64,000 nucleotides of DNA, from assembly GCF_003143515.1 (NCBI RefSeq), contig NZ_CP029343.1:5146001-5210000 (forward strand), given 5' to 3'. This document shows positions 1-64,000 of the stretch, in pieces. The DNA comes from Massilia oculi (lineage in GTDB: Bacteria; Pseudomonadota; Gammaproteobacteria; Burkholderiales; Burkholderiaceae_D). The position numbers and the translations under genes are program-made. Numbering within the stretch: position 1 is the stretch's first letter; each line of letters starts with the position of its first letter. The notes beneath the pieces are model-generated. The model was not told where the DNA came from, searched no databases, and worked only from the letters and a program-made list of their open reading frames with translations.

Positions 1-2
1 CC

Positions 3-2042
<2,040 letters not shown>

Positions 2043-2062
2043 GGCGGTAGTCCTTCCCATCC

Positions 2063-2094
2063 GGCGGCCCCTTGCGAGGGGCCGTCGCGTTTTT
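2063..2094 (+). terminator. Rho-independent terminator after maeB
   Basis: About 20 bases after the malic enzyme stop lies an inverted repeat CGGCCCCT/AGGGGCCG with a short loop, followed by GTCGCGTTTTT. A GC-rich stem with a trailing T run is the classic intrinsic terminator layout. Confidence 0.85.
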
Positions 2095-2103
2095 GGCTCC
2101 TCC

Positions 2104-2871
2104 ATGATTTCCATGATCGACCTTGCATTGAACTTCGGCCTGGGCGCCTCGCTCGGCATCGCCGGCGGCATGCTGGGCATCGGCGGCGGCCTGATCGCCA
2201 TCCCGGTGCTGGGCCTGTTGTACGGCATGAACCAGCACCTGGCCCAGGGCACGGCGCTGGTGATGATCGCGCCGAACGTGGCGATCGGCTTCTGGCGCTA
2301 TCACCAGAAGCACCCGGTCGACCTGCGCTCGGTGGGCGTGGCCGGCCTGTGCTCGATCGGGACCGCATGGCTGGCGGCGCGCTTCGCGGTGGCGATCGAC
2401 GCCCGGGTGCTGCATTATGCGTTCGCGCTGTTCCTGCTGGCGCTGGCGCTGTATTTCGGCTGGCCGTCGCGGCGCAAGACCGGCGCGCCGCTGCCGCCCG
2501 CGAAGGAAGTGCCGCGCCGGCTGATGCCGGCGATCGGCGTCGCCAGCGGCGCGGTGTCGGGCTTCTTCACGATCGGCGGGGGCATGGTGGTGGTGCCGGC
2601 GCTGGTGAGCCTGTTCAAGATGCCGCAGACGCGCGCCCAGGGCATGGCGCTGGCGCTGGTGGTGCCGGGCGCCTTCGTGGCGCTGGCCACCTATGGTCAC
2701 AGCGGCGCGGTCGACTGGCGGGTAGGCCTGCCGCTGGCATTGGGCGGCGTGCTGACCGTGTCGTGGGGCGTGCACCTGGCGCATACCTTGCCGCCACGCC
2801 TGTTGCGGGTGGTGTTCAGCACGGTGCTGCTGGCGGCGGCCGTGACGATGCTGGTGACCGGCGGCGCCTGA
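2104..2871 (+). CDS. TauE/SafE family membrane permease (sulfite exporter/anion permease type)
   Basis: Polytopic inner-membrane protein of 255 residues, a typical TauE/SafE length, with about eight hydrophobic segments. The two-fold internal repeat of the family is visible: GGMLGIGGGLIAIPVL near residue 25 and GFFTIGGGMVVVPALV near residue 155. Family members move sulfite, sulfoacetate, sulfonates or other organic anions; the substrate cannot be read from sequence. Two nearby ATG codons (2104 and 2113) are both possible starts and no clear ribosome binding site separates them. It is convergent with the LysR gene, with only 24 bases between the stops. Its place beside malic enzyme and tartrate genes makes an organic-anion role possible, as inference only. 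Confidence 0.88.
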   Translation: MISMIDLALNFGLGASLGIAGGMLGIGGGLIAIPVLGLLYGMNQHLAQGTALVMIAPNVAIGFWRYHQKHPVDLRSVGVAGLCSIGTAWLAARFAVAIDARVLHYAFALFLLALALYFGWPSRRKTGAPLPPAKEVPRRLMPAIGVASGAVSGFFTIGGGMVVVPALVSLFKMPQTRAQGMALALVVPGAFVALATYGHSGAVDWRVGLPLALGGVLTVSWGVHLAHTLPPRLLRVVFSTVLLAAAVTMLVTGGA

Positions 2872-2895
2872 GCCGCATGGGCCGATTGGTCGGGC

Positions 2896-3792
2896 TCAGG
2901 CCGGCGCGAACTGCGCGGCCAGGAAATCGATGAAGGCGCGCGCCCGCGCCGATTGCCGGCGGCCGCCCGGATAGACCACGTACAGGTCGGCCGCCGGCTG
3001 CACGTACTGCGGCAGCACGATGCGCAGGCGGCCGCTGTCGACGTATTTTTTCAAGTCCCACTCCGAACGCACCAGGATGCCGTGGCCGTCCAGCGCCCAG
3101 CCGAGGGCGATGTCGCCATCGTTGCTCGACAGCGTGCCCTGCACCTTCACCGAGACATTGCGGCCCTCGTGCACCAGGCGCCACACGCCGTGCGCGTCCT
3201 CGTTCTGGCGATGGACGATGCAGCGGTGCCGCGCCAGGTCGGCCAGGCTGCCCGGCGTGCCGTGCTGCTCCAGGTAGCGCGGCGAGGCGCACAGGAAGCG
3301 CCGGTTCGACATGATGCGGCGCGCCACCAGGCGCTGGTCGGGCAGTTCGCCGAAGCGGATCGCCAGGTCGATGCCGCCCGCAACCAGGTCGACCGGGCGG
3401 TCGGTGACGTCCAGTTGCACCTCCACCTGCGGATAGCGCTGGGCGAAGCTCGAGACCAGCGGCGCGATCGCGGTGCGCCCGAAGCCCAGCGAGGCGTTCA
3501 CCTTCAGCCGCCCACGCGGCACCGAGCGCGTGCTCGATACCGCTTCTTCCATCTCGCGCAGCTCGGCCAGGATCCGGGTCGCGTAGTGCAGATAGGTTTC
3601 GCCTTCCGGCGTCAGGCTGCTGGTGCGGGTGGTGCGGTTGACCAGGCGTACGCCAAGGTGTTGTTCCAGCAGCGCTAGGCGCTTGGTGGCGGCGGGCGGG
3701 GTCAGGTCCAGCTCGCGCGCGGCGGCCGACAGGTTGCCGTGGCGCGCCAGCAGGACGAAGAATTCGAGGTGGGAGGCGAGGTCGTTTTTCAC
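2896..3792 (-). CDS. LysR-family transcriptional regulator, divergent from D-tartrate dehydratase
   Basis: Protein of 298 residues with the LysR layout: winged HTH at about residues 10-65 (LARHGNLSAAARELDLTPPA is the recognition region) and a periplasmic-binding-like effector domain at about 90-295. It is divergently transcribed from the D-tartrate dehydratase gene with 95 bases between the start codons, the usual arrangement for a LysR regulator of its neighbour. The effector domain contains GRLKVNASLGFGRTAIAPLV, as in the DmlR/TtuA-like branch linked to tartrate and malate genes. It resembles the second LysR gene at 6311, so the two may be paralogues sensing related hydroxy-dicarboxylates; the ligand is inference. 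Confidence 0.9.
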   Translation of the reverse strand: MKNDLASHLEFFVLLARHGNLSAAARELDLTPPAATKRLALLEQHLGVRLVNRTTRTSSLTPEGETYLHYATRILAELREMEEAVSSTRSVPRGRLKVNASLGFGRTAIAPLVSSFAQRYPQVEVQLDVTDRPVDLVAGGIDLAIRFGELPDQRLVARRIMSNRRFLCASPRYLEQHGTPGSLADLARHRCIVHRQNEDAHGVWRLVHEGRNVSVKVQGTLSSNDGDIALGWALDGHGILVRSEWDLKKYVDSGRLRIVLPQYVQPAADLYVVYPGGRRQSARARAFIDFLAAQFAPA

Positions 3793-3887
3793 CGCAAGTT
3801 AAAAATCTAGTGAATCCGGCTCAATCATAACCGGCTTTGAAGCGAATAATCTGGTGGCTCGTTCAACCGCAAGCGAAGGAATACCAG

Positions 3888-5054
3888 ATGAGAATCGTCG
3901 AAATCCGCGAAAAGACAGTCCCGATCAGCTCCCCGATCCGCAACGCCTATATCGATTTCAGCAAGATGACGCTGAGCGTGGTCGCCGTGGTGACCGACGT
4001 CGTGCGCGACGGGAAGCCGGTGATCGGCTACGGCTTCAATTCCAACGGCCGCTATGGCCAGGGCACCCTGATGCGTGAGCGCTTCATCCCGCGCATCCTC
4101 GAAGCCGATCCCGCATCGCTGGTTGACGACACGGGGGACAATCTTGACCCGCACAAGGTGTGGCAGGCGATGTTCACCAACGAGAAGCCGGGCGGCCATG
4201 GCGAGCGCTCGGTGGCCATCGGCACCATCGACATGGCGGTATGGGACGCAACCGCCAAGATCGCCGGCAAGCCGCTGTTCCAGCTGCTGGCCGAGCGTTA
4301 CGGCAACGGCGAGCCGGACCGGAAAGTGTTCGTGTACGCGGCTGGCGGCTATTACTATCCGGGCCAGGACCACGGCAAGCTCAAGGACGAGATGCGCAGC
4401 TACCTGGATCGTGGCTACACGGTGGTCAAGAAGAAGATCGGCGGCGCCTCGCTCGACGAAGACCTGCGCCGCATCGATTCGATCCTGAGCGTGCTGGGAG
4501 ATGGCCAGAAGCTGGCGGTGGACGCCAACGGCCGCTTCGATCTGGACACCGCGATCCGCTACGCCAAGGCGCTGTCGCATTACGATCTGTTCTGGTACGA
4601 GGAAGCCGGCGACCCGCTCGACTACGAGCTGCAGGCCACGCTGCGCAACTACTACGACAAGCCGATGGCCACCGGCGAGAACCTGTTCTCCATGCAGGAC
4701 GCGCGCAACCTGGTCCGCCACGGCGGCATGCGTCCAGACCGCGACTGGCTGCAGTTCGATTGCGCGCTCAGTTACGGCCTGGTGGAGTACCTGCGCACCC
4801 TGGACATGCTGCGCCAGCATGGCTGGTCGGCCAGCCGCTGCATTCCGCACGGTGGCCACCAGATGTCGCTGAATATCGCGGCCGGGCTGGGACTGGGCGG
4901 CAACGAGTCCTATCCCGACCTGTTCCAGCCTTATGGTGGCTTCCCGGACGGCGTGAAGGTCGAGAATGGATTCATCACGATGCCGGATTTGCCGGGGATC
5001 GGCTTCGAAGGCAAGGCCGACCTGATCGCCGAGATGCGGCGGCTTACCGCTTGA
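3888..5054 (+). CDS. tarD: D-tartrate dehydratase (enolase superfamily)
   Basis: Converts D-tartrate to oxaloacetate and water, a Mg-dependent enolase-superfamily reaction in the cytoplasm. The ATG at 3888 is chosen because GAAGGA lies just before it and the protein then begins MRIVEIREKT, as in the family; the frame is open further upstream. From this start the protein is 388 residues. The catalytic residues known from the Bradyrhizobium enzyme (Lys184, Asp213, Glu239, Glu265, His322) all appear one position lower: Lys183 in the KKK motif, Asp212 in VDANGRF, Glu238 in WYEEA, Glu264 in TGENLF and His321 in IPHGGHQ. This constant offset makes the assignment specific. A divergent LysR gene lies upstream and a tartrate dehydrogenase-type gene is convergent downstream. 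Confidence 0.93.
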   Translation: MRIVEIREKTVPISSPIRNAYIDFSKMTLSVVAVVTDVVRDGKPVIGYGFNSNGRYGQGTLMRERFIPRILEADPASLVDDTGDNLDPHKVWQAMFTNEKPGGHGERSVAIGTIDMAVWDATAKIAGKPLFQLLAERYGNGEPDRKVFVYAAGGYYYPGQDHGKLKDEMRSYLDRGYTVVKKKIGGASLDEDLRRIDSILSVLGDGQKLAVDANGRFDLDTAIRYAKALSHYDLFWYEEAGDPLDYELQATLRNYYDKPMATGENLFSMQDARNLVRHGGMRPDRDWLQFDCALSYGLVEYLRTLDMLRQHGWSASRCIPHGGHQMSLNIAAGLGLGGNESYPDLFQPYGGFPDGVKVENGFITMPDLPGIGFEGKADLIAEMRRLTA

Positions 5055-5064
5055 GTGGCGAATA

Positions 5065-5101
5065 GGCCGGCCCTGCCGGCATGCATGCAAGCAGGCCGGC
5101 C
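5065..5101. terminator. GC-rich hairpin between convergent tartrate genes
   Basis: GGCCGG-C-CCTGC (5065-5076) pairs with GCAGGCCGGCC (5091-5101) with one bulged C; the loop contains GCATGCATGC. It lies between the stops of two convergent genes. No T run follows on either strand, so a bidirectional terminator or a 3'-end stabiliser is only probable. Confidence 0.5.
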
Positions 5102-5128
5102 GCAGGCAAGGCGCAGGTGAGCCGCAGG

Positions 5129-6217
5129 TCAGCTGTCCTTGTCAAGATAGCGCGCAACCGCCTGGCCCACTTCGGTGGTGTTGGCCGTGCCGCCCATGTC
5201 CGGCGTGCGCGGCCCCTCGACCAGGCAACGCTCGATTGCCGCCAGCATGGCGTCGTGCGCGGCGGTATAGGTGGCGTCGCCCTGGCCCAGGAACTCGAGC
5301 ATCATCGCGCCGGACCAGATCATCGCGATCGGGTTGGCGATGTTCTGGCCGTAGATGTCGGGCGCCGAGCCGTGCACCGGTTCGAACAGGGAAGGGAAGC
5401 GCCGCTCCGGATTCAGGTTGGCCGACGGGGCGATGCCGATGGTGCCGGTGCAGGCCGGGCCGAGGTCGGACAGGATGTCGCCGAACAGGTTCGAGGCCAC
5501 CACCACGTCGAAGCGCTCGGGCGAGATCACGAAGCGCGCGCACAGGATGTCGATGTGGTATTTGTCCCATTTGACGTCGCCATACTGCTGGCCGATGGCG
5601 GCCACGCGTTCGTCCCAGTAGGGCATCGAGATCGAGATGCCGTTCGACTTGGTGGCGGCGGTCAGGTGTTTTTTCGGACCGCGCTGGGCCAGGTCGAAGG
5701 CGTACTTGAGGATGCGGTCGGTGCCGTGGCGGGTGAAGACCGATTCCTGCAGCACGAATTCGCGCTCGGTCCCTTCGAACATCTTGCCGCCGACCGAGGA
5801 GTATTCGCCTTCGGTGTTCTCGCGCACCACGTAGAAGTCGATGTCGCCCGGCTTCTTGTTGGCCAGCGGACAGGGCACGCCGGGCATCAGGCGCACCGGG
5901 CGCAGGTTGACGTACTGGTCGAACTCGCGCCGGAACTTGAGCAGCGAGCCCCACAGCGAGACGTGGTCGGGCACCGTGTCGGGCCAGCCGACGGCCCCGA
6001 AATAGATGGCTTCGAAGCCGTCGAGCTGCTGGCGCCAGTCGTCCGGCATCATCTTGCCGTGCTGCGCGTAGTAGTCGCAGTCGGCCCAGGCGAAGGTGGT
6101 GAAGTCGAGTTTGATCCCGAAGCGGCGGGCGGTGACCTCGAGGGCGCGCAGGCCCTCGGGCATGACTTCCTTGCCGATGCCGTCGCCGGCGATGACTGCG
6201 ATCTTGTGGGTGTTCAT
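5129..6217 (-). CDS. ttuC: Tartrate dehydrogenase/D-malate dehydrogenase-type enzyme (isocitrate/isopropylmalate dehydrogenase superfamily)
   Basis: NAD-dependent beta-decarboxylating dehydrogenase of 362 residues acting on tartrate and/or D-malate in the cytoplasm. It opens with the superfamily motif HKIAVIAGDGIGKEV, has FYVVRENTEGEYSSVGG for substrate binding, the catalytic Lys/Asp region (KWDKYHIDILCARFV) and ASNLFGDILSDLGPA for metal binding, and ends with the EPVHGSAPDIYGQNIANP nucleotide region. The VRENTEGEYSSVGG wording is that of TtuC/DmlA rather than LeuB. The start ATG at 6217 has a GAGCGCC-type upstream stretch and lies 93 bases from the divergent LysR gene. Together with tarD it gives two routes for tartrate: dehydration to oxaloacetate and oxidation or decarboxylation. 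TtuC and DmlA are not easy to tell apart by eye. Confidence 0.88.
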   Translation of the reverse strand: MNTHKIAVIAGDGIGKEVMPEGLRALEVTARRFGIKLDFTTFAWADCDYYAQHGKMMPDDWRQQLDGFEAIYFGAVGWPDTVPDHVSLWGSLLKFRREFDQYVNLRPVRLMPGVPCPLANKKPGDIDFYVVRENTEGEYSSVGGKMFEGTEREFVLQESVFTRHGTDRILKYAFDLAQRGPKKHLTAATKSNGISISMPYWDERVAAIGQQYGDVKWDKYHIDILCARFVISPERFDVVVASNLFGDILSDLGPACTGTIGIAPSANLNPERRFPSLFEPVHGSAPDIYGQNIANPIAMIWSGAMMLEFLGQGDATYTAAHDAMLAAIERCLVEGPRTPDMGGTANTTEVGQAVARYLDKDS

Positions 6218-6310
6218 GTGGCGCTCCTGGGTGCTGGATGGATACGATCAGGATAATCCGAAACAAGCTGTTTATAATATGGCTTTCCGTGGCGGCAAGG
6301 AACACGATGC

Positions 6311-7219
6311 GTGAATAATCTGCTGGAAAACGCCGACCTGCGTGTCTTCGTGACCGTCGTACGCAAGGGTTCGTTCGCCCAGGCGGCGGCGGAGCTGGGC
6401 ATGTCGGCGGCCTATGTCAGCAAGCGCATCGGCGTGCTGGAAGAGGCGCTGGGCGTGCGGCTGTTCCAGCGCACCACGCGCCGCGTCGTTATCACCGAGG
6501 AGGGCGAGCAGGCTTTCGGGCGGGCCCAGGCCATCCTGGACAGTCTGGACGAACTGGTCGACGAGGTATCCGAGCGGCGCCGGGAGCCCAGGGGCCGGGT
6601 GCGCATGTGCAGCAGCTTCGGTTTCGGGCGCAATGTGGTGGCGCCGGCCATCGCCAAGCTGGTGCGCGCCTATCCGGCGCTGCACATCCGCTTCGAGGTG
6701 TTCGACCGCCTGGTCGATCCGGTGGCCGAAGGCTTCGACCTCGACGTGCGCATCGGCGACGAGATCGCGCCGCAGCTGATCGCGCGCCGCCTGATGGCGA
6801 ACCACCGCATCCTGTGCGCCGCGCCGGACTACCTTGCACGGCACGGCGCGCCGCGCTCATTGCCGGAGCTGTCCGGCCACCAGTGCCTGGTGATCAAGGA
6901 GCGCGACCATCCGTTCGGCGTGTGGCGGCTGCGTTCGCGCGCTGGCGAGGAGACGGTGAAGGTCTCGGGTGTGCTGTCGACCAACCATGGCGAGATCGCG
7001 CTGCGCTGGGCCCTCGACGGCGCCGGCATCATCCTGCGCTCGCGCTGGCACGCTCAACCCCATCTCGATGCCGGGCGGCTGGTGCAGCTGCTGCCCGACT
7101 TCACCCAGGAAGCCAATGTCTGGGCCGTGTATCCCCGGCGGCTGGGCAATTCGGCCAAGGTGCGGGTGTGCGTCGAATTCCTGGAACGCGAGCTGGCGGC
7201 GGGGCGGGCACCGGAATAG
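6311..7219 (+). CDS. LysR-family regulator (DmlR/TtuA-like), divergent from tartrate dehydrogenase
   Basis: Protein of 302 residues starting at a GTG codon; AAGGAAC is well placed upstream, and the ATG four bases earlier runs into a stop after three codons, so the GTG is the real start. The winged HTH lies at about residues 10-65 (GSFAQAAAELGMSAAYVSKR) and the effector-binding domain at about 92-295, containing RMCSSFGFGRNVVAPAIAKL. The gene is divergent from the TtuC/DmlA-type dehydrogenase, matching dmlR-dmlA in enterobacteria, so it is probably that gene's regulator. A TATAAT hexamer at 6273-6278 fits as its -10 element. Ligand identity (D-malate or tartrate) is inferred from context only. 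Confidence 0.9.
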   Translation: MNNLLENADLRVFVTVVRKGSFAQAAAELGMSAAYVSKRIGVLEEALGVRLFQRTTRRVVITEEGEQAFGRAQAILDSLDELVDEVSERRREPRGRVRMCSSFGFGRNVVAPAIAKLVRAYPALHIRFEVFDRLVDPVAEGFDLDVRIGDEIAPQLIARRLMANHRILCAAPDYLARHGAPRSLPELSGHQCLVIKERDHPFGVWRLRSRAGEETVKVSGVLSTNHGEIALRWALDGAGIILRSRWHAQPHLDAGRLVQLLPDFTQEANVWAVYPRRLGNSAKVRVCVEFLERELAAGRAPE

Positions 7220-7455
7220 GGCTTCCACTGGTCGAATCCGCACCGTAACAGGGGTATGTGCACTGCAATAGTGCGCCGCACAAGGGTGTTCCATAGGGTG
7301 TTTCTCATCTGGTACGGTTCGATGCGTGGCGTATCGACATTGCGCCGCAACATGAGCGATAATAGCGACCCGAAGCGCACCGTATCCCGTGCGTTTCGCG
7401 CATATGCGCCTACCCGGCGCGCCCGCATTCCTGTTACCACACTATCGCAAGGAAC

Positions 7456-7563
7456 ATGAACTTCAGCTCTACGCTCGTCGCTATCCCCTGCACGGCCACC
7501 CGCCGGACCCTGTCCGTCCGCGTGGCGATCGCTTCCATCGTCGATGCGGCGGTGCGCGGATGA
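7456..7563 (+). CDS. 35-residue leader ORF translationally coupled to the YitT-family gene
   Basis: A short open frame starts at an ATG preceded by a good ribosome binding site (AAGGAAC, 7449-7455) and ends in a TGA overlapping the ATG of the next gene (ATGA at 7560-7563). It encodes 35 residues beginning MNFSSTLVAIPCTATRR, with no recognised motif. The downstream gene has no convincing ribosome binding site of its own, so this ORF may supply its translation by coupling. It could instead be non-functional sequence that happens to be open; the exact RBS and ATGA overlap are the reasons for listing it. Confidence 0.45.
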   Translation: MNFSSTLVAIPCTATRRTLSVRVAIASIVDAAVRG

Positions 7564-8210
7564 GCCAGTCTGCCATGTTCCCCGGTTCGGCATCGCCGGC
7601 CCCGCGCGCGGTCGTGGTCAAGCCGCATTCGCCGCTCGATGACGTCTACGGCATTGCCGTGGGCGTGCTGTTCGTCGTGATCGGCATCGTGCTGCTGCAG
7701 GCGGCCCAGCTGATCACCGGCGGCGTGGCCGGCATCGCGCTGCTGTCGTCGTACGTGAGCGGGGTGTCAGTGGGCACCCTGTTCATGATGATCAACGTGC
7801 CGTTCTTCCTGTTCGGCTACCTGTTCATGGGCCCGCTCTTTACGCTGAAGTCGCTGGCCGGCAGCGCCCTGATCATGGGCCTGTTGAAAATCATGCCGCA
7901 CGTGCTGGTGATCGGCCACATCCATCCCGCCGTGGCCGCGCTGGGCGGCGGCACCTTCTGCGGCATGGGCATCCTGGCCATGGCGCGCCACGGTGCAGGC
8001 GTCGGCGGCACCGGCATCGTGACTCTGTGGCTGCAAAAGAAATACGGCATCAACGCCGGCCGCACCCAGGTCATGATCGACAGCGTCATCCTGCTGCTGG
8101 CCCTTGGCCTGGTCGCCCCGCACCTGGTCGGCTGGTCGGCCGTGAGCGCCGTCGCCATGAGCAGCATGGTAATGGCCTGGCACCGCGCCGGCCGCTACTT
8201 CGGCAGCTGA
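7560..8210 (+). CDS. YitT-family (DUF161) integral membrane protein
   Basis: Inner-membrane protein of 216 residues with about five or six hydrophobic segments and the family's glycine-rich stretches (QLITGGVAGIALLSSYVSGV, GAGVGGTGIVTLWLQKKYGI). YitT proteins have no agreed function; some are annotated as transporters. Members often carry a C-terminal DUF2179 domain, which is absent here, so this is the short form. The ATG at 7560 overlaps the stop of the 35-codon leader ORF, implying coupled translation. The frame extends further upstream but that part looks non-coding. Confidence 0.82.
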   Translation: MSQSAMFPGSASPAPRAVVVKPHSPLDDVYGIAVGVLFVVIGIVLLQAAQLITGGVAGIALLSSYVSGVSVGTLFMMINVPFFLFGYLFMGPLFTLKSLAGSALIMGLLKIMPHVLVIGHIHPAVAALGGGTFCGMGILAMARHGAGVGGTGIVTLWLQKKYGINAGRTQVMIDSVILLLALGLVAPHLVGWSAVSAVAMSSMVMAWHRAGRYFGS

Positions 8211-8226
8211 CACATCCAATCAGGCT

Positions 8227-8255
8227 CAGGGTCGAATTCAAACAGGTCGACCCTG
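8227..8255. terminator. Perfect 9-bp hairpin after the YitT gene
   Basis: CAGGGTCGA (8227-8235) pairs perfectly with TCGACCCTG (8247-8255) around an 11-base loop, starting 17 bases after the stop codon. There is no T run, so it may be a factor-dependent terminator, an mRNA-stabilising hairpin or a copy of a dispersed palindromic repeat. Confidence 0.5.
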
Positions 8256-8318
8256 CCCCCGGGTTCTATCGGTGGGTGTCGCGGTCGGAAGCGCGCGCGG
8301 TTCGGCAGTACGGGCTTG

Positions 8319-8338
8319 TAGAATTAGTGGCAATTCTA
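8319..8338. promoter_or_regulatory. Operator-like palindrome upstream of the amidohydrolase
   Basis: TAGAATT-AGTGGC-AATTCTA is a perfect inverted repeat with 7-base arms, 17 bases before the amidohydrolase start codon and just upstream of its GGAGGG ribosome binding site. It stands out as AT-rich in GC-rich surroundings. A repressor site is plausible; no regulator can be named. Confidence 0.4.
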
Positions 8339-8355
8339 TTGTTTGGAGGGTTGCC

Positions 8356-9707
8356 ATGTCGCGGCTATTGCACTGTGTCGTGCTTTACTTCTTGTTCGCG
8401 TCATGCCAGGCCGCTGCAGGTCAGCCGCGCGCCTTGCTGATCCAGAATGCGCATGTCGTCAGCCTCGATCCGCAGCAGGGTGAGCGGCGCGATGCGGATG
8501 TGCTGGTGCGCGATGGGCGTATCGTTGCCGTTGGGCGCGAGCTCGAGGCGGCGGGGGCGGATCGGATCGATGCGCGCGGGATGATCCTGCTGCCGGGACT
8601 GGTCGATACGCATAACCATCTGTGGCTCAGCGCGGCGCGTGGGCAGTTTCGCAATACCCCGAGACCGATTATTTCGCGCTCAAGAAGCGGCTGGGACGGC
8701 ACTACACGCCGGACGACGTCCGCATCGGCACGTATTTTGGCGCCGTCGAGACCCTGGCGTCGGGCGTCACGACCACCGTCGACTTCTTTCATAACCTGCG
8801 CAGTCCGGCGCACCTGGAGGCGGCTGAACGGGCGCTGCTGCAAAGCGGTATCCGCGCGCGGCTGCTGGCCGGCGCGCATGACGATCTTGGGCCGGCTGAA
8901 AGCGTCGACCTCGACCTGCTCGCCGCAGCGGCGGCGCGGGCGCGGCCGGCACGGGTCACGCTGGGGCTGGGCTGGCGCGGGGTGGGGGAGGGCAAGGCCG
9001 ACGTGGCCGCGACCGGCCGCCGCGAGATCGCGGCCGCGCGCAAGCTCGGCTGGCCGGTCTCCGTGCATTCCGGCGGCAAGCGCAATGGCGCCCTGGCCGC
9101 CAGCGGCCTGCTGGGCGAGGACGTGCAGATCGTGCATGCCACCGGCGCCACGCCCGCCGAGCTGGCGGCGTTTCGACAGGCCGGCAGCGCGCTGTCGCTG
9201 ACGCCGGTCACCGAGCAGCGGGTCGGCTACGGCCTGACTGTGCTGGACGACTACGCGGCCGTGGGGCGCATCGGCCTCGGCATCGATGGCACGGCGCTGG
9301 CCGGCAGCGCCGACCTGTTCGCCAATATGCGCCTGCTCGCGCTCACCGCGTCCGGCGCCGGCAAGAAGGAAACGGCGGTCGCGCCGCGCCGCATCCTCGA
9401 ACTGGCGACGATCGAGGCCGCGCGCTCGATCGGCATGGATGACCAGATCGGTTCGATCACGCCCGGCAAGCGCGCCGACCTGATCCTGCTCGATCCCGGC
9501 GCCCTGAACATGGCGCTGGCCGGCGATGCCGATCCCTATGCCCTGATCGTGTATTCGGCCACGCCGGCCAACGTCGACACGGTGATCGTCGACGGCGTCG
9601 TGCTCAAGCGCGGCGGGCGCCTGCTCGGCGTCGATGTTCCGCGTGTGATGAAAGAAGCGCGCTCCTCGATCGATGCCATCCTCGAACGCGCCGGCGCTCC
9701 CCGCTAG
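8356..9707 (+). pseudogene. Amidohydrolase (metal-dependent, exported), interrupted by a single-base frameshift
   Basis: The ATG at 8356 follows a strong GGAGGG site and begins an exported protein (MSRLLHCVVLYFLFASCQAA is a signal peptide, possibly lipoprotein-type). The first frame carries the amidohydrolase entry motif (LLPGLVDTHNHLW) and then turns to nonsense. The second frame resumes from about 8660 (ETDYFALKKRLGRHYTPDDV) and carries the rest, including VSVHSGG, VHATG and the late metal-site GIDGTALAGSADLF, to a stop at 9707. Adding one C to the CCCC run at 8657-8660 joins the frames as FRNTPETDYFALKK, about 450 residues in all. The rest is well preserved, so a sequencing error or a very recent mutation is likely. 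The substrate is unknown (cytosine deaminase/imidazolonepropionase-like fold). Confidence 0.8.
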
Positions 9708-11086
9708 AAGGCCTGCGCCGCCGGATTGGCATGCAGCAGCAGCGTGGCGCGCAGGCCCGGGTGGTTGTCTTCCAGCGTCAGGCTGCCGCCGTGCAGGCGC
9801 GCCACCGCCGAGACCACGCTCAGGCCCAGGCCCACGCCCGGCGTGCCGCGGCTGGCGTCGACCCGGTAGAAGCGCTCGATCACGCGCGTGCGCTCGTGTT
9901 CCGGAATGCCCGGGCCGTTGTCGGCCACCACCACCGCCACCCGCTCGGCGTCCAGGCGGCGCGCGGTGATCGCGATCGCGCCGCGCACCGGCGCGTATTT
10001 GAGGGCGTTGTCGACCATATTGCCCAGCGCCTGGGCCAGCAGCACCGGGTCGCCCACCACCCGCAGATCCTCGGGCGCGTCGAAACCCAGGTCGATGTCC
10101 TTCAACTCGGCCACCGGGCCGTAGAATTCGGTGACCTCGGCGCCCAGCGCGGCCAGGTCGACCTCGACGAAGCCGCCGCGCCGGCTGCCGCTATCGATCT
10201 CGGCGAGGCGCAACAGCGCGTTGAAGATGCCCATCACGCGGTCGACGTCGTCGATGGCGGCGTCGATCTCGGCGAAGGTCTCCTCGCTCGGCGGACGCGC
10301 CACCGACAGTTCCTCGAGCCGCGCGCGCAGCTCCGACAACGGCGTGCGCAAGTCGTGCGCGATCGCGTTCGACACATCCTGCACCCCCGTCACCAGGTGC
10401 TCGATCTGGTCCAGCATGCGGTTGACGGTGCGGGTGAGCTGCTGCAGCTCGTCGCCGTCGCGCGGCTCCACCAGCCGGTGCGATAGCTTGCCCTCGATGA
10501 TCGAAGCCGTGGTCTGGCTGATGCGCCGCACCCGTCCCAGCAGCGCGCGCCGGATCAGGACGCCGCCCAGCGCCGCTCCCACCAGCACCGCCAGCGCGCA
10601 GCCCAGCAGGCCATAGGCGAACAGGCGCTCGAGCTGCTGGAAGCGATCGAGGTTGCTGGCCACCAGCAGCATGTAGCCGTCTTCCAGCGTCACCCGCACC
10701 AGCTCCACGTTGCGCGGCCTGTCGTCGACCCGGATCGTCACCCGGCACAGGCCGTCGCGTTCGGGTACGCCCTCGGGCCACTCCGGCAGGTTGCCGGCCA
10801 GCTTGGCGCCGTCGGGCGCCACGAACAGCATGATCTTGCGCACGCCGTCGTTGACGCCATGGACCTGGCTGTCGATCGCCGCCGCCAGCGCCGGCGGCCC
10901 CTGGCGTTCGAACAGATTGCGCAGGTGCCGGGCGTCCGACTTGAGCAGCTGGCTGCGCACCTCGCCGATGTTCTTGTGCCAGGCGAACCACAGCGGCGCG
11001 GCGAACATCGCCAGCACCAGCAGGGTGACGACGGCGTAGCCGATCGCGATGGTGCGGGCGGAAAAGCTGGGCAGGCGCAGGCTCAA
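9704..11086 (-). CDS. Two-component sensor histidine kinase of the RND efflux operon
   Basis: Inner-membrane kinase of 460 residues. An N-terminal transmembrane helix (about residues 12-32), a periplasmic sensor region, a second helix near 155-178 and a HAMP linker precede HisKA with the phospho-accepting His in SNAIAHDLRTPLSELR (about residue 245) and a HATPase domain with N box MVDNALKYAP and G box GPGIPEHERTR. It is the last gene of the unit efflux adaptor - RND pump - response regulator - kinase, 24 bases after the response regulator. It resembles CzcS/IrlS/QseC-type kinases, but the signal is unknown. Its stop codon overlaps that of the convergent amidohydrolase in one CTAG. Confidence 0.9.
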   Translation of the reverse strand: MSLRLPSFSARTIAIGYAVVTLLVLAMFAAPLWFAWHKNIGEVRSQLLKSDARHLRNLFERQGPPALAAAIDSQVHGVNDGVRKIMLFVAPDGAKLAGNLPEWPEGVPERDGLCRVTIRVDDRPRNVELVRVTLEDGYMLLVASNLDRFQQLERLFAYGLLGCALAVLVGAALGGVLIRRALLGRVRRISQTTASIIEGKLSHRLVEPRDGDELQQLTRTVNRMLDQIEHLVTGVQDVSNAIAHDLRTPLSELRARLEELSVARPPSEETFAEIDAAIDDVDRVMGIFNALLRLAEIDSGSRRGGFVEVDLAALGAEVTEFYGPVAELKDIDLGFDAPEDLRVVGDPVLLAQALGNMVDNALKYAPVRGAIAITARRLDAERVAVVVADNGPGIPEHERTRVIERFYRVDASRGTPGVGLGLSVVSAVARLHGGSLTLEDNHPGLRATLLLHANPAAQAF

Positions 11087-11110
11087 GAGACTTGTCTCAC
11101 AACTCGACTG

Positions 11111-11791
11111 TCACGGCTGGTCGGTCAGCATGTAGCCGGCATTGCGCACGGTGCGCAGCAGCGGCGTCGGAAAGCCGGCGTCGATCTTCTGGCGCAGCTT
11201 GCTGATGTGGACGTCGATGACGTTGGTCTGCGGGTCGAAGTGGTAATCCCAGACGTTCTCGAGCAGCATGGTGCGCGTCACCACCTGGTTCGCATGGCGC
11301 AGCAGGTAAGTCAGCAGCTTGAATTCGCGCGGCTGCAGCGCCACCGGGCGGCCGGCGCGCGTGACGCGGTGCGACAGCATGTCGACCGACAGGTCGCCCA
11401 GGCTCATCACGGTTTCCACCGCCTGGCTCTGCGAGCGGCGCAGCAGGGCGTCGAGCCGCGCCAGCAGCTCGCCGAAGGCGAACGGCTTGGTCAGGTAGTC
11501 GTCGCCGCCGGCGCGCAGGCCGCGGATGCGGTCGTCCACGCCGTCCAGCGCGGAGAGGATCAGGATCGGTACCCGGTTGCCCTGCTGGCGCAGCGCTTCG
11601 ACGATGCCCAGCCCGTCGATCCCGCCCGGCAGCATGCGGTCCATGACGATCGCGTCGTAGGGCTCGCTGACGGCATGGTACATGCCGTCGCGGCCATTGT
11701 CGGCGTGATCGACCGTATGGCCGGCCTCGGTCAGCCCCTTCTTGACGAAGCGGGCCACGCGTTCATTGTCTTCGACGAGTAGCAGTTTCAC
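11111..11791 (-). CDS. OmpR/PhoB-family response regulator of the RND efflux operon
   Basis: Cytoplasmic DNA-binding protein of 226 residues. The receiver domain (about 1-115) has the acidic pair in LLVEDNERVARFV and the phospho-acceptor Asp in AIVMDRMLPGGIDG; the winged HTH is at about 128-222 (LQPREFKLLTYLLRHANQVV, NVIDVHISKLRQKID). It starts only 7 bases after the RND pump stop, so it is almost certainly co-transcribed with the pump and partnered by the adjacent kinase. A tandem AT-rich repeat upstream of the adaptor gene (16234-16250) is a candidate binding site, implying autoregulation of the whole operon. Confidence 0.93.
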   Translation of the reverse strand: MKLLLVEDNERVARFVKKGLTEAGHTVDHADNGRDGMYHAVSEPYDAIVMDRMLPGGIDGLGIVEALRQQGNRVPILILSALDGVDDRIRGLRAGGDDYLTKPFAFGELLARLDALLRRSQSQAVETVMSLGDLSVDMLSHRVTRAGRPVALQPREFKLLTYLLRHANQVVTRTMLLENVWDYHFDPQTNVIDVHISKLRQKIDAGFPTPLLRTVRNAGYMLTDQP

Positions 11792-11798
11792 GGCAGTC

Positions 11799-14700
11799 TC
11801 AGTGGGAAGCCGGCATTGTATCCGCTGTCTCGGCCTTCGCGGCGTGGGCCACCGGCGGCTTGGCGCGGCCGGCGACCACCACGTAGAACAGCGGAATCAT
11901 GAAGGTCGCCAGGAAGGTCGCCGTCATCATGCCGCCGATCACGCCGATGCCGAGCGCGTTCTGGGCGCCGGAACCGGCCCCGCTGGCGATCGCCAGCGGC
12001 GTCACGCCGAGCATGAAGGCCAGCGAGGTCATGACGATCGGACGCAGGCGCGTCTTCGACGCTTCCAGCGCCGCCTCGACCGCGCCCTTGCCCTGCAACT
12101 GCAGCTCGCGCGCGAACTCGGCGATCAGGATCGCGTTCTTGGCCGACAGGCCGATGGTGGTCAGCAGGCCCACCTGGAAGAACACGTCGTTTTCCATGCC
12201 GAAGGCGGTGGCCGCCCCCAGCGCACCCAGGACGCCGATCGGCACCACCATGATCACCGAAACCGGAATCGCCCAGCTTTCGTACAGCGCGGCCAGGCAC
12301 AGGAACACCACCAGGATCGACAGGCCGTACAGCAAGGGCGCCTGGGCCCCGGCCTGGGATTCCTGCAGCGAGATGCCGCTCCACTCGTAGCCGATGCCCT
12401 GCGGCAGCTGCTTGCTCAGGCGGTCCATGATCGCCATCGCTTCGCCGGTGCTGTAGCCGGGCGCCGGCTGGCCCACGATCTCGGCCGAGGTCAGCCCGTT
12501 ATAACGCTGCACCGAAGGCGCGCCCCAGGTCCAGCGCGCGCTCGAGAACGACGAGAACGGGACCATCTCGCCGTCGCGGTTGCGCACGTGGAGCAGGCGG
12601 ATGTCGTCGGGATTCATGCGGTATTCGGCGTCGGCCTGCACGTAGACGCGCTTGATGCGGTTGTCCGTGTCGAGGAAGTTGTTGACATAGCGCGAACCCC
12701 AGGCGGTGGAAAAGCTCGCGTCGACTTCGGTCAGGTCCACGCCCAGCGCCGCCGCCTTCTCGCGGTCGATGTCGATCTTGAACATCGGATTGTCGGACAG
12801 GCCGGTGAAGCGCACCCGGGTCAGTGCCGGTTCCCTGGCCGCCAGGGCCAGCAACTGGTCGCGCGCATCGGCCAGCGCCGCCCGCCCCGCGCCGCCGCGG
12901 TCCTGCAACTGCATGGTGAAACCCGTCGCCGAGCCCAGGCCGCGGATCGACGGCGGCTCGATCGGCACCACCTGGGCGCCCTGGAAGTCCTTGTAGCGCG
13001 CGGCGATGCGCTCGCTCAGGCTCGACACGTGCAGCTCGTCGGCCCCGCGCTCGTCCCATGGACGCAGGCGCACGAACATGCGGCCAACGTTCTGGCCGCG
13101 CTGGCCCTGGGCCGAGCCGTTGATGATCATGGTGGCTTCGACCATCGCCTTCTCGTCGCCCAGCAGGTACTGGCTGATCTCTTCCAGCACCTTGCCGGTC
13201 GTCTCCTGGGTGGTGCCGGCCGCGGCCTGCACCTGGACGATCATGTAGCCCTGGTCTTCCTTGGGCAGGAAGCCGCCCGGCAGGCGCATGAACAAGGCCA
13301 GCACCACGCCGATCATGACCAGGTAGACCACCATCCACAGCGCGCGCCGGCCCAGGATGCGCGACACCGCGCCCAGGTAGCGGTCGCGGGTATTGTCGAA
13401 GGAGCGGTTGAACCAGCCGAAGAAGCCTTTCTTTTCGTGGTGGTCCGGATCGACCGGCTTGAGCATGGTGGCGCACAGGGCCGGCGTCAGGCTCAGGGCG
13501 ATGAACACCGACAGCAGCATCGAGGACACCACGGTCAGCGAGAACTCGCGGTAGATCGCCCCTACGGTGCCGCTCGAGAACGCCACCGGCACGAACACGG
13601 CCGACAGCACCAGCGCCACCCCGATCAGCGCGCTGCTGATCTGGCCCATGGCCTTGAGGGTGGCTTCCTTCGGCCCCAGGCCATCTTCCTGCATCACGCG
13701 TTCGACGTTCTCGACCACCACGATGGCGTCGTCGACCAGCAGGCCGATCGACAGCACCAGGCCGAACATCGACAGCGTATTGACGGTGAAGCCGAGCGCC
13801 GCCATGATGCCGAAGGTCCCGAGCAGCACGATCGGCACCGTGATCGAGGGGATCAGGGTGGCGCGGAAGTTCTGAAGGAACAGGTACATGACCAGGAACA
13901 CCAGCACGATGCCCTCGATCAGGGTCTTGATCACTTCGTCGATCGACGCCTCGATGAAGGGCGTGACGTCGTTCGGATACACCGTGCGCAGGCCGGGCGG
14001 GAAGAATTCGCCCAGCTCGGCCAGGCGCGCGCGCACCGCGACCGCGGTGTCGAGGGCGTTGGCGCCGGGCGCCATCTGAACGCCCAGGCCGGAGGCCGGC
14101 TTGCCGTTGTAGCGTACGTCGACGAAGTAGTTTTCGGGCCCCAGTTCGACCCGGGCCACGTCGCCGATGCGCACGCTCGAGCCGTCGGGCTGGACCTTGA
14201 GCAGGATACGGCGGAACTCGTCCGGCGTGCGCAGCAGGGTGGCCTGGGTGATGGTGGCGTTCAGGGCCTGGCCCGGCACCGCCGGCGTGGCGCCCAGCTG
14301 GCCGCCGGAGATCTGCACGTTCTGGGCGCGGATCGCGTTGGTCACGTCGATCGGCGTGAGCGCATAGCCGGTGAGCTTGACCGGATCGATCCAGATCCGC
14401 ATCGCATACTGCGTGCCGAACACGTTCAGGTCACCGACGCCGGGAACGCGGCTGATCGGGTCCTGGATGTTGGACGACACGTAGTTCGCGATATCGAACT
14501 TGCTCATGCTGTTGTCATCGGACACGAAGGCAGCCACCATCAGGAAGTCGCTGGTCGACTTGGTCACACGCAAGCCGTTCTGCTGGACTTCGGCCGGCAG
14601 GCGCGGCACGGCGGCCTGCAACTGGTTCTGCACCTGGACCTGGGCGATGTCGGGATCGGTGCCGGCGGCAAAGGTGAGGGTGGTGGTCGACTGGCCCGTG

Positions 14701-14951
14701 TCGTCGCTCGAGGAATCCATGTACAGCAGGTTGTCGATCGCGGTCAGCTGCTGTTCGATCACCTGGATGACCGTGTTCTGCATGGTTTCGGCCGAGGCGC
14801 CCGGGAAGGTGGCGCGGATCTGCACCGCCGGTGGCTGCACGGCGGGGTATTGCTCGACCGGCATCTGGAACAGGGCGATGCCGCCGCCCAGCATGATCAG
14901 GAGCGAAATGACGATCGCGAAGATCGGACGGAAAATGAAGAATCGCGCCAT
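11799..14951 (-). CDS. RND efflux pump, HAE1 (AcrB/MexB) family
   Basis: Proton-driven inner-membrane multidrug exporter, 1050 residues, the usual AcrB length. It begins MARFFIFRPIFAIVISLLIM, and has the TM4 acidic pair in GLLVDDAIVVVENVERVM, the GGFLPKEDQGYMIVQVQ start of the second periplasmic half and SAKNAILIAEFARELQLQGK in the second membrane half. It works as a trimer with the adaptor encoded 6 bases upstream and an outer-membrane TolC-type channel. No channel gene lies in this window, so a TolC homologue encoded elsewhere is presumably shared. The sequence is of the hydrophobic-drug (HAE1) class, not the heavy-metal CzcA class. Confidence 0.96.
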   Translation of the reverse strand: MARFFIFRPIFAIVISLLIMLGGGIALFQMPVEQYPAVQPPAVQIRATFPGASAETMQNTVIQVIEQQLTAIDNLLYMDSSSDDTGQSTTTLTFAAGTDPDIAQVQVQNQLQAAVPRLPAEVQQNGLRVTKSTSDFLMVAAFVSDDNSMSKFDIANYVSSNIQDPISRVPGVGDLNVFGTQYAMRIWIDPVKLTGYALTPIDVTNAIRAQNVQISGGQLGATPAVPGQALNATITQATLLRTPDEFRRILLKVQPDGSSVRIGDVARVELGPENYFVDVRYNGKPASGLGVQMAPGANALDTAVAVRARLAELGEFFPPGLRTVYPNDVTPFIEASIDEVIKTLIEGIVLVFLVMYLFLQNFRATLIPSITVPIVLLGTFGIMAALGFTVNTLSMFGLVLSIGLLVDDAIVVVENVERVMQEDGLGPKEATLKAMGQISSALIGVALVLSAVFVPVAFSSGTVGAIYREFSLTVVSSMLLSVFIALSLTPALCATMLKPVDPDHHEKKGFFGWFNRSFDNTRDRYLGAVSRILGRRALWMVVYLVMIGVVLALFMRLPGGFLPKEDQGYMIVQVQAAAGTTQETTGKVLEEISQYLLGDEKAMVEATMIINGSAQGQRGQNVGRMFVRLRPWDERGADELHVSSLSERIAARYKDFQGAQVVPIEPPSIRGLGSATGFTMQLQDRGGAGRAALADARDQLLALAAREPALTRVRFTGLSDNPMFKIDIDREKAAALGVDLTEVDASFSTAWGSRYVNNFLDTDNRIKRVYVQADAEYRMNPDDIRLLHVRNRDGEMVPFSSFSSARWTWGAPSVQRYNGLTSAEIVGQPAPGYSTGEAMAIMDRLSKQLPQGIGYEWSGISLQESQAGAQAPLLYGLSILVVFLCLAALYESWAIPVSVIMVVPIGVLGALGAATAFGMENDVFFQVGLLTTIGLSAKNAILIAEFARELQLQGKGAVEAALEASKTRLRPIVMTSLAFMLGVTPLAIASGAGSGAQNALGIGVIGGMMTATFLATFMIPLFYVVVAGRAKPPVAHAAKAETADTMPASH

Positions 14952-14957
14952 TGCCGC

Positions 14958-16145
14958 TCAACCTCGCGTCGCGGAGGCGGCTGCGACCGTCGGCGCGGCC
15001 GGCGCGGCGGGCCGTGCCCTCACCGTCATGCCCGGCTTGAGCTTCTGGGTGCCGCTGACGATGACGCGTTCGCCTTCCTTCAGGCCATCCTCGACCAGCC
15101 AGTGTCCATCGACCAGCGGCCCGGTGCGCACCACGCGCAGCTGGGTCTTGTTGTCGGCGCCGACCAGCATCACGGTGCCGGCGCCCTGCGGGTTGCGCGT
15201 CACGGCCTGGGCAGGCACGCGCATCACCGACTGACGCACGCCCTGGCTGACGGCGGCGCGCACGAACATGCCGGGCAACAGCAGGTGGTCGGGATTCGGG
15301 AACCGCGCTCGCATGGTCACCGAGCCGGTGGCGGGGTCGACCGTCACGCCACTGAACTCCAGGGTGCCTTCGCGGGCATAGGTACTGCCGTCTTCCAGCG
15401 TCAGGACGACCCGGGCGGCACCGTCGCCGCCCATGCGGACCTTGCCGGCCGCGATCTCGCGCCGCAGCTGCAGCCCCTCGACGCTCGACTGCTGCAGGTC
15501 GACGTACATTGGATCGATCTGCTGGATGGTGGTCATCAGCGTCGCGGCGCCGCCCTGGACATAAGCGCCCTGGGTCACCGCCGACACGCTGCTGCGGCCG
15601 GTGATCGGCGCGCTGACGCTGGTGTAGCCAAGGTTGATGCGCGCGGTTTCGACGGCGGCCCTGGCGGCGGCGACGTCGGCGGCGGCTTCCAGCTGGGCCG
15701 CTTCGGCGTTTTCGAATTCCTGCTTGCTGACCGCGTTTTCCTTGACCAGCACCTGGTTGCGCTTGAGCTGGGAGGCGTTGCTGGCCAGGGTGGCCCGGGC
15801 CCGCTGCAGCTCGGCCTCGGCGCTGGCCAGCGCGGCGCGGTAGGGCGCCGGATCGATCAGGTACAGCGGATCGCCCGCCTTCACGTCGGCCCCTTCCTTG
15901 AACCGGCGCGCCTGCACGATGCCGTCGACCCGGGCCCGGACCTCGGCCAGCAGGAAGGGCGTGGTGCGACCCGGCAGGGCGATGTTCAGCGCCACATCGG
16001 ACGTGTTCATCGTCAACACGGCCACCTCCGGAACGGTGGGCGCGACGGGTTTCGGGTCTTTGGCGCAGGCGGACAGCAGCAGCGCCGCCAGCACGGCGGC
16101 GCCGAGGGCCGGCTGGCGCCGGCGCAAGGAAGTGGTCGAGGGCAT
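14958..16145 (-). CDS. RND efflux periplasmic adaptor lipoprotein (AcrA/MexA family)
   Basis: Periplasmic membrane-fusion protein linking the RND pump to the outer-membrane channel. The ATG at 16145 is preferred to an in-frame TTG seven codons earlier; it gives 395 residues with a positively charged start, hydrophobic segment and lipobox LLLSAC, so the protein is lipid-anchored. Visible parts are the barrel-sandwich region (EVRARVDGIVQARRFKEGAD), an alpha-helical hairpin of about 60 residues rich in Ala, Glu and Gln, the second lipoyl half (SAPITGRSSVSAVTQGAYV) and the beta-barrel and membrane-proximal region (PGMFVRAAVSQGVRQSVMRV). It is the first gene of the four-gene efflux operon. Confidence 0.94.
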   Translation of the reverse strand: MPSTTSLRRRQPALGAAVLAALLLSACAKDPKPVAPTVPEVAVLTMNTSDVALNIALPGRTTPFLLAEVRARVDGIVQARRFKEGADVKAGDPLYLIDPAPYRAALASAEAELQRARATLASNASQLKRNQVLVKENAVSKQEFENAEAAQLEAAADVAAARAAVETARINLGYTSVSAPITGRSSVSAVTQGAYVQGGAATLMTTIQQIDPMYVDLQQSSVEGLQLRREIAAGKVRMGGDGAARVVLTLEDGSTYAREGTLEFSGVTVDPATGSVTMRARFPNPDHLLLPGMFVRAAVSQGVRQSVMRVPAQAVTRNPQGAGTVMLVGADNKTQLRVVRTGPLVDGHWLVEDGLKEGERVIVSGTQKLKPGMTVRARPAAPAAPTVAAASATRG

Positions 16146-16233
16146 GTGATTAAATCCGGATTGCAAGGTTGAGAGCGTTATTGTCCCAACCTTCGATCAT
16201 GCCCGGCGCAGGCTTAAGAGGGGGTGTGCGAAT

Positions 16234-16250
16234 TATTAATTTTTGTTAAT
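16234..16250 (-). promoter_or_regulatory. Tandem AT-rich repeat upstream of the efflux operon (candidate response-regulator box)
   Basis: On the minus strand the sequence reads ATTAACA-AAA-ATTAATA, two 7-base direct repeats at 10-base periodicity about 90 bases upstream of the adaptor start. OmpR/PhoB-family regulators typically bind head-to-tail repeats with this spacing. It is the only AT-rich patch in the region. Confidence 0.35.
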
Positions 16251-16278
16251 GTTCCCTCGCATACGCCAGAATGACCAT

Positions 16279-16326
16279 GGATGAGCGATAGATGTTCTTG
16301 GCGCGCCGATAACGGATGAGCGATAG
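16279..16326. repeat. Two perfect copies of a 13-bp direct repeat
   Basis: GGATGAGCGATAG occurs at 16279-16291 and again at 16314-16326, 35 bases apart, in the 280-base gap between the efflux operon start and the alpha/beta hydrolase stop. No gene is visible in this gap. The repeat could be a protein-binding site or a duplication remnant. Confidence 0.6.
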
Positions 16327-16425
16327 CCAGTGACCGCATGACCTGCAACGCGCCCTGCACATCCGCCGCAGGCAGGAGGGGGAGTATCCCGCCTTCGCGG
16401 CCTGGAGTGGGGGGAGCATGCGCGC

Positions 16426-17265
16426 CTAGTGTCCGACGGTTTCGCCGCGCGCGAAGGCCAGCAGGTCGGCGTTGAGCCGATCCTTGTGCGTGTCCGTCAA
16501 GCCATGCGGCGCCCCGGCGTAGGCAATGAAGGTCGCGTGCGGCACCAGGCGCGCCGAGGCCCGGCCGCCGACGTCGATCGGCACCACCTGGTCGTCGTCG
16601 CCGTGGATGATCAGGGTGGGCTTGTCGAACTTCTTGAGGTCATCGCGGAAATCGGTCTCGGAAAACGCAGCGATCGCGTCGTAGGTGTTCTTGTGTCCAC
16701 CTAACATTCCCTGCAGGAACCACGACTGGATCAGCCCCGGCGATGGCGTGGCGCCCGGCCGGTTATAGCCGTAGAAGGGGCCGGAGGGGATGTCCAGGTA
16801 AAGCTGTGCCCGGTTCTCGAGCTGCCCCGCGCGGATGCCGTCGAACACTTCGCGCGGCACGCCGTCGGGGTTGTCGGGCCGCTGCACCATCAGCGGCGGC
16901 ACCGCACCGATCAGGGCCAGCCGGGCGATGCGGCCGGTGCCGTGGCGGCCGACGTAGCGCGCGACTTCACCGCCGCCGGTCGAGAATCCGACCAGGCAGA
17001 CATCGTCGAGGTCGAGCAGTTCGAGCAGCTGGGCCAGGTCGTCGGCGTAATGGTCCATATCGTTGCCGTCCCAGGGCTGGCTCGAGCGCATGTGCCCGCG
17101 CCGGTCGTGCGCGACCGTGCGGAAACCGTTGTGCGACAGGTGCAGCATCTGCGACTCCCAGCTGTCGGCGCCCAGCGGCCAGCCGTGGCAGAACACGACC
17201 GGCCGTCCGCGGCCCCAGTCCTTGTAATAGATGTCGACGCCATCGCGGGTGGTGAAATAGGCCAT
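16426..17265 (-). CDS. Alpha/beta hydrolase, non-heme chloroperoxidase/arylesterase-like
   Basis: Hydrolase of 279 residues starting at the ATG at 17265, which is preceded by AAAGGAAA. The frame is open further upstream but that part is not homologous. It shows the fold's motifs: oxyanion-hole region [12 protein letters not shown], nucleophile Ser in [10 protein letters not shown] (near residue 97), acid Asp in [11 protein letters not shown] and catalytic His in AGAPHGL. The FSTGGGEV elbow and overall order match cofactor-free haloperoxidase/arylesterase-type proteins. These usually act as esterases and the natural substrate is unknown. No signal peptide, so cytoplasmic. It stands alone between the efflux and metal-uptake operons; the latter is on the same strand and ends 105 bases upstream. 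Confidence 0.88.
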
Positions 17266-17370
17266 CGTGTTTCCTTTCGACGTGGTGGGCGGTGGCCCGG
17301 CATGGATCAGATGCCGGGCTTCGTCGATTGTTCCGGATCGGCAGGAAGGCGTTGCCGACCGCATCAAGGA

Positions 17371-19632
17371 TCAGAACTGATTGCGCAGTCCAAACACGAT
17401 ATTGCGTCCGCGCAGTGGCGACTGGGCCTTGACGAAGGAGGCGTGGCTATATGCCAGCTCGTCCGTCAGGTTGGTGCCGCTGAGGTAGAGCTCGGTCCAG
17501 CGCCCGGCGCCGTGGGGGAAACGGTAAGCCAGGGTCGCGTTGAGCATATTGTAGCCATCGGTGCGCGTCTCCAGCGGCGCCAGCCGGTCCTGGGTGAACT
17601 GGCGATAGACTTCGAACCCCGCGGTCAGCGGTCCCCAGTCGCCGTGGTAGCGCGCGCCCAGCCTGGCCGGCGGGATGCGCGGCAGATAGCCTTTCGCGTC
17701 GCCAAGCTCGGCATGCACGTAGTCGCCGAAGACGGTGACGCGGGAGGCGGGCGTCAGACGGTAGCTCGCCTGGCCGTCGATGCCGGAAAAACGCGCCTTG
17801 CCAGCCGTATAGACAAGGAAATGGTGGGCGACGCCGTTGCGGGTTTCGGTTTCCAGCGCGTGGGCGTACACATAGTCGTCGACCTCCTGGTGGAACAGGC
17901 CGACTTCGAACTCGAGCGGTCCTCCGGCTTGACGGAAGGTCAGGTTCAACGCATCCGATTGTTCCAGGACGTCGCCACGGAAAATGCCGGCCTCCCCGAG
18001 GATCGGATCGATGAATTCCCAATCGGCCAGCAAACCCAGTTCGTAGCTGTTGGTGGCGAGATTGTTGCCGAAGGCGAACAACTCGCGCACGGTCGGCGCC
18101 CGTTCGGTGCGGGCCAGCGACAGGGCGGCCGCGTAGCCGCCGCCAAGATCCCAGGTCGCGCCGACCGAAGCGGAGAGCGGACGATGCTTGCGGTCGGGGT
18201 TCCTGCTGACGTGGCCCTCGCGCATGTCCGCTTCGAGCTCCTGGCGCCAGTTCGCACCGTACATCTGCTCGTAGGAGGGGATATATTCGTCCGGCACCCT
18301 GATGAAGAACCGCCCCGGAATCGGCACGCCGACCGACCGCCAATCCTTGCGCACGGCGACCTCGACGTCGACGGCGCCGAACGCGCGCCGTTCGCTGAGG
18401 AACAGGCCGGTGTTCTCGGTCACGTAGCGCGTATGCCCGTCGAACCCGTAGAAATTGGTCGATGGAACGTGCAGGTCGATGAGATTCAGGCCGCCAAACG
18501 TGCCGTCCGTGTATTGCATGCCCACCGTGCCGGACCATCCGAACAGTGGCTCGTGGCTGAGCTCGAGGCGGCCATCCCTGACCTTGTTGGTATAGCGGCT
18601 ATACAGGATGGGGCCATCGATCTCGTCGTGCTGGTAGTCGGTATGGGAGGCGCGGAACCTGAGGCTGGAAAAACCGGGCAGGGGATCGGCGTAGTCCGCC
18701 CGCACGTCCACGCGATCGCTGCGCAGGTCGATCCAGGCCGTGTCCGAGTCGGGATTGTCCAGCGGATTCTGGTAACTGCCATGCCCCGCGCAATGCAGGT
18801 CGACCCGCTGCGGATCGACATAGCCGTGCAGGTGGCACACGCCATTCGCATGGCTGTGTCCGGGCAGGCCATATTCGTTGCGCACGCGCGTATAGGCCGC
18901 GCCGATATAGCCCTTCTTCGTGATCCACGAACCGCCCACGCTGTAGCTTTCGCTGTCGGCGAAGGAGTCATGCAGCTTGTCCGCACCAAAGGCGGAGGGC
19001 ACGTCATATTCCCCGGCCTTGCGCCTGGCGCCCTCGGCATGCACGGCGAAGTTGCCGCTGCCGGCGGTGACGCGGCCAACCACGGTCTTTTCATTGTCGC
19101 CCGTACCGTAGCGCACCTCGGTGGCGCCGCTGACGCCGCCCTCGGGGACCAGCTTGGGCACCTTGCTGTCGATCAGGTTGATGGCGCCGCCGGTCGCGTT
19201 GCCGCCGTAGCGCACGGCCGCCGGCCCACGCTGGACCTCGATGGCGTCGAGCAGCAGTGGATCGGTGGCGATGCCGTGGTCGGGGGAGATCGACGACACG
19301 TCGAACAGGTTGGCGCCGTCGCTCAGCACCTCGATGCGCGGCAGGGTCTGGCCGCGGATCACCGGCCGGGCGGCGCCGGCGCCGAAATTGTCGAGGTGGA
19401 CGCCGGGCAGGCCGGCCAGCGTCTCGCCCAGGGTGCCCATGCGGCGGTGGACGAGTTCCTGGCCCGACAGTGTCTGCACGGGCGTCACGGTCAGTGGCGC
19501 GGCGTCGTCGCGGCGGGCGGTGACGACGACGGTGCTGTCGGGTTCCGCGTCCGGCATCGGATCGCGCTCGGCGGCCAGCGGCAGGGCAGGCGCGAGTGCA
19601 AGGCAGGCGCCAAGGAGGGGAAGGCATTTCAT
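17371..19632 (-). CDS. znuD: ZnuD-like TonB-dependent outer-membrane receptor (probable zinc uptake)
   Basis: Outer-membrane TonB-dependent receptor of about 753 residues. The ATG at 19632 is chosen because AAAGGATG is correctly spaced for it and too close for the ATG two codons earlier. A signal peptide (about 1-21) is followed by the plug (RPVIRGQTLPRIEVLSDG, IEVQRGPAAVRYGGNATGGA) and a 22-strand-type barrel ending in F (NIVFGLRNQF). The diagnostic feature is a His/Cys-rich external loop at about residues 259-284, with His259, His261, Cys266, His267, His269, His280, Cys281 and His284. Such loops are characteristic of the zinc receptor ZnuD. It is the last gene after the ABC exporter genes, 21 bases downstream of the ATPase, so it probably belongs to that operon. 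Confidence 0.88.
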   Translation of the reverse strand: MKCLPLLGACLALAPALPLAAERDPMPDAEPDSTVVVTARRDDAAPLTVTPVQTLSGQELVHRRMGTLGETLAGLPGVHLDNFGAGAARPVIRGQTLPRIEVLSDGANLFDVSSISPDHGIATDPLLLDAIEVQRGPAAVRYGGNATGGAINLIDSKVPKLVPEGGVSGATEVRYGTGDNEKTVVGRVTAGSGNFAVHAEGARRKAGEYDVPSAFGADKLHDSFADSESYSVGGSWITKKGYIGAAYTRVRNEYGLPGHSHANGVCHLHGYVDPQRVDLHCAGHGSYQNPLDNPDSDTAWIDLRSDRVDVRADYADPLPGFSSLRFRASHTDYQHDEIDGPILYSRYTNKVRDGRLELSHEPLFGWSGTVGMQYTDGTFGGLNLIDLHVPSTNFYGFDGHTRYVTENTGLFLSERRAFGAVDVEVAVRKDWRSVGVPIPGRFFIRVPDEYIPSYEQMYGANWRQELEADMREGHVSRNPDRKHRPLSASVGATWDLGGGYAAALSLARTERAPTVRELFAFGNNLATNSYELGLLADWEFIDPILGEAGIFRGDVLEQSDALNLTFRQAGGPLEFEVGLFHQEVDDYVYAHALETETRNGVAHHFLVYTAGKARFSGIDGQASYRLTPASRVTVFGDYVHAELGDAKGYLPRIPPARLGARYHGDWGPLTAGFEVYRQFTQDRLAPLETRTDGYNMLNATLAYRFPHGAGRWTELYLSGTNLTDELAYSHASFVKAQSPLRGRNIVFGLRNQF

Positions 19633-19653
19633 GGTCATCCTTTCAAATTGATG

Positions 19654-20379
19654 TCAAACGGTAGGCGGCGCCGAGGCGAGCGCCATTTCTTCCAGATAGA
19701 TCTGCTCGAGTTCCAGCGCCGAGACCTCGTTCGCGCGCAGCGTGCGCAGCAGGCGGCCGTCGCGCATCAGGCCGATCGTGGTCGCGACCTCGCGCGCGCG
19801 GAACAGGTCGTGGGTGGCCATCAGCACCGACGCGCCGGCGTCGCGCTGGCGCAGCAGCAGGCGGTGGAATTCGGCGCTGGCCTGCGGGTCGAGGCCGGAC
19901 GTCGGCTCGTCCAGCAGCAGGCCGCGCGCCTGGCGCGCAATGGCCAGCGCGATCGCGACCTTCTGGCGCATGCCTTTCGAATAGCCGGCGGCGCGGCGCT
20001 CGACTGCGGCGGCGGGTACGCCGGCCTGCTCGAGCCAGCCGCGCAGGCGCGCCGGGCTGCGGTCGGGCACGCCGGCCAGGCCGGCGAAGTAATCCAGGTT
20101 TTCCAGGCCGCTCAGCTCTTCGTACAGCGCCACCTGCTCCGGCAGGTAGAGCAGCCGCCGGCGCGCGGCCAGCGGGTCCAGCTGGACGTCGATGCCGTCG
20201 ACCAGGGCCCGGCCCGAGGTCGGCGCCAGAAAGCCCAGCAGCAGCTTGATGGTGGTGGTCTTGCCGGCGCCGTTGGCGCCGAGCATGCAGAAGATCTCGC
20301 CCGGCGCGATGCGCAGGTCGAGATTGTCGAGGGCGCGTTGAGCCCCGAAGGATTTGGACAGCGCTTGTGCGTGCAGCAT
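19654..20379 (-). CDS. ABC transporter ATP-binding protein
   Basis: Cytoplasmic ATPase of about 241 residues that powers the two permeases encoded just upstream. Walker A is GANGAGKTTTIK, the signature is YSKGMRQKVAIALAIAR and Walker B is GLLLDEPTSGLDP. The ATG at 20379 has GAGG six bases ahead and begins at the usual family position (MLHAQALSKSFG). An alternative ATG at 20391 overlaps the stop of the upstream permease as ATGA and would add four residues. It belongs to the CcmA/NosF-like class that pairs with DUF3526-type membrane subunits. The transported substrate is not evident. Confidence 0.92.
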   Translation of the reverse strand: MLHAQALSKSFGAQRALDNLDLRIAPGEIFCMLGANGAGKTTTIKLLLGFLAPTSGRALVDGIDVQLDPLAARRRLLYLPEQVALYEELSGLENLDYFAGLAGVPDRSPARLRGWLEQAGVPAAAVERRAAGYSKGMRQKVAIALAIARQARGLLLDEPTSGLDPQASAEFHRLLLRQRDAGASVLMATHDLFRAREVATTIGLMRDGRLLRTLRANEVSALELEQIYLEEMALASAPPTV

Positions 20380-20387
20380 GGTGGACC

Positions 20388-21788
20388 TCATTCGGTGAAA
20401 GTGGCGTGGCGGCGCAGCCGGCGGGCGGCCGCGAGCAGCAGGGCGGCCATGCCGATGACGATGACGGCGGCGTCGAACAGCAGGGCGCCCAGGCGTTCAG
20501 CGGGCGGCGCCTCGCGCAGCATGAAGCGCGGCAGGCCGCGGTCGTAGTCGGCGACGGTGAGCAGGCGGTCCTGCTCCAGGTGGCGCTGCACGAGCTGGCG
20601 CACCTCGAGCAGGAAGCCGTGGGCCTGGTCCTGGAAGCGCAGCGCACGGCCTGCGTCGCTCCCGGCCAGCCGCTCCAGCGCATCCTGCAGCGCGATCGCG
20701 GGCGACACCAGGCGCAGTCCATCGAGCCAGGCCAGGCGCCGTGCCTGCTGCGCGCGGTAGGGCTGCAACGCCTCCTGGATCAGCCGCTCGCCGCGCTCGA
20801 CCTCGAGTGCGCGGCGGCGCAGGCCGTCGGGGATGTTGGGCGCGGGTACGCGCTCGGGCACGATCGCGCTGCGCAGTTCCGCGCGCGCCTGCATCGCCAC
20901 GGCGCGCAGCGCGTTCGTGCGCTCGGCCTGGTTGACCGGCGGCGCGGCCAGGTCGGCCACGCCCAGCGCCAGTGCGGGCAGCAGCACGACCAGACCCAGC
21001 CAGGCGGCGAGGCAGCCCAGCGCCGCCTGGGCGGCGTTGCGCGCGACCAGGTTGACGAGCAAGGCAAGCACGAGCCAGAACAGCGCGTACAGCAGCGCCA
21101 GGCCGCCGGCCTGGAGCAGCGCCGCCGGCCCGGCCTCGCTCGCGAAGGCCAGGGCCGCCGCCACGATCCCCGCCAGCGGCAGCGCCAGCAGCAGCGCGCG
21201 CGCCGCCGCCTTCCCCGCCAGCAGGCGCGCCGGCGCGATCGGCTGCGACAGCAGCCACGGCGCCATGCCGCGCTCGCGCTCGGCCGCGAACAGGTCGAAG
21301 CTCCCGGCCAGCACCATGAGGGGCAGCAGCCAGACGATCACGAAGGCCAGGTCGAAGCGGCCGGCGGCCAGCACGGCCGGGTTTTCCATGCCGGCCGTGT
21401 GGCGGTCGAAGATCGTATTGCTGGCGACCAAGGGGAAGACCGTCGCCGCCATCGGATAGCCTTCGGCCTGGCCGACCGTCAGCAGCGCCAGCTCGCCCGG
21501 CGGCAGGGTGGCGCGCAGCGACATCGCGGTGGCGTACAGCGCGCCGCCGAAGCGCGACTGGTTGTCCGGCGTGACCTGCTCGGCGAGCTGGGTGCGGCGC
21601 ATGGCATGCGTCGTACGTTCGTCCTCGAGGATGAGCGCGAGCGTGGCCTGGCGTCCCTCGACCCAGGCCGCGCCGTTCCAGGCCGCCCAGGCGCACAGCA
21701 CGCCGAACAGGAGCCACAGCGGCAGCAGCCAGCGCCCGCGCAGCAGGCGCCGTGCTTCCATGCGGATGATGGTGGAGGTCGCATTCAT
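20388..21788 (-). CDS. ABC transporter permease with DUF3526-type architecture (second subunit)
   Basis: Inner-membrane protein of 466 residues with a first transmembrane helix near residues 17-37, a large extracytoplasmic region of about 130 residues, and a membrane domain of five or more helices containing DLFAAERERGMAPWLLSQPI, the typical cytoplasmic coupling segment of NosY-like permeases. It overlaps the upstream permease by four bases (ATGA) and is itself followed by the ATPase. The two permeases are diverged paralogues of similar layout, so the transporter is probably a heterodimer. Family members are mostly uncharacterised; their presence between two TonB receptors suggests a role tied to metal or metallophore handling. 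Confidence 0.85.
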   Translation of the reverse strand: MNATSTIIRMEARRLLRGRWLLPLWLLFGVLCAWAAWNGAAWVEGRQATLALILEDERTTHAMRRTQLAEQVTPDNQSRFGGALYATAMSLRATLPPGELALLTVGQAEGYPMAATVFPLVASNTIFDRHTAGMENPAVLAAGRFDLAFVIVWLLPLMVLAGSFDLFAAERERGMAPWLLSQPIAPARLLAGKAAARALLLALPLAGIVAAALAFASEAGPAALLQAGGLALLYALFWLVLALLVNLVARNAAQAALGCLAAWLGLVVLLPALALGVADLAAPPVNQAERTNALRAVAMQARAELRSAIVPERVPAPNIPDGLRRRALEVERGERLIQEALQPYRAQQARRLAWLDGLRLVSPAIALQDALERLAGSDAGRALRFQDQAHGFLLEVRQLVQRHLEQDRLLTVADYDRGLPRFMLREAPPAERLGALLFDAAVIVIGMAALLLAAARRLRRHATFTE

Positions 21789-23215
21789 GCCGCGCCCTCC
21801 AGCCGGCGCGCGGCAAGGCGCATCAGCAGCAGCGCGCCCGCCACCCAGCCCGCCAGCGCGGCGAACGGCAGGACCGTGCGCGGCAGCAGCTCCCCCAGGG
21901 CCAGCGGCTGCGGCGAGAACGCGATGCCGCGCGTGATCGCCGCCACGTCGGTCGCGTACTCGCGCATGCCCGGCTTGCGGTTGAGCTTGATGTCGCGGTT
22001 GAGCGCCTGCACCGTCTGGTAGCGATAGGCCTCGGCCTGGGCCAGGAAGTGGCGGTGGGCCGCCATGTCGGTGCGCGCCAGGCTGGACGATAGCGGGCGC
22101 AGGGCCAGCAGCGGCGACAAGGTGCTGCCGGCCAGCGCGAAGCGCGCCTGGGCCGCGTAACCGTCGTACAGCCGGTCGACGTGGCGGTTGTAGATGTCGG
22201 CGGTCGCCTTCTCGCCATGCTCGAACAGCAGGCCGGCGTAGTTGATGGGCAGCTCATCGATGTGCTTGACGCGGTAGCGGGCGAGCGTCGCCTTTTCGAA
22301 TTCGGCGAAGCGCACGTCGCGCGGGCTGTGGCCGTCCGGCCCCTTCATCACTTCTTCGGTCACGGCGGCCTCGAAGGCTTCGGCGCTCGGGGTCGGATGG
22401 CGCGCCTCGGCCAGCATGGGCGCCAGCATCGGCGCCAGCACCACGGCCACGATCCAGAATGCCAGGGCGCCGGACAGCGCGCCGCGGCTGCTCGCGCTCC
22501 ATGCCGAGATGGCCAGCGTGACGCCGAGCACGGCCAGCCAGTACAGGCCATGGGCGGCCAGCATCAGGCCGAGGGCCGCGAAGTGGGCGGCGCTCCAGGC
22601 CGGGACCGTGGCCAGCGCCGCCAGCACGCCGACCAGCGCCAGCAGTAGCATCAGGGCCGCGGCGTACGCGCCGAAGCGGCCCAGCACCAGCTGCCAGGGC
22701 GTGGCGCCGGCGCCGATTTCCTGCAAGGCCAGCTGGCGCGCACGCTCGCCGGAAAAGACGCCGAAGGCGGCGAACACGATTGTCAGCGGCACCAGCACCT
22801 GCAGCGCGAAGGCCGGACTGAAGCCGCCGAAACGGCCCAGCGCGGCGCCGCCGTCCGTGGTCCTGAAGCGGCTGGCATTCTGCACGTGGCCTTCGAGCTT
22901 GACGCTCGACCCGACGTGATCGGTCAGGCCCGGGTCGAGCACCGCCAGCGGCGCCGCCGGCTTGTAGACGTAGCGCCCGAAGTGGGCCGCGCCATGCGGA
23001 TTGGCCTCGCCCTGGGCCTCCCATACCGCTTCCTCGGCCACGGTGTCGTGGATGCGTGCGGCTTCCAGGCGCCGGGTGTCCAGCGCCGCATCGAACAGGG
23101 CGAGCGCGCTCAGGGCCAGCACCAGCAGGCCGAGCAGGCGCAGGCGGCGCTCGCGCGCCAGCGACCTCCACTGCTGGCGCGCGATCAGCGGCAGGGGTGA
23201 CATACCGGCGTTCAT
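21785..23215 (-). CDS. ABC transporter permease with DUF3526-type architecture (first subunit)
   Basis: Inner-membrane protein of 476 residues, paralogous in layout to the next permease: an N-terminal helix (about residues 25-45), a large extracytoplasmic loop with conserved-looking EAVWEAQGEANPHGAAHFGR, and a membrane domain with GVFSGERARQLALQEIGAGA as the coupling segment. The start ATG shares one base with the TGA stop of the TonB receptor upstream (TGATG), showing tight translational coupling. The Glu- and His-containing extracytoplasmic loop could touch a periplasmic substrate, but this is not diagnostic. Confidence 0.85.
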   Translation of the reverse strand: MNAGMSPLPLIARQQWRSLARERRLRLLGLLVLALSALALFDAALDTRRLEAARIHDTVAEEAVWEAQGEANPHGAAHFGRYVYKPAAPLAVLDPGLTDHVGSSVKLEGHVQNASRFRTTDGGAALGRFGGFSPAFALQVLVPLTIVFAAFGVFSGERARQLALQEIGAGATPWQLVLGRFGAYAAALMLLLALVGVLAALATVPAWSAAHFAALGLMLAAHGLYWLAVLGVTLAISAWSASSRGALSGALAFWIVAVVLAPMLAPMLAEARHPTPSAEAFEAAVTEEVMKGPDGHSPRDVRFAEFEKATLARYRVKHIDELPINYAGLLFEHGEKATADIYNRHVDRLYDGYAAQARFALAGSTLSPLLALRPLSSSLARTDMAAHRHFLAQAEAYRYQTVQALNRDIKLNRKPGMREYATDVAAITRGIAFSPQPLALGELLPRTVLPFAALAGWVAGALLLMRLAARRLEGAA

Positions 23216-25320
23216 CAGTAGCTCCCGCGCACGCTCAGCAGCACGCTGCGCGGGTCGCCGTAGATGTTATAGGTGTTCAAGCCGCCCACGCGCGCCCAGT
23301 AGGTGCGGTCGAACACGTTGCTGACGGCGAGCGTAACGGCCAGGCGGCGGTCCAGCGCATAGCCCAGCTGCGCATTGGCGACCGCGTAGCCGCCCTGTTC
23401 GCGCGGGCCGGGGACGCCGGCGCCCAGCAGCGCGCTGCTGGCGGTCACGCCGCCGCCGCCGAACAGGCCGCGCATCCAGGCCGGCTGCCAGCGCGCGTAC
23501 AGCTTCAGGCTGTGCTTGGGTTCGAAGGTCGACCATTCGGCGCCTTCCAGGGTCGGATGGGCGCCGTATTCGGTACGCAGGAAGGTGTAGCCGGCCGTCA
23601 GGTTGAGCTCGGGAAGCGGCCGGCCGCCGATGTCGAACTCGACGCCGCGCACCTTGACCTCGCCGGCGGGGACGTAGACGTCGATGACGTCGGTGGCCAG
23701 CGCGCGGTTGCGGTCGCGCGCATTGAACACGGCGGCCGAAGCGTTCAGGCGGCCGTCCAGGAACACACCCTTGGCGCCCAGTTCCACCTGGCTGCCCACG
23801 CGCGGCTCGAGCGTGCGGCGCTGGGCGTCCATCTGCGACTGCGGGAAGAAGATGTCGGCGTAGGAGACGTAGGCATTGACGTCCGGCGCGATATGCCACA
23901 GCAGGGCGGCCGACGGCGTGACTTCGCCGCGTTCGCGGGTGGTGGCGACGAAGTCGGTCTCCGGTGACGGCGCGATATTGCGGTTCTCGTTGCGGTAGTT
24001 GGAGCTGCGCGCGCCCAGCGCCAGCGTGAACGGGTCGGCCAGCGACAGGCGGGCCTGGGCATAGGCGCCGCTCTGGGTCACGCGGTTGGCGCTGCCGCGG
24101 GTGAAGCTGCCGGTCGGCTCGGGCACGCTGTCGGGATCGAAGATGTCGACGTTCGGTACCGCCGCATGGGTGACCGCCAGGTTGTCGGACTCGCGCCGGT
24201 CGAAGTTGTAGCCCACCGCCAGGCCATGGCGGCGGCCGAACAGCGAGAACGGGCCGCTGGCGAACAGGTCGGCCGCCTCGCGTTCGAAATCCATCCCGGC
24301 CATGCGGCGCGCATAGGTGGCGGTGCCCGTCGCGCGGTTCACGCCCGTGCTCGGGTAGCCGTCCTTGTAGAACTTGTCGACGCTGCGGCGTACCAGGCGG
24401 GCGCGCACTTCCCAGCCGGCGCCGAGCTTGTGGGCCAGGTCGAGTTCAGCCTGGCTGGTGGCCCACGACATGCGGTTCCAGGATGGATAGACGTGGGTCT
24501 CGCGCGGCGCGTCGATGAAGGCGCCGTCGCTCCAGGCCGGCAAGCCCATGGTGGTCGAGTCGAGATCGTCGACCTGGCGCGTGAACGCGATCCCCAGGGT
24601 GGTGCCGCGCGCCAGGTCGGCATCCAGCGCCAGGTAGCCCAGCCATTTGCGGTCGTGGGTGACGTCGTGGAAGTAGTCGCGGTCCTGGAAGGCGCCCACT
24701 GCGCGGGCGCGCAGCGTGCCGGCGGCGTCGAGCGGCCCGCCGGCGTCGATCTCGACCCGGCGGTTGTCGTGGGAGCCGAGGCTGACGGCGCCCGAGAACA
24801 GCGGCTCGCGGCTGCCGCGCTTGCGCACGAAGTTGATCACGCCGCCCGGCTGGCCGGCGCCGGCGGTCACGCCCGATGGGCCGCGCAGCACCTCGACCCG
24901 CTCGTAGACCGCCAGCTCGAATTCCTGCTGGCCGCTGCCGGCCTGGCTGGCGGGGATGCCGTCATAGCTCAGCTCCATCGCATGGCCACGCGCGCGGAAG
25001 TCGGGATTGGCGCCGTCGAAGGGCATCACGCTCACCCCCGGCGCCTGCTGCATCAGGTCGCCCAGGGTGAACAGGTTCTGGTCGCGGATCCGTTCGGCGC
25101 TGAACACGGTGGCCGATTGCGGGATGTCGATCAGGCGCTGCGGCGTCTTGCCGCCGACCGTGGCGTGCGATGGCGCATACGGTTCTTCCAGGCTGGCGTT
25201 GACGACGACCTGCGGCATGTCCTGGGCGACTGCGTGGGCGGCGAGCGCGGCGCCAAGGCACAGGCCCATGAGCTTGCGGCGCGGCCCAGGGCGGCATGCG
25301 GTATCGGAAGGGTTCTTCAT
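23215..25320 (-). CDS. TonB-dependent siderophore-type receptor
   Basis: Outer-membrane receptor of 701 residues, preceded by GAGGAAAG. The signal peptide covers about residues 1-32 (LCLGAALAAHAVAQ). The plug shows the TonB-siderophore order: ERIRDQNLFTLGDLMQQAPG, VMPFDGANPDFRARGH and VYERVEVLRGPSGVTAGAGQ, PGGVINFVRKRG. The barrel ends LLSVRGSY. The plug wording is of the FhuE/FpvA-like siderophore class, so a metal-chelate ligand is expected. It heads the operon receptor - permease - permease - ATPase - ZnuD, and its leader contains a potential RNA switch (25351-25403). Whether it takes up an iron or a zinc complex cannot be decided from sequence; pairing with a ZnuD homologue favours zinc or a shared Zur-type control. 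Confidence 0.9.
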   Translation of the reverse strand: MKNPSDTACRPGPRRKLMGLCLGAALAAHAVAQDMPQVVVNASLEEPYAPSHATVGGKTPQRLIDIPQSATVFSAERIRDQNLFTLGDLMQQAPGVSVMPFDGANPDFRARGHAMELSYDGIPASQAGSGQQEFELAVYERVEVLRGPSGVTAGAGQPGGVINFVRKRGSREPLFSGAVSLGSHDNRRVEIDAGGPLDAAGTLRARAVGAFQDRDYFHDVTHDRKWLGYLALDADLARGTTLGIAFTRQVDDLDSTTMGLPAWSDGAFIDAPRETHVYPSWNRMSWATSQAELDLAHKLGAGWEVRARLVRRSVDKFYKDGYPSTGVNRATGTATYARRMAGMDFEREAADLFASGPFSLFGRRHGLAVGYNFDRRESDNLAVTHAAVPNVDIFDPDSVPEPTGSFTRGSANRVTQSGAYAQARLSLADPFTLALGARSSNYRNENRNIAPSPETDFVATTRERGEVTPSAALLWHIAPDVNAYVSYADIFFPQSQMDAQRRTLEPRVGSQVELGAKGVFLDGRLNASAAVFNARDRNRALATDVIDVYVPAGEVKVRGVEFDIGGRPLPELNLTAGYTFLRTEYGAHPTLEGAEWSTFEPKHSLKLYARWQPAWMRGLFGGGGVTASSALLGAGVPGPREQGGYAVANAQLGYALDRRLAVTLAVSNVFDRTYWARVGGLNTYNIYGDPRSVLLSVRGSY

Positions 25321-25350
25321 TGTACTTTCCTCGAGGCGTGCGGCGGCCTC

Positions 25351-25403
25351 GTCCCGCGTTGAGCGGGACGCGGCAACGCCGCTGGTTGATGCAACGGCGT
25401 TGC
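25351..25403 (-). promoter_or_regulatory. Leader with competing hairpins upstream of the TonB receptor operon
   Basis: On the minus strand, GCAACGCC (25403-25396) can pair with the adjacent GTTGC (25395-25391) around a 3-base loop, or with the distal GGCGTTGC (25380-25373) over 8 bases. These two structures exclude each other. A third, perfect 7-bp hairpin GTCCCGC/GCGGGAC (25351-25369) follows, 30 bases before the start codon. I do not recognise a known riboswitch class. Confidence 0.45.
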
Positions 25404-25610
25404 GAATTCAGGCGCGCGGCAAGGCCGGGCGCGGGCCCGCACGGCCGGTACCGGCGTGCGGATGGAGAGCGATGGTCATGGCGTGGCGCCGATCCGGTTC
25501 AGGGTCACGGCGGCGTCCTGCGCAAAAGCGCCGGCAACCGACCGGACCGGGATGTGAGGACGCGCGGGCGCATGCAGCGGCGCCAGGCGGACTTCAGGTG
25601 CAGCGACGGA

Positions 25611-25931
25611 TCAGGCGAACGGAGGCGCGCGCGAGCGGAACGCCAGCGCGGGAGCGGCCTCGAAGCCGCGCGCCAGGAAGGTGTGGTGGACGTTGCCGGC
25701 CGCCACGGACGGCGGTGGCGGGATGGAACAGGTGGGCAGGGCAGCCGCGAACTGGGCCGCGGCGACGCACAGGTCGCAATCGTGGGCCGCGAATTCGGTG
25801 CTGTCGCCCGTCGCTTCCTGCGCCGCGGCGGCGATCGCCGCCGGCGCCAGGTGGCTGACCGCATGCGACAGCGTGGCCTGCTGGGTCAGCAGCAGGAACA
25901 GCATCAGCAGCAGTGACAAGGGGCGGCGCAC
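25611..25931 (-). CDS. Small exported protein with CDLC motif, upstream of the metal-uptake operon
   Basis: Uncharacterised protein of about 106 residues, best started at a GTG at 25931 (VRRPLSLLLMLFLLLTQQ), which gives a signal-peptide or membrane-anchor start; the frame is open further upstream with no good start nearby. After the hydrophobic segment come HAVSHLAP and then HDCDLCVAAAQFAAALP, a CxxC pair next to histidines, and the protein ends in the common FRSRAPP tail. I recall small DUF2946-like proteins of this wording beside TonB receptors in betaproteobacteria. The role is unknown; periplasmic metal handling is a guess from the Cys/His content. It lies on the same strand 290 bases upstream of the siderophore-type receptor. 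The exact start is uncertain. Confidence 0.6.
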   Translation of the reverse strand: MRRPLSLLLMLFLLLTQQATLSHAVSHLAPAAIAAAAQEATGDSTEFAAHDCDLCVAAAQFAAALPTCSIPPPPSVAAGNVHHTFLARGFEAAPALAFRSRAPPFA

Positions 25932-26053
25932 GGTCCGGATCAGCCTGGGCGAGAAGTGAAAAACGGTCGCGGATGGATAGCGACGAATAGGGGCTTGCAG
26001 TATAAACCAGAGTCTTCTGGAAACATTAATCTTTTTTGCATAAACGGCGTGAT

Positions 26054-26091
26054 ATTGACCCGTTTCATTGACCCTTTCATTAACCCGTTTC
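26054..26091. repeat. Three head-to-tail copies of ATTRACCC(G)TTTC
   Basis: ATTGACCCGTTTC (26054-26066), ATTGACCCTTTC (26067-26078) and ATTAACCCGTTTC (26079-26091) follow each other without spacers, in the divergent promoter region between the small CDLC protein and the sensor kinase. Iteron-like tandem sites of 12-13 bases are typical of cooperative regulator binding. Confidence 0.6.
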
Positions 26092-26203
26092 TTACTGTGG
26101 CGAAGGGGCCACGGTCGATATTGAACAGGCGCCGCTGGAGTTCTCGCAGGGCAACTATTCACGTAAAATCGCCTGGTTACACATTCCCTACAAATTCGCA
26201 TAG

Positions 26204-28522
26204 ATGCCATTGCCAACTGTCCGGAACCTGCCCCGTGTCCTGGTGCCCCGCGGACTCGCCGGCTACATGGCGCTTGCCACTTCCGTCCTGTGCGGCGTCC
26301 TCACCATCATCCTGGTCGCCCTGGTCCAGAACCAGGCGCGTGACCACGTGCGCGAAAGCATTGGCTTCGGCCTGGGCGAGCTGGCCCGGCAGGCCGCGGA
26401 CAAGCTCGACCGCGGCATGTACGAACGCTACCGTGAAGTGAGCCTGCTGGCGCGCCGCATCGCCGACCTGGGGCCGCAGGCGACGCTGGAATCGCAGCGC
26501 CGCCTGCTCGACGACGCCCATCGCAGCTATGGCTACTACAGCTGGATGGGCATCGCGAACCTGGACGGCGAGGTCGAGGTGGCGGCGCGCGGCCTGCTGG
26601 AAGGCGCCAACGTCGCGGCCCGGCCGTGGTTCACGAACGCCCTGGCCGGCATCCACATCGGCGACGTGCACGAGGCGCTGCTGCTGGCCAAGCTACTGCC
26701 TTCGGTAAACGGCGAGCCGCAGCGCTTCGTCGACGTCGCGTTCCCGGTCGAGGCCCCCGATGGCCAGACGCGCGCGGTGCTGGGCGCCCACCTGTCGTGG
26801 CAGTGGGCGCACGACGTCGAGCGCTCGGTGATCGAGCCGATCCAGCAGGGTCGCCAGGTGGATGCCCTGATCGTCGACACCAAGGGCCTGGTCCTGCTCG
26901 GACCGCCCGGCCTGCAGGGCACAACGATCGATACAGCCAGCCTGCGCCGCGCGCGGGGCGAGCGCGGCATCGGCTACGTGCTGGAGCGCTGGACCGACGG
27001 CAAGGAATACCTGGTCGGCTACAGCCAGACCGGCGGCTATGCCGACTATCCCGGCCTGGGCTGGACCGTGCTGCTGCGCCAGGAGTCGGACAATGCCCAT
27101 GCGCCGGTGCACCGGCTCGGCCGGTATGCGCTGTGGACCGGCGTGGGCTTGGCGGTGCTGTTCTCGATCGCCGGCGCCCTGGTGGCGAACTGGATCACCC
27201 ATCCGATCAAGAACCTGCAGGCCTACGCCGACCGCATCCGCCGCGGCGGCGCCGCGCCGCTGGTGCCGGACGCGCATTCCTACGACGAGGTGCGCAGCCT
27301 GGCCAGCGCCCTGAACACGCTGCTGGCCGACCTGGTGCGGCGCGGCCGCGAGCTGGAAGAGCTCAACCGCACGCTGGAACAGCGGGTGACCGACCGCACC
27401 CAGGAACTGGCGAGCGCGCTGGCCATCGTCCAGCAGAACGCGCAGCACATCAACACCATCATCGAAACCGCCCACGACGCCTTCATCGGCATGGACCTGG
27501 ACGGCATCGTCACCGACTGGAACACCCAGGCCGAGCGCATGTTCGGCTGGCGTCGCCACGAGGCGATCGGACGTCCGCTGGCCGAGCTGGTGCTGCCGCA
27601 GCGCTACCATGACTCGCTGCGGCGCGCCATCGTCGAGTTCCGCACCACCGGCCATACCAGCGCCCTGAACCGGCGCGTCGAGCGCATCGTGCGCACGCGC
27701 CAGGGCGAGGAATTCGCGATCGAGATGACGGCCGGCATCGCCGGCATCGGCGAGCGCAGCTTCTTCAGCATCTTCCTGCACGATATCTCGCTCAGGAAGC
27801 GCGTCGAGCAGATGAAGAACGAGCTGGTGGCCACCGTGTCGCACGAGCTGCGCACGCCGCTGACCTCGATGCGCGCCTCGCTGTCGCTGTTGAAGAGCGG
27901 CGCGGCCGGGCCGATCGACGGCGAGGTCGAGGAACTGGTCGAGATCGCGCACCGCCACTGCGAGCGCCTGGTGCGGCTGGTGAGCGATATGCTGGACGTG
28001 GAAAAGATCGAATCGGGGCGCCTGTCGGGCCATCCCAGGCCGCAGCCCCTGATGCCGATCATCGAGGACGCGCTGGGCGCGATGCGGGTCCAGGCCCAGG
28101 ATGCCCAGGTCGCGCTGCGCAGCGCCTGCGAAGCGGGCCTGGAACGGTTGGCGGCCGAGGTCGACCGCGACCGCATCACCCAGGTCCTGATGAACCTGCT
28201 GTCGAATGCGCTCAAGTATTCGCCGCCGCAGGGCGCGGTCGAGGTGATGCTGGCGCGCAGCAGCCGCGGCCTGCGCGTCACCGTGGCCGACCGCGGGCCG
28301 GGCATCCCGCCCGCGTTCCGCGCGCGCATCTTCCAGCGCTTCTCCCAGGCGGATGCCGGCGCGGACCGCAAGACCAGCTCCGGACTGGGGCTGGCGATCA
28401 GCCGCCAGATCATGGTCGAGCATGGCGGGGATCTGTGGTTCGAGGACCGCGAGGGCGGCGGCGCCTGCTTCCACGTCGAGCTGCCGCTGACGGCGGCATC
28501 GCAGCGCGCGTTAGCCGCCTGA
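26204..28522 (+). CDS. Membrane sensor histidine kinase: dCache-HAMP-PAS-HisKA-HATPase
   Basis: Inner-membrane kinase of 772 residues. The first transmembrane helix is at about 21-43, a large periplasmic Cache-type sensor at about 45-300, the second helix at about 312-332 and HAMP at about 333-390. A coiled coil (ELEELNRTLEQRVTDRTQEL) precedes a PAS domain at about 415-525 (IETAHDAFIGMDLDGIVTDW), then HisKA with the phospho-accepting His in VATVSHELRTPLTSMR (about residue 546) and HATPase with LLSNALKYSPP and SGLGLAISRQIMVEHGG. It has no receiver domain and no adjacent cognate regulator; the closest receivers are the lone one at 28957 and the HTH-receiver proteins. Three tandem repeats lie in its promoter region. 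Confidence 0.92.
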   Translation: MPLPTVRNLPRVLVPRGLAGYMALATSVLCGVLTIILVALVQNQARDHVRESIGFGLGELARQAADKLDRGMYERYREVSLLARRIADLGPQATLESQRRLLDDAHRSYGYYSWMGIANLDGEVEVAARGLLEGANVAARPWFTNALAGIHIGDVHEALLLAKLLPSVNGEPQRFVDVAFPVEAPDGQTRAVLGAHLSWQWAHDVERSVIEPIQQGRQVDALIVDTKGLVLLGPPGLQGTTIDTASLRRARGERGIGYVLERWTDGKEYLVGYSQTGGYADYPGLGWTVLLRQESDNAHAPVHRLGRYALWTGVGLAVLFSIAGALVANWITHPIKNLQAYADRIRRGGAAPLVPDAHSYDEVRSLASALNTLLADLVRRGRELEELNRTLEQRVTDRTQELASALAIVQQNAQHINTIIETAHDAFIGMDLDGIVTDWNTQAERMFGWRRHEAIGRPLAELVLPQRYHDSLRRAIVEFRTTGHTSALNRRVERIVRTRQGEEFAIEMTAGIAGIGERSFFSIFLHDISLRKRVEQMKNELVATVSHELRTPLTSMRASLSLLKSGAAGPIDGEVEELVEIAHRHCERLVRLVSDMLDVEKIESGRLSGHPRPQPLMPIIEDALGAMRVQAQDAQVALRSACEAGLERLAAEVDRDRITQVLMNLLSNALKYSPPQGAVEVMLARSSRGLRVTVADRGPGIPPAFRARIFQRFSQADAGADRKTSSGLGLAISRQIMVEHGGDLWFEDREGGGACFHVELPLTAASQRALAA

Positions 28523-28539
28523 GCGTTTCAGCCTGACTG

Positions 28540-28905
28540 TCAGGCGGCTTCCTGGTCGGCCGTCCACACGGCAAGCTCGTAGCCGTCGGGGTCGATGAAA
28601 TGGAAGCGCCGCCCGCCGGGGAAGGAGAAAGTTTCCTTGCTGATGAGGGCGCCGGCGTCGACGACCCGGCGCAGGGTTGCTTCGAGCTCGTTCGAATACA
28701 GGATCACCAGCGGCCCGCCTGCGCGCACCGGTCCGTCGGTCGTGAAGCCGCCCGCCAGGCGGCCATCGCGAAATTCGGTATAGCCGGGACCATAGTCGGT
28801 GAAGGTCCAGCCGAACACCTGGCCATAGAACGCCTTGCTGCGCGCGATGTCGGCGACGGCGAATTCGATGTTGTCGATCTGGTGGTGGTTGCCCTGTGTG
28901 CCCAT
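28540..28905 (-). CDS. VOC (glyoxalase/bleomycin resistance) family protein
   Basis: Small cytoplasmic protein of 121 residues with the paired beta-alpha-beta-beta-beta modules of the vicinal-oxygen-chelate fold. The first module contains DNIEFAVADIARSKAFYGQV and the second DAGALISKETFSFPGGRRFH, ending with IDPDGYELAVW, where the Glu is a usual metal ligand. Single-domain members of this class (often annotated glyoxalase-like) have diverse or unknown substrates. It is convergent with the sensor kinase, 17 bases apart, and on the same strand as the kinase/receiver cluster but 51 bases beyond the lone receiver gene, so possibly at the end of that transcript. Confidence 0.85.
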   Translation of the reverse strand: MGTQGNHHQIDNIEFAVADIARSKAFYGQVFGWTFTDYGPGYTEFRDGRLAGGFTTDGPVRAGGPLVILYSNELEATLRRVVDAGALISKETFSFPGGRRFHFIDPDGYELAVWTADQEAA

Positions 28906-28956
28906 GGACGTCTTTCGAAAGTGAGGTGGAGACGCGATCTTACGCCAGCTCGCCGC

Positions 28957-29328
28957 TCACCCGTCGAGCAAGCCCGCCGCCGCCTCCACCAGCGCCTCGG
29001 GACTGAAGGGCTTGACCATGTAATGATCGGCCCCCGCGGCCAGCCCGGCCGCGACGTCGCTCTGCTGGCCGCAGGCCGACAGCAGCATGATCTTCATGCG
29101 GGCAGTCGCAGGCAGCCCCTTCAGCTTGCGGCACAGTTCCAGGCCGCTGATGCCTTCGCCCAGCCAGACGTCCAGGATCAGGAGGTCGGGCACCGCTTCG
29201 GCCAGCCGCGCCAGCGCGGCCTCGGCGCTGGAGGCCTGCGTCACCTCGCCCAGCGCGCGCAGGGTCAGGCGGATCAGGAGGCGCAGGTCGGGCTGGTCGT
29301 CGACGACGAGGATGCTGCGGGTCGTCAA
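28957..29328 (-). CDS. Stand-alone receiver-domain response regulator
   Basis: Single receiver domain of 123 residues without an output domain. It has the acidic pair in ILVVDDQPDLRLLI, phospho-acceptor Asp in LLILDVWLGEGISG, the Ser/Thr position in IMLLSACGQQ and the conserved Lys in YMVKPFSPEAL. The start is a TTG overlapping the TGA stop of the upstream kinase (TTGA), with GGAGG four bases before it, so it is translationally coupled to the GAF-PAS kinase. Such CheY/Spo0F-like proteins act by protein contact or phosphorelay, so it may be the direct phosphate acceptor of that kinase while the HTH-receiver upstream does the DNA binding. Confidence 0.88.
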   Translation of the reverse strand: MTTRSILVVDDQPDLRLLIRLTLRALGEVTQASSAEAALARLAEAVPDLLILDVWLGEGISGLELCRKLKGLPATARMKIMLLSACGQQSDVAAGLAAGADHYMVKPFSPEALVEAAAGLLDG

Positions 29329-30905
29329 GAGGCCTCCGGGTCGGCGGGCACGCCGTCGCGCGGCAGCCAGAAGGTCACCTGGGTGCCGTCTCCCGGATTC
29401 GAGGCGATCTCCACCTGGCCGCAGTGGACGGCCACGATCTCGCGCACGATGGTCATGCCCAGGCCATTGCCCGGCACGTCGGGCAGGGCGCCGGCGCGCC
29501 AGAAGGCCTCGTACACCTGGGTGCGCTGCTCTGGCGTCATGCCGACGCCACGGTCGCTGACGGTCACGGCAACGCCCGGGCGGTCGTTGCGCGCCGCATC
29601 CGCGATGCCGATCTCGACCTGGCTGTCCGGCGCCGAATAGGCCAGGGCGTTGGCCACGATATTGGCCAGCGCCTGCTGCACGCGCTGCGGGTCGGCCTGG
29701 ACCTGTGGCAGGGCCGGGGCCGGGCGCAGCACGATGCGGGCCGACTGCGCCGGGTCCTCGATCCCGGCTTTCACCTTCTCCATTACCTGGGCGAGATCGA
29801 GCGGCGCCGGGTGCATCTGGTCCGAACCGCCCGAATCGATGCGCGCAAGGTCGAGCATCTGGTTCACCAGGCCGACCATGCGGGTGGCCTGGCGGTGGAT
29901 GATGTCGATCAGCTCGCGCCCGGTGGCGGCGTCGAAGTCGCGCTTGAGCAGCAGTTCGGAAAAGCCGAGGATGCTGGCCATCGGCGTGCGCAGCTCGTGG
30001 CTGGCAGTGCGGAAGTAATCGTGGCGGCGCCGGTTGGCGGCGCGTACCCGTTCCTGCTCGGCGCGGTGCCAGGCCACGTCGCGCACCGTGGCCACCAGGT
30101 AGGCCTGGCCGTCGAGCCGCATCTCGGCGATCGAGACTTCGGCCGCGAAGGTGCTGCCGTCCATGCGCCGGCCCGTGCCCTCGTGGCGCGCCACCGCCTT
30201 CGGCTGGATGCCGATCAGGGCGCCCGACGGCTGTCCGGCCAGCACCTGGCAGGGGGCGCCGAACATGCGCTCGGCGGCCGGGTTGCAGGACTGGATCGTG
30301 CCGGCCGCGTCGAACAGCAGCACGCCGTCCGGCAGGTGCTCGAGCAGGGCGCGCATGGTCTGGGCACTGCGCCGCTCGCGCTCGGCCATGGCCTGCAGTT
30401 CGAGGGCGGCGACTTCGCCCGCGACGATGCCGGCCAGGTCGCGCAGCATCGTGCGTTCATCGGGGCCGAACTCGCGCGGCACGCGGTCGATGATGCACAG
30501 GGTGCCGACGCGCGCGCCGTCGCCGATCTCGATCGGCGAGCCGGCGTAGAAGCGGACCCCGGCATCGCCCAGGACCAGCGGATTGTTCGCGAAACGGGCG
30601 TCCTCGCAGGCGTCGCGCACCACCATCACGTCGTCCTGCAGGATCGCGTGGGCGCAGAACGAGGACGGGCGCGGCGTTTCCGTCAGCGCCATGCCGACCC
30701 GCGACTTGAACCACTGGCGGTCGGCGTCGATCAGGCTGACCAGCGCGGTCGGCACGCCGAACAGGCGCGCGGCCAGGCGCGTGATGCGGTCGAAGCGCTC
30801 GTCGGGCGGCGAATCCAGCAGGTCGAGGTCGATCAGGACCTGCATGCGGCGCGCCTCGTCGGCGGGCAGCGGGGCGGAATCAGGGAGTGTCTCGTTCATG
30901 TTCAT
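29325..30905 (-). CDS. GAF-PAS sensor histidine kinase, module copy 1
   Basis: Cytoplasmic kinase of about 526 residues with no transmembrane helix. GAF domain at about 25-165 (PTALVSLIDADRQWFKSRVG, CAHAILQDDVMVVRD, VGTLCIIDRVPREF), PAS at about 185-300 (LPDGVLLFDAAGTIQSCNPA), HisKA with FRTASHELRTPMASILGF and HATPase with NIVANALAYSAP and GNGLGMTIVREIVAVHCG. The ATG at 30905 (or 30899) is chosen by homology to copy 2; the long open frame upstream overlaps another gene and is spurious. It follows the HTH-receiver gene by 38 bases and overlaps the lone receiver. It is closely similar to the kinase at 31720, so the pair arose by tandem duplication. The GAF wording is of the type often found in kinases responding to redox or small ligands. 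Confidence 0.9.
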   Translation of the reverse strand: MNMNETLPDSAPLPADEARRMQVLIDLDLLDSPPDERFDRITRLAARLFGVPTALVSLIDADRQWFKSRVGMALTETPRPSSFCAHAILQDDVMVVRDACEDARFANNPLVLGDAGVRFYAGSPIEIGDGARVGTLCIIDRVPREFGPDERTMLRDLAGIVAGEVAALELQAMAERERRSAQTMRALLEHLPDGVLLFDAAGTIQSCNPAAERMFGAPCQVLAGQPSGALIGIQPKAVARHEGTGRRMDGSTFAAEVSIAEMRLDGQAYLVATVRDVAWHRAEQERVRAANRRRHDYFRTASHELRTPMASILGFSELLLKRDFDAATGRELIDIIHRQATRMVGLVNQMLDLARIDSGGSDQMHPAPLDLAQVMEKVKAGIEDPAQSARIVLRPAPALPQVQADPQRVQQALANIVANALAYSAPDSQVEIGIADAARNDRPGVAVTVSDRGVGMTPEQRTQVYEAFWRAGALPDVPGNGLGMTIVREIVAVHCGQVEIASNPGDGTQVTFWLPRDGVPADPEAS

Positions 30906-30943
30906 TGGCGTGCGTTGGCGCGAGTTGGCTGTCCTGGCCCTGC

Positions 30944-31591
30944 TCAGCCTGTCGCCGGCAGCCGCGCGGTGACGGCCGCGCGCAGGGCCGCGAGCGGGGC
31001 CGGCTTGGTGAGGTAGGGTACGTCCTCGGGCAGGCCCATGGCCAGCACCATCGGTTTGTCCATGCCGCTGACGACTACCAGCGGCAGGCTGGCGGTGGCA
31101 GGATTGCTGCGCAGGGTGCGGATCATGCCGAAGCCGTCCAGGCCGGGCATGTGCAGGTCGCTCACCAGGATGTCGGGCCGCGCCTCGCCGATCCGGATCA
31201 GCGCCTCGATGCCGTTGCTGGCCTTGCGCACCGCGAGGTCCAGGCCCCAGGTCGAGATCTCCAGCTCGTACAGGCGCAGCAGGATGGCGTCGTCGTCGAC
31301 GATCAGGACGCTGCGTGTGCAGGGGGCTGGCGCGATCGGGCGCGCCGCGGCGATCGGACGGGGTACGCCGGCCAGTGCGGCGCGGCGTTCTGACAGCAGG
31401 CGCTCGACCGACTCGACGGCGATGCGGCGATGGCCGCCCGCCGTCTTCCAGGCCTGCAGCGTGCCGTTCTCGACCCACATCTGCACCGTACGGTGCGATA
31501 CGCCGATCCGGTCGGCGGCCTGCCTCGTCGTGCAAAAGGCGGCGCGGTCGAATGTGCGTTCCTCGGTGACTTGCTGATCGACGGTTTTCAT
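30944..31591 (-). CDS. Excisionase-type HTH fused to C-terminal receiver domain, module copy 1
   Basis: Protein of 215 residues from the ATG at 31591. The N-terminal part (about residues 16-70) is an excisionase/MerR-like HTH_17 domain: FCTTRQAADRIGVSHRTVQM, then LQAWKTAGGHRRI. The C-terminal part (about 92-212) is a receiver domain with VLIVDDDAILLRLYELEI, phospho-acceptor Asp in ILVSDLHMPGLDGFGM, VVVSGMD and the Lys of YLTKPAPLAAL. Most response regulators place the receiver first and the DNA-binding domain last; here the order is reversed and the HTH type is unusual. It is followed by its GAF-PAS kinase. Shared AT-rich elements lie directly upstream of its start codon (31592-31620). Confidence 0.88.
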   Translation of the reverse strand: MKTVDQQVTEERTFDRAAFCTTRQAADRIGVSHRTVQMWVENGTLQAWKTAGGHRRIAVESVERLLSERRAALAGVPRPIAAARPIAPAPCTRSVLIVDDDAILLRLYELEISTWGLDLAVRKASNGIEALIRIGEARPDILVSDLHMPGLDGFGMIRTLRSNPATASLPLVVVSGMDKPMVLAMGLPEDVPYLTKPAPLAALRAAVTARLPATG

Positions 31592-31620
31592 ATTTACTGA
31601 TTTTACTGTTTCGCATTTGC
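31592..31620 (-). promoter_or_regulatory. AT-rich element upstream of module copy 1, shared with the DUF11 cluster promoter
   Basis: Directly upstream of the start codon, read on the plus strand: ATTTACTGATTT (31592-31603), TTTTACTG (31601-31608) and TTTCGCATTTGC (31609-31620). Counterparts ATTTACCGATTT (42884-42895), TTTTACTG (42848-42855) and TTTCGTATTTGC (42910-42921) occur upstream of the first DUF11 gene. A regulator binding site or AT-rich promoter core is likely. Confidence 0.4.
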
Positions 31621-31680
31621 CTGTCAAGGGCAAACCACAGGGAGATCAAATTACCACTGAGCAAATGATTGGAACGCAAT

Positions 31681-31707
31681 ACCGGTGTGGCGCGGGCGGT
31701 ACACCGG
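31681..31707. terminator. Hairpin between the two duplicated kinase modules
   Basis: ACCGGTGT (31681-31688) faces ACACCGG (31701-31707) around a 12-base GC-rich loop, just past the stop of kinase copy 2. There is no T run, so weak termination or none. The 128-base gap here is where the two modules could be separately transcribed. Confidence 0.3.
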
Positions 31708-31719
31708 CCCCCGGAAGGC

Positions 31720-33312
31720 TTATCCCGCGCCTTCGTCGGTGAACGCGGGCGGCAGGTACAGTGTGACTTCCGTACCCACGCCCAGCTGCGATTCGAGCGT
31801 GATCTGGCCGCCGTGCAGGTCGACGATTTCCTTGAGGATGGTCATGCCCAGGCCGCTGCCGGACACGCTCGAATCGCGATCGACGCGGTAGAAGGCGTCG
31901 AACACCTGAGCCTGCTGCTGGGGCGTCATGCCCAGACCCTGGTCGCGCACCCGGACCGCGACCATGAGCCGCCCGTCGCGCCGTTCCAGGCGCGCCTGGA
32001 CCGTGATCGGCGTGCCGGGGGCCGAATACTTGATGCTGTTGCTGACGATATTGGTCAGCGCCTGCTGCATCTTTTGGGCGTCGGCCGCCAGCGGCGGCAG
32101 GTCGGGCGCGAGATCGGTGCGCACGCGGTGGGACTGCCCCAGGCCTTCCAGGCAGGCCAGGGTCTGTTCCACCAGCGGGGGCAGGGCGACCGCGGCGAGC
32201 TTGAGTTCGGCCGCGCCCCCGGCCTCGATGCGCGCCAGGTCGAGCAGCTGGTTGACCAGGTCGACCAGGCGCCCCGATTCGCGGTGGATGATCTCGACCA
32301 GCTCGCGCTGGGTGGCAGGATCGAAGTCGCGCTTGAGCAGCAGCTCGGAAAAGCCCAGCACGCTCGACATCGGCGTACGCAGCTCATGGGTGGCGGTGGC
32401 GAAGTGGTGGCGCCGCCGCTCGTCGGTGGCGCGCGCGCGTTCCTCCTGGGCGCGGCGCTGGGTGATGTCGCGCACGGTGACGGCGAACTTGGGCCGCGCG
32501 GCCCAGGCCATGCGGCAGTACGAGAACTCGACCGGGAAGCGGCTGCCGTCCAGGCGCCGCGCGCCGGTCTCGTAGGGGCAGCCCTCGAGCAGCAGGCCGG
32601 CGCGGCGCCGCGCGACCAGGTCTTCGTCCAGCAGTTCGCCCAGCGGGCGGCCGGCCAGCATGGCGCCGCTGGCGCCGAAGATCTTCTCGGCGGCCGGATT
32701 GGCGGCGACGATCACGCCGTGCACATCGAGCATCAGGATGCCGTCCGGCAGGTGGGACACCAGGGCCTTTTCCCAGCCTTCCGGCGCGGGACGGCCGGCT
32801 GGCCGCGAACGCAGCTCGTCGCCGGCGATCGCCGCCAGGTCGCGTAGGGTCGCCATCTGGTCCTGGTCGAACTGGCGCACCTGGCTGTCGATCACGCACA
32901 GGGCGCCGACCCGGCTGCCGTCGGGCGCGGCCAGCGGGATGCCGGCATAGAAGCGCACGCGCGGCTCGCCCAGCACGAAGGGATTGGCGGCGAAGCGCGG
33001 GTCATGTCGCGCATCTTCGATCACCAGGCCTTCGGAGTGCTGGATGGTGTGGGTGCAGAACGAGGTGGCGCGCGACGTTTCGTGCAGGTCGATGCCGACC
33101 CGCGACTTGAACCACTGGCGCTCTGCGTCGACCAGGGCGACCAGCGAGATCGGCACGCCGAGCAGGCGGCAGGCGAGACGGGTGATGCGGTCGAAGCGTT
33201 CTTCGGATGGGGTGTCGAGCAGTTGCAGCTCGTGCAGGGCCCGGACGCGCGCGGCGTCGGGCTGGGGGTCAAGCAAGGCGGTGCGAACGGTCTTGTGCGG
33301 CTCGTGTCGCAT
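31720..33312 (-). CDS. GAF-PAS sensor histidine kinase, module copy 2
   Basis: Cytoplasmic kinase of 530 residues, paralogue of the kinase at 29325 with the same domain order. GAF at about 30-170 (PISLVALVDAERQWFKSRVG, CTHTIQHSEGLVIED, VGALCVIDSQVRQF), PAS at about 190-305 (LPDGILMLDVHGVIVAANPA), HisKA with FATATHELRTPMSSVLGF, HATPase with NIVSNSIKYSAP and GSGLGMTILKEIVDLHGG. The ATG at 33312 follows AGGAACAAGAAGA. It lies 15 bases after the HTH-receiver gene of its module. The two kinases agree over long stretches in HisKA and diverge more in PAS, consistent with duplication followed by a change in sensing. Confidence 0.92.
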   Translation of the reverse strand: MRHEPHKTVRTALLDPQPDAARVRALHELQLLDTPSEERFDRITRLACRLLGVPISLVALVDAERQWFKSRVGIDLHETSRATSFCTHTIQHSEGLVIEDARHDPRFAANPFVLGEPRVRFYAGIPLAAPDGSRVGALCVIDSQVRQFDQDQMATLRDLAAIAGDELRSRPAGRPAPEGWEKALVSHLPDGILMLDVHGVIVAANPAAEKIFGASGAMLAGRPLGELLDEDLVARRRAGLLLEGCPYETGARRLDGSRFPVEFSYCRMAWAARPKFAVTVRDITQRRAQEERARATDERRRHHFATATHELRTPMSSVLGFSELLLKRDFDPATQRELVEIIHRESGRLVDLVNQLLDLARIEAGGAAELKLAAVALPPLVEQTLACLEGLGQSHRVRTDLAPDLPPLAADAQKMQQALTNIVSNSIKYSAPGTPITVQARLERRDGRLMVAVRVRDQGLGMTPQQQAQVFDAFYRVDRDSSVSGSGLGMTILKEIVDLHGGQITLESQLGVGTEVTLYLPPAFTDEGAG

Positions 33313-33327
33313 TCTTCTTGTTCCTGT

Positions 33328-33987
33328 CTAAGTCTCCATGGCCTGGTCGCCTGCGCCGAGGATCTGTTCGACCTTGGCGCGCAGTTCGGGAAAACGCACC
33401 GGTTTGGAGAATACCGGTATGTCGGACGGCAATCCCATCGAGGCGATCGTTGCCCGGTCCAGCCCGCTGATGACGATGATCGCCATCTTGCCATAACGCG
33501 GATCGGCACGTAGCGTGCGTACCATGCGGAAACCATCCATGCCGGGCATGTTCAAGTCGCTGATCAACAGGTCGGGCCTGGCCTCGCCGATCCGGATCAG
33601 GGCGTCGAAACCGTCGCGCGCCTTGATCAGCTCGGCATCCAGGCCCCAGCCGGAGATTTCCAGCTCATACAGGCGCAGCAGGGCGGCGTCGTCGTCGGCC
33701 ATCACGATCCGGCGCGCCGAGGAGGGCTCCCTCGCTGCGGCCGGCTGGTTGGCGGCCGCGCCGCCCGTCACCGCCTGGTTGCGCTGGGCCACCAGCCGGT
33801 GCACCGAAGAGAGCAGGATGCGGCGGTGGCCGCCCGCCGTCTTCCACGCCTGCAGCACGCCGCCCTCGACCCACAGTTGCACCGTGCGGTGAGAGACGCC
33901 GAGCAGGCTGGCGGCCTCCTTGGTCGAACAGACTTCGGAGGAAGCGGGATCTGGCTGCGCCGGCGGTGAACTGCTGTGCGATTTCAT
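33328..33987 (-). CDS. Excisionase-type HTH fused to C-terminal receiver domain, module copy 2
   Basis: Protein of 219 residues from the ATG at 33987, paralogue of the protein at 30944. The HTH_17 domain (about residues 20-72) reads VCSTKEAASLLGVSHRTVQL then LQAWKTAGGHRRI, almost identical in its recognition part to copy 1, so both probably bind the same or similar DNA. The receiver (about 97-215) has IVMADDDAALLRLYELEI, phospho-acceptor Asp in LLISDLNMPGMDGFRM, IVISGLD and the Lys of VFSKPVRFPEL. A Ser/Ala/Pro-rich linker joins the two. It is the first gene of the five-gene unit HTH-receiver 2, kinase 2, HTH-receiver 1, kinase 1, lone receiver. The AT-rich 238-base region upstream separates it from the DUF11 cluster. 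Confidence 0.88.
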   Translation of the reverse strand: MKSHSSSPPAQPDPASSEVCSTKEAASLLGVSHRTVQLWVEGGVLQAWKTAGGHRRILLSSVHRLVAQRNQAVTGGAAANQPAAAREPSSARRIVMADDDAALLRLYELEISGWGLDAELIKARDGFDALIRIGEARPDLLISDLNMPGMDGFRMVRTLRADPRYGKMAIIVISGLDRATIASMGLPSDIPVFSKPVRFPELRAKVEQILGAGDQAMET

Positions 33988-34206
33988 GGATTCAGGTGTG
34001 CATATGGTTAAGTGCCCTGCAAGCAAGGCCGGCAAAAACACGCGGAGTACGCTTGCCGGATGGGCAAGCATGCGAAACGGGCATCATACAGGCTACCGGC
34101 ATGCGCACAAATACGCACGGGCAAGTCAACAATCTATCAAATTCTCACAATTTGCGATAGTGAAACGCGATAATCCGTTTCCTTATTGTAACTTGCGGTG
34201 GCAAAG

Positions 34207-35895
34207 TTATGCAGCACAATTGAAATTATTGCACCTTGACCGATACCGTGACGCTGCCGGTCGCCCCGGGCGCCAGGGTGCCGCTGACCCCCACTCGACC
34301 TTGCCGGTAGCGCCGACTTCGGGCTTGCTCGCCACCGTGCACGACAGTCCGGCCGGCATCGCGCCGCAACTGCTGTCCACATAGGTCGTATAGGCCGGGG
34401 TCGGGTCGCTCACCTTCAGGTTGTTGAGCGTGGTGGTGCCGGTATTCTCGAAAGTGATGGTGTAGGTGATGGTGTTGCCGGGCAGGGCGGCGGACCTGTC
34501 GGCCGCCTTGGTCAGCTTGAAATCGTCGCAGGTCTGGCAGATGCCTTCCACGGTCACCACCATTTCGCCCAGGCCGATGCCCAGCAGCTTGAGCAGCGGA
34601 TCGACCACGCCGGACAGGATCGGGGCAATCAGCGGCGACACGGTCTTGGTCACCAGGGTCACCACCAGCGGCTGGACCACGCCCTGCAGCAGGCCCAGGC
34701 CCGGCATGTCGCGGAACTTCAGGTTGGTCACCAGGCTGTTGGCGGCATTGGTCACGAATACCGTGCTGCTGCTGACGGTGCGGGTCTGCGGGAAGCTGCC
34801 GCTCATGGTGACGCTGGTCGAGAACGGCGCCTGGCCGCGCACGATGCTCTTGACGTCGAGCGGCACGTTGACCGCGGCCAGGCCCAGCGCGAGCGTCGCC
34901 TGCAGGTTGCCGATGTTGCCGTAGTCGACGTCCGAGTCCTGGATCGTGCGCGAGCGGTTGAAGAACACGCTGTCGTCGATCTTGCCGATGTACAGGTCGG
35001 CCACGCCCGGCGCCACCTGCAGGGTGACGGCCTTGGTGGCGGCGTCCACGGCCGCCAGGCTGCCCTGGCCGCGCGCGACGTCGGCATACACGTCGAGCTT
35101 GCCGATCGCGATCGAGGCGCTCTGCAGCAGCCCGAGGCCGACCAGGGTGTTGGTGACCGGGGCCAGCGTGACCAGGTCGAGCTTGAGCTTGATGCGCACC
35201 GCGGCCGAATAGAAGGTTGAGCCGGTCGGGCCGCATACGTATGACGGCGGCTCGATCACCTGGGCGTACAGCTGCACGCTGTTGACGATGCCGGCGGCGC
35301 CGAGGACGCCGCCCGAGATGCCGACCGGGACCGGCGTGGTGAGCACGTTGCGGCGGTTGTACAGCTGGATCAGGCCGGTGAACATGTCGAGCGCGTTGAC
35401 GGTGCTGGCGCCCAGCGAGCCGGTATCGGCCGTGATCTTGAGCAGGTCGCCCAGGCGCACGGTGGCGCCGGCGCCGTTCAGCTGCGAGGCCAGGCCGGAC
35501 AGGGCGGTGGCCAGCTGCGGCTTGGCTTCGGCCTGCGCCTCGACCGACAGCGCGTTCGCGATCTGGGCCAGCGTGATGTTCGCGCCCAGCACCTGCGAAG
35601 GGCTGGACAGGTTCAATTGCGTCTGCAGTACCTTCAGGAAGTTGAGCAGGTTCAGGTTGCCGCCGGCCAGCGCGTTCCAGTCGTGCGCATTGAGCGAGAC
35701 GCCGGTGCCGAGCAGGCCGCCCAGCAGGGGACCGAGCAGGGCGCTCTTGTTGGTGTCGACGCTGGCCAGGCGCGGGCCGGCGGTGATGCAGGCGCCGGTG
35801 GCGGTGCATTCTGCGCGCGCCGGCAGTGCGCTGGCCAGGCACAGGACCACCAGCAGGGCACGCAGCCAGGTGAAGCTCACGAATCGCGAAGTCAT
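34207..35895 (-). CDS. Secreted DUF11-domain protein, C-terminus altered by a single-base frameshift
   Basis: Exported protein of 562 residues as read, with GAGGAAAAAGAC before the ATG and a signal peptide of about 28 residues (LLVVLCLASALPARA). The long middle region is rich in Leu, Gly, Ala and Thr, with no named domain that I recognise. A DUF11-type beta domain lies at about 470-545 (NTITYTITFENTGTTTLNNL, YTTYVDSSCGAMPAGLSC). In the given sequence the end becomes nonsense after VEWG. Adding one C/G to the five-base run at 34288-34292 restores VEWGVSGTLAPGATGSVTVS and a stop at 34226, the normal end of a DUF11 domain. It is the last gene of the four-gene DUF11 cluster, 19 bases after the large barrel protein. 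Confidence 0.8.
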   Translation of the reverse strand: MTSRFVSFTWLRALLVVLCLASALPARAECTATGACITAGPRLASVDTNKSALLGPLLGGLLGTGVSLNAHDWNALAGGNLNLLNFLKVLQTQLNLSSPSQVLGANITLAQIANALSVEAQAEAKPQLATALSGLASQLNGAGATVRLGDLLKITADTGSLGASTVNALDMFTGLIQLYNRRNVLTTPVPVGISGGVLGAAGIVNSVQLYAQVIEPPSYVCGPTGSTFYSAAVRIKLKLDLVTLAPVTNTLVGLGLLQSASIAIGKLDVYADVARGQGSLAAVDAATKAVTLQVAPGVADLYIGKIDDSVFFNRSRTIQDSDVDYGNIGNLQATLALGLAAVNVPLDVKSIVRGQAPFSTSVTMSGSFPQTRTVSSSTVFVTNAANSLVTNLKFRDMPGLGLLQGVVQPLVVTLVTKTVSPLIAPILSGVVDPLLKLLGIGLGEMVVTVEGICQTCDDFKLTKAADRSAALPGNTITYTITFENTGTTTLNNLKVSDPTPAYTTYVDSSCGAMPAGLSCTVASKPEVGATGKVEWGSAAPWRPGRPAASRYRSRCNNFNCAA

Positions 35896-35914
35896 GTCTT
35901 TTTCCTCGTTCTTG

Positions 35915-38900
35915 TTACTTGAGCAGATCGCCGGACAGCAGGCCCTGCAGGGTATTTTCGTCGAATTTCATGCGCATCCGCACATAGGCGCCCTTGGCGG
36001 TGGCGTCGGCGCCGGCCAGGTCGCGCTCGGCGAAGCCCATGAAGTTGTAGCCGGCCGAGACCCACATGTTCTTCCTGAGCTGGTAGCCCGCTTCCAGGCC
36101 CGCCGCGTACTGGCGGCCGCGGGTGTCGCGGTCGAGCAGCATCTGGGCGGTGGCGCCGACGTCCCAGTCTTCGTTGATCTCGTGCGTCACGCGGCCGGCC
36201 ACCAGGTGGCTCACCGTGCGGGTCGACAGGCCGTTCGAGCGGTCCAGCGCGACCTTGGCGGCGTAGCGCGCGCTGACCACGGTGTCGCGGCGCAGCTGCC
36301 AGTTGGCGTTCATCGACACCGCGTGCACGGCGCGCTTGAGGTTGGCCGGGCCGTCGTCGCGTTCCAGCTTGTACTCGTACTTGGCCAGGCCGGTCACGCC
36401 GATCGATTCCAGGGCGCGGTAAGCGACGCCGCTCTGCAGCAGCTCGGTCAGGCGCAGCGTGGTGCCGGCGCCCTTCGAGCGGGTCGCGGCCAGGGTGTTC
36501 TTGCCCAGGAAGGTCCAGCTCTCGTCGATCTTGTAGGCCAGGCCCAGGGTCGACAGCAGGCCGTCGCTGTCTTCGCCATGGCGCAGTTCGAGGCGCGCGT
36601 TGCCGGTCCAGGTCGGATGGCGGCTCACTTCGATGGCGCCGGTCAGGGCGATCGCCTCGTTGTCGCGGGCGCCCGAAATGACCTTGACGCGTTCGACGCT
36701 GGTGTTGGCGCGCACGCCTTCGCCTAGGGTCCACAGGTTGCGCAGGCCGAGGGCCGCCTCGGCCTGGCGCTCGCCGAGCAGAGTGCCGGCCGGCGAGGTG
36801 CCGCCGGCACGGTATTCGGTGAACACGCGGCCGTCCTGCATGTAGTCGCTGTCGACGCCGAACACGGTGGCGCTGCGCTGCTGGCCCTGGTTCAGCGCAT
36901 AGGTCGAGCCCAGGCTGCTGATCAGTTCATGGCGGCCGTAGACGCGGCTGCCGCCGGCGAAGCGGTAGTCGCCACCCAGGGCCACCATGCGGCGGCCGCT
37001 GTCACGGATGTCCTGCTCGCCTTCCAGGAACACGCCGGCCTGCGGCAGGCCCGGGATCTGGGTGGCGATCTTGGCGCGCACGCTGGTCAGGTCCGGCTGG
37101 GCCAGCACGACGTTCGCGCCGGCCGATTCGCGGGCATGGCGCACGCCCAGTTCGACCTGCACGCCGTTGTCGAAGGTGTAGCCGCCGAACAGCTGCACGC
37201 CATTGCGCTCGGCCTCGGTTTCCAGGTCGGCGGTGTGCAGGGCTTCCAGGCCGATGCTGGCGCGCTCGGTGACGCGGTAGCGCACGGTGGCGCCGCCTTC
37301 GGTGCGGCCCTTCGGCAGCGACGACGATGGGTTGTCGAAGTTGGCGTCGGCGCGGCCGGCGAACAGGCGGCTTTCCAGCTTGCCGTCGGTGCGGGTGGCG
37401 TCCAGGCGGGCGGCGCGGCCCTTCTGGTCGGCCTTTTCCATTTGCGCGGCTTCGACGATCACGGTCGTCTTGTCGTCCGGGGTCACGCTGGCGTTGACGC
37501 TCACCAGGCGGGTCGGGGCGGCCGGGTTGCGGTCTTCCACGGCGCTGCCGCCGACTTCGACCATCTCGCCGATCTTGTACTGGACGGCGATACCGCCGAC
37601 CCAGAAGCGCGGGTGGCCCTGGTCGACTTCATAGCTGATGCGCAGGCTGATCGGGTTCATGTCCGGGTCCAGGCTCGGCACCGGGGCGCGCAGCAGGATG
37701 CGGCCGGTCAGCGGGTCGATGTCGTAGTCGGCGTAGCGCGCCAGCAGGCGGCGCGACAGCATCAGGCCGGTCTGGTTGCGGTCGCGCACGACGATCTCGA
37801 CGCGCTCGCTGTTGATGACCATCAGGCCGCCGCCGGTCAGGAACGGGCCCGAGGTGCCGTTGGCGGCGATCTCTTCGACCATCTGGCGCGTGGTGTCGTA
37901 GCTGGCGAAGGCGTCGAAGGTCAGGTTGCCGACTTCCGAATGGGTGCGCAGGCCCGTCAGGTTGCGGTTGTAGGCGCCCAGGTTGCGCGCCGGCGTCACG
38001 CCTGGCGGCACGTAGTCGCCGTACATCACGTAGGAGCGGTCGCGGTCGGCGCGCAGGTAGAGGCGGCTGGTCGACTGGGCTTCGAAGCCGCGGCGCGCGT
38101 CGTCGCCGTAGGTCGGGTAGTAGGCCAGCGGATCGATGTCGCGGAACAGCTTGGGCTCGGTTTCCTTGTCCGAATCGTAGGCCATGGTCAAGAGGGTGTC
38201 TTCGCCCACCTGGCCCTTGGCGAACATGGCGGCGCGGGCGCCGGCGGCCAGGCCGTTGCCGCTGGCGTTACCGCTGCGACGCTCGGCCATGTGGCGCAGC
38301 TTGTCCTCGAAGCCGTCGAAATCGCGCAGCGGGTTGGCGGTGTTGCCGCGCACCCGGTTCAGGCTGATGGAGCCTTCGACGACACCCGCCGCGACCAGCG
38401 GACGCAGGTCGGGCACGAAGCGCAGCGCGCCCCTGGCCTGCAGCAGGCCGCTGGCGGCCAGCAGGCGGGCTTCGCCGGCTTCCTTCGGTGCGCGCAGCGA
38501 GAATTCGGCGCTGCCGCCTTCGACGAACACCTGGTAGCCGGGCTCGCGCGGGTCGAGGTCGGTCGTGTCCCACTGGCCGGCGCTCGCGTCCAGGGTGACC
38601 GGGGTGCGCTCGACGACGGGCACGCCGTCGGCGTCTTCCAGGCTCACGGCGATCAGTACCGGCTGCTTCCCATCGGCCGGTGCCGCCTCGGTCTGCGGCT
38701 TGATACGCAGACGCGCCAGCTTGCCCGGCACCACGACGCCGATGCGCTGGCTGCCGCGGGCGTTGCCGAAGGCATCCTTCTGGGAGATTTCCAGCTCGTT
38801 GCGGCCAGGGCGCAGGGCGACGCCGACGTATTCGTAGACGTCGAGCTGGCGGTCGGCGACGGTGCTCTGCTGGCCGACGTGGCTGTCGTCGACTTCCACG

Positions 38901-40771
38901 CCGTTGACGGTGAGGGTGAAGCTGTTGCCGGCGGCGCCCTTGATGCGCACCATCGCCTGGCCGTAGGGCAGGACGGCGCCGTCTTCCAGGCCGATGAAGG
39001 CCAGCTGGTTGTCCATTGTCGCCAGGTCGAGGTCTTCGATTTTCGTGATCGTGACGGTTTTTTCCGGCATGGCCAGTTCGGAAGCGGCCTGCAGTTCGGC
39101 GCGCAGGCGCTCGGCGCGGCCCTTGACCGCGGCGCGCAGCTCGTCGGAGCAGGCGTCCAGCGCGAAATCGGCGCGCGCCAGCTCGCCGTCCTTCAGGTCG
39201 ACGAACCGGCTGCCGGCGTCGCCCGCGTTGCGGTTCGACAGGATGGCCAGCTGGCTGCCCGCCGGCAGGGTGGTGACGTCGACCTTGGCCACGTGGGTGC
39301 GCGGGGTGACGCCGGCGAAGCTGTAGCGGCCTTCTGCATCGGTCTGCGCGAAGTTGCCGTCTTCCAGCCAGATGCGCACGTCGGGCACGCCCGGCTCGTC
39401 CTGGTCGCGCAGGCCGTTGGCGTTGCAGTCGGCAAACACGGCGCCCACGATGTGGCCCTTGTCGCTGAAGATGCCGGCTTCGACCTTCACCTTGGCGGCG
39501 GCCACGGTGCTGGTCAGGACCAGGGGCGCGGCGCTGGTGGCGTGGGCGCGGTTGATGCCGTCGCCCTGCAGCGCGCCGGCGCCGATGCGTACGCGGTAGC
39601 GCAGCAAGCGGTTCGAGCGGCGCGGCACGTCGCCCACATTGATCACCAGTTGCGGGCCGCGGTTGGCGAACTTGCCGTCGAACGGCGCGTTATCCAGGCG
39701 CATCGAGCCCTGCACGTAGCTGAAACCGGCCGGCAGGTCGTCGATGACGGTAACGCCGCTCAAGGCCTCGTCGGCGGTATTGAACACGCGCACGGTGTAG
39801 TCCAGCACTTCCCCGACTTCGGCCACGGCGCGCGAGGCGTTCTTTTGCAGGTACAGCGTGCCCGGGATCGGGTCGAGCGGGACGTCGATGGTGACCACGC
39901 CGAGGGCGGCGCTGACGGTGAACTCGCCGCCGAACGAGCCGTACAGGTTGGTCTCGCGGTTGCCCGGCAGCTGGCCCGGCGAAGTCTTGGATGGGAAGCC
40001 ATAGTTGTTGGGTGGGGTGACCTTCAGGCGGTACAGGCTCGGGGCGACCAGCGGGAAGTGGTACATGCCGTTGCCGTCGGTGACGACGGTGCTCGGCAAG
40101 CGGGTTGCGGCGTCGACGTCGAACACGATCGCCGGGGCGCCCGGATTGCCGCCGTTGCCTTCGCCGGTGACGTCGATCAGGGTCACGGTGGCGCCGGCAA
40201 CCGGCTCGTTGCTGACGCTGTCGTAGACGATGCCGACCGGGTCGACCAGGATGTCGGTCGAGATCGCGCCGTTGCCGCAGCCGGCGACGCTGGCGGTGAG
40301 GGTGTCGTCGGGCATGACCTCGAGCATGCCGTCGCCGATGTCATTGTCGTCGCCGTCCTCGTCCCGCGCACGGTCCATGGTCATGGGGGTGATGCGGAAC
40401 AGGCCGCTGTCGGCCGCGGTTTCGCTGGCCATGAATGACTGGCTGTCGCCGGTCTTTTTCGAGGAAATGGTGACGCGGATGTCTTCGGCCCGTGCCGGGT
40501 TGGCGTTGCAGCCGGCGGCCGCGATCTGCACGAACAGCTGGCCGTTGGCGCGGGTGGCGCGCGCGACGGTCGAGAAGGCGGCCGAGGTGAAATAGGTGAT
40601 GGTGTCGGTCTGCTGCGCGCGCACCGTGTTCGATTCGACGGCGCCGGTGCCGCCGCCCGGCTGGGCGAAGCTGGCGCTGGCCTTGTTGACGATGGCGGCT
40701 CCCGCGTCGCCGCACAGCAGCAGGGTGGTGACCAGGCAGAAGAAGACGAAGTGTCGGAGCTGAGTGACCAT
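35915..40771 (-). CDS. Very large DUF11/SdrD-B-like protein with C-terminal outer-membrane barrel
   Basis: About 1618 residues from the ATG at 40771. Signal peptide at about 1-26; an N-terminal segment AIVNKASASFAQPGG like that of the 437-residue neighbour; an acidic stretch at 133-148 (DRARDEDGDDNDIGDG) that looks like calcium-binding repeats; a DUF11 domain at about 304-425 (DYTVRVFNTADEALSGVTVI); and an SdrD-B-like domain at about 440-540 (GAVFADCNANGLRDQDEPGV). From about residue 770 the sequence is a long series of alternating amphipathic beta strands with many charged turns and a pattern of YNRNLTG, YADYDIDPLTG and GRHELISS, typical of a large barrel. Fused adhesin-like domains plus barrel suggest an outer-membrane anchor or export channel for the neighbouring secreted DUF11 proteins. 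The function is not known to me. Confidence 0.8.
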   Translation of the reverse strand: MVTQLRHFVFFCLVTTLLLCGDAGAAIVNKASASFAQPGGGTGAVESNTVRAQQTDTITYFTSAAFSTVARATRANGQLFVQIAAAGCNANPARAEDIRVTISSKKTGDSQSFMASETAADSGLFRITPMTMDRARDEDGDDNDIGDGMLEVMPDDTLTASVAGCGNGAISTDILVDPVGIVYDSVSNEPVAGATVTLIDVTGEGNGGNPGAPAIVFDVDAATRLPSTVVTDGNGMYHFPLVAPSLYRLKVTPPNNYGFPSKTSPGQLPGNRETNLYGSFGGEFTVSAALGVVTIDVPLDPIPGTLYLQKNASRAVAEVGEVLDYTVRVFNTADEALSGVTVIDDLPAGFSYVQGSMRLDNAPFDGKFANRGPQLVINVGDVPRRSNRLLRYRVRIGAGALQGDGINRAHATSAAPLVLTSTVAAAKVKVEAGIFSDKGHIVGAVFADCNANGLRDQDEPGVPDVRIWLEDGNFAQTDAEGRYSFAGVTPRTHVAKVDVTTLPAGSQLAILSNRNAGDAGSRFVDLKDGELARADFALDACSDELRAAVKGRAERLRAELQAASELAMPEKTVTITKIEDLDLATMDNQLAFIGLEDGAVLPYGQAMVRIKGAAGNSFTLTVNGVEVDDSHVGQQSTVADRQLDVYEYVGVALRPGRNELEISQKDAFGNARGSQRIGVVVPGKLARLRIKPQTEAAPADGKQPVLIAVSLEDADGVPVVERTPVTLDASAGQWDTTDLDPREPGYQVFVEGGSAEFSLRAPKEAGEARLLAASGLLQARGALRFVPDLRPLVAAGVVEGSISLNRVRGNTANPLRDFDGFEDKLRHMAERRSGNASGNGLAAGARAAMFAKGQVGEDTLLTMAYDSDKETEPKLFRDIDPLAYYPTYGDDARRGFEAQSTSRLYLRADRDRSYVMYGDYVPPGVTPARNLGAYNRNLTGLRTHSEVGNLTFDAFASYDTTRQMVEEIAANGTSGPFLTGGGLMVINSERVEIVVRDRNQTGLMLSRRLLARYADYDIDPLTGRILLRAPVPSLDPDMNPISLRISYEVDQGHPRFWVGGIAVQYKIGEMVEVGGSAVEDRNPAAPTRLVSVNASVTPDDKTTVIVEAAQMEKADQKGRAARLDATRTDGKLESRLFAGRADANFDNPSSSLPKGRTEGGATVRYRVTERASIGLEALHTADLETEAERNGVQLFGGYTFDNGVQVELGVRHARESAGANVVLAQPDLTSVRAKIATQIPGLPQAGVFLEGEQDIRDSGRRMVALGGDYRFAGGSRVYGRHELISSLGSTYALNQGQQRSATVFGVDSDYMQDGRVFTEYRAGGTSPAGTLLGERQAEAALGLRNLWTLGEGVRANTSVERVKVISGARDNEAIALTGAIEVSRHPTWTGNARLELRHGEDSDGLLSTLGLAYKIDESWTFLGKNTLAATRSKGAGTTLRLTELLQSGVAYRALESIGVTGLAKYEYKLERDDGPANLKRAVHAVSMNANWQLRRDTVVSARYAAKVALDRSNGLSTRTVSHLVAGRVTHEINEDWDVGATAQMLLDRDTRGRQYAAGLEAGYQLRKNMWVSAGYNFMGFAERDLAGADATAKGAYVRMRMKFDENTLQGLLSGDLLK

Positions 40772-40801
40772 GGCGCGGGAGTCGGAAAGAGAATTCGAGA
40801 T

Positions 40802-40821
40802 GCGGCGTCCGAAGACGCCGC
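40802..40821 (-). terminator. Intercistronic hairpin with TTCG tetraloop in the DUF11 operon
   Basis: On the minus strand GCGGCGTC-TTCG-GACGCCGC is a perfect 8-bp stem with a TTCG tetraloop, 21 bases after the stop of the 437-residue protein and 30 bases before the barrel gene. A moderately T-rich stretch follows (ATCTCGAATTCTCTTTCC). It may attenuate transcription or protect the 3' end of the upstream message, giving far more secreted protein than barrel. Confidence 0.65.
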
Positions 40822-40842
40822 GCTTGCTGGATGAAGGAACGC

Positions 40843-42156
40843 TTACGGGTTGATCTTGACGCCGAAATTCAGCGTGTTCGACTCGTTCGGGTTCAGGTTG
40901 AAGCCGGTGGCAGACACGGTGGTGACGACGCCCGCGTTGAGCGGCGCCAGGATCGAGCCGAGCACGGTCTGGGCGGCGGCGCCGGTGTGGTACGTGGTGT
41001 TGGCCGGCACGTTGTCGGTGATGACCACGGCGTTGATCGTGGTCAGGCCCTTGTTGGTGGCGACGATCTGGTAGCGGATGCACGCGCCCGGCGCGGCGGT
41101 GATCGGGTCCTTGGTGAACACGCCTTCCGGGGTGCCGTTGCAGTCGGCGTCCAGGGCCTGGGTCTTGACCAGTTCCAGCAGCGAGTCGCCGGCGACGACG
41201 GTCACGGCTTCGTGGATGCGGTCCGAGATGGCGCCGTTGGTGGTCGACTGCGCGCGGAACCAGATGTCGGTGGTGCCCGGGGTCGCGCCCGCGGCCGGGG
41301 TGACTTCCGCGGTGACCTTGACGTTGGCGCCGGCGGCGACGGTGGCGTTGGTGATCACCTGGCCGTTGGCGTCCTTGAACACGACGGTCCAGCCGGCCGG
41401 CAGCGGGGCGCCGCCGAAGTTGACATCGGTGCTGGCTGCCAGCGCGAAGGTGTCGGGGCTGCCGCCGGTGTTGTTCAGGTAGATGACGAACGAGGTCATG
41501 GTGCCGGCGGTGGTGAGCTTGGTCTCGATGGCGGCCGCTTCCGGACCCTGGCCGTTGCCCGGCGCAGTCGGGCCGAAGGCGTTGGCGGTGATGTCCATGA
41601 GGGCGCCGGCGCCGACGGTGGTGGTGTCGGTGCTGGTGGCGCTGACGCTGCCGTTGAAGCCGCTGGTAGCCTTCACTTGCATGGTGTTGGTGGTGCCGGT
41701 GGTCGCCCCTGCCGCCAGGGTGGCGACGGCCACGAAGCTGTAGGTGGCGCCCGGGGCCAGCTGGCCGGTCGAGGTGATCGGGGTGGCGTTGTCGGCCGCG
41801 CCGTTGCCGTCGGCGTCCAGATAGAACACCACGCCGGTCAGGGCCAGGGCGCCGCTGTTGGTCTGGCTGAGCGCGAAGGTATCCGGACCGTTGCCGGTGT
41901 TGGTCACGCTGTGGGCGAACACCACCTGGGTCCCGGCCGCGCCGCTCTTGGCGGTGCCGTTGTTGATGTTCAGGCTCGCCACTTGCTGGACGGTGGTGGT
42001 GACCACGTTCGACTGGACGGTCTTGGTGCCGGTCGAGTCGGTATAAGTGGCGCTGGCCTGGTTGGTGATCAGGGTGCCGGCGGCGGTCGGGGCTGCGCTG
42101 GCGTTGGCGACGGCCAGCAGCGAGGCTGCGGCGACGAGCGTGAGACGGGTTTTCAT
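40843..42156 (-). CDS. Secreted DUF11-domain protein, 437 residues
   Basis: Exported protein with AAGGAAG before the ATG and a clean signal peptide (LVAAASLLAVANASA, about 1-22). The mature start (TAAGTLITNQASATYTDSTG) resembles the N-terminal segment of the large barrel protein. The body is Thr/Ala/Gly/Val-rich, low in charge and aromatic residues, with two internal immunoglobulin-like repeats (TNTGNGPDTFALSQTNSG and LNNTGGSPDTFALAASTD) and a C-terminal DUF11 domain at about 340-435 (IRYQIVATNKGLTTINAVVI). Such composition is typical of secreted or surface-layer structural proteins. It has its own AT-rich promoter region (42157-42284) and is followed by a strong hairpin, suggesting high expression. 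Confidence 0.85.
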   Translation of the reverse strand: MKTRLTLVAAASLLAVANASAAPTAAGTLITNQASATYTDSTGTKTVQSNVVTTTVQQVASLNINNGTAKSGAAGTQVVFAHSVTNTGNGPDTFALSQTNSGALALTGVVFYLDADGNGAADNATPITSTGQLAPGATYSFVAVATLAAGATTGTTNTMQVKATSGFNGSVSATSTDTTTVGAGALMDITANAFGPTAPGNGQGPEAAAIETKLTTAGTMTSFVIYLNNTGGSPDTFALAASTDVNFGGAPLPAGWTVVFKDANGQVITNATVAAGANVKVTAEVTPAAGATPGTTDIWFRAQSTTNGAISDRIHEAVTVVAGDSLLELVKTQALDADCNGTPEGVFTKDPITAAPGACIRYQIVATNKGLTTINAVVITDNVPANTTYHTGAAAQTVLGSILAPLNAGVVTTVSATGFNLNPNESNTLNFGVKINP

Positions 42157-42284
42157 GGCTTCTTCCTTCTTGTCAGACGGGAAATGAATCGGGTTTGTAC
42201 TGCGATTGAACCGGGTAAAAACGAAATAAAATTATCAAAAAAACAACTATATGAACGGAATTCGGGCGTCAGGGCTTTCCTCCC

Positions 42285-42797
42285 TTATTTGCTTGCCAAT
42301 TTGGGGGCGCTGCCGATCGAGATCACTTTCATGCGTGAGCTGACGGTGACTGCCTGGCCGGGCGCGAGATCGCCCAGGTTCCAGCGCAGGAAGCGGTATT
42401 CGGAGGCAGGCACCCGCTCGACGACGCGCAGGCCCTTGCGCATGACTTCACGGGTCAGGGGCAGGGGGGCGAAGTTCCTCCCGTCGAGGCTGGCCTGGAC
42501 CGCCTTCGGCGCCGCGCTGCCAGCCAGGTAGCTCATCGCGCCTTCGGGAACTGGCAGGGTCGCGGCCACCGCCTGGGCCACGGCCTTGCCCTGGTTCTGG
42601 TAGGTGATCTGGTATTCGATGGTGTCGCCGATTTCGGCTTCGAGTGCCGGCACCAGTTTCTCGCCGCCCTTGTCCTGGGCAACGACCTGGAAGGCCTGCA
42701 GACGCACGTCGACGGCCTGGGTATCGGCCGCGAATACTTTGGTGCCTGCCAGCACGATGGTCCAGAACAGCAGGATATTCAGGATACGGATGGTCAT
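42285..42797 (-). CDS. Small exported DUF11-like protein, first gene of the cluster
   Basis: Protein of 170 residues from the ATG at 42797 (AAGGAATTCC precedes it), with a signal peptide MTIRILNILLFWTIVLAGTK ending near AFA-type residues at about 24. The body is one beta-sandwich domain of DUF11 type: EIGDTIEYQITYQNQGKAVA, LPVPEGAMSYLAGS, and the closing WNLGDLAPGQAVTVSSRMKV. Its small size and single domain make it a possible periplasmic chaperone-like or subunit partner of the other DUF11 proteins; no enzyme motif is present. It is transcribed first in the cluster, after a 360-base AT-rich intergenic region that contains motifs also found upstream of the HTH-receiver gene. Confidence 0.8.
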   Translation of the reverse strand: MTIRILNILLFWTIVLAGTKVFAADTQAVDVRLQAFQVVAQDKGGEKLVPALEAEIGDTIEYQITYQNQGKAVAQAVAATLPVPEGAMSYLAGSAAPKAVQASLDGRNFAPLPLTREVMRKGLRVVERVPASEYRFLRWNLGDLAPGQAVTVSSRMKVISIGSAPKLASK

Positions 42798-43157
42798 GGA
42801 ATTCCTTTGAATCAGACGGTGGATTGGAGAAGTCATCATGGTTTCGGTTTTACTGGTTTGGTCGATGAGCCGAATTCTATCGGATTTACCGATTTGCTCA
42901 AGAAAAATATTTCGTATTTGCAGATTTTGATGTTTTTAGGAAACGAACTGGGAGATGGATAGTGGATACCTCGTAGCAACTCCGCATGGATGATGGACCG
43001 GTTGGCATCAGTGTTGCTCAGCAACAACGACATATGTTCTGTTTTTCAATCTTCTGACTTTGCTGAATTTACTGTGGGCATTTTTTGGCGCATGATGGTT
43101 TCCATGCCTCCTGTGGCGCCGCGCTCCGCGTCGCCCTCACCTTTAACCTGTGGATAT
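42798..43157. promoter_or_regulatory. AT-rich 360-base divergent promoter region between the DUF11 cluster and the chemotaxis operon
   Basis: I see no gene here. It contains TTTTACTGGTTT (42848-42859), ATTTACCGATTT (42884-42895), TTTCGTATTTGC (42910-42921) and ATTTACTG (43067-43074). The first three have close counterparts upstream of the HTH-receiver gene at 31591. The region serves the small DUF11 gene on the minus strand and the receptor gene on the plus strand. The AT content is clearly higher than in the flanks. Confidence 0.5.
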
Positions 43158-44855
43158 ATGGAAACCATCTACCTGGAATCACCCGACGCCCTTCAGGACC
43201 TGCGCGCGATCTATTCGGCGCTCGACGGCGCCCAGGCCATCATCGAATTCGATATAAATGGCAATATCCTGCGCGCCAATGACAACTTCCTGGCCGTGAC
43301 CGGCTACACCGACGACGAGTTGACGGGCCGGCATCATTCGATGTTCTGCCAGCGCGACCTGATCGACTCGCCGGCCTACTTGCGCTTCTGGCAAGACCTG
43401 GCCGCCGGAAAGACCGACCGCGCCGAGTACAAGCGCATTGCCAAGGGCGGGCGAGAGTTCTGGATCAATGCCTCCTACAATCCGGTCAAGGACGCCAGCG
43501 GCCGCGTGTGCAAGATCATCAAGTTCGCCACCGACATCACGCTGGAAAAACTCCGCGCCGCCGAGACCTCGGGTCTGGTGGCGGCGATCGGCAAGGCCCA
43601 GGCCGTGGTCGAATTCGACATGAACGGCATCCTGCTGGACGCCAACGCCAATTTCCTCGACCTGCTCGACTACGCGCTGGAAGACGTGCGCGGCGAGCAC
43701 CACCGTGTGTTCTGCGACGACGAATATGCCGCCAGCGCGGCCTATCGTCGCTTCTGGGGCAAGCTCAACCGCGGCGAATTCGACGCCGGCCGCTACAAGC
43801 GCCATGGCAACAACGGCAAGACGGTGTGGATCCAGGCCACCTACAACCCGATCTTCGACGCCGACGGCAAGCCGGTGAAGGTGGTCAAGTTCGCCACCGA
43901 CATCACCGAGCAGGTGATGCTGGAGCACGCCGCCGTCGCGCGCGCCGAATCCGAACGCCAGAAGGTCGACACACTGCTCGAGCAGGTTGCGCGCGCCTCG
44001 CGCGGCGACCTGACCGGCTCGATCGACACCAGCGGCGACGAGCCGCTCGACCAGCTGGCGCGCGGCGTCATGAAGATGATCGGCGACCTGCGCTCCGTGA
44101 TCGGCGACGCCGTCGACGCCGCCGGCAAGCTCAACGACTCTTCGCGCGCGATCGCCGACCGTTCGAACACGGTCGCCGCCAGCGCCCAGGCGCTGGGCGC
44201 CACGGTGGAGCAGATGAACGCCTCGGTCGACGGCCTGACCGCCTCGATCAACACCATCGCGCGCAGCACCCAGGAAGCCAATGCCCTGGCCCAGAACACC
44301 CGCGACGAGGCCGAGATCGGCGCCAGGGCGATCGCCCGCTCGATCGAGGCGATGGCGATGATCAACCAGTCGTCCGAAGACATCGGCGAGATCGTGAAGG
44401 TGATCGGCGAGATCGCCGGCCAGACCAATATGCTGGCCTTCAATGCCGCGATCGAGGCGGCGCGCGCCGGCGAGCACGGCCTGGGCTTCTCGGTGGTGGC
44501 CGACGAGGTCAGGAAGCTCGCTGAACGCTCTTCGCAGGCGACCAAGGAAATCTCGAAACTGATCAATGAATCGGTGCGCCGCGTGGCCCAGGGCAGCGAG
44601 ATCTCGCGACAGGCGAGCGAAGCCTTCGACCGCATCACCACGGGCGTGGGCAAGACCTCGCTGGCGATCGCCGAGATCTCGGACAGCGCCAGCGAGCAGT
44701 CGCTGACGGCCAAGGAAGTGAGCGCCGCGATTCTCTACATCGCCCAGGAAACCGAGCGATCGGCGGGTTCCTGCGACAGCATCGCGCGTTCGACCGAGGG
44801 CCTGAACGAACACGCCGGACACCTGAACGCCACCGTGGCCCGCTTCGTGGTGTAA
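43158..44855 (+). CDS. Soluble methyl-accepting chemotaxis protein with two PAS domains
   Basis: Chemoreceptor of about 565 residues from the ATG at 43158 ([15 protein letters not shown]); the frame is open further upstream, where an ATG at 43092 is an alternative. Two PAS domains of the Aer/BdlA type follow each other at about 15-125 ([20 protein letters not shown]) and 140-250 ([20 protein letters not shown]), each with the FCQRD/FCDDE element. There is no transmembrane segment, so it is cytoplasmic. A HAMP-like linker and the long helical signalling domain follow, with the hairpin tip [20 protein letters not shown] and [15 protein letters not shown]. Members with this layout (BdlA-like) sense redox or internal metabolic state. 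It is followed by cheR with 9 bases between. Confidence 0.9.
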
Positions 44856-44864
44856 AAGAGCGAT

Positions 44865-45689
44865 ATGGGACTGAGCGACATGGAACTGAGCGACGACAAG
44901 CTGGACACCATCATCGGCCTGGTGCGCCGGCACACCGGCATCGCCATGGGCCGGCACAAGCGCGTGCTGCTGCAGGGGCGGCTGCAGCCGCGCCTGCGTG
45001 CGCTGGGGCTCGACAGCTATGGCGCCTACATCGCGCGCCTCGACCACGACCGCCAGGAAGTCGTGTCGTTCATCAATTCGGTGACCACCAACGATACCGC
45101 CTTCTTCCGCACTCCGGCCGTGTGGCGCTGGCTGGAACGCGAGTTCCTGCCCGAGTGGGCCGCGCGCGCCGAGGATGCGCCGCTGCGCATCTGGTCGGCC
45201 GCCGCCGCCACCGGCGAGGAAGCGTATTCGCTGGCCATGACCTGCCTCGAGGCGCGCCGCAACTTCCCTGGCCTGCGCTTCGAGATCCTGGCCACCGACA
45301 TCTCGACCGAGGCCCTGGCCACGGCGCGCGCCGCCATGTACCGCGGGCGCAGCGTGGAGCGTTTCGAGCGCGACCACCCGGAACTGTTCCGCAAATACCT
45401 GCGCCCGGTGGGCGAGGCGTTCCGCGTCGCCGGCGAGGTGTCGCAGTACGTCGAGTTCGGCGAACACAACCTGCTGCAGCGGCCCCCGCGTGTGGCCGGC
45501 TTCGACCTGGTCATGCTGCGCAACGTGCTGATCTACTTCGACGCACAGGCCCAGCAGCGGGTGCTGGCCGGCGCCCGCGCATCGATGCGGCGCGAGGCGC
45601 GCCTGGTCCTCGGCGAACAGGAATCCATCACCCGGCTGGACACGGACTTCGTGTTCGAGCAGGCCCACGTCTACCGTATCGGGGATTGA
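44865..45689 (+). CDS. cheR: CheR chemoreceptor glutamate methyltransferase
   Basis: Methylates glutamate residues of chemoreceptors using S-adenosylmethionine, for sensory adaptation, in the cytoplasm. The 274 residues comprise the small N-terminal helical domain (about 1-80) with SVTTNDTAFFRTPAVWRWLE and the SAM-binding domain with RIWSAAAATGEEAYSLAM, ILATDISTEALATARAAMY and DLVMLRNVLIYFDAQAQQRV. The typical NxTxFFR segment reads NDTAFFR here, so the enzyme looks intact. No C-terminal receptor-tethering pentapeptide domain is present. It lies second in the operon, directly after the PAS receptor, probably its main target. Confidence 0.93.
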   Translation: MGLSDMELSDDKLDTIIGLVRRHTGIAMGRHKRVLLQGRLQPRLRALGLDSYGAYIARLDHDRQEVVSFINSVTTNDTAFFRTPAVWRWLEREFLPEWAARAEDAPLRIWSAAAATGEEAYSLAMTCLEARRNFPGLRFEILATDISTEALATARAAMYRGRSVERFERDHPELFRKYLRPVGEAFRVAGEVSQYVEFGEHNLLQRPPRVAGFDLVMLRNVLIYFDAQAQQRVLAGARASMRREARLVLGEQESITRLDTDFVFEQAHVYRIGD

Positions 45690-45696
45690 ACACACC

Positions 45697-46194
45697 ATGA
45701 ACACGCACAGCATGAACCACACGTCCCACGTCCTGACTGGCCAGATGCAGATCGGCCAGGGCGAGCAGGTCCTCACCGCGCTGCTCGGTTCCTGCGTCGG
45801 GATCGGCATTATCTGGCGCAAGCAGCGCCGCTGCGGCCTGGCGCACTGCTTCCTGCCCGAGGGCATCGAGACGGGCGAAGACTCGGCGCGCTACGTCAGC
45901 GCCGCGGTGCCGCGCCTGCTGGCGGCGATGGGCGTGCGGCGCGAGCAGTACGACGAGGTGGACGTGGTGATCGCCGGCGGCGCGCGCATGCTGAACCTGC
46001 GCACCCACGACGGCGCGGTGGGCGCCCGCAACATCGCGGCGGCGCGCTCGCAGATTTCGCTGCGCGGCCTGCAGGTGGCGTTCCAGGACGTCGGCGGCTC
46101 GCAGGGACGGCGCCTGTCGATCGACTGCGACCGCCAGACTTTCAGCGTGGTGCGCATCCAATCCGCGCAGCGCGAGCAGATGGTGGCGGCATGA
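45697..46194 (+). CDS. cheD: CheD chemoreceptor glutamine deamidase
   Basis: Deamidates glutamines of chemoreceptors, creating methylation sites for CheR and tuning adaptation. The 165-residue protein shows the family's catalytic Cys in LGSCVGIGI (Cys33) and His in GLAHCFLPEG (His50), a Cys-His pair as in the Thermotoga enzyme. The AGGARMLN region and the QDVGGSQGRRLSIDCDRQ end are also family-typical. It starts 7 bases after cheR and its TGA stop overlaps the ATG of the triple-CheW gene (ATGA), so the three are one operon. Confidence 0.92.
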   Translation: MNTHSMNHTSHVLTGQMQIGQGEQVLTALLGSCVGIGIIWRKQRRCGLAHCFLPEGIETGEDSARYVSAAVPRLLAAMGVRREQYDEVDVVIAGGARMLNLRTHDGAVGARNIAAARSQISLRGLQVAFQDVGGSQGRRLSIDCDRQTFSVVRIQSAQREQMVAA

Positions 46195-47780
46195 ACGCGC
46201 TGGACGACATGCACGCCGACGCGCGCGCCGCGGTGGCCGCGATCGATGCGCAGCAGGCCGCCGCCGCGCGCGTGCTGCGCGAGGCGGCCGGCATGGAAGT
46301 GGTGGGCACCTTCTTCCTGGCCGGCCAGGAATTCGCGCTGCCGGCCGACCATGTGCGCGAAGTGGTGGGCATGCCTGAGCGGATCACCCCGATTCCGCTG
46401 TCGCCGGCCTGCCTGGAAGGCATCTTCACCCTGCGCGGCGCCGCCATCCCGCTCCTGAACCTGGGCCGCATCTTCGATCCGGCGGCGCCCGCCGCCTCGA
46501 GCGGGCAACGGATCGCGATCGTCGACGTCGACGACATCCAGGTCGGCCTGGTGTTCGACGCCACCGGCGAAGTGCTGCGCGTGCGCCCCGAACAGCGTGC
46601 CGGGCTGCGCTGGAGCGAGGGCCAGCAACCGGGCGTGGTCGCGGGCGCGATCACGCTGGAAGACGGCGCGCGCATCGTCCAGATGCTCGATGCCGCGCAT
46701 CTGGTGCGCATCGATAACGTGCCCCAGGTGCGGGCCCACGCCAGCGTCGCGCGCGAAGCCTGGCGCATGCGCTTCCTGCGCCAGGCCCAGGGCCGCAAGT
46801 GCATCTCGTTCACCGTGGGCGCTCTGCGCTTCGCGCTGGCGATGGAGGCGATCCAGGAAATCATGCGCTTGCCGCCGCTGCAGCCGTCGGTGATGCTGGG
46901 CCGCCTGTGCAAGGGCTGGCTCAACCTGCGCGGCGCGCCGGTCGGCGTGGTCGACTTCGGCGCGCTGCTGCAGTGCGCGCCTTCTGCCTGCGATCCGGAC
47001 GATGCGCGGGTGCTGGTGGTGCGCATCGGCGACGAGCAGCTGGGCCTTCTGGTCGACGCGGTGGACGACATCCGGCCCTACTTCGACAGCGACATCCTGC
47101 CGATCCCGATGCTGGGCACGGCGCGCGGCGCCATGTACCGCGGCTGCCTGCCCAATGCGGAGCTGGGCGACAGCCTGTTCCTGGCGCATGAGGCGCTGTT
47201 CTCGGATGCCGAGGTGGCCGAGATCTGCGCTGGCCACCGCCGCCTGTACGCGGCCGAAGCCGGCGCGGCGCGCGCGGCCGAGAAGAAAGTGGGCGCGCGT
47301 CGCGTCTACCTGGCGTTCTCGCTCGACACCGGCTGGGCGGCCGACATCGGCCAGGTGCGCGAGATCGTCGATTTCGACGGTCCCGTCACCCGTCCGCCCG
47401 GCATGCCGGACTGCGTGCTCGGCATGATGCAGGTGCGCCAGCAGATGGTGTGCGTGATCGACCTGCGCACCCTGTACGGCATGGCGCCGCTCGAGGACCG
47501 CTCCGGTTGCCGCATCCTGGTGCTGGAGCACGAGGGCGAGCGTTTCGGCCTGGTGGTCGACCGCGTGGACACCATCCTGTCGCTGCCCGACAGCCAGCGC
47601 CGTCCTTCGCCGCAGCTGCTGCGCGTGAACGGACCCGAGGACATGCGGCGCGACGCCGCCGAAGTGCTCGAGGTGCCGGGCGAGGACGGGCGCATGGATG
47701 GGCAGGAGCGTGTGCTTACCTTGCTGGACAAGGAGCGCTTCCTGGCGACCCTACGTCAGTCTCTCCAGCAGCGCCTGTAA
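46191..47780 (+). CDS. Triple CheW-domain coupling protein
   Basis: Cytoplasmic protein of 529 residues built of three CheW-like domains in tandem, at about 36-180 (FFLAGQEFALPADHVREVVG), 200-340 (FTVGALRFALAMEAIQEIMR) and 367-515 (FSLDTGWAADIGQVREIVDF). Each has the conserved LRGA/LRGAP or RQQMVCVIDLR strand and a final GLVFDATGEV-type motif. Standard CheW has one domain. Multiple domains suggest a scaffold that couples several receptors or kinases, or bridges signalling arrays. Its last 30 bases overlap the 3' end of the convergent hybrid kinase. Confidence 0.9.
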   Translation: MNALDDMHADARAAVAAIDAQQAAAARVLREAAGMEVVGTFFLAGQEFALPADHVREVVGMPERITPIPLSPACLEGIFTLRGAAIPLLNLGRIFDPAAPAASSGQRIAIVDVDDIQVGLVFDATGEVLRVRPEQRAGLRWSEGQQPGVVAGAITLEDGARIVQMLDAAHLVRIDNVPQVRAHASVAREAWRMRFLRQAQGRKCISFTVGALRFALAMEAIQEIMRLPPLQPSVMLGRLCKGWLNLRGAPVGVVDFGALLQCAPSACDPDDARVLVVRIGDEQLGLLVDAVDDIRPYFDSDILPIPMLGTARGAMYRGCLPNAELGDSLFLAHEALFSDAEVAEICAGHRRLYAAEAGAARAAEKKVGARRVYLAFSLDTGWAADIGQVREIVDFDGPVTRPPGMPDCVLGMMQVRQQMVCVIDLRTLYGMAPLEDRSGCRILVLEHEGERFGLVVDRVDTILSLPDSQRRPSPQLLRVNGPEDMRRDAAEVLEVPGEDGRMDGQERVLTLLDKERFLATLRQSLQQRL

Positions 47781-50700
47781 CTGCTGCGCATCGTAGGGCT
47801 TCGGCAGCAGCGCCAGCGCCGAATCGGCACCGGCCTCGCCCGATGCGTGGCTGGCGCCGCTCACGAACGCGATGCGCGTGCGCGGCGATCTTTCCCTGAT
47901 CGCGCGCGCCAGCTCCGCGCCACCCATGCCCGGCAACTGCAGGTCGGTCAGCACGATGTCCGGCCGCTGATCCAGCAGCGCCAACGCCGTTTCGGCGCTG
48001 GCCGCCTCCAGCACCTCATACCCCATGATGCGCATCAGTTCCGCGGCGTTCTCGCGGATGTCGTCCTCGTCTTCCACCAGCAGCACGCGTGCCTTCGAGC
48101 CGGCCGGCGCGGCGGCGCCGGGCGATGGCTGCAGGGCCGCGTTCTTCTGCTGCTGGTTCGCCAGCACATGGCGGATCTTGCGCGCCAGCGCGTCGCGTGT
48201 ATACGGCTTGCCGAGCAGTTCGACGCCCGGATCGAGGCGGCCGCCGTGCACGATCGCGTTCTCGGTATAGCCCGAGGTGAACAGCACCGCGACGTTCGGC
48301 AGGCGCGCGCGCGTCTTCCTGGCCAGCTCCGGGCTGCGTAAGGGGCCCGGCATGACGACGTCGGTGAACAGCAGGTCGACGTGGATGCCGCTGTCAATCA
48401 CGGTCAGGGCCGAGGCGGCGTCGTTGGCGCGCAGCACCCGGTAGCCCAGGTCGGCCAGCATGTCGACCACGGTCAGGCGCACCTGCTCGTCGTCCTCGAC
48501 CACCAGCACGGTCTCGTGGCCGCCGGTCGCCGGCTGGGCCAAATGCTCGGCGGCGTGGTCCTCGGCCTGCAGCGAGCGCGGTAGGTAGATCTTGACCGTG
48601 GTGCCTTCGCCGACCTCGCTGTAGATCTTGACGTGGCCGCCGGATTGCTTGACCAGGCCGTACACCATCGACAGGCCGAGGCCCGTGCCCTTGCCCTCGG
48701 GCTTGGTCGAGAAGAAGGGCTCGAAGGCCTGGTCGATGACTTCCTGCGGCATGCCGCTGCCGGTGTCGCTGACGGCCAGCAGCACGTACTGGCCGGGAGC
48801 GACCTCGGGGTGGGCGGCGCAGTAGCCGGCGTCCAGCGCGGCGTTGGCGACTTCGAGGGTCAGCCTGCCGGCGCCGTCCATGGCGTCGCGCGCATTGATC
48901 GCCAGGTTCAGGATCGCGTTCTCGAGCTGGGCCGGATCGACCTCGGTGGTCCACAGGCCGCCCGAGATCACCATCTCGACATCGATCTCCTCGCCCAGGG
49001 CGCGCCGCATCATGTCTTCCATGCTGCCCAGCAGGCGACCGATCTTGACCGCCTTCGGCTCGAGCGGCTGGCGGCGCGCGAACGACAGCAGCGAGCTGGC
49101 CAGCTTGGCGCCGCGCTCGACGCCGCTCATGGCGTTCTGGACGCGCTTCCTGATCTCGGGCAGGCCGTCGGCGCGGCGCGCGATCAGTTGCAGGTTGCCG
49201 CCGATGACTTGCAGCAGATTATTGAAGTCGTGCGCGACGCCACCGGTCAGCTTGCCGATGGTTTCCATCTTCTGCGCCTGCTGCAGCGCGGCCTCGGTGC
49301 GCCGCATGGCTTCCATCTGGGCCAGGTCGGTGCTGATGTCGCGGCCGACCGCGTGGATGTACTGGTCGTCGGGCGAGGCGGTCCAGGACAGGTTGCACCA
49401 GCTGCCGTTCTTGCGCCGATAGCGGTTCTCGAAGCGGTACACCTGGCCGCCCAGGCGCAGCGCCTCGATCTGGCGCGTGGTGGGTTCGCGGTCGTCCGGG
49501 TGCACCAGGTCGAGCAGCGGCGTGGCGAGCACCTCGGATTCAAGCCAGCCAAGGATGGTCGTGAAGGCCGGGTTTACGGCGGACAAGACTCCCTGCAGGT
49601 CGGCCACCAGCATGATGTCCTTCGACAGCCGCCACATGCGGTCACGCTCGGCCGTGCGGCGCCCGACCCGTTCCTCGAGCGTGGCGTTGACGGCGGCCAG
49701 CGCCTCGCTGGCGCGCTTCTGTTCCTCGATGTCGATGCTGCTGCCGATCCACAGGGCGCCGTCGCCGGCCTCGCCCGGCGAACGCCGCGCGCGCACCAGG
49801 TGCCAGCGGTATTCGCCGTCGTGGCGGCGCAGCCGGATCTCGGCGTCGAGCGGGGCGCTGGAGGCCACGCTGGCGTCCCACAGCGCGCGGAAGCGGGCCA
49901 CGTCGTCCGGATGCACCAGCGGGCCCCAGCCATGGCCCAGCATGGCCAGGGGCGCGGCGCCGGCGCTGGCATATTCGTGCACGCGGTCGTTGATCCATTC
50001 GACGCTGCCGTCCTCGCGCGCGGCCCAGACATGGTTGGGCATGGCCTGGGCGAAGGTGCGCAAGCGCGCCTCGCTGGCGCGCAGCGCGCGCTCGGCGACC
50101 GCGCGCTCGGTGACGTCGTTGCCCTCGACGAAAGTGGCGAACACGGCGCCGTTGGCGTCCTTCAGCGGTTGCAGCACGAAGTCGATGAAGGTGCGTACCG
50201 GCGCGTCCAGGCCTGGATTGCGCAGCGTGATTTCCACGCCCTCGGCGCGGAAGGTCGTGCCGTCGGCGAAGCAGCGGTCGAGCACCTCGACGATGCCGCG
50301 CTCGGCCAGTTCCGGCACCGCGTGCGCCACCGGCATGCCGAGCAGGGGACGGTGGCCGGTCAGCGCGCGGTAGGCGTCGTTGGCCAGGGCGTAGCGGTGC
50401 TCGCTGCCCTCGAGCAGGCAGATGAAGCCGGGCGCCTGCTCGAACATCGTGTTCAGCCGTTCGCGCTCGGCGCGCACGTGGCGCTCGGCCTTGACCTTGG
50501 CCGAGGTTTCCACTACTACCGCCATCACGCCGGCGATGGCGCCGTCCTGGTCGCGGATCGGCGAGTAATCGAGGTTCATCCAGACCGGCTCGGGCTGGCC
50601 GCTGCGGTGCAGGGTCAGTTCCTGGTCCTGATAGCTGAGGGTGCCGCCCGCCAGGCCCACCTTCATCACGTTGTCGTTGAAGTCGGCCACCTCGGGCCAG

Positions 50701-50992
50701 CCTTCGCGCACCTTCGAGCCGAGCAGCACCGGATGGCGCCCGCCGGCGAACACCCGGTAGGCGTCGTTGTAGATCATGTAGCCATCCTCGCCCACAGGGT
50801 GACGATCGGCGCCGGGGTGGCCATGATCAGGGCCACCGTGGTCTTGAGCACGGTCGGCCAGTCTTCGATGGGGCCCAGGCTCGTGGTATCCCAGGGGAAG
50901 GCAAGAATCAGTCGCGACGTCTCGTCATTGGCGGCAGGAAGGGAGGGCTGGCTGGCGGCATCGGCGCGAATGCTAAAAAGTGAACGATGCAT
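47751..50992 (-). pseudogene. Large hybrid histidine kinase (PAS repeats, HisKA, HATPase, two receivers), split by a single-base frameshift near the N-terminus
   Basis: From the ATG at 50992 the first frame gives MHRSLFSIRADAASQPSL, then FPWDTTSLGPIEDWPTVLKT and APIVTLW, and hits a stop. The next frame takes over at about 50793 with GEDGYMIYNDAYRVFAGG and stays open to 47751. Adding one C/G to the CCC run at 50791-50793 gives APIVTLWGEDGYMIYNDAYR, the normal PAS-kinase wording, so the intact protein would have about 1080 residues. The frame has four PAS regions, HisKA with GGVAHDFNNLLQVIGGNL (a kinase of the NtrB-like HDFNNLL class), HATPase with GTGLGLSMVYGLVKQSGG, and two C-terminal receivers (VLVVEDDEQVRLTVVDML and VLLVEDEDDIRENAAELM). 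The body is intact, so a sequencing error is likely. Confidence 0.8.
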
Positions 50993-51069
50993 TTTACACT
51001 TCAGTTACCATGGGGACGCCACGTACGCCGCCACCTTTATTATTCGGCAACATCTTTCAGATATCTCTC

Positions 51070-51759
51070 ATGTGCGTTAATTATAGTCCTCCGACACCCG
51101 AGCAGTTCAACGGCCGCATTGGCGCCTTCAGCATCCTGCCGCGCGACTGGCACTGGCCCGAGGAAACCTGGAAGGATTACGCGGCGCCGATCCTGCGCGC
51201 GGCGCCCGGCTTGCCGCTGGATGCCTGCGTGGCCAGCTATGGCATGGTGCCGCGGCGCCACATCCCGCCCGAGGTCAAGCCCTTCGACACCATGAATGCG
51301 CGCGCCGAATCGCTGCTCGAGCGGCGTTCGTTCGCGCCGGCCTGGCGCCGCCTGCAGCTGTGCGCGGTACCGATGCTGCGGTTCTACGAGCCGTGCTACG
51401 AGAACGGGCGCGCCGAGCGCACCGCGATCGGCATGGCCGATGACGCGATGTTCTGGGTGGCGGGACTGTGGCGCGAGTGGCAAGAGGCCGACGGCGCCAT
51501 GTCGACCGCCTTCACCCAGATCACCATCAATGCCGACGACCATCCGCTGATGCGGCGCATGCACAAGCCGGGCGACGAGAAGCGCTCGCTGGTGCTGCTG
51601 GCGCAGGAGGAAGTGGGGGACTGGCTGGCCTGCCGCGACACGGACGTCGCGCGCAGCTTCCTGCGGCGTTATCCGGCCGAGCGCATGAAAGCGTGGCCGG
51701 CGCCGCTGGCGCCGAAGCGCGCCGCGCCGCCGCCATCGCCGAACATGGAGCTGTTCTAG
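51070..51759 (+). CDS. SRAP (YedK/HMCES) family protein
   Basis: Protein of 229 residues that in this family covalently caps abasic sites in single-stranded DNA through its N-terminal Cys. The ATG at 51070 is chosen because it places Cys at position 2 (MCVNYSPPTPEQFNG), the catalytic residue after Met removal; the upstream part of the frame is not homologous. The family's Asn-Ala-Arg-x-Glu segment is seen as MNARAESLLERRSF. The active-site His segment is probably DDHPLMRRMHKPGDEK. It sits between two minus-strand genes and is convergent with the alanine racemase, with which it shares a CTAG stop overlap. No LexA box was seen upstream. Confidence 0.88.
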   Translation: MCVNYSPPTPEQFNGRIGAFSILPRDWHWPEETWKDYAAPILRAAPGLPLDACVASYGMVPRRHIPPEVKPFDTMNARAESLLERRSFAPAWRRLQLCAVPMLRFYEPCYENGRAERTAIGMADDAMFWVAGLWREWQEADGAMSTAFTQITINADDHPLMRRMHKPGDEKRSLVLLAQEEVGDWLACRDTDVARSFLRRYPAERMKAWPAPLAPKRAAPPPSPNMELF

Positions 51760-52880
51760 CCGCCCACGTAGCGGCGGTGGAATCGCGGCCCCAGGCGCGT
51801 CAGCACCTCGTAGCCGATGGTGCCGGCCTGGGCCGCGACGTCGTCCACCGTCTGCTGCGGGCACAGGAGGTCGACCGCCTGGCCCGGCGCGATCCGCGAT
51901 TCGGCGATGCCGGTGACGTCGAGCGTGATGCTGTCCATCGACACCGTGCCGGCGAAGGGCACGGCCATGCCGTCGACGAAGGCTTGCGAACGGCCGGTGA
52001 GGGCGCGCAGCCAGCCGTCGGCATAGCCGATGGCGATGGTGGCGATGCGGCGCTCGCCCGGCGCGACATAGCGCGCGCCATAGCCGACGATGTCGCCGGC
52101 GGCCACGGTGCGCAGCTGCACCACGCGCGCCGCCAGCGACACCGCCTGCGCCAGCGGATTGGCGTGCCCCGGCTGGGGATTGATGCCGTACAGCGCGCAG
52201 CCCGGGCGCAGCAGGTCGAAGTGCCAGGCGCCGCCCAGGAACACGCCCGAGGAATTGGCCAGGCTGGCAGGCACGCCGGGGAACAGCGCGCGCACTTCCT
52301 CGAAGCGCTGGCGCTGGTGCTCGTTGAGCGGGTGCGCCGGCTCGTCGGCGCAGGCCAGGTGGCTCATCACCAGGCGCAGGTCGATGCCCTTCAGCCAGTC
52401 GGGATCCTGGCGCAGCCGGTCGAGGTCAGGCGGGGCCATGCCCATGCGCGACATGCCGGTGTCGACCTGCAGCGCGGCCGGCAACGCGCGGCCAAGGTCG
52501 CGCGCCAGCGCGCGCCACTCGGCGAGCTGGCCGGGATCGTTCAGCACCGGCACCAGGTCGTGCGCCAGGCAGTCGCGCGCCGCGCCCGGCATGGCGCCGT
52601 GCATCACATGGATCGTGCAATCCTCGGGCACGAGCCGGCGCAGGCGGATGCCTTCGTCGAGGTGGGCCACGAAGAAGCTGCGGCAACCTTCGCGCACCAG
52701 CGCTTGCGCGACCTGGCCCATGCCGAGCCCGTAGGCATCCGCCTTCAATACGGCCGCGCAGGCGGCCTGCGCGGTACCGGCCTGGCCGCGCTCGCGCAGC
52801 AGTCGGTAATTGGCGCGCACCGCGTCCAGGTCGATCGTGAGGATGGACCCGGCGCGGGCGCAGCTGGCCTGGTCGCTCAT
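51756..52880 (-). CDS. dadX: Alanine racemase, catabolic type
   Basis: PLP-dependent enzyme interconverting L- and D-alanine in the cytoplasm, 374 residues. The catalytic Lys lies in AVLKADAYGLGMGQVAQ (Lys46) and the second catalytic Tyr in GYGARYVAPGERR. The N-terminal TIM-barrel and C-terminal beta domain fit the usual length. The start at 52880 follows the dadA stop by only 4 bases, so the two form an operon. This pairing with a D-amino-acid dehydrogenase and a divergent Lrp-type regulator matches dadAX, which degrades L-alanine through D-alanine to pyruvate. A biosynthetic alr may exist elsewhere. Confidence 0.93.
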   Translation of the reverse strand: MSDQASCARAGSILTIDLDAVRANYRLLRERGQAGTAQAACAAVLKADAYGLGMGQVAQALVREGCRSFFVAHLDEGIRLRRLVPEDCTIHVMHGAMPGAARDCLAHDLVPVLNDPGQLAEWRALARDLGRALPAALQVDTGMSRMGMAPPDLDRLRQDPDWLKGIDLRLVMSHLACADEPAHPLNEHQRQRFEEVRALFPGVPASLANSSGVFLGGAWHFDLLRPGCALYGINPQPGHANPLAQAVSLAARVVQLRTVAAGDIVGYGARYVAPGERRIATIAIGYADGWLRALTGRSQAFVDGMAVPFAGTVSMDSITLDVTGIAESRIAPGQAVDLLCPQQTVDDVAAQAGTIGYEVLTRLGPRFHRRYVGG

Positions 52881-52884
52881 GGCG

Positions 52885-54177
52885 TCAAGCCTGCGCCAGC
52901 TTGCCGCTGGCGGCGCCGCCGCTGCTGCCCGCGTAGCGGAACACAGCCAGGTCGTCGGCGCGGATCGACGGCGCCTTGCCGCCCACCAGGTCGGCGATGA
53001 CGCTGGCCGAGCCGGCCGCCATGGTCCAGCCCAGCGTGCCGTGGCCGGTGTTCAGGAACAGGTTGCGGAGCAGCGTCGCGCCGACCACCGGGGTGCTGTC
53101 CGGCGTCATCGGGCGCAGTCCGGTCCAGAAGCTGGCCTGGGCGGTGTCGCCCGCGCCCGGGAACAGGTCGTTGACGACCAGCTCCAGGGTTTCACGGCGG
53201 CGTGGATTGAGGTCGAGGTTGTAGCCGGAGAGCTCGGCCATGCCGCCGACGCGGATGCGGTCGTCGAAGCGGGTCACGGCGATCTTGTAGGTTTCGTCGA
53301 GGATGGTCGACACCGGCGCGCGGGCGGCGTCCGTGATCGGCACCGTCAGCGAATAACCTTTCATCGGATAGACCGGCAGCGGGAACCAGCGCTGCAGCAG
53401 CAGGCGCGAGTAGCTGCCCAGGGCCAGCACGAAGCGGTCCGCAGCGAATGCGCCCTTGTCGGTTTCGACAGAGACGATCTCGCCGCCTGCTACATTCAGA
53501 TGGCGGATCGCGGTATCGAACTCGAAGCGCACGCCCAGGTCGCGCGCCATGGCGGTGAGGCGGGTGGTGAACAGCTGGCAGTCGCCGGTTTCGTCGTTCG
53601 GCAGGCGCAGGCCGCCGACCAGCTTGTCGGCCACGTTGGCCAGCGCCGGTTCGGCCGTGGCCAGCTGCGCGCCCTCCAGCACTTCATAGGCCACGCCGGC
53701 GTCGCGCAGCACCTCGATGTCCTTGGCCGCGCCGTCGAACTGCTGGCGGGTGCGGAACAGCTGCACCGTGCCCTGCTGGCGGCCTTCGTAGGCGATGCCG
53801 GTGTCGCGCCGCAGCGCGCGCATGCAGTCGCGGCTGTATTCGGCCAGGCGCACCATGCGCTCCTTGTTGACGGCGTAGCGGGCCGGGTCGCAGTTGCGGT
53901 ACATCTCCCACATCCACTGCAGCTGGAACAGCGAACCGTCGGGACGGATCGCCAGCGGCGCGTGGCGCTGGAACAGCCATTTGGCGGCCTTCAGCGGAAT
54001 GCCGGGCGCGGCCCAGGGCGAGGCATAGCCGGGCGAGATCTGGCCGGCATTGGCGAAACTGGTCTCGAGGGCCGGACCGGGCTGGCGGTCGATGACCGTG
54101 ACCTCGTGGCCGGCCTGCGCCAGGTAATACGCGGTGGTAACGCCGACCACGCCGCTGCCCAATACGATGACTCGCAT
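52885..54177 (-). CDS. dadA: D-amino acid dehydrogenase (small subunit, FAD-dependent)
   Basis: Oxidatively deaminates D-amino acids, mainly D-alanine, passing electrons to the respiratory chain at the inner face of the membrane. The 430 residues start with the FAD-binding motif [20 protein letters not shown] and the DAO domain follows; the C-terminus shows the FAD-contacting [20 protein letters not shown]. The family's [11 protein letters not shown] is visible. It precedes dadX by 4 bases on the same strand and is divergent from the Lrp-family gene, with 107 bases between the start codons. Confidence 0.95.
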
Positions 54178-54198
54178 ACGCTCCTCGAAAGCTGAATC

Positions 54199-54274
54199 CA
54201 GAAAAGGTTGCCATCGTAGCGCGGGTAGGGGATAATTGTTTCTGTTAATACGTAATTTTTCAGAAAATATTCTG
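54199..54274. promoter_or_regulatory. Repeated CAGAA/TTCTG half-sites between dadA and the Lrp-type regulator
   Basis: CAGAA occurs at 54199-54203 and 54261-54265 and TTCTG at 54240-54244 and 54270-54274. The last two make the palindrome CAGAAAATATTCTG (54261-54274), only 10 bases before the regulator start codon. Multiple phased half-sites in a divergent promoter are typical of Lrp/AsnC regulators and suggest control of dadAX plus autoregulation. Confidence 0.6.
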
Positions 54275-54284
54275 GATTGGAGCC

Positions 54285-54770
54285 ATGCGCGTACAAAAAG
54301 CCTCGAACCGCATCCTGGACCGGATCGACCTGCACATCCTGTCCATCCTGCAGCAGGATGCGCGGATCGTGATGAAGGACCTGGCCGAGCAGGTCGGGCT
54401 GTCGCTGACGCCCTGCATCGAGCGGGTCAAGCGCATGGAGCGCGACGGCGTCATCCAGGGCTACTACGCGCGCATCAATCCGCAGGCGCTGGGCATGCAG
54501 ATCCTGGTATTCGTCGAGATCAACCTGCACCAGAAATCCGACAAGGCCTTCGAACGCTTCCGGCGCGCGATGCTGGCCATTCCCGAAGTGATGGAATGCC
54601 ACCTGGTGTCGGGGGACTTCGACTACCTGATCAAGGCGCGCATCCCCGAGATGTCCGAATACCGGCGCCTGCTGGGCGAGATCCTGCATGTGGCCGACGC
54701 CGGCCAGTCGAAGAGCTATGTGGTGATGGAAGAGCTGAAGGAAACGCTGGCGCTGTCGATTCCGCGCTGA
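54285..54770 (+). CDS. Lrp/AsnC-family regulator of the D-amino-acid operon
   Basis: DNA-binding protein of 161 residues. N-terminal winged HTH at about 12-62 ([40 protein letters not shown]) and C-terminal RAM ligand-binding domain at about 70-155 ([34 protein letters not shown]). It is divergent from dadA, as in other betaproteobacteria and pseudomonads where an Lrp-type protein (DadR/BkdR-like) activates dadAX in response to alanine. It carries its probable operator directly before its start. Confidence 0.9.
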
Positions 54771-54849
54771 TCCTCATCGTCGATCCCGCAAAAACCGCAA
54801 CGATGTCGCCGGCTCATCCTATAATGGATGTTTCCCTTCTGGAATTCCC

Positions 54850-57093
54850 ATGCGCGCCGTTGCCGGACCCGTCCTGTCCCTTCGACACCTGCTGATCCTG
54901 CTCACCGCGATCGGCCTGTTGCCGCTGGTCCTGCTGGGCGTCTGGACCATCCACGGCGCCGGCCTGTACCTGGAGCAGGAGCAGGAAAGGATGATGGTCG
55001 GCCATGCGCGCGCGCTGTCGAGCGCGGTCGACGCCGAGCTGGACGCCACCGTGGCGGCCCTGAGCGGCATTGCCAAGAGTCCCCAGCTCGCGAGCGGCGA
55101 CCTGCGCGCCTTCCACGAGACCGCGCGCCGCATGTCGCGCGCCGACTGGCTGGGGGTGGTGCTCAGCGGCGCCGACGGGCAGCCCCTGTTTCGCACCATG
55201 GCCCAGTACGGGGCGCCGCCGGCCCGCATCGCCGATCCGGGCAGCCTGCGCCAGGCGATGGAGCAGCGTCGCCCGGTGGCCGGCCGCGTCGCGCGCGGAC
55301 AGGGCGGGCGCCCGGCGGTGCCGGTGCGGGTCCCGGTCACCGGGCCCGACGGCCAGCCCTGGGTCTTGAGCGCCGTGGTCCAGCCGGACCGCTTCCTGGA
55401 CGTGATCGCGCGCCAGAGGATTCCCGCCGATTCCGTGATCGCCGTGATGGATGGCAGCGGCGCGCTGGTGGCGCGCTCGCGCGACCAGGAGCACACCGTG
55501 GTCGGCGCGCCCAGCGCCTCGCTCACGGCGCTGATGAAGGGCGGGGGGCCGGAAGGCGTGGGTGCCACCAGCACGCTCGAAGGCGACGACGTGGTCAGCG
55601 CCTACACCACCTCGCCGCGCTACGGCTGGGTGGTGGCGGTGGGCGCCCCCAGCGCCGGTTTCGGGGTGGGCTTCTTCCAGCGCTTCGCGGTCTACGTGCT
55701 CGGCGCCTGGGTGGTGTTGAGCGCCTGCATCGGGCTGGCCTCGTGGCTCTCCGGGCGCATCGTGCGCCGCATCGACAGCGTGCAGGCCGGGGCCACCGCC
55801 CTGGGCAGCGCGCGCACGGTGAGGGTGGCGCCGTCGCGGATCAAGGAAATCCGCGAGATGGGCCAGGCGCTGGAGGCCGCGGCCAGCCGCCGCGCCGCCC
55901 AGGAAGAGGAGCGTTCGCGCCTGCTGGCGTCGCTCGAGGAAGCGCTGGCCCAGGCGCGCCAGGCCGGCCAGGCCAAGGACGCTTTCCTGGCCATGCTGGG
56001 CCACGAGCTGCGCAATCCGCTCAGCCCGATCCTGACCTCGCTCGACCTGATGGACTTGCGCAAGGAGCCAGGCAGCCAGCGCGAGCGCGCCGTCATGCGG
56101 CGCCAGGTGACCCATCTGCGGCGACTGGTCGACGACCTGCTGGACGTCTCGCGCATCGCTTCCGGCAAGCTGGCGATCGAGACCCGCCCGCTGAACCTGG
56201 CCGAACTGGCGCGTCACGCGGTGGCGGCCCTGCCGGGCGAGCCCATCGCCCTGGAGGCGCCGCCGGAGGTCTGGGTCATCGGTGACGAGACCCGCCTGGT
56301 GCAGGTGCTGGGCAATCTGCTGTCGAACGCGGCCCGCTTCGGCAGCAGCGACACGCGCGTCAGCCTGGCGGTCGTCGCCGGCGAGGCGGTGCTGGGCGTG
56401 AGCGACAACGGCGCCGGCATGGCGCCGGAACTGCTGGCGCGCGTGTTCGAGCCGTTCTACCAGGCGCCGCAGCCGCTGGCGCGGCGCACCGGCGGCCTCG
56501 GGCTCGGCCTGGCGATCGTGCGCGAGATCGCCCAGCTGCATGGCGGCCGGGTCGCGGCCTACAGCGCCGGCCCGGGCGCCGGCAGCCGCTTCGAGGTGAT
56601 CCTGCCGCTCGGCGCGCCCGGCGTGGCGCGCGAGCCGGACGCGCTGGCGCCGGCGGCGCAGGGGCGCCGCATCCTGCTGGTCGACGACAACGAGGATGCG
56701 GCCGCGGCCAGCGCCCTGCTGCTGCGCCACCTGGGCCATGCGGTGCAAGTCGCCCACAGCGCGGCCCAGGCGCGCGCGCTGGCCCTGGTCGAACCGCCCG
56801 AGGTGGCGATCCTCGACATCGGCCTGCCCGACATGGACGGCTACGCGCTGGCCGCGGCCTTGCGCGAGGATGCGGGAGTATCGGCTGCGGGAGTACCGGC
56901 TGCGGGCGCTGCCGGCGCCGCGCTGCGGCTGGTGGCGCTGACCGGGTACGGCCAGCAGGCCGACGTCGCGCGCGCGCTGGCGGCCGGCTTCGACGTGCAC
57001 CTGACCAAGCCGGCGACCATCGAGGCGCTGCAGGAAGCGGTGGCGGTGGCTGGGGCCTGGGCATCCGACGCGGGGACGGCGGTGAAGGCGTAG
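54850..57093 (+). CDS. Membrane hybrid histidine kinase with C-terminal receiver
   Basis: Protein of 747 residues. An N-terminal transmembrane helix (about 12-35) precedes an extracytoplasmic Cache-like sensor (about 40-280), a second helix (about 290-312) and a HAMP-like linker and coiled coil. HisKA has the phospho-accepting His in FLAMLGHELRNPLSPILT (about residue 385), with HATPase at about 470-590 (LLSNAARFGSSD, GGLGLGLAIVREIAQLHGG). A C-terminal receiver follows (ILLVDDNEDAAAASALLLR; phospho-acceptor Asp in VAILDIGLPDMDG, about residue 656; Lys in VHLTKPATIE). The LGHELRNPL class is that of kinases often paired with a winged-helix gene. The receiver has a five-residue tandem repeat insert (AGVSA/AGVPA/AGAAG), and the 3' end is antisense to the winged-helix ORF. 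A TATAAT at 54820-54825 may be its -10 element. Confidence 0.9.
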   Translation: MRAVAGPVLSLRHLLILLTAIGLLPLVLLGVWTIHGAGLYLEQEQERMMVGHARALSSAVDAELDATVAALSGIAKSPQLASGDLRAFHETARRMSRADWLGVVLSGADGQPLFRTMAQYGAPPARIADPGSLRQAMEQRRPVAGRVARGQGGRPAVPVRVPVTGPDGQPWVLSAVVQPDRFLDVIARQRIPADSVIAVMDGSGALVARSRDQEHTVVGAPSASLTALMKGGGPEGVGATSTLEGDDVVSAYTTSPRYGWVVAVGAPSAGFGVGFFQRFAVYVLGAWVVLSACIGLASWLSGRIVRRIDSVQAGATALGSARTVRVAPSRIKEIREMGQALEAAASRRAAQEEERSRLLASLEEALAQARQAGQAKDAFLAMLGHELRNPLSPILTSLDLMDLRKEPGSQRERAVMRRQVTHLRRLVDDLLDVSRIASGKLAIETRPLNLAELARHAVAALPGEPIALEAPPEVWVIGDETRLVQVLGNLLSNAARFGSSDTRVSLAVVAGEAVLGVSDNGAGMAPELLARVFEPFYQAPQPLARRTGGLGLGLAIVREIAQLHGGRVAAYSAGPGAGSRFEVILPLGAPGVAREPDALAPAAQGRRILLVDDNEDAAAASALLLRHLGHAVQVAHSAAQARALALVEPPEVAILDIGLPDMDGYALAAALREDAGVSAAGVPAAGAAGAALRLVALTGYGQQADVARALAAGFDVHLTKPATIEALQEAVAVAGAWASDAGTAVKA

Positions 57094-57386
57094 CCGCGTC
57101 CGGCCACGTTCACGATCGCGCTGCCGGCGTCGCCCAGCAGCTTGCGCAGGGCCGCGATCTGCACCCGCAGGTTCGCCTCCACCACCACCCTGTGCGGCCA
57201 CACCCCGGCCATCAGCGCGCGGTTGCTCAATATGTCGCCGGGTTGGGACGCCAGCAGCACCAGCAGATCGTAGGCGCGCGCGCCGATCGGCAGTGGACAG
57301 CCGGCCCGCAGCAGCAGGCGCTGGGCGAGCAGCAGCTCGAAGTCGAGGAAGGCGATCCTGGTGGGGGCGGATGGGCCGGAATCCAT
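56841..57386 (-). CDS. Winged-helix DNA-binding domain protein, 3' half antisense to the hybrid kinase
   Basis: The ATG at 57386 starts a frame whose first 100 residues are a clear OmpR/CadC-type winged helix: IAFLDFELLLAQRLLLRAGC, LPIGARAYDLLVLLASQPGD, LMAGVWPHRVVVEANLRVQI and IVNVAGRGYAFTAV. Full-length relatives continue into a large ATPase or TPR region. Here the frame continues about 80 residues as the antisense of the convergent kinase's 3' end, with low-complexity Ala/Ser composition, and stops at 56841. The DNA-binding part is intact, so the gene may be a real small regulator using a non-coding tail, or a fragment truncated by rearrangement. The overlap with the kinase is about 253 bases. 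Confidence 0.6.
   Translation of the reverse strand: MDSGPSAPTRIAFLDFELLLAQRLLLRAGCPLPIGARAYDLLVLLASQPGDILSNRALMAGVWPHRVVVEANLRVQIAALRKLLGDAGSAIVNVAGRGYAFTAVPASDAQAPATATASCSASMVAGLVRCTSKPAASARATSACWPYPVSATSRSAAPAAPAAGTPAADTPASSRKAAASA
56872..56916 (+). repeat. 15-bp tandem repeat inside the receiver domain
   Basis: GCGGGAGTATCGGCT, GCGGGAGTACCGGCT and the degenerate GCGGGCGCTGCCGGC follow each other in frame, adding AGVSA, AGVPA and AGAAG between the DNA coding for LAAALRED and LRLVALTGYG. The insert lies in a loop of the receiver fold and probably varies in copy number among relatives. Confidence 0.75.
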
Positions 57387-57559
57387 GGCAAGCCTCGTAT
57401 CGGGTAGTGGCGGCGGGTCGGGTCGTATCTTGTCGGATTGTCCGTCCCCGGCGCGCGCCGGCGCTAGAATTTTTCTGCTGTCGCGTGCAGCGCCGGCAAG
57501 CGTACGCCGGGCCCGTCGGGGCGGGGCGATAATACGGACGGGCCCACGACGGAGGACGG

Positions 57560-58102
57560 ATGGCACGCAAGCAAGACCTGCCGCTGCACGAGGTGCGGCG
57601 TTACCTGGAACCGGGACCGGTGGTACTGGTGACCTCGAGCCACGCCGGCGAACGGGATGTGATGGTGATGGGATGGCACACGGTGATGGAATTCAGTCCG
57701 TCGCTGATCGGTTGCGTGATCTCGTCCGCCAACCACAGCCACGGCCTGATCCGCGCCAGCGGCGAATGCGTGATCAACCTGCCGACAACGCGCCAGCTCG
57801 AGGCGGTGCTGGGCGTCGGCTCGACCACCGGCGCCGAGATCGACAAGTTCGCGGCCTTCGGCCTCACGCCGGAGGAAAGCGAGCAGGTGGCGGCGCCGTC
57901 GATCCGCGAGTGTCACGCCCAGTTCGAGTGCCGGCTGCACGACGACAGCCTGGTCGGGCGCCATGATTTCTTTATCTGGGAAGTGGTGGCGGCGCGCGCC
58001 GCGGCGCGGCCGCGCCATCCCGAAACCCTGCATTACAAGGGCGACGGCACGTTCATGGTGTCGGGCAAGGTGATCCGGCGCCAGCGCCCTGGCCTGAAGT
58101 GA
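57560..58102 (+). CDS. Flavin reductase-like FMN-binding protein
   Basis: Cytoplasmic protein of 180 residues with a GGAGG ribosome binding site. The split-barrel fold of the flavin reductase-like family is recognisable in the N-terminal part (PGPVVLVTSSHAGERDVMVM, LIGCVISSANHSHGLIRASG, VINLPTTRQLEAVLGVGSTT) and the typical C-terminal FFIWEVVAARAA. Members reduce flavin with NAD(P)H to serve a partner oxygenase, or act on flavin-linked substrates; no partner monooxygenase lies nearby, so the role is open. It is convergent with the hemerythrin-like gene, 3 bases apart. Confidence 0.85.
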   Translation: MARKQDLPLHEVRRYLEPGPVVLVTSSHAGERDVMVMGWHTVMEFSPSLIGCVISSANHSHGLIRASGECVINLPTTRQLEAVLGVGSTTGAEIDKFAAFGLTPEESEQVAAPSIRECHAQFECRLHDDSLVGRHDFFIWEVVAARAAARPRHPETLHYKGDGTFMVSGKVIRRQRPGLK

Positions 58103-58105
58103 CCT

Positions 58106-58579
58106 TTAATGGTGGCGCGAGCGCCAGCCCGCGTGCCCGCCCCGATGCAGCAGGATGCGCGGCACCCGCCCGCCGGCGCGGCCGGCCGGCGCATGCGGCG
58201 CCGTGGCCAGCGCCAGGTCGGTGCTGATCCGGTGCAGCGACAGCAGGTCGAGCAGCGCCGCCACCAGTTGGCGGCCGAGCGTGACGTCGCCATCCTCGAC
58301 CAGTGGCATGGCGCGGTGCAGGGCGGCCAGGATGGTGGCGTTTTCGGCGCGGTGCTCGTGCAGGCGTGCGTAGTCGAGCGATTCCATCACCAGTTCCTCG
58401 TGCCGGAACTCCACCTCGACGGCGGTGACGATGGCGCGGAAGGCGTGCGCGAAGCGGTCGTCCGGCGTGCAGCTGCCGTCGGCCGTCTCGGCCAGGCGGG
58501 CGCACAGGTGGCGGCGGGCATGACGGATCGCGGCGCCGATGGCGCCGGCGCTGCCTCCTGGATAGTGGTGGAATGTCAT
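58106..58579 (-). CDS. Hemerythrin-like protein
   Basis: Protein of 157 residues from the ATG at 58579 (MTFHHYPGGSAGAIGAAIRH). The four-helix-bundle wording is of a bacterial hemerythrin-like domain: AVEVEFRHEELVMESLDYAR, LHEHRAENATILAALHRAMP and a late LHRISTDLALATAP. His and Glu residues suitable for a di-iron site are present (HEE, HEH). The exact HxxxE/HxxxH spacing differs from classical bacteriohemerythrin, so oxygen or iron binding is probable but not certain. The neighbouring universal stress protein with an FNR-type box points to an oxygen-related role. Confidence 0.7.
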   Translation of the reverse strand: MTFHHYPGGSAGAIGAAIRHARRHLCARLAETADGSCTPDDRFAHAFRAIVTAVEVEFRHEELVMESLDYARLHEHRAENATILAALHRAMPLVEDGDVTLGRQLVAALLDLLSLHRISTDLALATAPHAPAGRAGGRVPRILLHRGGHAGWRSRHH

Positions 58580-58608
58580 GGCGGAAATAGTGGCAAGTGG
58601 GTGAGGAT

Positions 58609-59442
58609 TCAATGGGCGATCAGGAGCGGCGCCGGGGCGTGGTCGAGCACGTCGCGCGTGACGCCGCCCAGGATCCATTCGCGGTAGCGGCTGTGGCCGA
58701 AGGCGCCGGTGACCATCAGCCCGGCGTGGCAGTCGCGCGCCATGTCCATCAGGGCCTCGCCCTCCGTGGCGCGGGTATGCGCGACGGCGACGTCGACCTT
58801 CAGGCCGTGGCGCGCCAGGTAGTGGGCCATGTCGGCGCCCGGCTCGATGCCGTGCAGGCCGGATTGCAGGTCGGGGTTAACGAGCGCCAGGTGCACGGTG
58901 CCGGCCTGGGCCAGCAGTGGCAGGGCGGCGTTGATCGCGCGCTGGGCTGGCATGCTGCCGTCCCAGCCGACCAGTGCGTCGCCGGGGATCGGCTTGCCGT
59001 GGTAGCTGTCGGGCACCACCAGCACCGGCCGGGCGCCGTGCAGGGCGAGGTATTGGGGCAGGCCGCGTGCGGTCGTGGCGCGGCTGCGGCCATGGTCCTG
59101 GCTGACCACGACCAGATCGGCATAGCGCGCCTGCAGCAGCAGGCCGTCGCGGTCGGCGTCTTCGACCATGCGCGCCTCGGCGCCGTGGATGCCGAGGCGC
59201 CCGGCCTGGGTCACGAAATCGTCGAGCAGGGTGGCGACGGCGTCGCGCAGTTCCTGGAATTCGCGGTTGGAGACCGGCATGGCCATCGAACCGTTGAGTA
59301 CCGCATAACTGGCCATCGACAGCCCGGTGGCGGCGCTGCCGACCAGGTGGGCGTCGTGCGCGCCGGCGAGCAGCGCGGCGGCGCGCAGGCGGCTCTCCTG
59401 GCAGGGGCCGCCGTCGACATGGACGAGTATGGTCTTGAGCAT
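58609..59442 (-). CDS. Universal stress protein, tandem UspA domains
   Basis: Protein of 277 residues from the ATG at 59442 (MLKTILVHVDGGPCQESRLR). Two UspA-type domains, at about 1-140 and 145-277. The second ends with the ATP-binding signature GAFGHSRYREWILGGVTRDV; the first lacks a full signature, as often in tandem USPs. Such proteins are induced by low oxygen and other stresses in pseudomonads and betaproteobacteria. A perfect FNR/ANR-type box (59528-59541) lies 86 bases upstream of the start codon, and a TATAGT hexamer on the minus strand (59496-59491) could be the -10 element, so anaerobic activation is the best guess. Confidence 0.9.
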   Translation of the reverse strand: MLKTILVHVDGGPCQESRLRAAALLAGAHDAHLVGSAATGLSMASYAVLNGSMAMPVSNREFQELRDAVATLLDDFVTQAGRLGIHGAEARMVEDADRDGLLLQARYADLVVVSQDHGRSRATTARGLPQYLALHGARPVLVVPDSYHGKPIPGDALVGWDGSMPAQRAINAALPLLAQAGTVHLALVNPDLQSGLHGIEPGADMAHYLARHGLKVDVAVAHTRATEGEALMDMARDCHAGLMVTGAFGHSRYREWILGGVTRDVLDHAPAPLLIAH

Positions 59443-59527
59443 GTTGATGACTCCGTTCGGACGCGATACTGGAACGTGGCACGGCGTTTGACTATACGCC
59501 GCGCAAGGGAGCATGTCAGGCGCACGC

Positions 59528-59541
59528 TTGATCTCGATCAA
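59528..59541. promoter_or_regulatory. FNR/ANR-type binding site
   Basis: TTGAT-CTCG-ATCAA is a perfect match to the FNR/ANR consensus palindrome TTGAT-N4-ATCAA, in the divergent promoter region between the universal stress protein and the ThuA-like gene. It is centred 92 bases from the stress-protein start codon and about 111 from the ThuA start. Confidence 0.85.
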
Positions 59542-59645
59542 ACAGGGGTGAAATATCGCGGCTGCCTAAGCTGGAATGGTTTTGTTGACAAGCAAGAAGT
59601 GAAGGATTAGCGTTGACCGCCTCGCCATCTTGACCGTCCACGCCA

Positions 59646-60446
59646 ATGATCCGTTCGCTTGCCTCCCTCGTCCTCGCCTGCTCGGTCGCTTTCACCTTTG
59701 CCTCCCCGGCACGGGGGGCCCAGTTCAATGTGCTGCTGTTTACCAAGTCGACCGCCTGGCACCACGATGCCGTGCACGCAGGCGTGACGGCGGTACAGGA
59801 ACTGGGCAAGCTGCATGACTTCGACGTGTTCTGGACCGCCGACGCCGGGCGGGTGATGAACGATGCCGAGCTGACGAAGTACCAGGCGGTGATCTTTTTG
59901 CTTACCACCGGAGATGTGCTCGACGCAGCCCAGCAGGCGGCCTTCGAGCGCTTCATCCGGCGCGGCGGCGGCTATGTCGGCGTGCACAGCGCGGCCGACA
60001 CCGAGTACGACTGGCCGTGGTACACCAGAATGGTGGGACATATGTTCCACGTCCATCCCGCGGTCCAGACCGCTGTCGTGAAGGTCGAGGACGCGAACTT
60101 TCCCGGCATGGAACGCTTCGCGCCGCGCAACCTGGTCACCGACGAATGGTATGAGTTCGGGCCGGCGCGCTCGAAAGACCTGGTCTACCTGCTGAGCGTG
60201 GACGAGAGCAGCTATCGTCCGCAGACGACCTGGCCCGACCGCGTGGGCAAGGGGATGGGCGCCTTCCACCCGATCAGCTGGTACCAGTACCACGACGGCG
60301 GCCGCGCCTTCTACACCGGAATGGGCCATATGGCGGCAACCTACCGCGATCCGGTCTTCCTGCATCACCTGTTTGGCGGCATCTACTGGGCGGCGACCGG
60401 GCGCGGCATCGGCCCCGGCCAGGCCGGGCCCCGCGCAGCGCGCTAG
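59646..60446 (+). CDS. Exported ThuA-like domain protein
   Basis: Exported protein of 266 residues with a signal peptide of about 24 residues (LASLVLACSVAFTFASPARG). The rest is a ThuA-like (class I glutamine amidotransferase-fold) domain: FNVLLFTKSTAWHHDAVHAG, QAVIFLLTTGDVLDAAQQAA, RGGGYVGVHSAADTEYDWPW and WYQYHDGGRAFYTGMGHMAA. ThuA relatives are linked to trehalose utilisation, but exported single-domain members have no settled role. It is divergent from the universal stress protein across the FNR box. It ends in a CTAG overlap with the convergent MAPEG gene. Confidence 0.85.
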   Translation: MIRSLASLVLACSVAFTFASPARGAQFNVLLFTKSTAWHHDAVHAGVTAVQELGKLHDFDVFWTADAGRVMNDAELTKYQAVIFLLTTGDVLDAAQQAAFERFIRRGGGYVGVHSAADTEYDWPWYTRMVGHMFHVHPAVQTAVVKVEDANFPGMERFAPRNLVTDEWYEFGPARSKDLVYLLSVDESSYRPQTTWPDRVGKGMGAFHPISWYQYHDGGRAFYTGMGHMAATYRDPVFLHHLFGGIYWAATGRGIGPGQAGPRAAR

Positions 60447-60841
60447 GCCGACAGCAGCGCGACCAGGATCAGCACCAGGCCGGCCACCGACACCATCCAG
60501 ACCAGCGTGCGCAGCACCGGAATGCCGGCCGCGTACAGCGGCACATAGACGATGCGCGCCAGCAGGTAGAGCCAGCAGCCCCACAGGGTCAGCGCGCCGT
60601 GCGTGCCCGAGACGTGGGCGATCAGCACCGCCGCCGCGAACAGCGGCAGGGTCTCGAACAGATTGGCCTGGGCGCGCTGCAGGCGGGCCGTCACCGGGCG
60701 CGGCGGCGGCGCGGCGCCGTCGCGCGCGCCCAAGTTGTATTGCGCGCCCGTCTCCTGGGTACGCAGGGTGGAGGGCAGCAGGATCTGGACCAGGGCCAGC
60801 ACCAGGGTCCAGGCCAGCAGGGTGAGTTCGGTGGTCATCAA
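60443..60841 (-). CDS. MAPEG family membrane protein
   Basis: Small inner-membrane protein of 132 residues with four hydrophobic segments (near residues 2-22, 60-76, 82-100 and 110-130). It shows the MAPEG-type wording GAQYNLGARDG and ARLQRAQANLFETLPLFAAA, which contains the conserved N..E region of the family. MAPEG proteins include glutathione transferases and leukotriene synthases, but bacterial short forms are mostly uncharacterised. It is convergent with the ThuA-like gene and shares its stop. Confidence 0.85.
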   Translation of the reverse strand: MMTTELTLLAWTLVLALVQILLPSTLRTQETGAQYNLGARDGAAPPPRPVTARLQRAQANLFETLPLFAAAVLIAHVSGTHGALTLWGCWLYLLARIVYVPLYAAGIPVLRTLVWMVSVAGLVLILVALLSA

Positions 60842-60932
60842 TCTTCCTTTCCGGGCGGTGGCGGCTGCATTCGATCATACGGCATCAGGCGTGAAATCCC
60901 GCTCTGCTTAACGATCTACCCGGGCCCGACGT

Positions 60933-62156
60933 TCATCGCCCATCCAGCAAGTCCTGGCGCGGCCGCTCCCATTGCGGCACCAGGGCCGGCGCCGGGCAGG
61001 GCCGGTCCGCCATCTCCGCATACGGCAGGGTCGAGAAATTATCGGCCCCGGGCGCGCTGAAGCGGATATCGGTGGCCTTGCCGTCGATCAGCGAGGGCAC
61101 GCGCGCGAAGCGCAGCCAGCCGTCGAAGTGGCAGTTATCCTGCCGCAGCGCGCGCAGGCCGGCCAGGCTGCCGTCTTCCTTGTACTTCCACGACAGCGTT
61201 CGCTCGGCGGCGCCCGGCTCGCCGCCGAAGCGCGCCGGGCAGGCGGCGACGTCGCTCACGCCAGGGGCCAGGCTCAGCGCGCCGATGCGCACCGCATAGC
61301 TGCCGGCGCCGCCGTTGTCGCTGATCACCGCGAACGACCAGCACAGGGGATTCGACGGGAAGGCCGACAGCGGCATGTCGAGGATGCGGCTGCCCGGCTC
61401 GAGCTGGGCGAGCGCTGACCGGATCTGCTCGCGCGCCAGGTGGCCGGCCACGCCCTGCACCGCGATGAAGCCCAGGCAGGCCACGATCGCGGCGACCAGG
61501 CCGGCCGACCCGCCACGGCGCGCCATCACGGCCACGACAGCCGCCACCGTCAGCAGGCCGGCCAGCGAACCCCACTGCAGGAAGCCCATATAGGTAAACA
61601 GCACCGGTGCGGCCAGGATCAGGGCCGCGAACAGCCAGCGCAGCACACGGTTCGGCACCAGCAAGGCCAGCGCCACCCCGAGCGCGGTCCAGAACACCGG
61701 CTCGATGATGAACACCATGTCGCCATACAGCCAGCGCGAGTCGAGCGGGTGGAAGGGGTGCACGCCATACACGTTCAGGAAGTCGAGCGACAGGTGCAGC
61801 ACCATCCCGAGCGCGGCGGTGGCCAGCACCGCGCGGCGCGCCGTGCGGTCGTCGCGCATCAGGCGCCGCGCCCCCGGCCACAGCAGCCATAGCAGGCCGA
61901 GCAGCAGCGCGATCTGGGGCAGGGCATACAGCAGCGTGTGCGTATGGCCGCGGTGGTGCAGCAGATAGCCGAGCGGTGGCGCCAGCAAGGGCGTGAGCAT
62001 CAGGTCGAGGTCGGGAAAATTGCTGGCCAGCGCGCCGGTGGCGAGCAGGACGCGGCGCCGTGTGCGCGCTTGATGGGGATCGGGATGGGCGGGCAGGGCG
62101 CGGTCGGCGAGTTCGCCCAGCGCCAGGCCCACCAGGGAGTGAGTGAGATTGTCCAT
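60933..62156 (-). CDS. YdjM/LexA-regulated-type membrane-bound metal-dependent hydrolase
   Basis: Integral membrane protein of 407 residues beginning MDNLTHSLVGLALGELADRA, the hallmark of the DUF457/YdjM group, with SNFPDLDLML and HHRGHTHTLL carrying the conserved Asp and His residues that would bind a metal. Several hydrophobic helices follow (about residues 80-250) and a C-terminal soluble region of about 150 residues has no further motif I recognise. The activity has not been established for this group. It stands alone, upstream of the MAPEG gene. Confidence 0.83.
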   Translation of the reverse strand: MDNLTHSLVGLALGELADRALPAHPDPHQARTRRRVLLATGALASNFPDLDLMLTPLLAPPLGYLLHHRGHTHTLLYALPQIALLLGLLWLLWPGARRLMRDDRTARRAVLATAALGMVLHLSLDFLNVYGVHPFHPLDSRWLYGDMVFIIEPVFWTALGVALALLVPNRVLRWLFAALILAAPVLFTYMGFLQWGSLAGLLTVAAVVAVMARRGGSAGLVAAIVACLGFIAVQGVAGHLAREQIRSALAQLEPGSRILDMPLSAFPSNPLCWSFAVISDNGGAGSYAVRIGALSLAPGVSDVAACPARFGGEPGAAERTLSWKYKEDGSLAGLRALRQDNCHFDGWLRFARVPSLIDGKATDIRFSAPGADNFSTLPYAEMADRPCPAPALVPQWERPRQDLLDGR

Positions 62157-62322
62157 CCCACAAGTTTACCGTGAAAGCAAGATATTGAAGTAAATCAAGA
62201 TTCTCTTGGTTACATACCACGGTGGACCATCGCATTTTTGATGCAGGTCATATTTTTCGCATTTCCTCGTCGTTAGAATGCAAGAAATTATATTTTCTTA
62301 CAAGCAATAACAGGAGAGCACA

Positions 62323-63882
62323 GTGCGCAACAACCAGCCAGTCACCGGGAACGAATACGTGATGGGGGCGGGACAGTCGATCGTCTCGAAGACCGATACC
62401 AAGGGTCGCATCACCTACGTCAACCCGAGCTTCGTCGACGTCAGCGGATTCAGCGAAGGCGAGCTGCTGGGCAAGGCCCACAATATGGTGCGCCATCCCG
62501 ACATGCCGCCCGAGGCCTTCGCCGACATGTGGGCGACTCTGCAGGCGGGCGACCCCTGGACCGGCCTGGTCAAGAACCGCCGCAAGAACGGCGATTTCTA
62601 CTGGGTGGTGGCGAACGTGGTGCCGATCCAGGAGCGCGGCCGCGTGACCGGCTATATGTCGGTGCGCACCGCGCCCACCCGCCAGCAGATCGAGCAGGCC
62701 GACCGGCTGTACCGTCAGATCCGCGCCGGGCAGGCGCGCGGCCTCGGCATCGTGCGCGGCCAGGTGGTGCGCACCGGCTGGCGCCGGCGTCTGAATCTGC
62801 TGGCCGCCCTGCGCGAGCTGCCGCTGCGCCAGCGCCTGGGCTGGATGATGGGCGGGCAGGCCCTGGTGTTGTCAGCGCTCGGGGCCGCCGCGGATGGCCC
62901 GGCCTGGCGCATGCTGGCCGGCGCCGGCGTGCTGGCCTCGCTGGCGGTCTGGTATGAGCTCAACCGCAGCATCGCGCGGCCTCTGCAGGATGCCGTCGCG
63001 ACCGTCTATGCACTGGCCGGCGGCGACCTCGCGCGTCCCGTCCCGGCGCCTGGCGGCGGGGAGATCGGCCGCCTGCAGCTGGCGCTGCGCCAGCTGAACG
63101 TCAACCTGACGGCAATCATGGGCGACGTGCGCGACAACGTCAGCTCGATCGAACTCGCCACCCGCGCGATCGCCGCCGGCAATGCCGACCTGGCCAGCCG
63201 TACCGAAGCCCAGGCCGCCAGCCTGGAGCAGACCGCGAGCAGCCTGGGTAATATCGCGCGCGCCGCCGGCCGCAATACCGACAGCGCGGTGCAGGCCGAC
63301 GGCATGGTGCTGGCCGCCACCACGGTGGCCGGCCAGGGCGGCCAGGCGGCCCAGCGCATCGGCCAGACCATGGAACGGATCAGCGGCTCGGCCAACCGCA
63401 TCGGCGACATCATCGGTCTGATCGACGGCATCGCCTTCCAGACCAATCTGCTGGCGCTGAACGCAGCGGTCGAGGCGGCCAGGGCAGGCGAGCAGGGACG
63501 CGGCTTCGCCGTCGTGGCCGGAGAGGTGCGCAGCCTGGCCCAGCGCACCGCCGGCGCCGCAAAGGAGATCAAGGGACTGATCGAGGTCTCCAGCGGCCAC
63601 GTGGGAGAGGGCGCCGAACTGGTCGGCCAGGCCGGCCAGACCATGCGCGCGGTGGTCGACCAGGTGGCCGAGGCGGCCGCCATCATGAGCGCGATCACTG
63701 CCGCCAGCCGCGAACAGGCCCGGGACATCCTGGGCGTCAATGCCGCCATGAGCGAGCTGGACGCGATCACGCGGCAGAACGCCGCCCAGGTCGAGGAATC
63801 GGCCGTCTCCTCCAGCAGCGTGGCCGATGAAGCGGCCCGCCTGTCGCTGGCTTTGTCGGTGTTCAAGTTCAAGGCGCTGTAA
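62323..63882 (+). CDS. Aer-like methyl-accepting chemotaxis protein with PAS sensor
   Basis: Chemoreceptor of 519 residues starting at a GTG with AGGAG eight bases upstream. The N-terminal PAS domain (about 15-120) has [40 protein letters not shown] and [20 protein letters not shown], the wording of FAD-binding Aer proteins. Two membrane segments follow at about 170-205, then a HAMP-like region and the signalling domain with [20 protein letters not shown] and [15 protein letters not shown]. Aerotaxis or energy taxis is the expected role. The ends of the signalling helix are complete. Confidence 0.92.
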
Positions 63883-64000
63883 TCGTTAGATATGGATGAG
63901 CATTGAACTGCCGAGCTGACCCGCGGTCCAATCCCGGTCGCCATCGACTGGGAGCGCACGATGAAAGCGCCGAACTTAACAAAGCTGTGCGATCGACTGT

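Follow-up and report, generated by a model that had tools for sequence, protein, structure and literature searches.

HTH_17-receiver regulators of Massilia oculi as predicted BldC-like readers of 9-bp direct repeats at surface-attachment genes

Our analysis of a 64,000-nucleotide stretch of Massilia oculi DNA (the window; NZ_CP029343.1, positions 5,146,001 to 5,210,000) suggests that two of its proteins, RR1 and RR2, are probably receiver-gated, BldC-like regulators of surface attachment that are fed by two histidine kinases and predicted to bind 9-bp repeats. The domain architecture, the gene linkage, the arrays with their 9-bp period and the conservation in Massilia were observed directly, and from them we infer binding, phosphorylation, the sign of regulation and the signal. 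The N-terminal BldC-like winged HTH of RR1 and RR2 would read tandem 9-bp direct repeats (about CRGTAAAnn), each repeat taking one protomer in a head-to-tail row. The kinases K1 and K2 would phosphorylate the C-terminal receivers, and this phosphorylation probably sets assembly on the array. The predicted targets are the DUF11/SdrD surface operon, the divergent PAS chemoreceptor gene, the promoter of RR1 itself, and an SCPU/usher pilus operon (which we take to be Csu-type) that lies elsewhere in this genome and, in relatives, next to the module.

The module has the minus-strand gene order RR2-K2-RR1-K1-REC, and re-checking upheld its coordinates (Table 1). A preliminary description, made from the sequence alone, had proposed a duplicated regulator-kinase pair with a receiver-last order and an excisionase-type HTH; the gene coordinates and Pfam domains bore this out, as HTH_17 is followed by Response_reg in both RR1 and RR2, and the HTH strings quoted for the two copies were exact against the translated sequence. 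HisKA and HATPase_c were above the cut-off in K1 and K2, both of which contain HELRTP, and the PF00072 receiver was found in RR1, RR2, and REC. The coupling of the lone receiver to K1 by an overlap was also confirmed: TTGA is common to the K1 stop and the REC start, with GGAGG just upstream. Among the 56 rows chosen for alignment of the regulator, Lys195 was invariant and Asp144 was present in at least 90%, and the acceptor Asp53 and Lys106 of REC were invariant in all 12 copies chosen for alignment. The AlphaFold2 model of RR2 had a mean pLDDT of 86.6, with residues 76–87 below 50. An Rfam search of the whole window gave no matches.

Table 1. Genes, promoter and 9-bp arrays of the window
Feature	Coordinates	Strand	Description	Basis
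RR2	33328..33987	-	HTH_17 (BldC-like winged HTH) + C-terminal receiver, 219 aa	Pfam PF12728, PF00072
K2	31720..33312	-	GAF-PAS-HisKA-HATPase_c histidine kinase, 530 aa	Pfam
RR1	30944..31591	-	Diverged duplicate, HTH_17 + receiver, 215 aa	Pfam
K1	29325..30905	-	GAF-PAS-HisKA-HATPase_c histidine kinase, 526 aa	Pfam
REC	28957..29328	-	Lone receiver, TTG start overlapping K1 stop	Pfam: Response_reg only
Four-gene DUF11/SdrD_B cluster	34207..42797	-	Proposed main target	Pfam/NCBIfam
D11d	42797-42285	-	DUF11/SdrD_B cluster member	
D11c	42156-40843	-	DUF11/SdrD_B cluster member	
D11big	about 40771-35915	-	DUF11/SdrD_B cluster member	
D11a	35895-34207	-	DUF11/SdrD_B cluster member	
PAS-PAS-MCP chemoreceptor	43158..44855	+	Divergent from D11d	Pfam
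Array at RR1	31582..31608	-	CAGTAAAAT.CAGTAAATA.TGAAAACCG; spans -10 and start codon of RR1	
RR1 promoter, sigma-70-like	31600..31627	-	TTGACA-16-TAAAAT	11/12 match
Weak array upstream of RR2	34131..34157	-	TCGCAAATT.GTGAGAATT.TGATAGATT	15.4 bits
Arrays before D11d	42906-42932, 42874-42900, 42838-42864 (within 42838..42932)	-		27.7, 23.8, 23.9 bits, partly training data
Array on PAS-MCP side of intergenic region	43048..43074	-	CAGTAAATT.CAGCAAAGT.CAGAAGATT	36.3 bits, partly training data

The best PDB match of the HTH was BldC, both by sequence (E 2.6e-4) and by fold (6AMA; rmsd 1.1, E 1.1e-3). In PMC5859096, BldC protomers are described as each binding one 9-bp direct repeat. Like BldC of Streptomyces (PDB 6AMA, 6AMK), RR1 and RR2 have a MerR-like winged HTH with the wing motif GGHRR; they keep His46, Arg47, Arg48, and Trp31 (BldC numbering, as mapped in this analysis), and the positions of the head-to-tail contacts Phe21 and Leu43 are non-polar here too (Leu/Ile and Ala). 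The 9-bp direct repeats described below are the predicted counterpart of the 9-bp direct repeats that BldC binds. The differences are that BldC is a small single-domain protein, whereas RR1 and RR2 carry a C-terminal receiver, that the base-reading Arg30 is not kept (Leu in RR2, Met in RR1), and that the BldC repeat is AATTxxxxC rather than CRGTAAAnn. RR1 and RR2 were under the NCBIfam BldC cut-off (NF033787), with 32.9 and 33.6 bits vs 77.

RR1 and RR2 are 67% identical in the HTH and 55% in the receiver, which agrees with the earlier remark that the HTHs are nearly identical while the receivers differ more, but the pair is not special in this respect. In 178 pairs drawn from 39 family members and similar in receiver identity, the HTHs were on average 70% identical, and 95% of these pairs reached at least 67%; the HTH segment is also common to regulators in other gene contexts. 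Since such a gap is usual in the family, the near-identity of the two HTHs does not show a shared target of these copies, and we rejected the notion that it proves one.

In a regulator tree whose bootstrap was not settled, and which was used solely for this grouping, RR1 had a long branch and a clade of its own (100/100). K1 and K2 are 48% identical overall (GAF 57%, PAS 40%), but in the 23 residues that start at the phospho-His they agree in 21. K2 is 57–60% identical to the kinases of loci L026, L030, and L031, but its identity to the L027 and L028 kinases is no more than 46%. A regulator-kinase pair probably duplicated inside an ancestral RR-HK-REC module, RR1/K1 then diverging more. Because the phospho-His regions of K1 and K2 are almost the same, cross-talk between the copies (two sensors, one output) appears likely. 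Kinase-pairing specificity residues are located in the receiver first helix, and the first helices of the RR1 and RR2 receivers are nearly the same. It is unlikely that RR2-K2 and RR1-K1 are instead insulated, reading different arrays or signals without competition or cross-talk: the separate groups and long RR1 branch would fit such insulation, as would the divergence of the GAF and PAS domains, the different and weak element upstream of RR2, and the position of the sole recognition-helix difference (Leu/Met) at the place of BldC Arg30, but both the phospho-His regions and the receivers' first helices predict cross-talk.

A REC copy at least 50% identical was found in 10 of the 11 loci L021–L031, in all five kinase-less loci L040–L044, and in 20 of the 24 loci L127–L150. 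No such copy was found in L024, L130–L132, L149, or the U32-linked loci L032–L036, and REC is thus the usual, not universal, partner of the HTH-receiver regulator. The preliminary description had seen in it a possible phosphate sink or relay. It is probably an old but dispensable third partner, and would most likely be a competing phosphoryl acceptor. We consider it quite improbable that K1 acts mainly through REC, for example on motility, and that REC is thus no sink for the regulators. REC does differ from RR1 and RR2 in its first helix, and chemotaxis genes lie nearby (42990–47780), both in favour of such an output; however, in L040–L044 REC stands beside the HTH-receiver gene in loci with neither a K1/K2-like kinase (by BLAST) nor a chemotaxis gene (by gene-call comparison), and in L024 and L130–L132 REC is missing even though both kinases are kept.

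Head-to-tail 9-bp repeats precede the DUF11 and pilus operons, several regulators, and the divergent chemoreceptor. The regions upstream of 31591 and 42797, which the preliminary description had put forward for binding, both turned out to carry such arrays. The array at RR1 scored 26.4 bits although it was not in the training set of the matrix, and an array of this type is kept before RR1 in L021, L022, L023, and L024. The RR1 transcript is probably leaderless, since the -10 ends 8 nt before the ATG. The element upstream of RR2 also occurs in M. timonae, with the same score. The D11d arrays and the array on the PAS-MCP side were kept in an alignment of eight species. The D11d arrays lie around a promoter-like pair (-35 at 42901–42896, -10 at 42879–42874) that matched 9/12, no better than shuffles.

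The array matrix was built from 32 nine-mers of four genomes, and clusters were counted above 20 bits. At period 9 it picked up 32 clusters, and all 14 of the 14 other locus sets contained some; five of these sets are other loci of genomes four of which had contributed units to the matrix. The same matrix and sets gave 0, 5, 3, 3, and 4 clusters at periods 7, 8, 10, 11, and 12, respectively. Shuffles of 14 loci gave no array positions, and control loci gave five at period 9, in 4 of 12 loci. Most arrays sit before D11d, PAS-MCP, RR, or the pilus operon. Some promoters have as many as five imperfect units, and the half-site pairs of eight intergenic regions were on one strand only. The evidence is weaker outside Massilia, where arrays were clearly above shuffles only in Azoarcus and Comamonadaceae loci and the candidate site of a Gammaproteobacteria locus did not exceed shuffles.

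The pattern CRGTAAANNCRGYAAA had 21 matches in the 12 genomes with a D11-type regulator vs 16 in the 25 without (reversed, 3 and 6), and a tight pattern, built partly on genomes in which it was tested, had four matches among the 25 genomes without a D11-type regulator, in three of them. A first, over-tight array pattern gave no matches. Within this genome, neither CRGYAAANNCRGYAAA with one mismatch (24 matches vs 16 reversed) nor CAGTAAANNCAGTAAA with two (17 vs 11) was clearly enriched, and a three-unit pattern with two mismatches gave 9 vs 9; genome-wide enrichment was rejected as proof. With one mismatch, CAGTAAANNCAGTAAA was also found in genomes that lack the regulator; most of these matches are a single CAGAAAATCCAGTAAA, which was listed for 29 of the 37 Massilia-genus genomes. 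A tandem was also seen about 650 bp before flhC in this genome; it is present in only 3 of 23 same-genus flhC loci, this genome included, and flhDC is a candidate target only.

The divergent D11d/PAS-MCP pair is repeated in relatives. Also in relatives, RR-HK-REC lies between a DUF11/SdrD surface operon and an SCPU/usher pilus operon. Of 79 regulator loci, 18 had D11 genes within 10 kb, among them loci of Pseudoduganella, Azoarcus, a Comamonadaceae, a Hydrogenophilales, and a Gammaproteobacteria MAG. D11c occurred in 9 of 37 Massilia-genus genomes, all nine among the 12 with a D11-type regulator and none among the 25 without (Fisher 1.8e-6, kinship not corrected for). A 9-bp array also precedes the SCPU genes of this genome, which has no others. 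If the proposal is right, co-regulation with usher pili would be a functional hint for the DUF11/SdrD cluster, suggesting a role in attachment.

That the arrays are read by another regulator, with RR1 and RR2 controlling something else and the locus merely gathering surface genes and regulators, seems to us quite improbable: a third regulator (G000:1952404-1953030) has the same HTH, the tight pattern occurs in genomes without a D11-type regulator, and the regulator promoters of L027 and L028 have no array among the peaks listed, but in the window, L025, L128, L141, and L148 an array lies over the promoter of the regulator itself, as a weaker one does in L026 and L030, and the spacing of the arrays is that used by the nearest solved HTH, BldC.

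The proposed BldC-like, receiver-gated regulators can be compared with several known systems. OmpR/PhoB and NarL regulators likewise combine a receiver and a DNA-binding domain next to a histidine kinase; RR1 and RR2 differ from them in carrying the receiver at the C-terminus and in using a DNA-binding domain of the HTH_17/MerR kind. Some regulators of the OmpR/PhoB or NarL kind bind direct repeats, according to PMC5859096. Classical MerR regulators have a coiled coil after the HTH, where RR1 and RR2 have the receiver, and palindromic sites, in contrast to the one-strand half-site pairs found here. The same fold is seen in excisionase Xis (4J2N, rmsd 0.9) and in the RacA wHTH (5I44, rmsd 2.7), both without a receiver; their roles are in recombination or chromosome anchoring. 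The Csu pili of Acinetobacter, archaic chaperone-usher pili under the two-component system BfmRS, resemble the proposal in the kind of control; BfmR is a REC-first, OmpR-type regulator, and we know of no 9-bp arrays for BfmRS-controlled Csu pili.

The layout had been called unusual, which holds beside REC-first regulators but not by frequency: of 299 sampled genomes of the phylum, 69 encode HTH_17-receiver proteins, and there were at least 512 relatives among the matches listed. The preliminary description would have given way to a common, already characterised family; the family is common, but a literature search mostly outside subscription journals, which left aside two output-domain reviews cited in PMC3637814, listed no characterised HTH_17-receiver regulator that we recognised. 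None is described in the accessible parts of PMC5859096, PMC8910723, PMC3637814, and PMC10533852. Tentatively, the family may form a widespread, uncharacterised regulator class in which receiver phosphorylation gates head-to-tail filament growth of the BldC-like kind on 9-bp iterons, commanding in Massilia and kin an adhesion regulon (DUF11/SdrD, SCPU/usher pili, chemoreceptor), with the companion single receiver tuning the signal. If so, 9-bp direct repeats would be the predicted binding code of the family and phospho-gated BldC-like assembly its predicted mechanism, and it would also have a predicted regulon. A plasmid search gave 217 records, five of them with a query coverage of 80% or more, the best at 45%.

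The order RR2-K2-RR1-K1-REC of five minus-strand genes, given in the preliminary description, was confirmed. Pfam placed HTH_17 before the receiver in both regulators (RR1 and RR2), the series GAF-PAS-HisKA-HATPase_c in both kinases (K1 and K2), and only a receiver domain in REC, which has TTGA in common with K1. This overlap is preceded by GGAGG, and the gap between RR2 and K2 is 15 bp. The 128-bp gap 5' of RR1 holds a promoter-like TTGACA-16-TAAAAT (11/12), the -10 of which ends 8 nt upstream of the RR1 ATG, so RR1-K1-REC can be a transcript of its own, probably leaderless. K1 and K2 are 48% identical overall, and since 21/23 residues from the phospho-His match, cross-talk between the two systems is likely. 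The named relatives are Massilia: REC has a 94% identical copy in Massilia oculi; among the matches listed, RR2 is 93% identical in M. timonae and 95% in M. arenae.

Features of the module and its surroundings in the window
Feature	Position	Strand	Remark
HK3, dCache-HAMP-PAS kinase	26204-28522	+	kept in window
REC, lone receiver	28957-29328	-	
K1, kinase	29325-30905	-	
RR1, HTH_17-receiver regulator	30944-31591	-	
K2, kinase	31720-33312	-	
RR2, HTH_17-receiver regulator	33328-33987	-	
D11a/D11big/D11c/D11d, DUF11/SdrD surface cluster	34207-42797	-	
PAS-MCP, chemoreceptor	43158-44855	+	
Protein with three CheW-like stretches	46191-47780	+	chemotaxis cluster after PAS-MCP gene

The HTH-receiver layout had been regarded as unusual, but the family is common, being present in 69/299 genomes drawn from the phylum (E 1e-25; no more than ten candidates scored per genome). 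At least 512 relatives were confirmed among 598 stretches, and 79 loci were kept from them; a kinase resembling K1, K2 or HK3 lay within 3 kb in at least 33/79 and a K1/K2-like GAF domain within 1.5 kb in at least 18/79, both counts being lower bounds because many contigs were short. The claim that the HTHs of RR1 and RR2 are more alike than their receivers stood numerically (67% vs 55% identity), but there is nothing peculiar to this pair: in 178 pairs with similar receiver identity, from 39 family members, the mean HTH identity was 70%, and 95% of the pairs reached at least 67%. The segment GVSHRTVQLWVExGxLxAW(K/R)TAGGHRRI, found also in regulators adjoining MraW/PBP genes and peptidase U32 genes, is a family constant. 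The HTH-receiver genes of L032-L036 have peptidase U32 genes on one side and molybdopterin oxidoreductase genes on the other (as shown by Pfam for L033), and an element resembling TGTGATTATTTGATAGATT is conserved 5' of them.

Alignment of the D11d/PAS-MCP intergenic region from eight species revealed conserved blocks with CRGYAAA-like units. Their same-strand spacings peaked at 9 (10 pairs vs a shuffle mean of 0.01), with 6, 6, and 5 pairs at 8, 16, and 25, and the reverse strand of these regions had no unit pairs. Three tandem units were sought with a matrix of 32 nine-mers taken from four genomes, namely G011, G026, G004, and that of the window. In 14 untrained loci (223,343 bases, some overlapping), period 9 gave 46 positions above 20 bits in 13 loci, other periods from 5 to 15 gave 0-6, and mononucleotide shuffles gave none. 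Among 12 control loci, which have other regulators, four contained a total of five positions at period 9, against 0-3 when the period was different. With overlaps merged and five pilus loci added, there were 32 clusters in 14/14 sets at period 9 and 0, 5, 3, 3, and 4 clusters at periods 7, 8, 10, 11, and 12; the sets are not independent, as several are closely related and training genomes supplied four of the five extra loci. The arrays lie mostly before D11d, PAS-MCP, a regulator or a pilus operon, and others are placed 5' of HK3, 3' of REC or within a called gene. The pilus array of this genome (31.0 bits; five imperfect units by eye) stops approximately 40-50 bp short of the start called for the first SCPU gene, and Massilia phyllostachyos has five consecutive units before D11d.

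The tight pattern AWYCRGYAAAYNCGAWA, derived from eight of the 12 genomes with a D11-type regulator (the kind linked to the D11 cluster), had 16 matches in 10 of these 12, of which 14 were assigned by reading to module, D11 or pilus loci. The 25 other Massilia-genus genomes had four matches in three genomes, and its reverse had no match in the genus. Another of the tighter patterns, CRGTAAANNCRGYAAA, had 21 matches (reversed, 3) in the 12 genomes and 16 (reversed, 6) in the 25 others. Since patterns looser than these showed no clear genome-wide enrichment, a small regulon is proposed. Outside Massilia, scan peaks were clearly above those of ten shuffles in the Azoarcus (23.8 vs 13.5) and Comamonadaceae (20.2 vs 12.9) loci, both with TGATAAA-like units. 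They were hardly above shuffles in the Hydrogenophilales locus (20.1 vs 19.3) and, in a coding stretch, the Pseudoduganella locus (16.8 vs 16.2), where CAGTAAAAGTGATAC is present twice, and were not convincing in a Gammaproteobacteria MAG (19.2 vs 19.1), which has CGGTAATAT.CGGTAATTA before D11d.

The HTH alone had BldC as its best match in sequence (6ama, 6amk; E approximately 2.6e-4). BldC was also the best fold match, with rmsd 1.1 across 50 columns and E 1.1e-3; no fold match passed 0.001. According to PMC5859096, BldC protomers sit head to tail, each on its own 9-bp direct repeat. RR1 and RR2 retain the wing His-Arg-Arg and Trp31, whereas BldC Arg30 is replaced by Leu or Met; position 43 is Ala, where the classical MerR proteins named in the same paper have a charged or polar residue. 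Thus, a putative BldC-like mode of DNA reading fits RR1/RR2, but membership of the BldC family does not. The arrays overlap the RR1 -10 and start codon and lie around a weaker promoter-like pair upstream of D11d, a layout that speaks for repression, or for occupancy switched by phosphorylation, as the putative mode of control.

With matches taken at 60% identity or more, D11c was present in 9/37 Massilia-genus genomes, all among the 12 with a D11-type regulator; the remaining three had no D11c match. One of these, G020, still has a portion of D11a next to its module. This locus (L021) lacks D11d, D11c, D11big, and the chemotaxis genes, and a hybrid kinase abuts the shortened D11a, either by natural deletion or by misassembly. 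Partial D11c matches (35-41%) occurred in three genomes of other families, with an HTH-receiver match in G038 and G051 and none in G057; the regulator-D11 link was also found outside Massilia in L150, L159, L163, L168, and L187. Next to the module, but on the side away from the D11 cluster, six relatives (G024, G013, G010, G019, G028, G012) carry an SCPU-PapD-usher-SCPU operon preceded by HK3 (Pfam: all four genes in L025, usher only in L026, L027, and L030). Unlike these, the window lacks the operon between HK3 and REC. This genome has SCPU genes only at 1960169-1964790, approximately 7-12 kb from a third regulator, a neighbourhood also found in G011, G020, G004, and G026.

The relatives' unit is RR-HK-REC, adjoining the DUF11 cluster directly in L026 and L030 and separated from it by a hybrid kinase in L027 and L028; RR-HK-RR-HK occurs in the window and in L021-L024. 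Compared with the single-copy regulators, RR2 is the closer copy in both HTH (80% vs 71% for RR1) and receiver (69% vs 57%). Among the kinases, those of L026, L030, and L031 share 57-60% identity with K2 and 53-54% with K1, and those of L027 and L028 share 46-47% with both. Most simply, RR-HK would have been duplicated within RR-HK-REC, and RR1-K1 would then have diverged faster. The lone receiver (at least 50% identity) is present in 10/11 loci L021-L031, 5/5 L040-L044, and 20/24 L127-L150, and absent from L024, L130-L132, L149, and L032-L036. RR-REC pairs without an adjacent kinase occur elsewhere in this genome (L040/L288, G000:1952404-1968500, with the third HTH-receiver gene) and in four relatives (L041-L044). 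L043 has MraW and PBP transpeptidase as neighbours (Pfam), and the gene order of the other four looks similar.

At G000:4896109 (L055), CAGTAAATTCAGTAAA lies approximately 650 bp upstream of flhC, a tandem found only in this genome and two others among 23 same-genus loci; in many other Massilia, the region upstream of flhDC contains several copies of CCTAAAGTTC...CCGTTAA blocks, which recall sigma-28 promoters. At G000:4439221 (L073), CGATAAAACCAGTAAAATCACTAAC has a second PAS-MCP gene on one side and a LacI-type regulator on the other, with a similar site in G020 among the matches listed. Also among the matches listed, CAGAAAATCCAGTAAA occurs in 29/37 Massilia-genus genomes, with the regulator present or absent.
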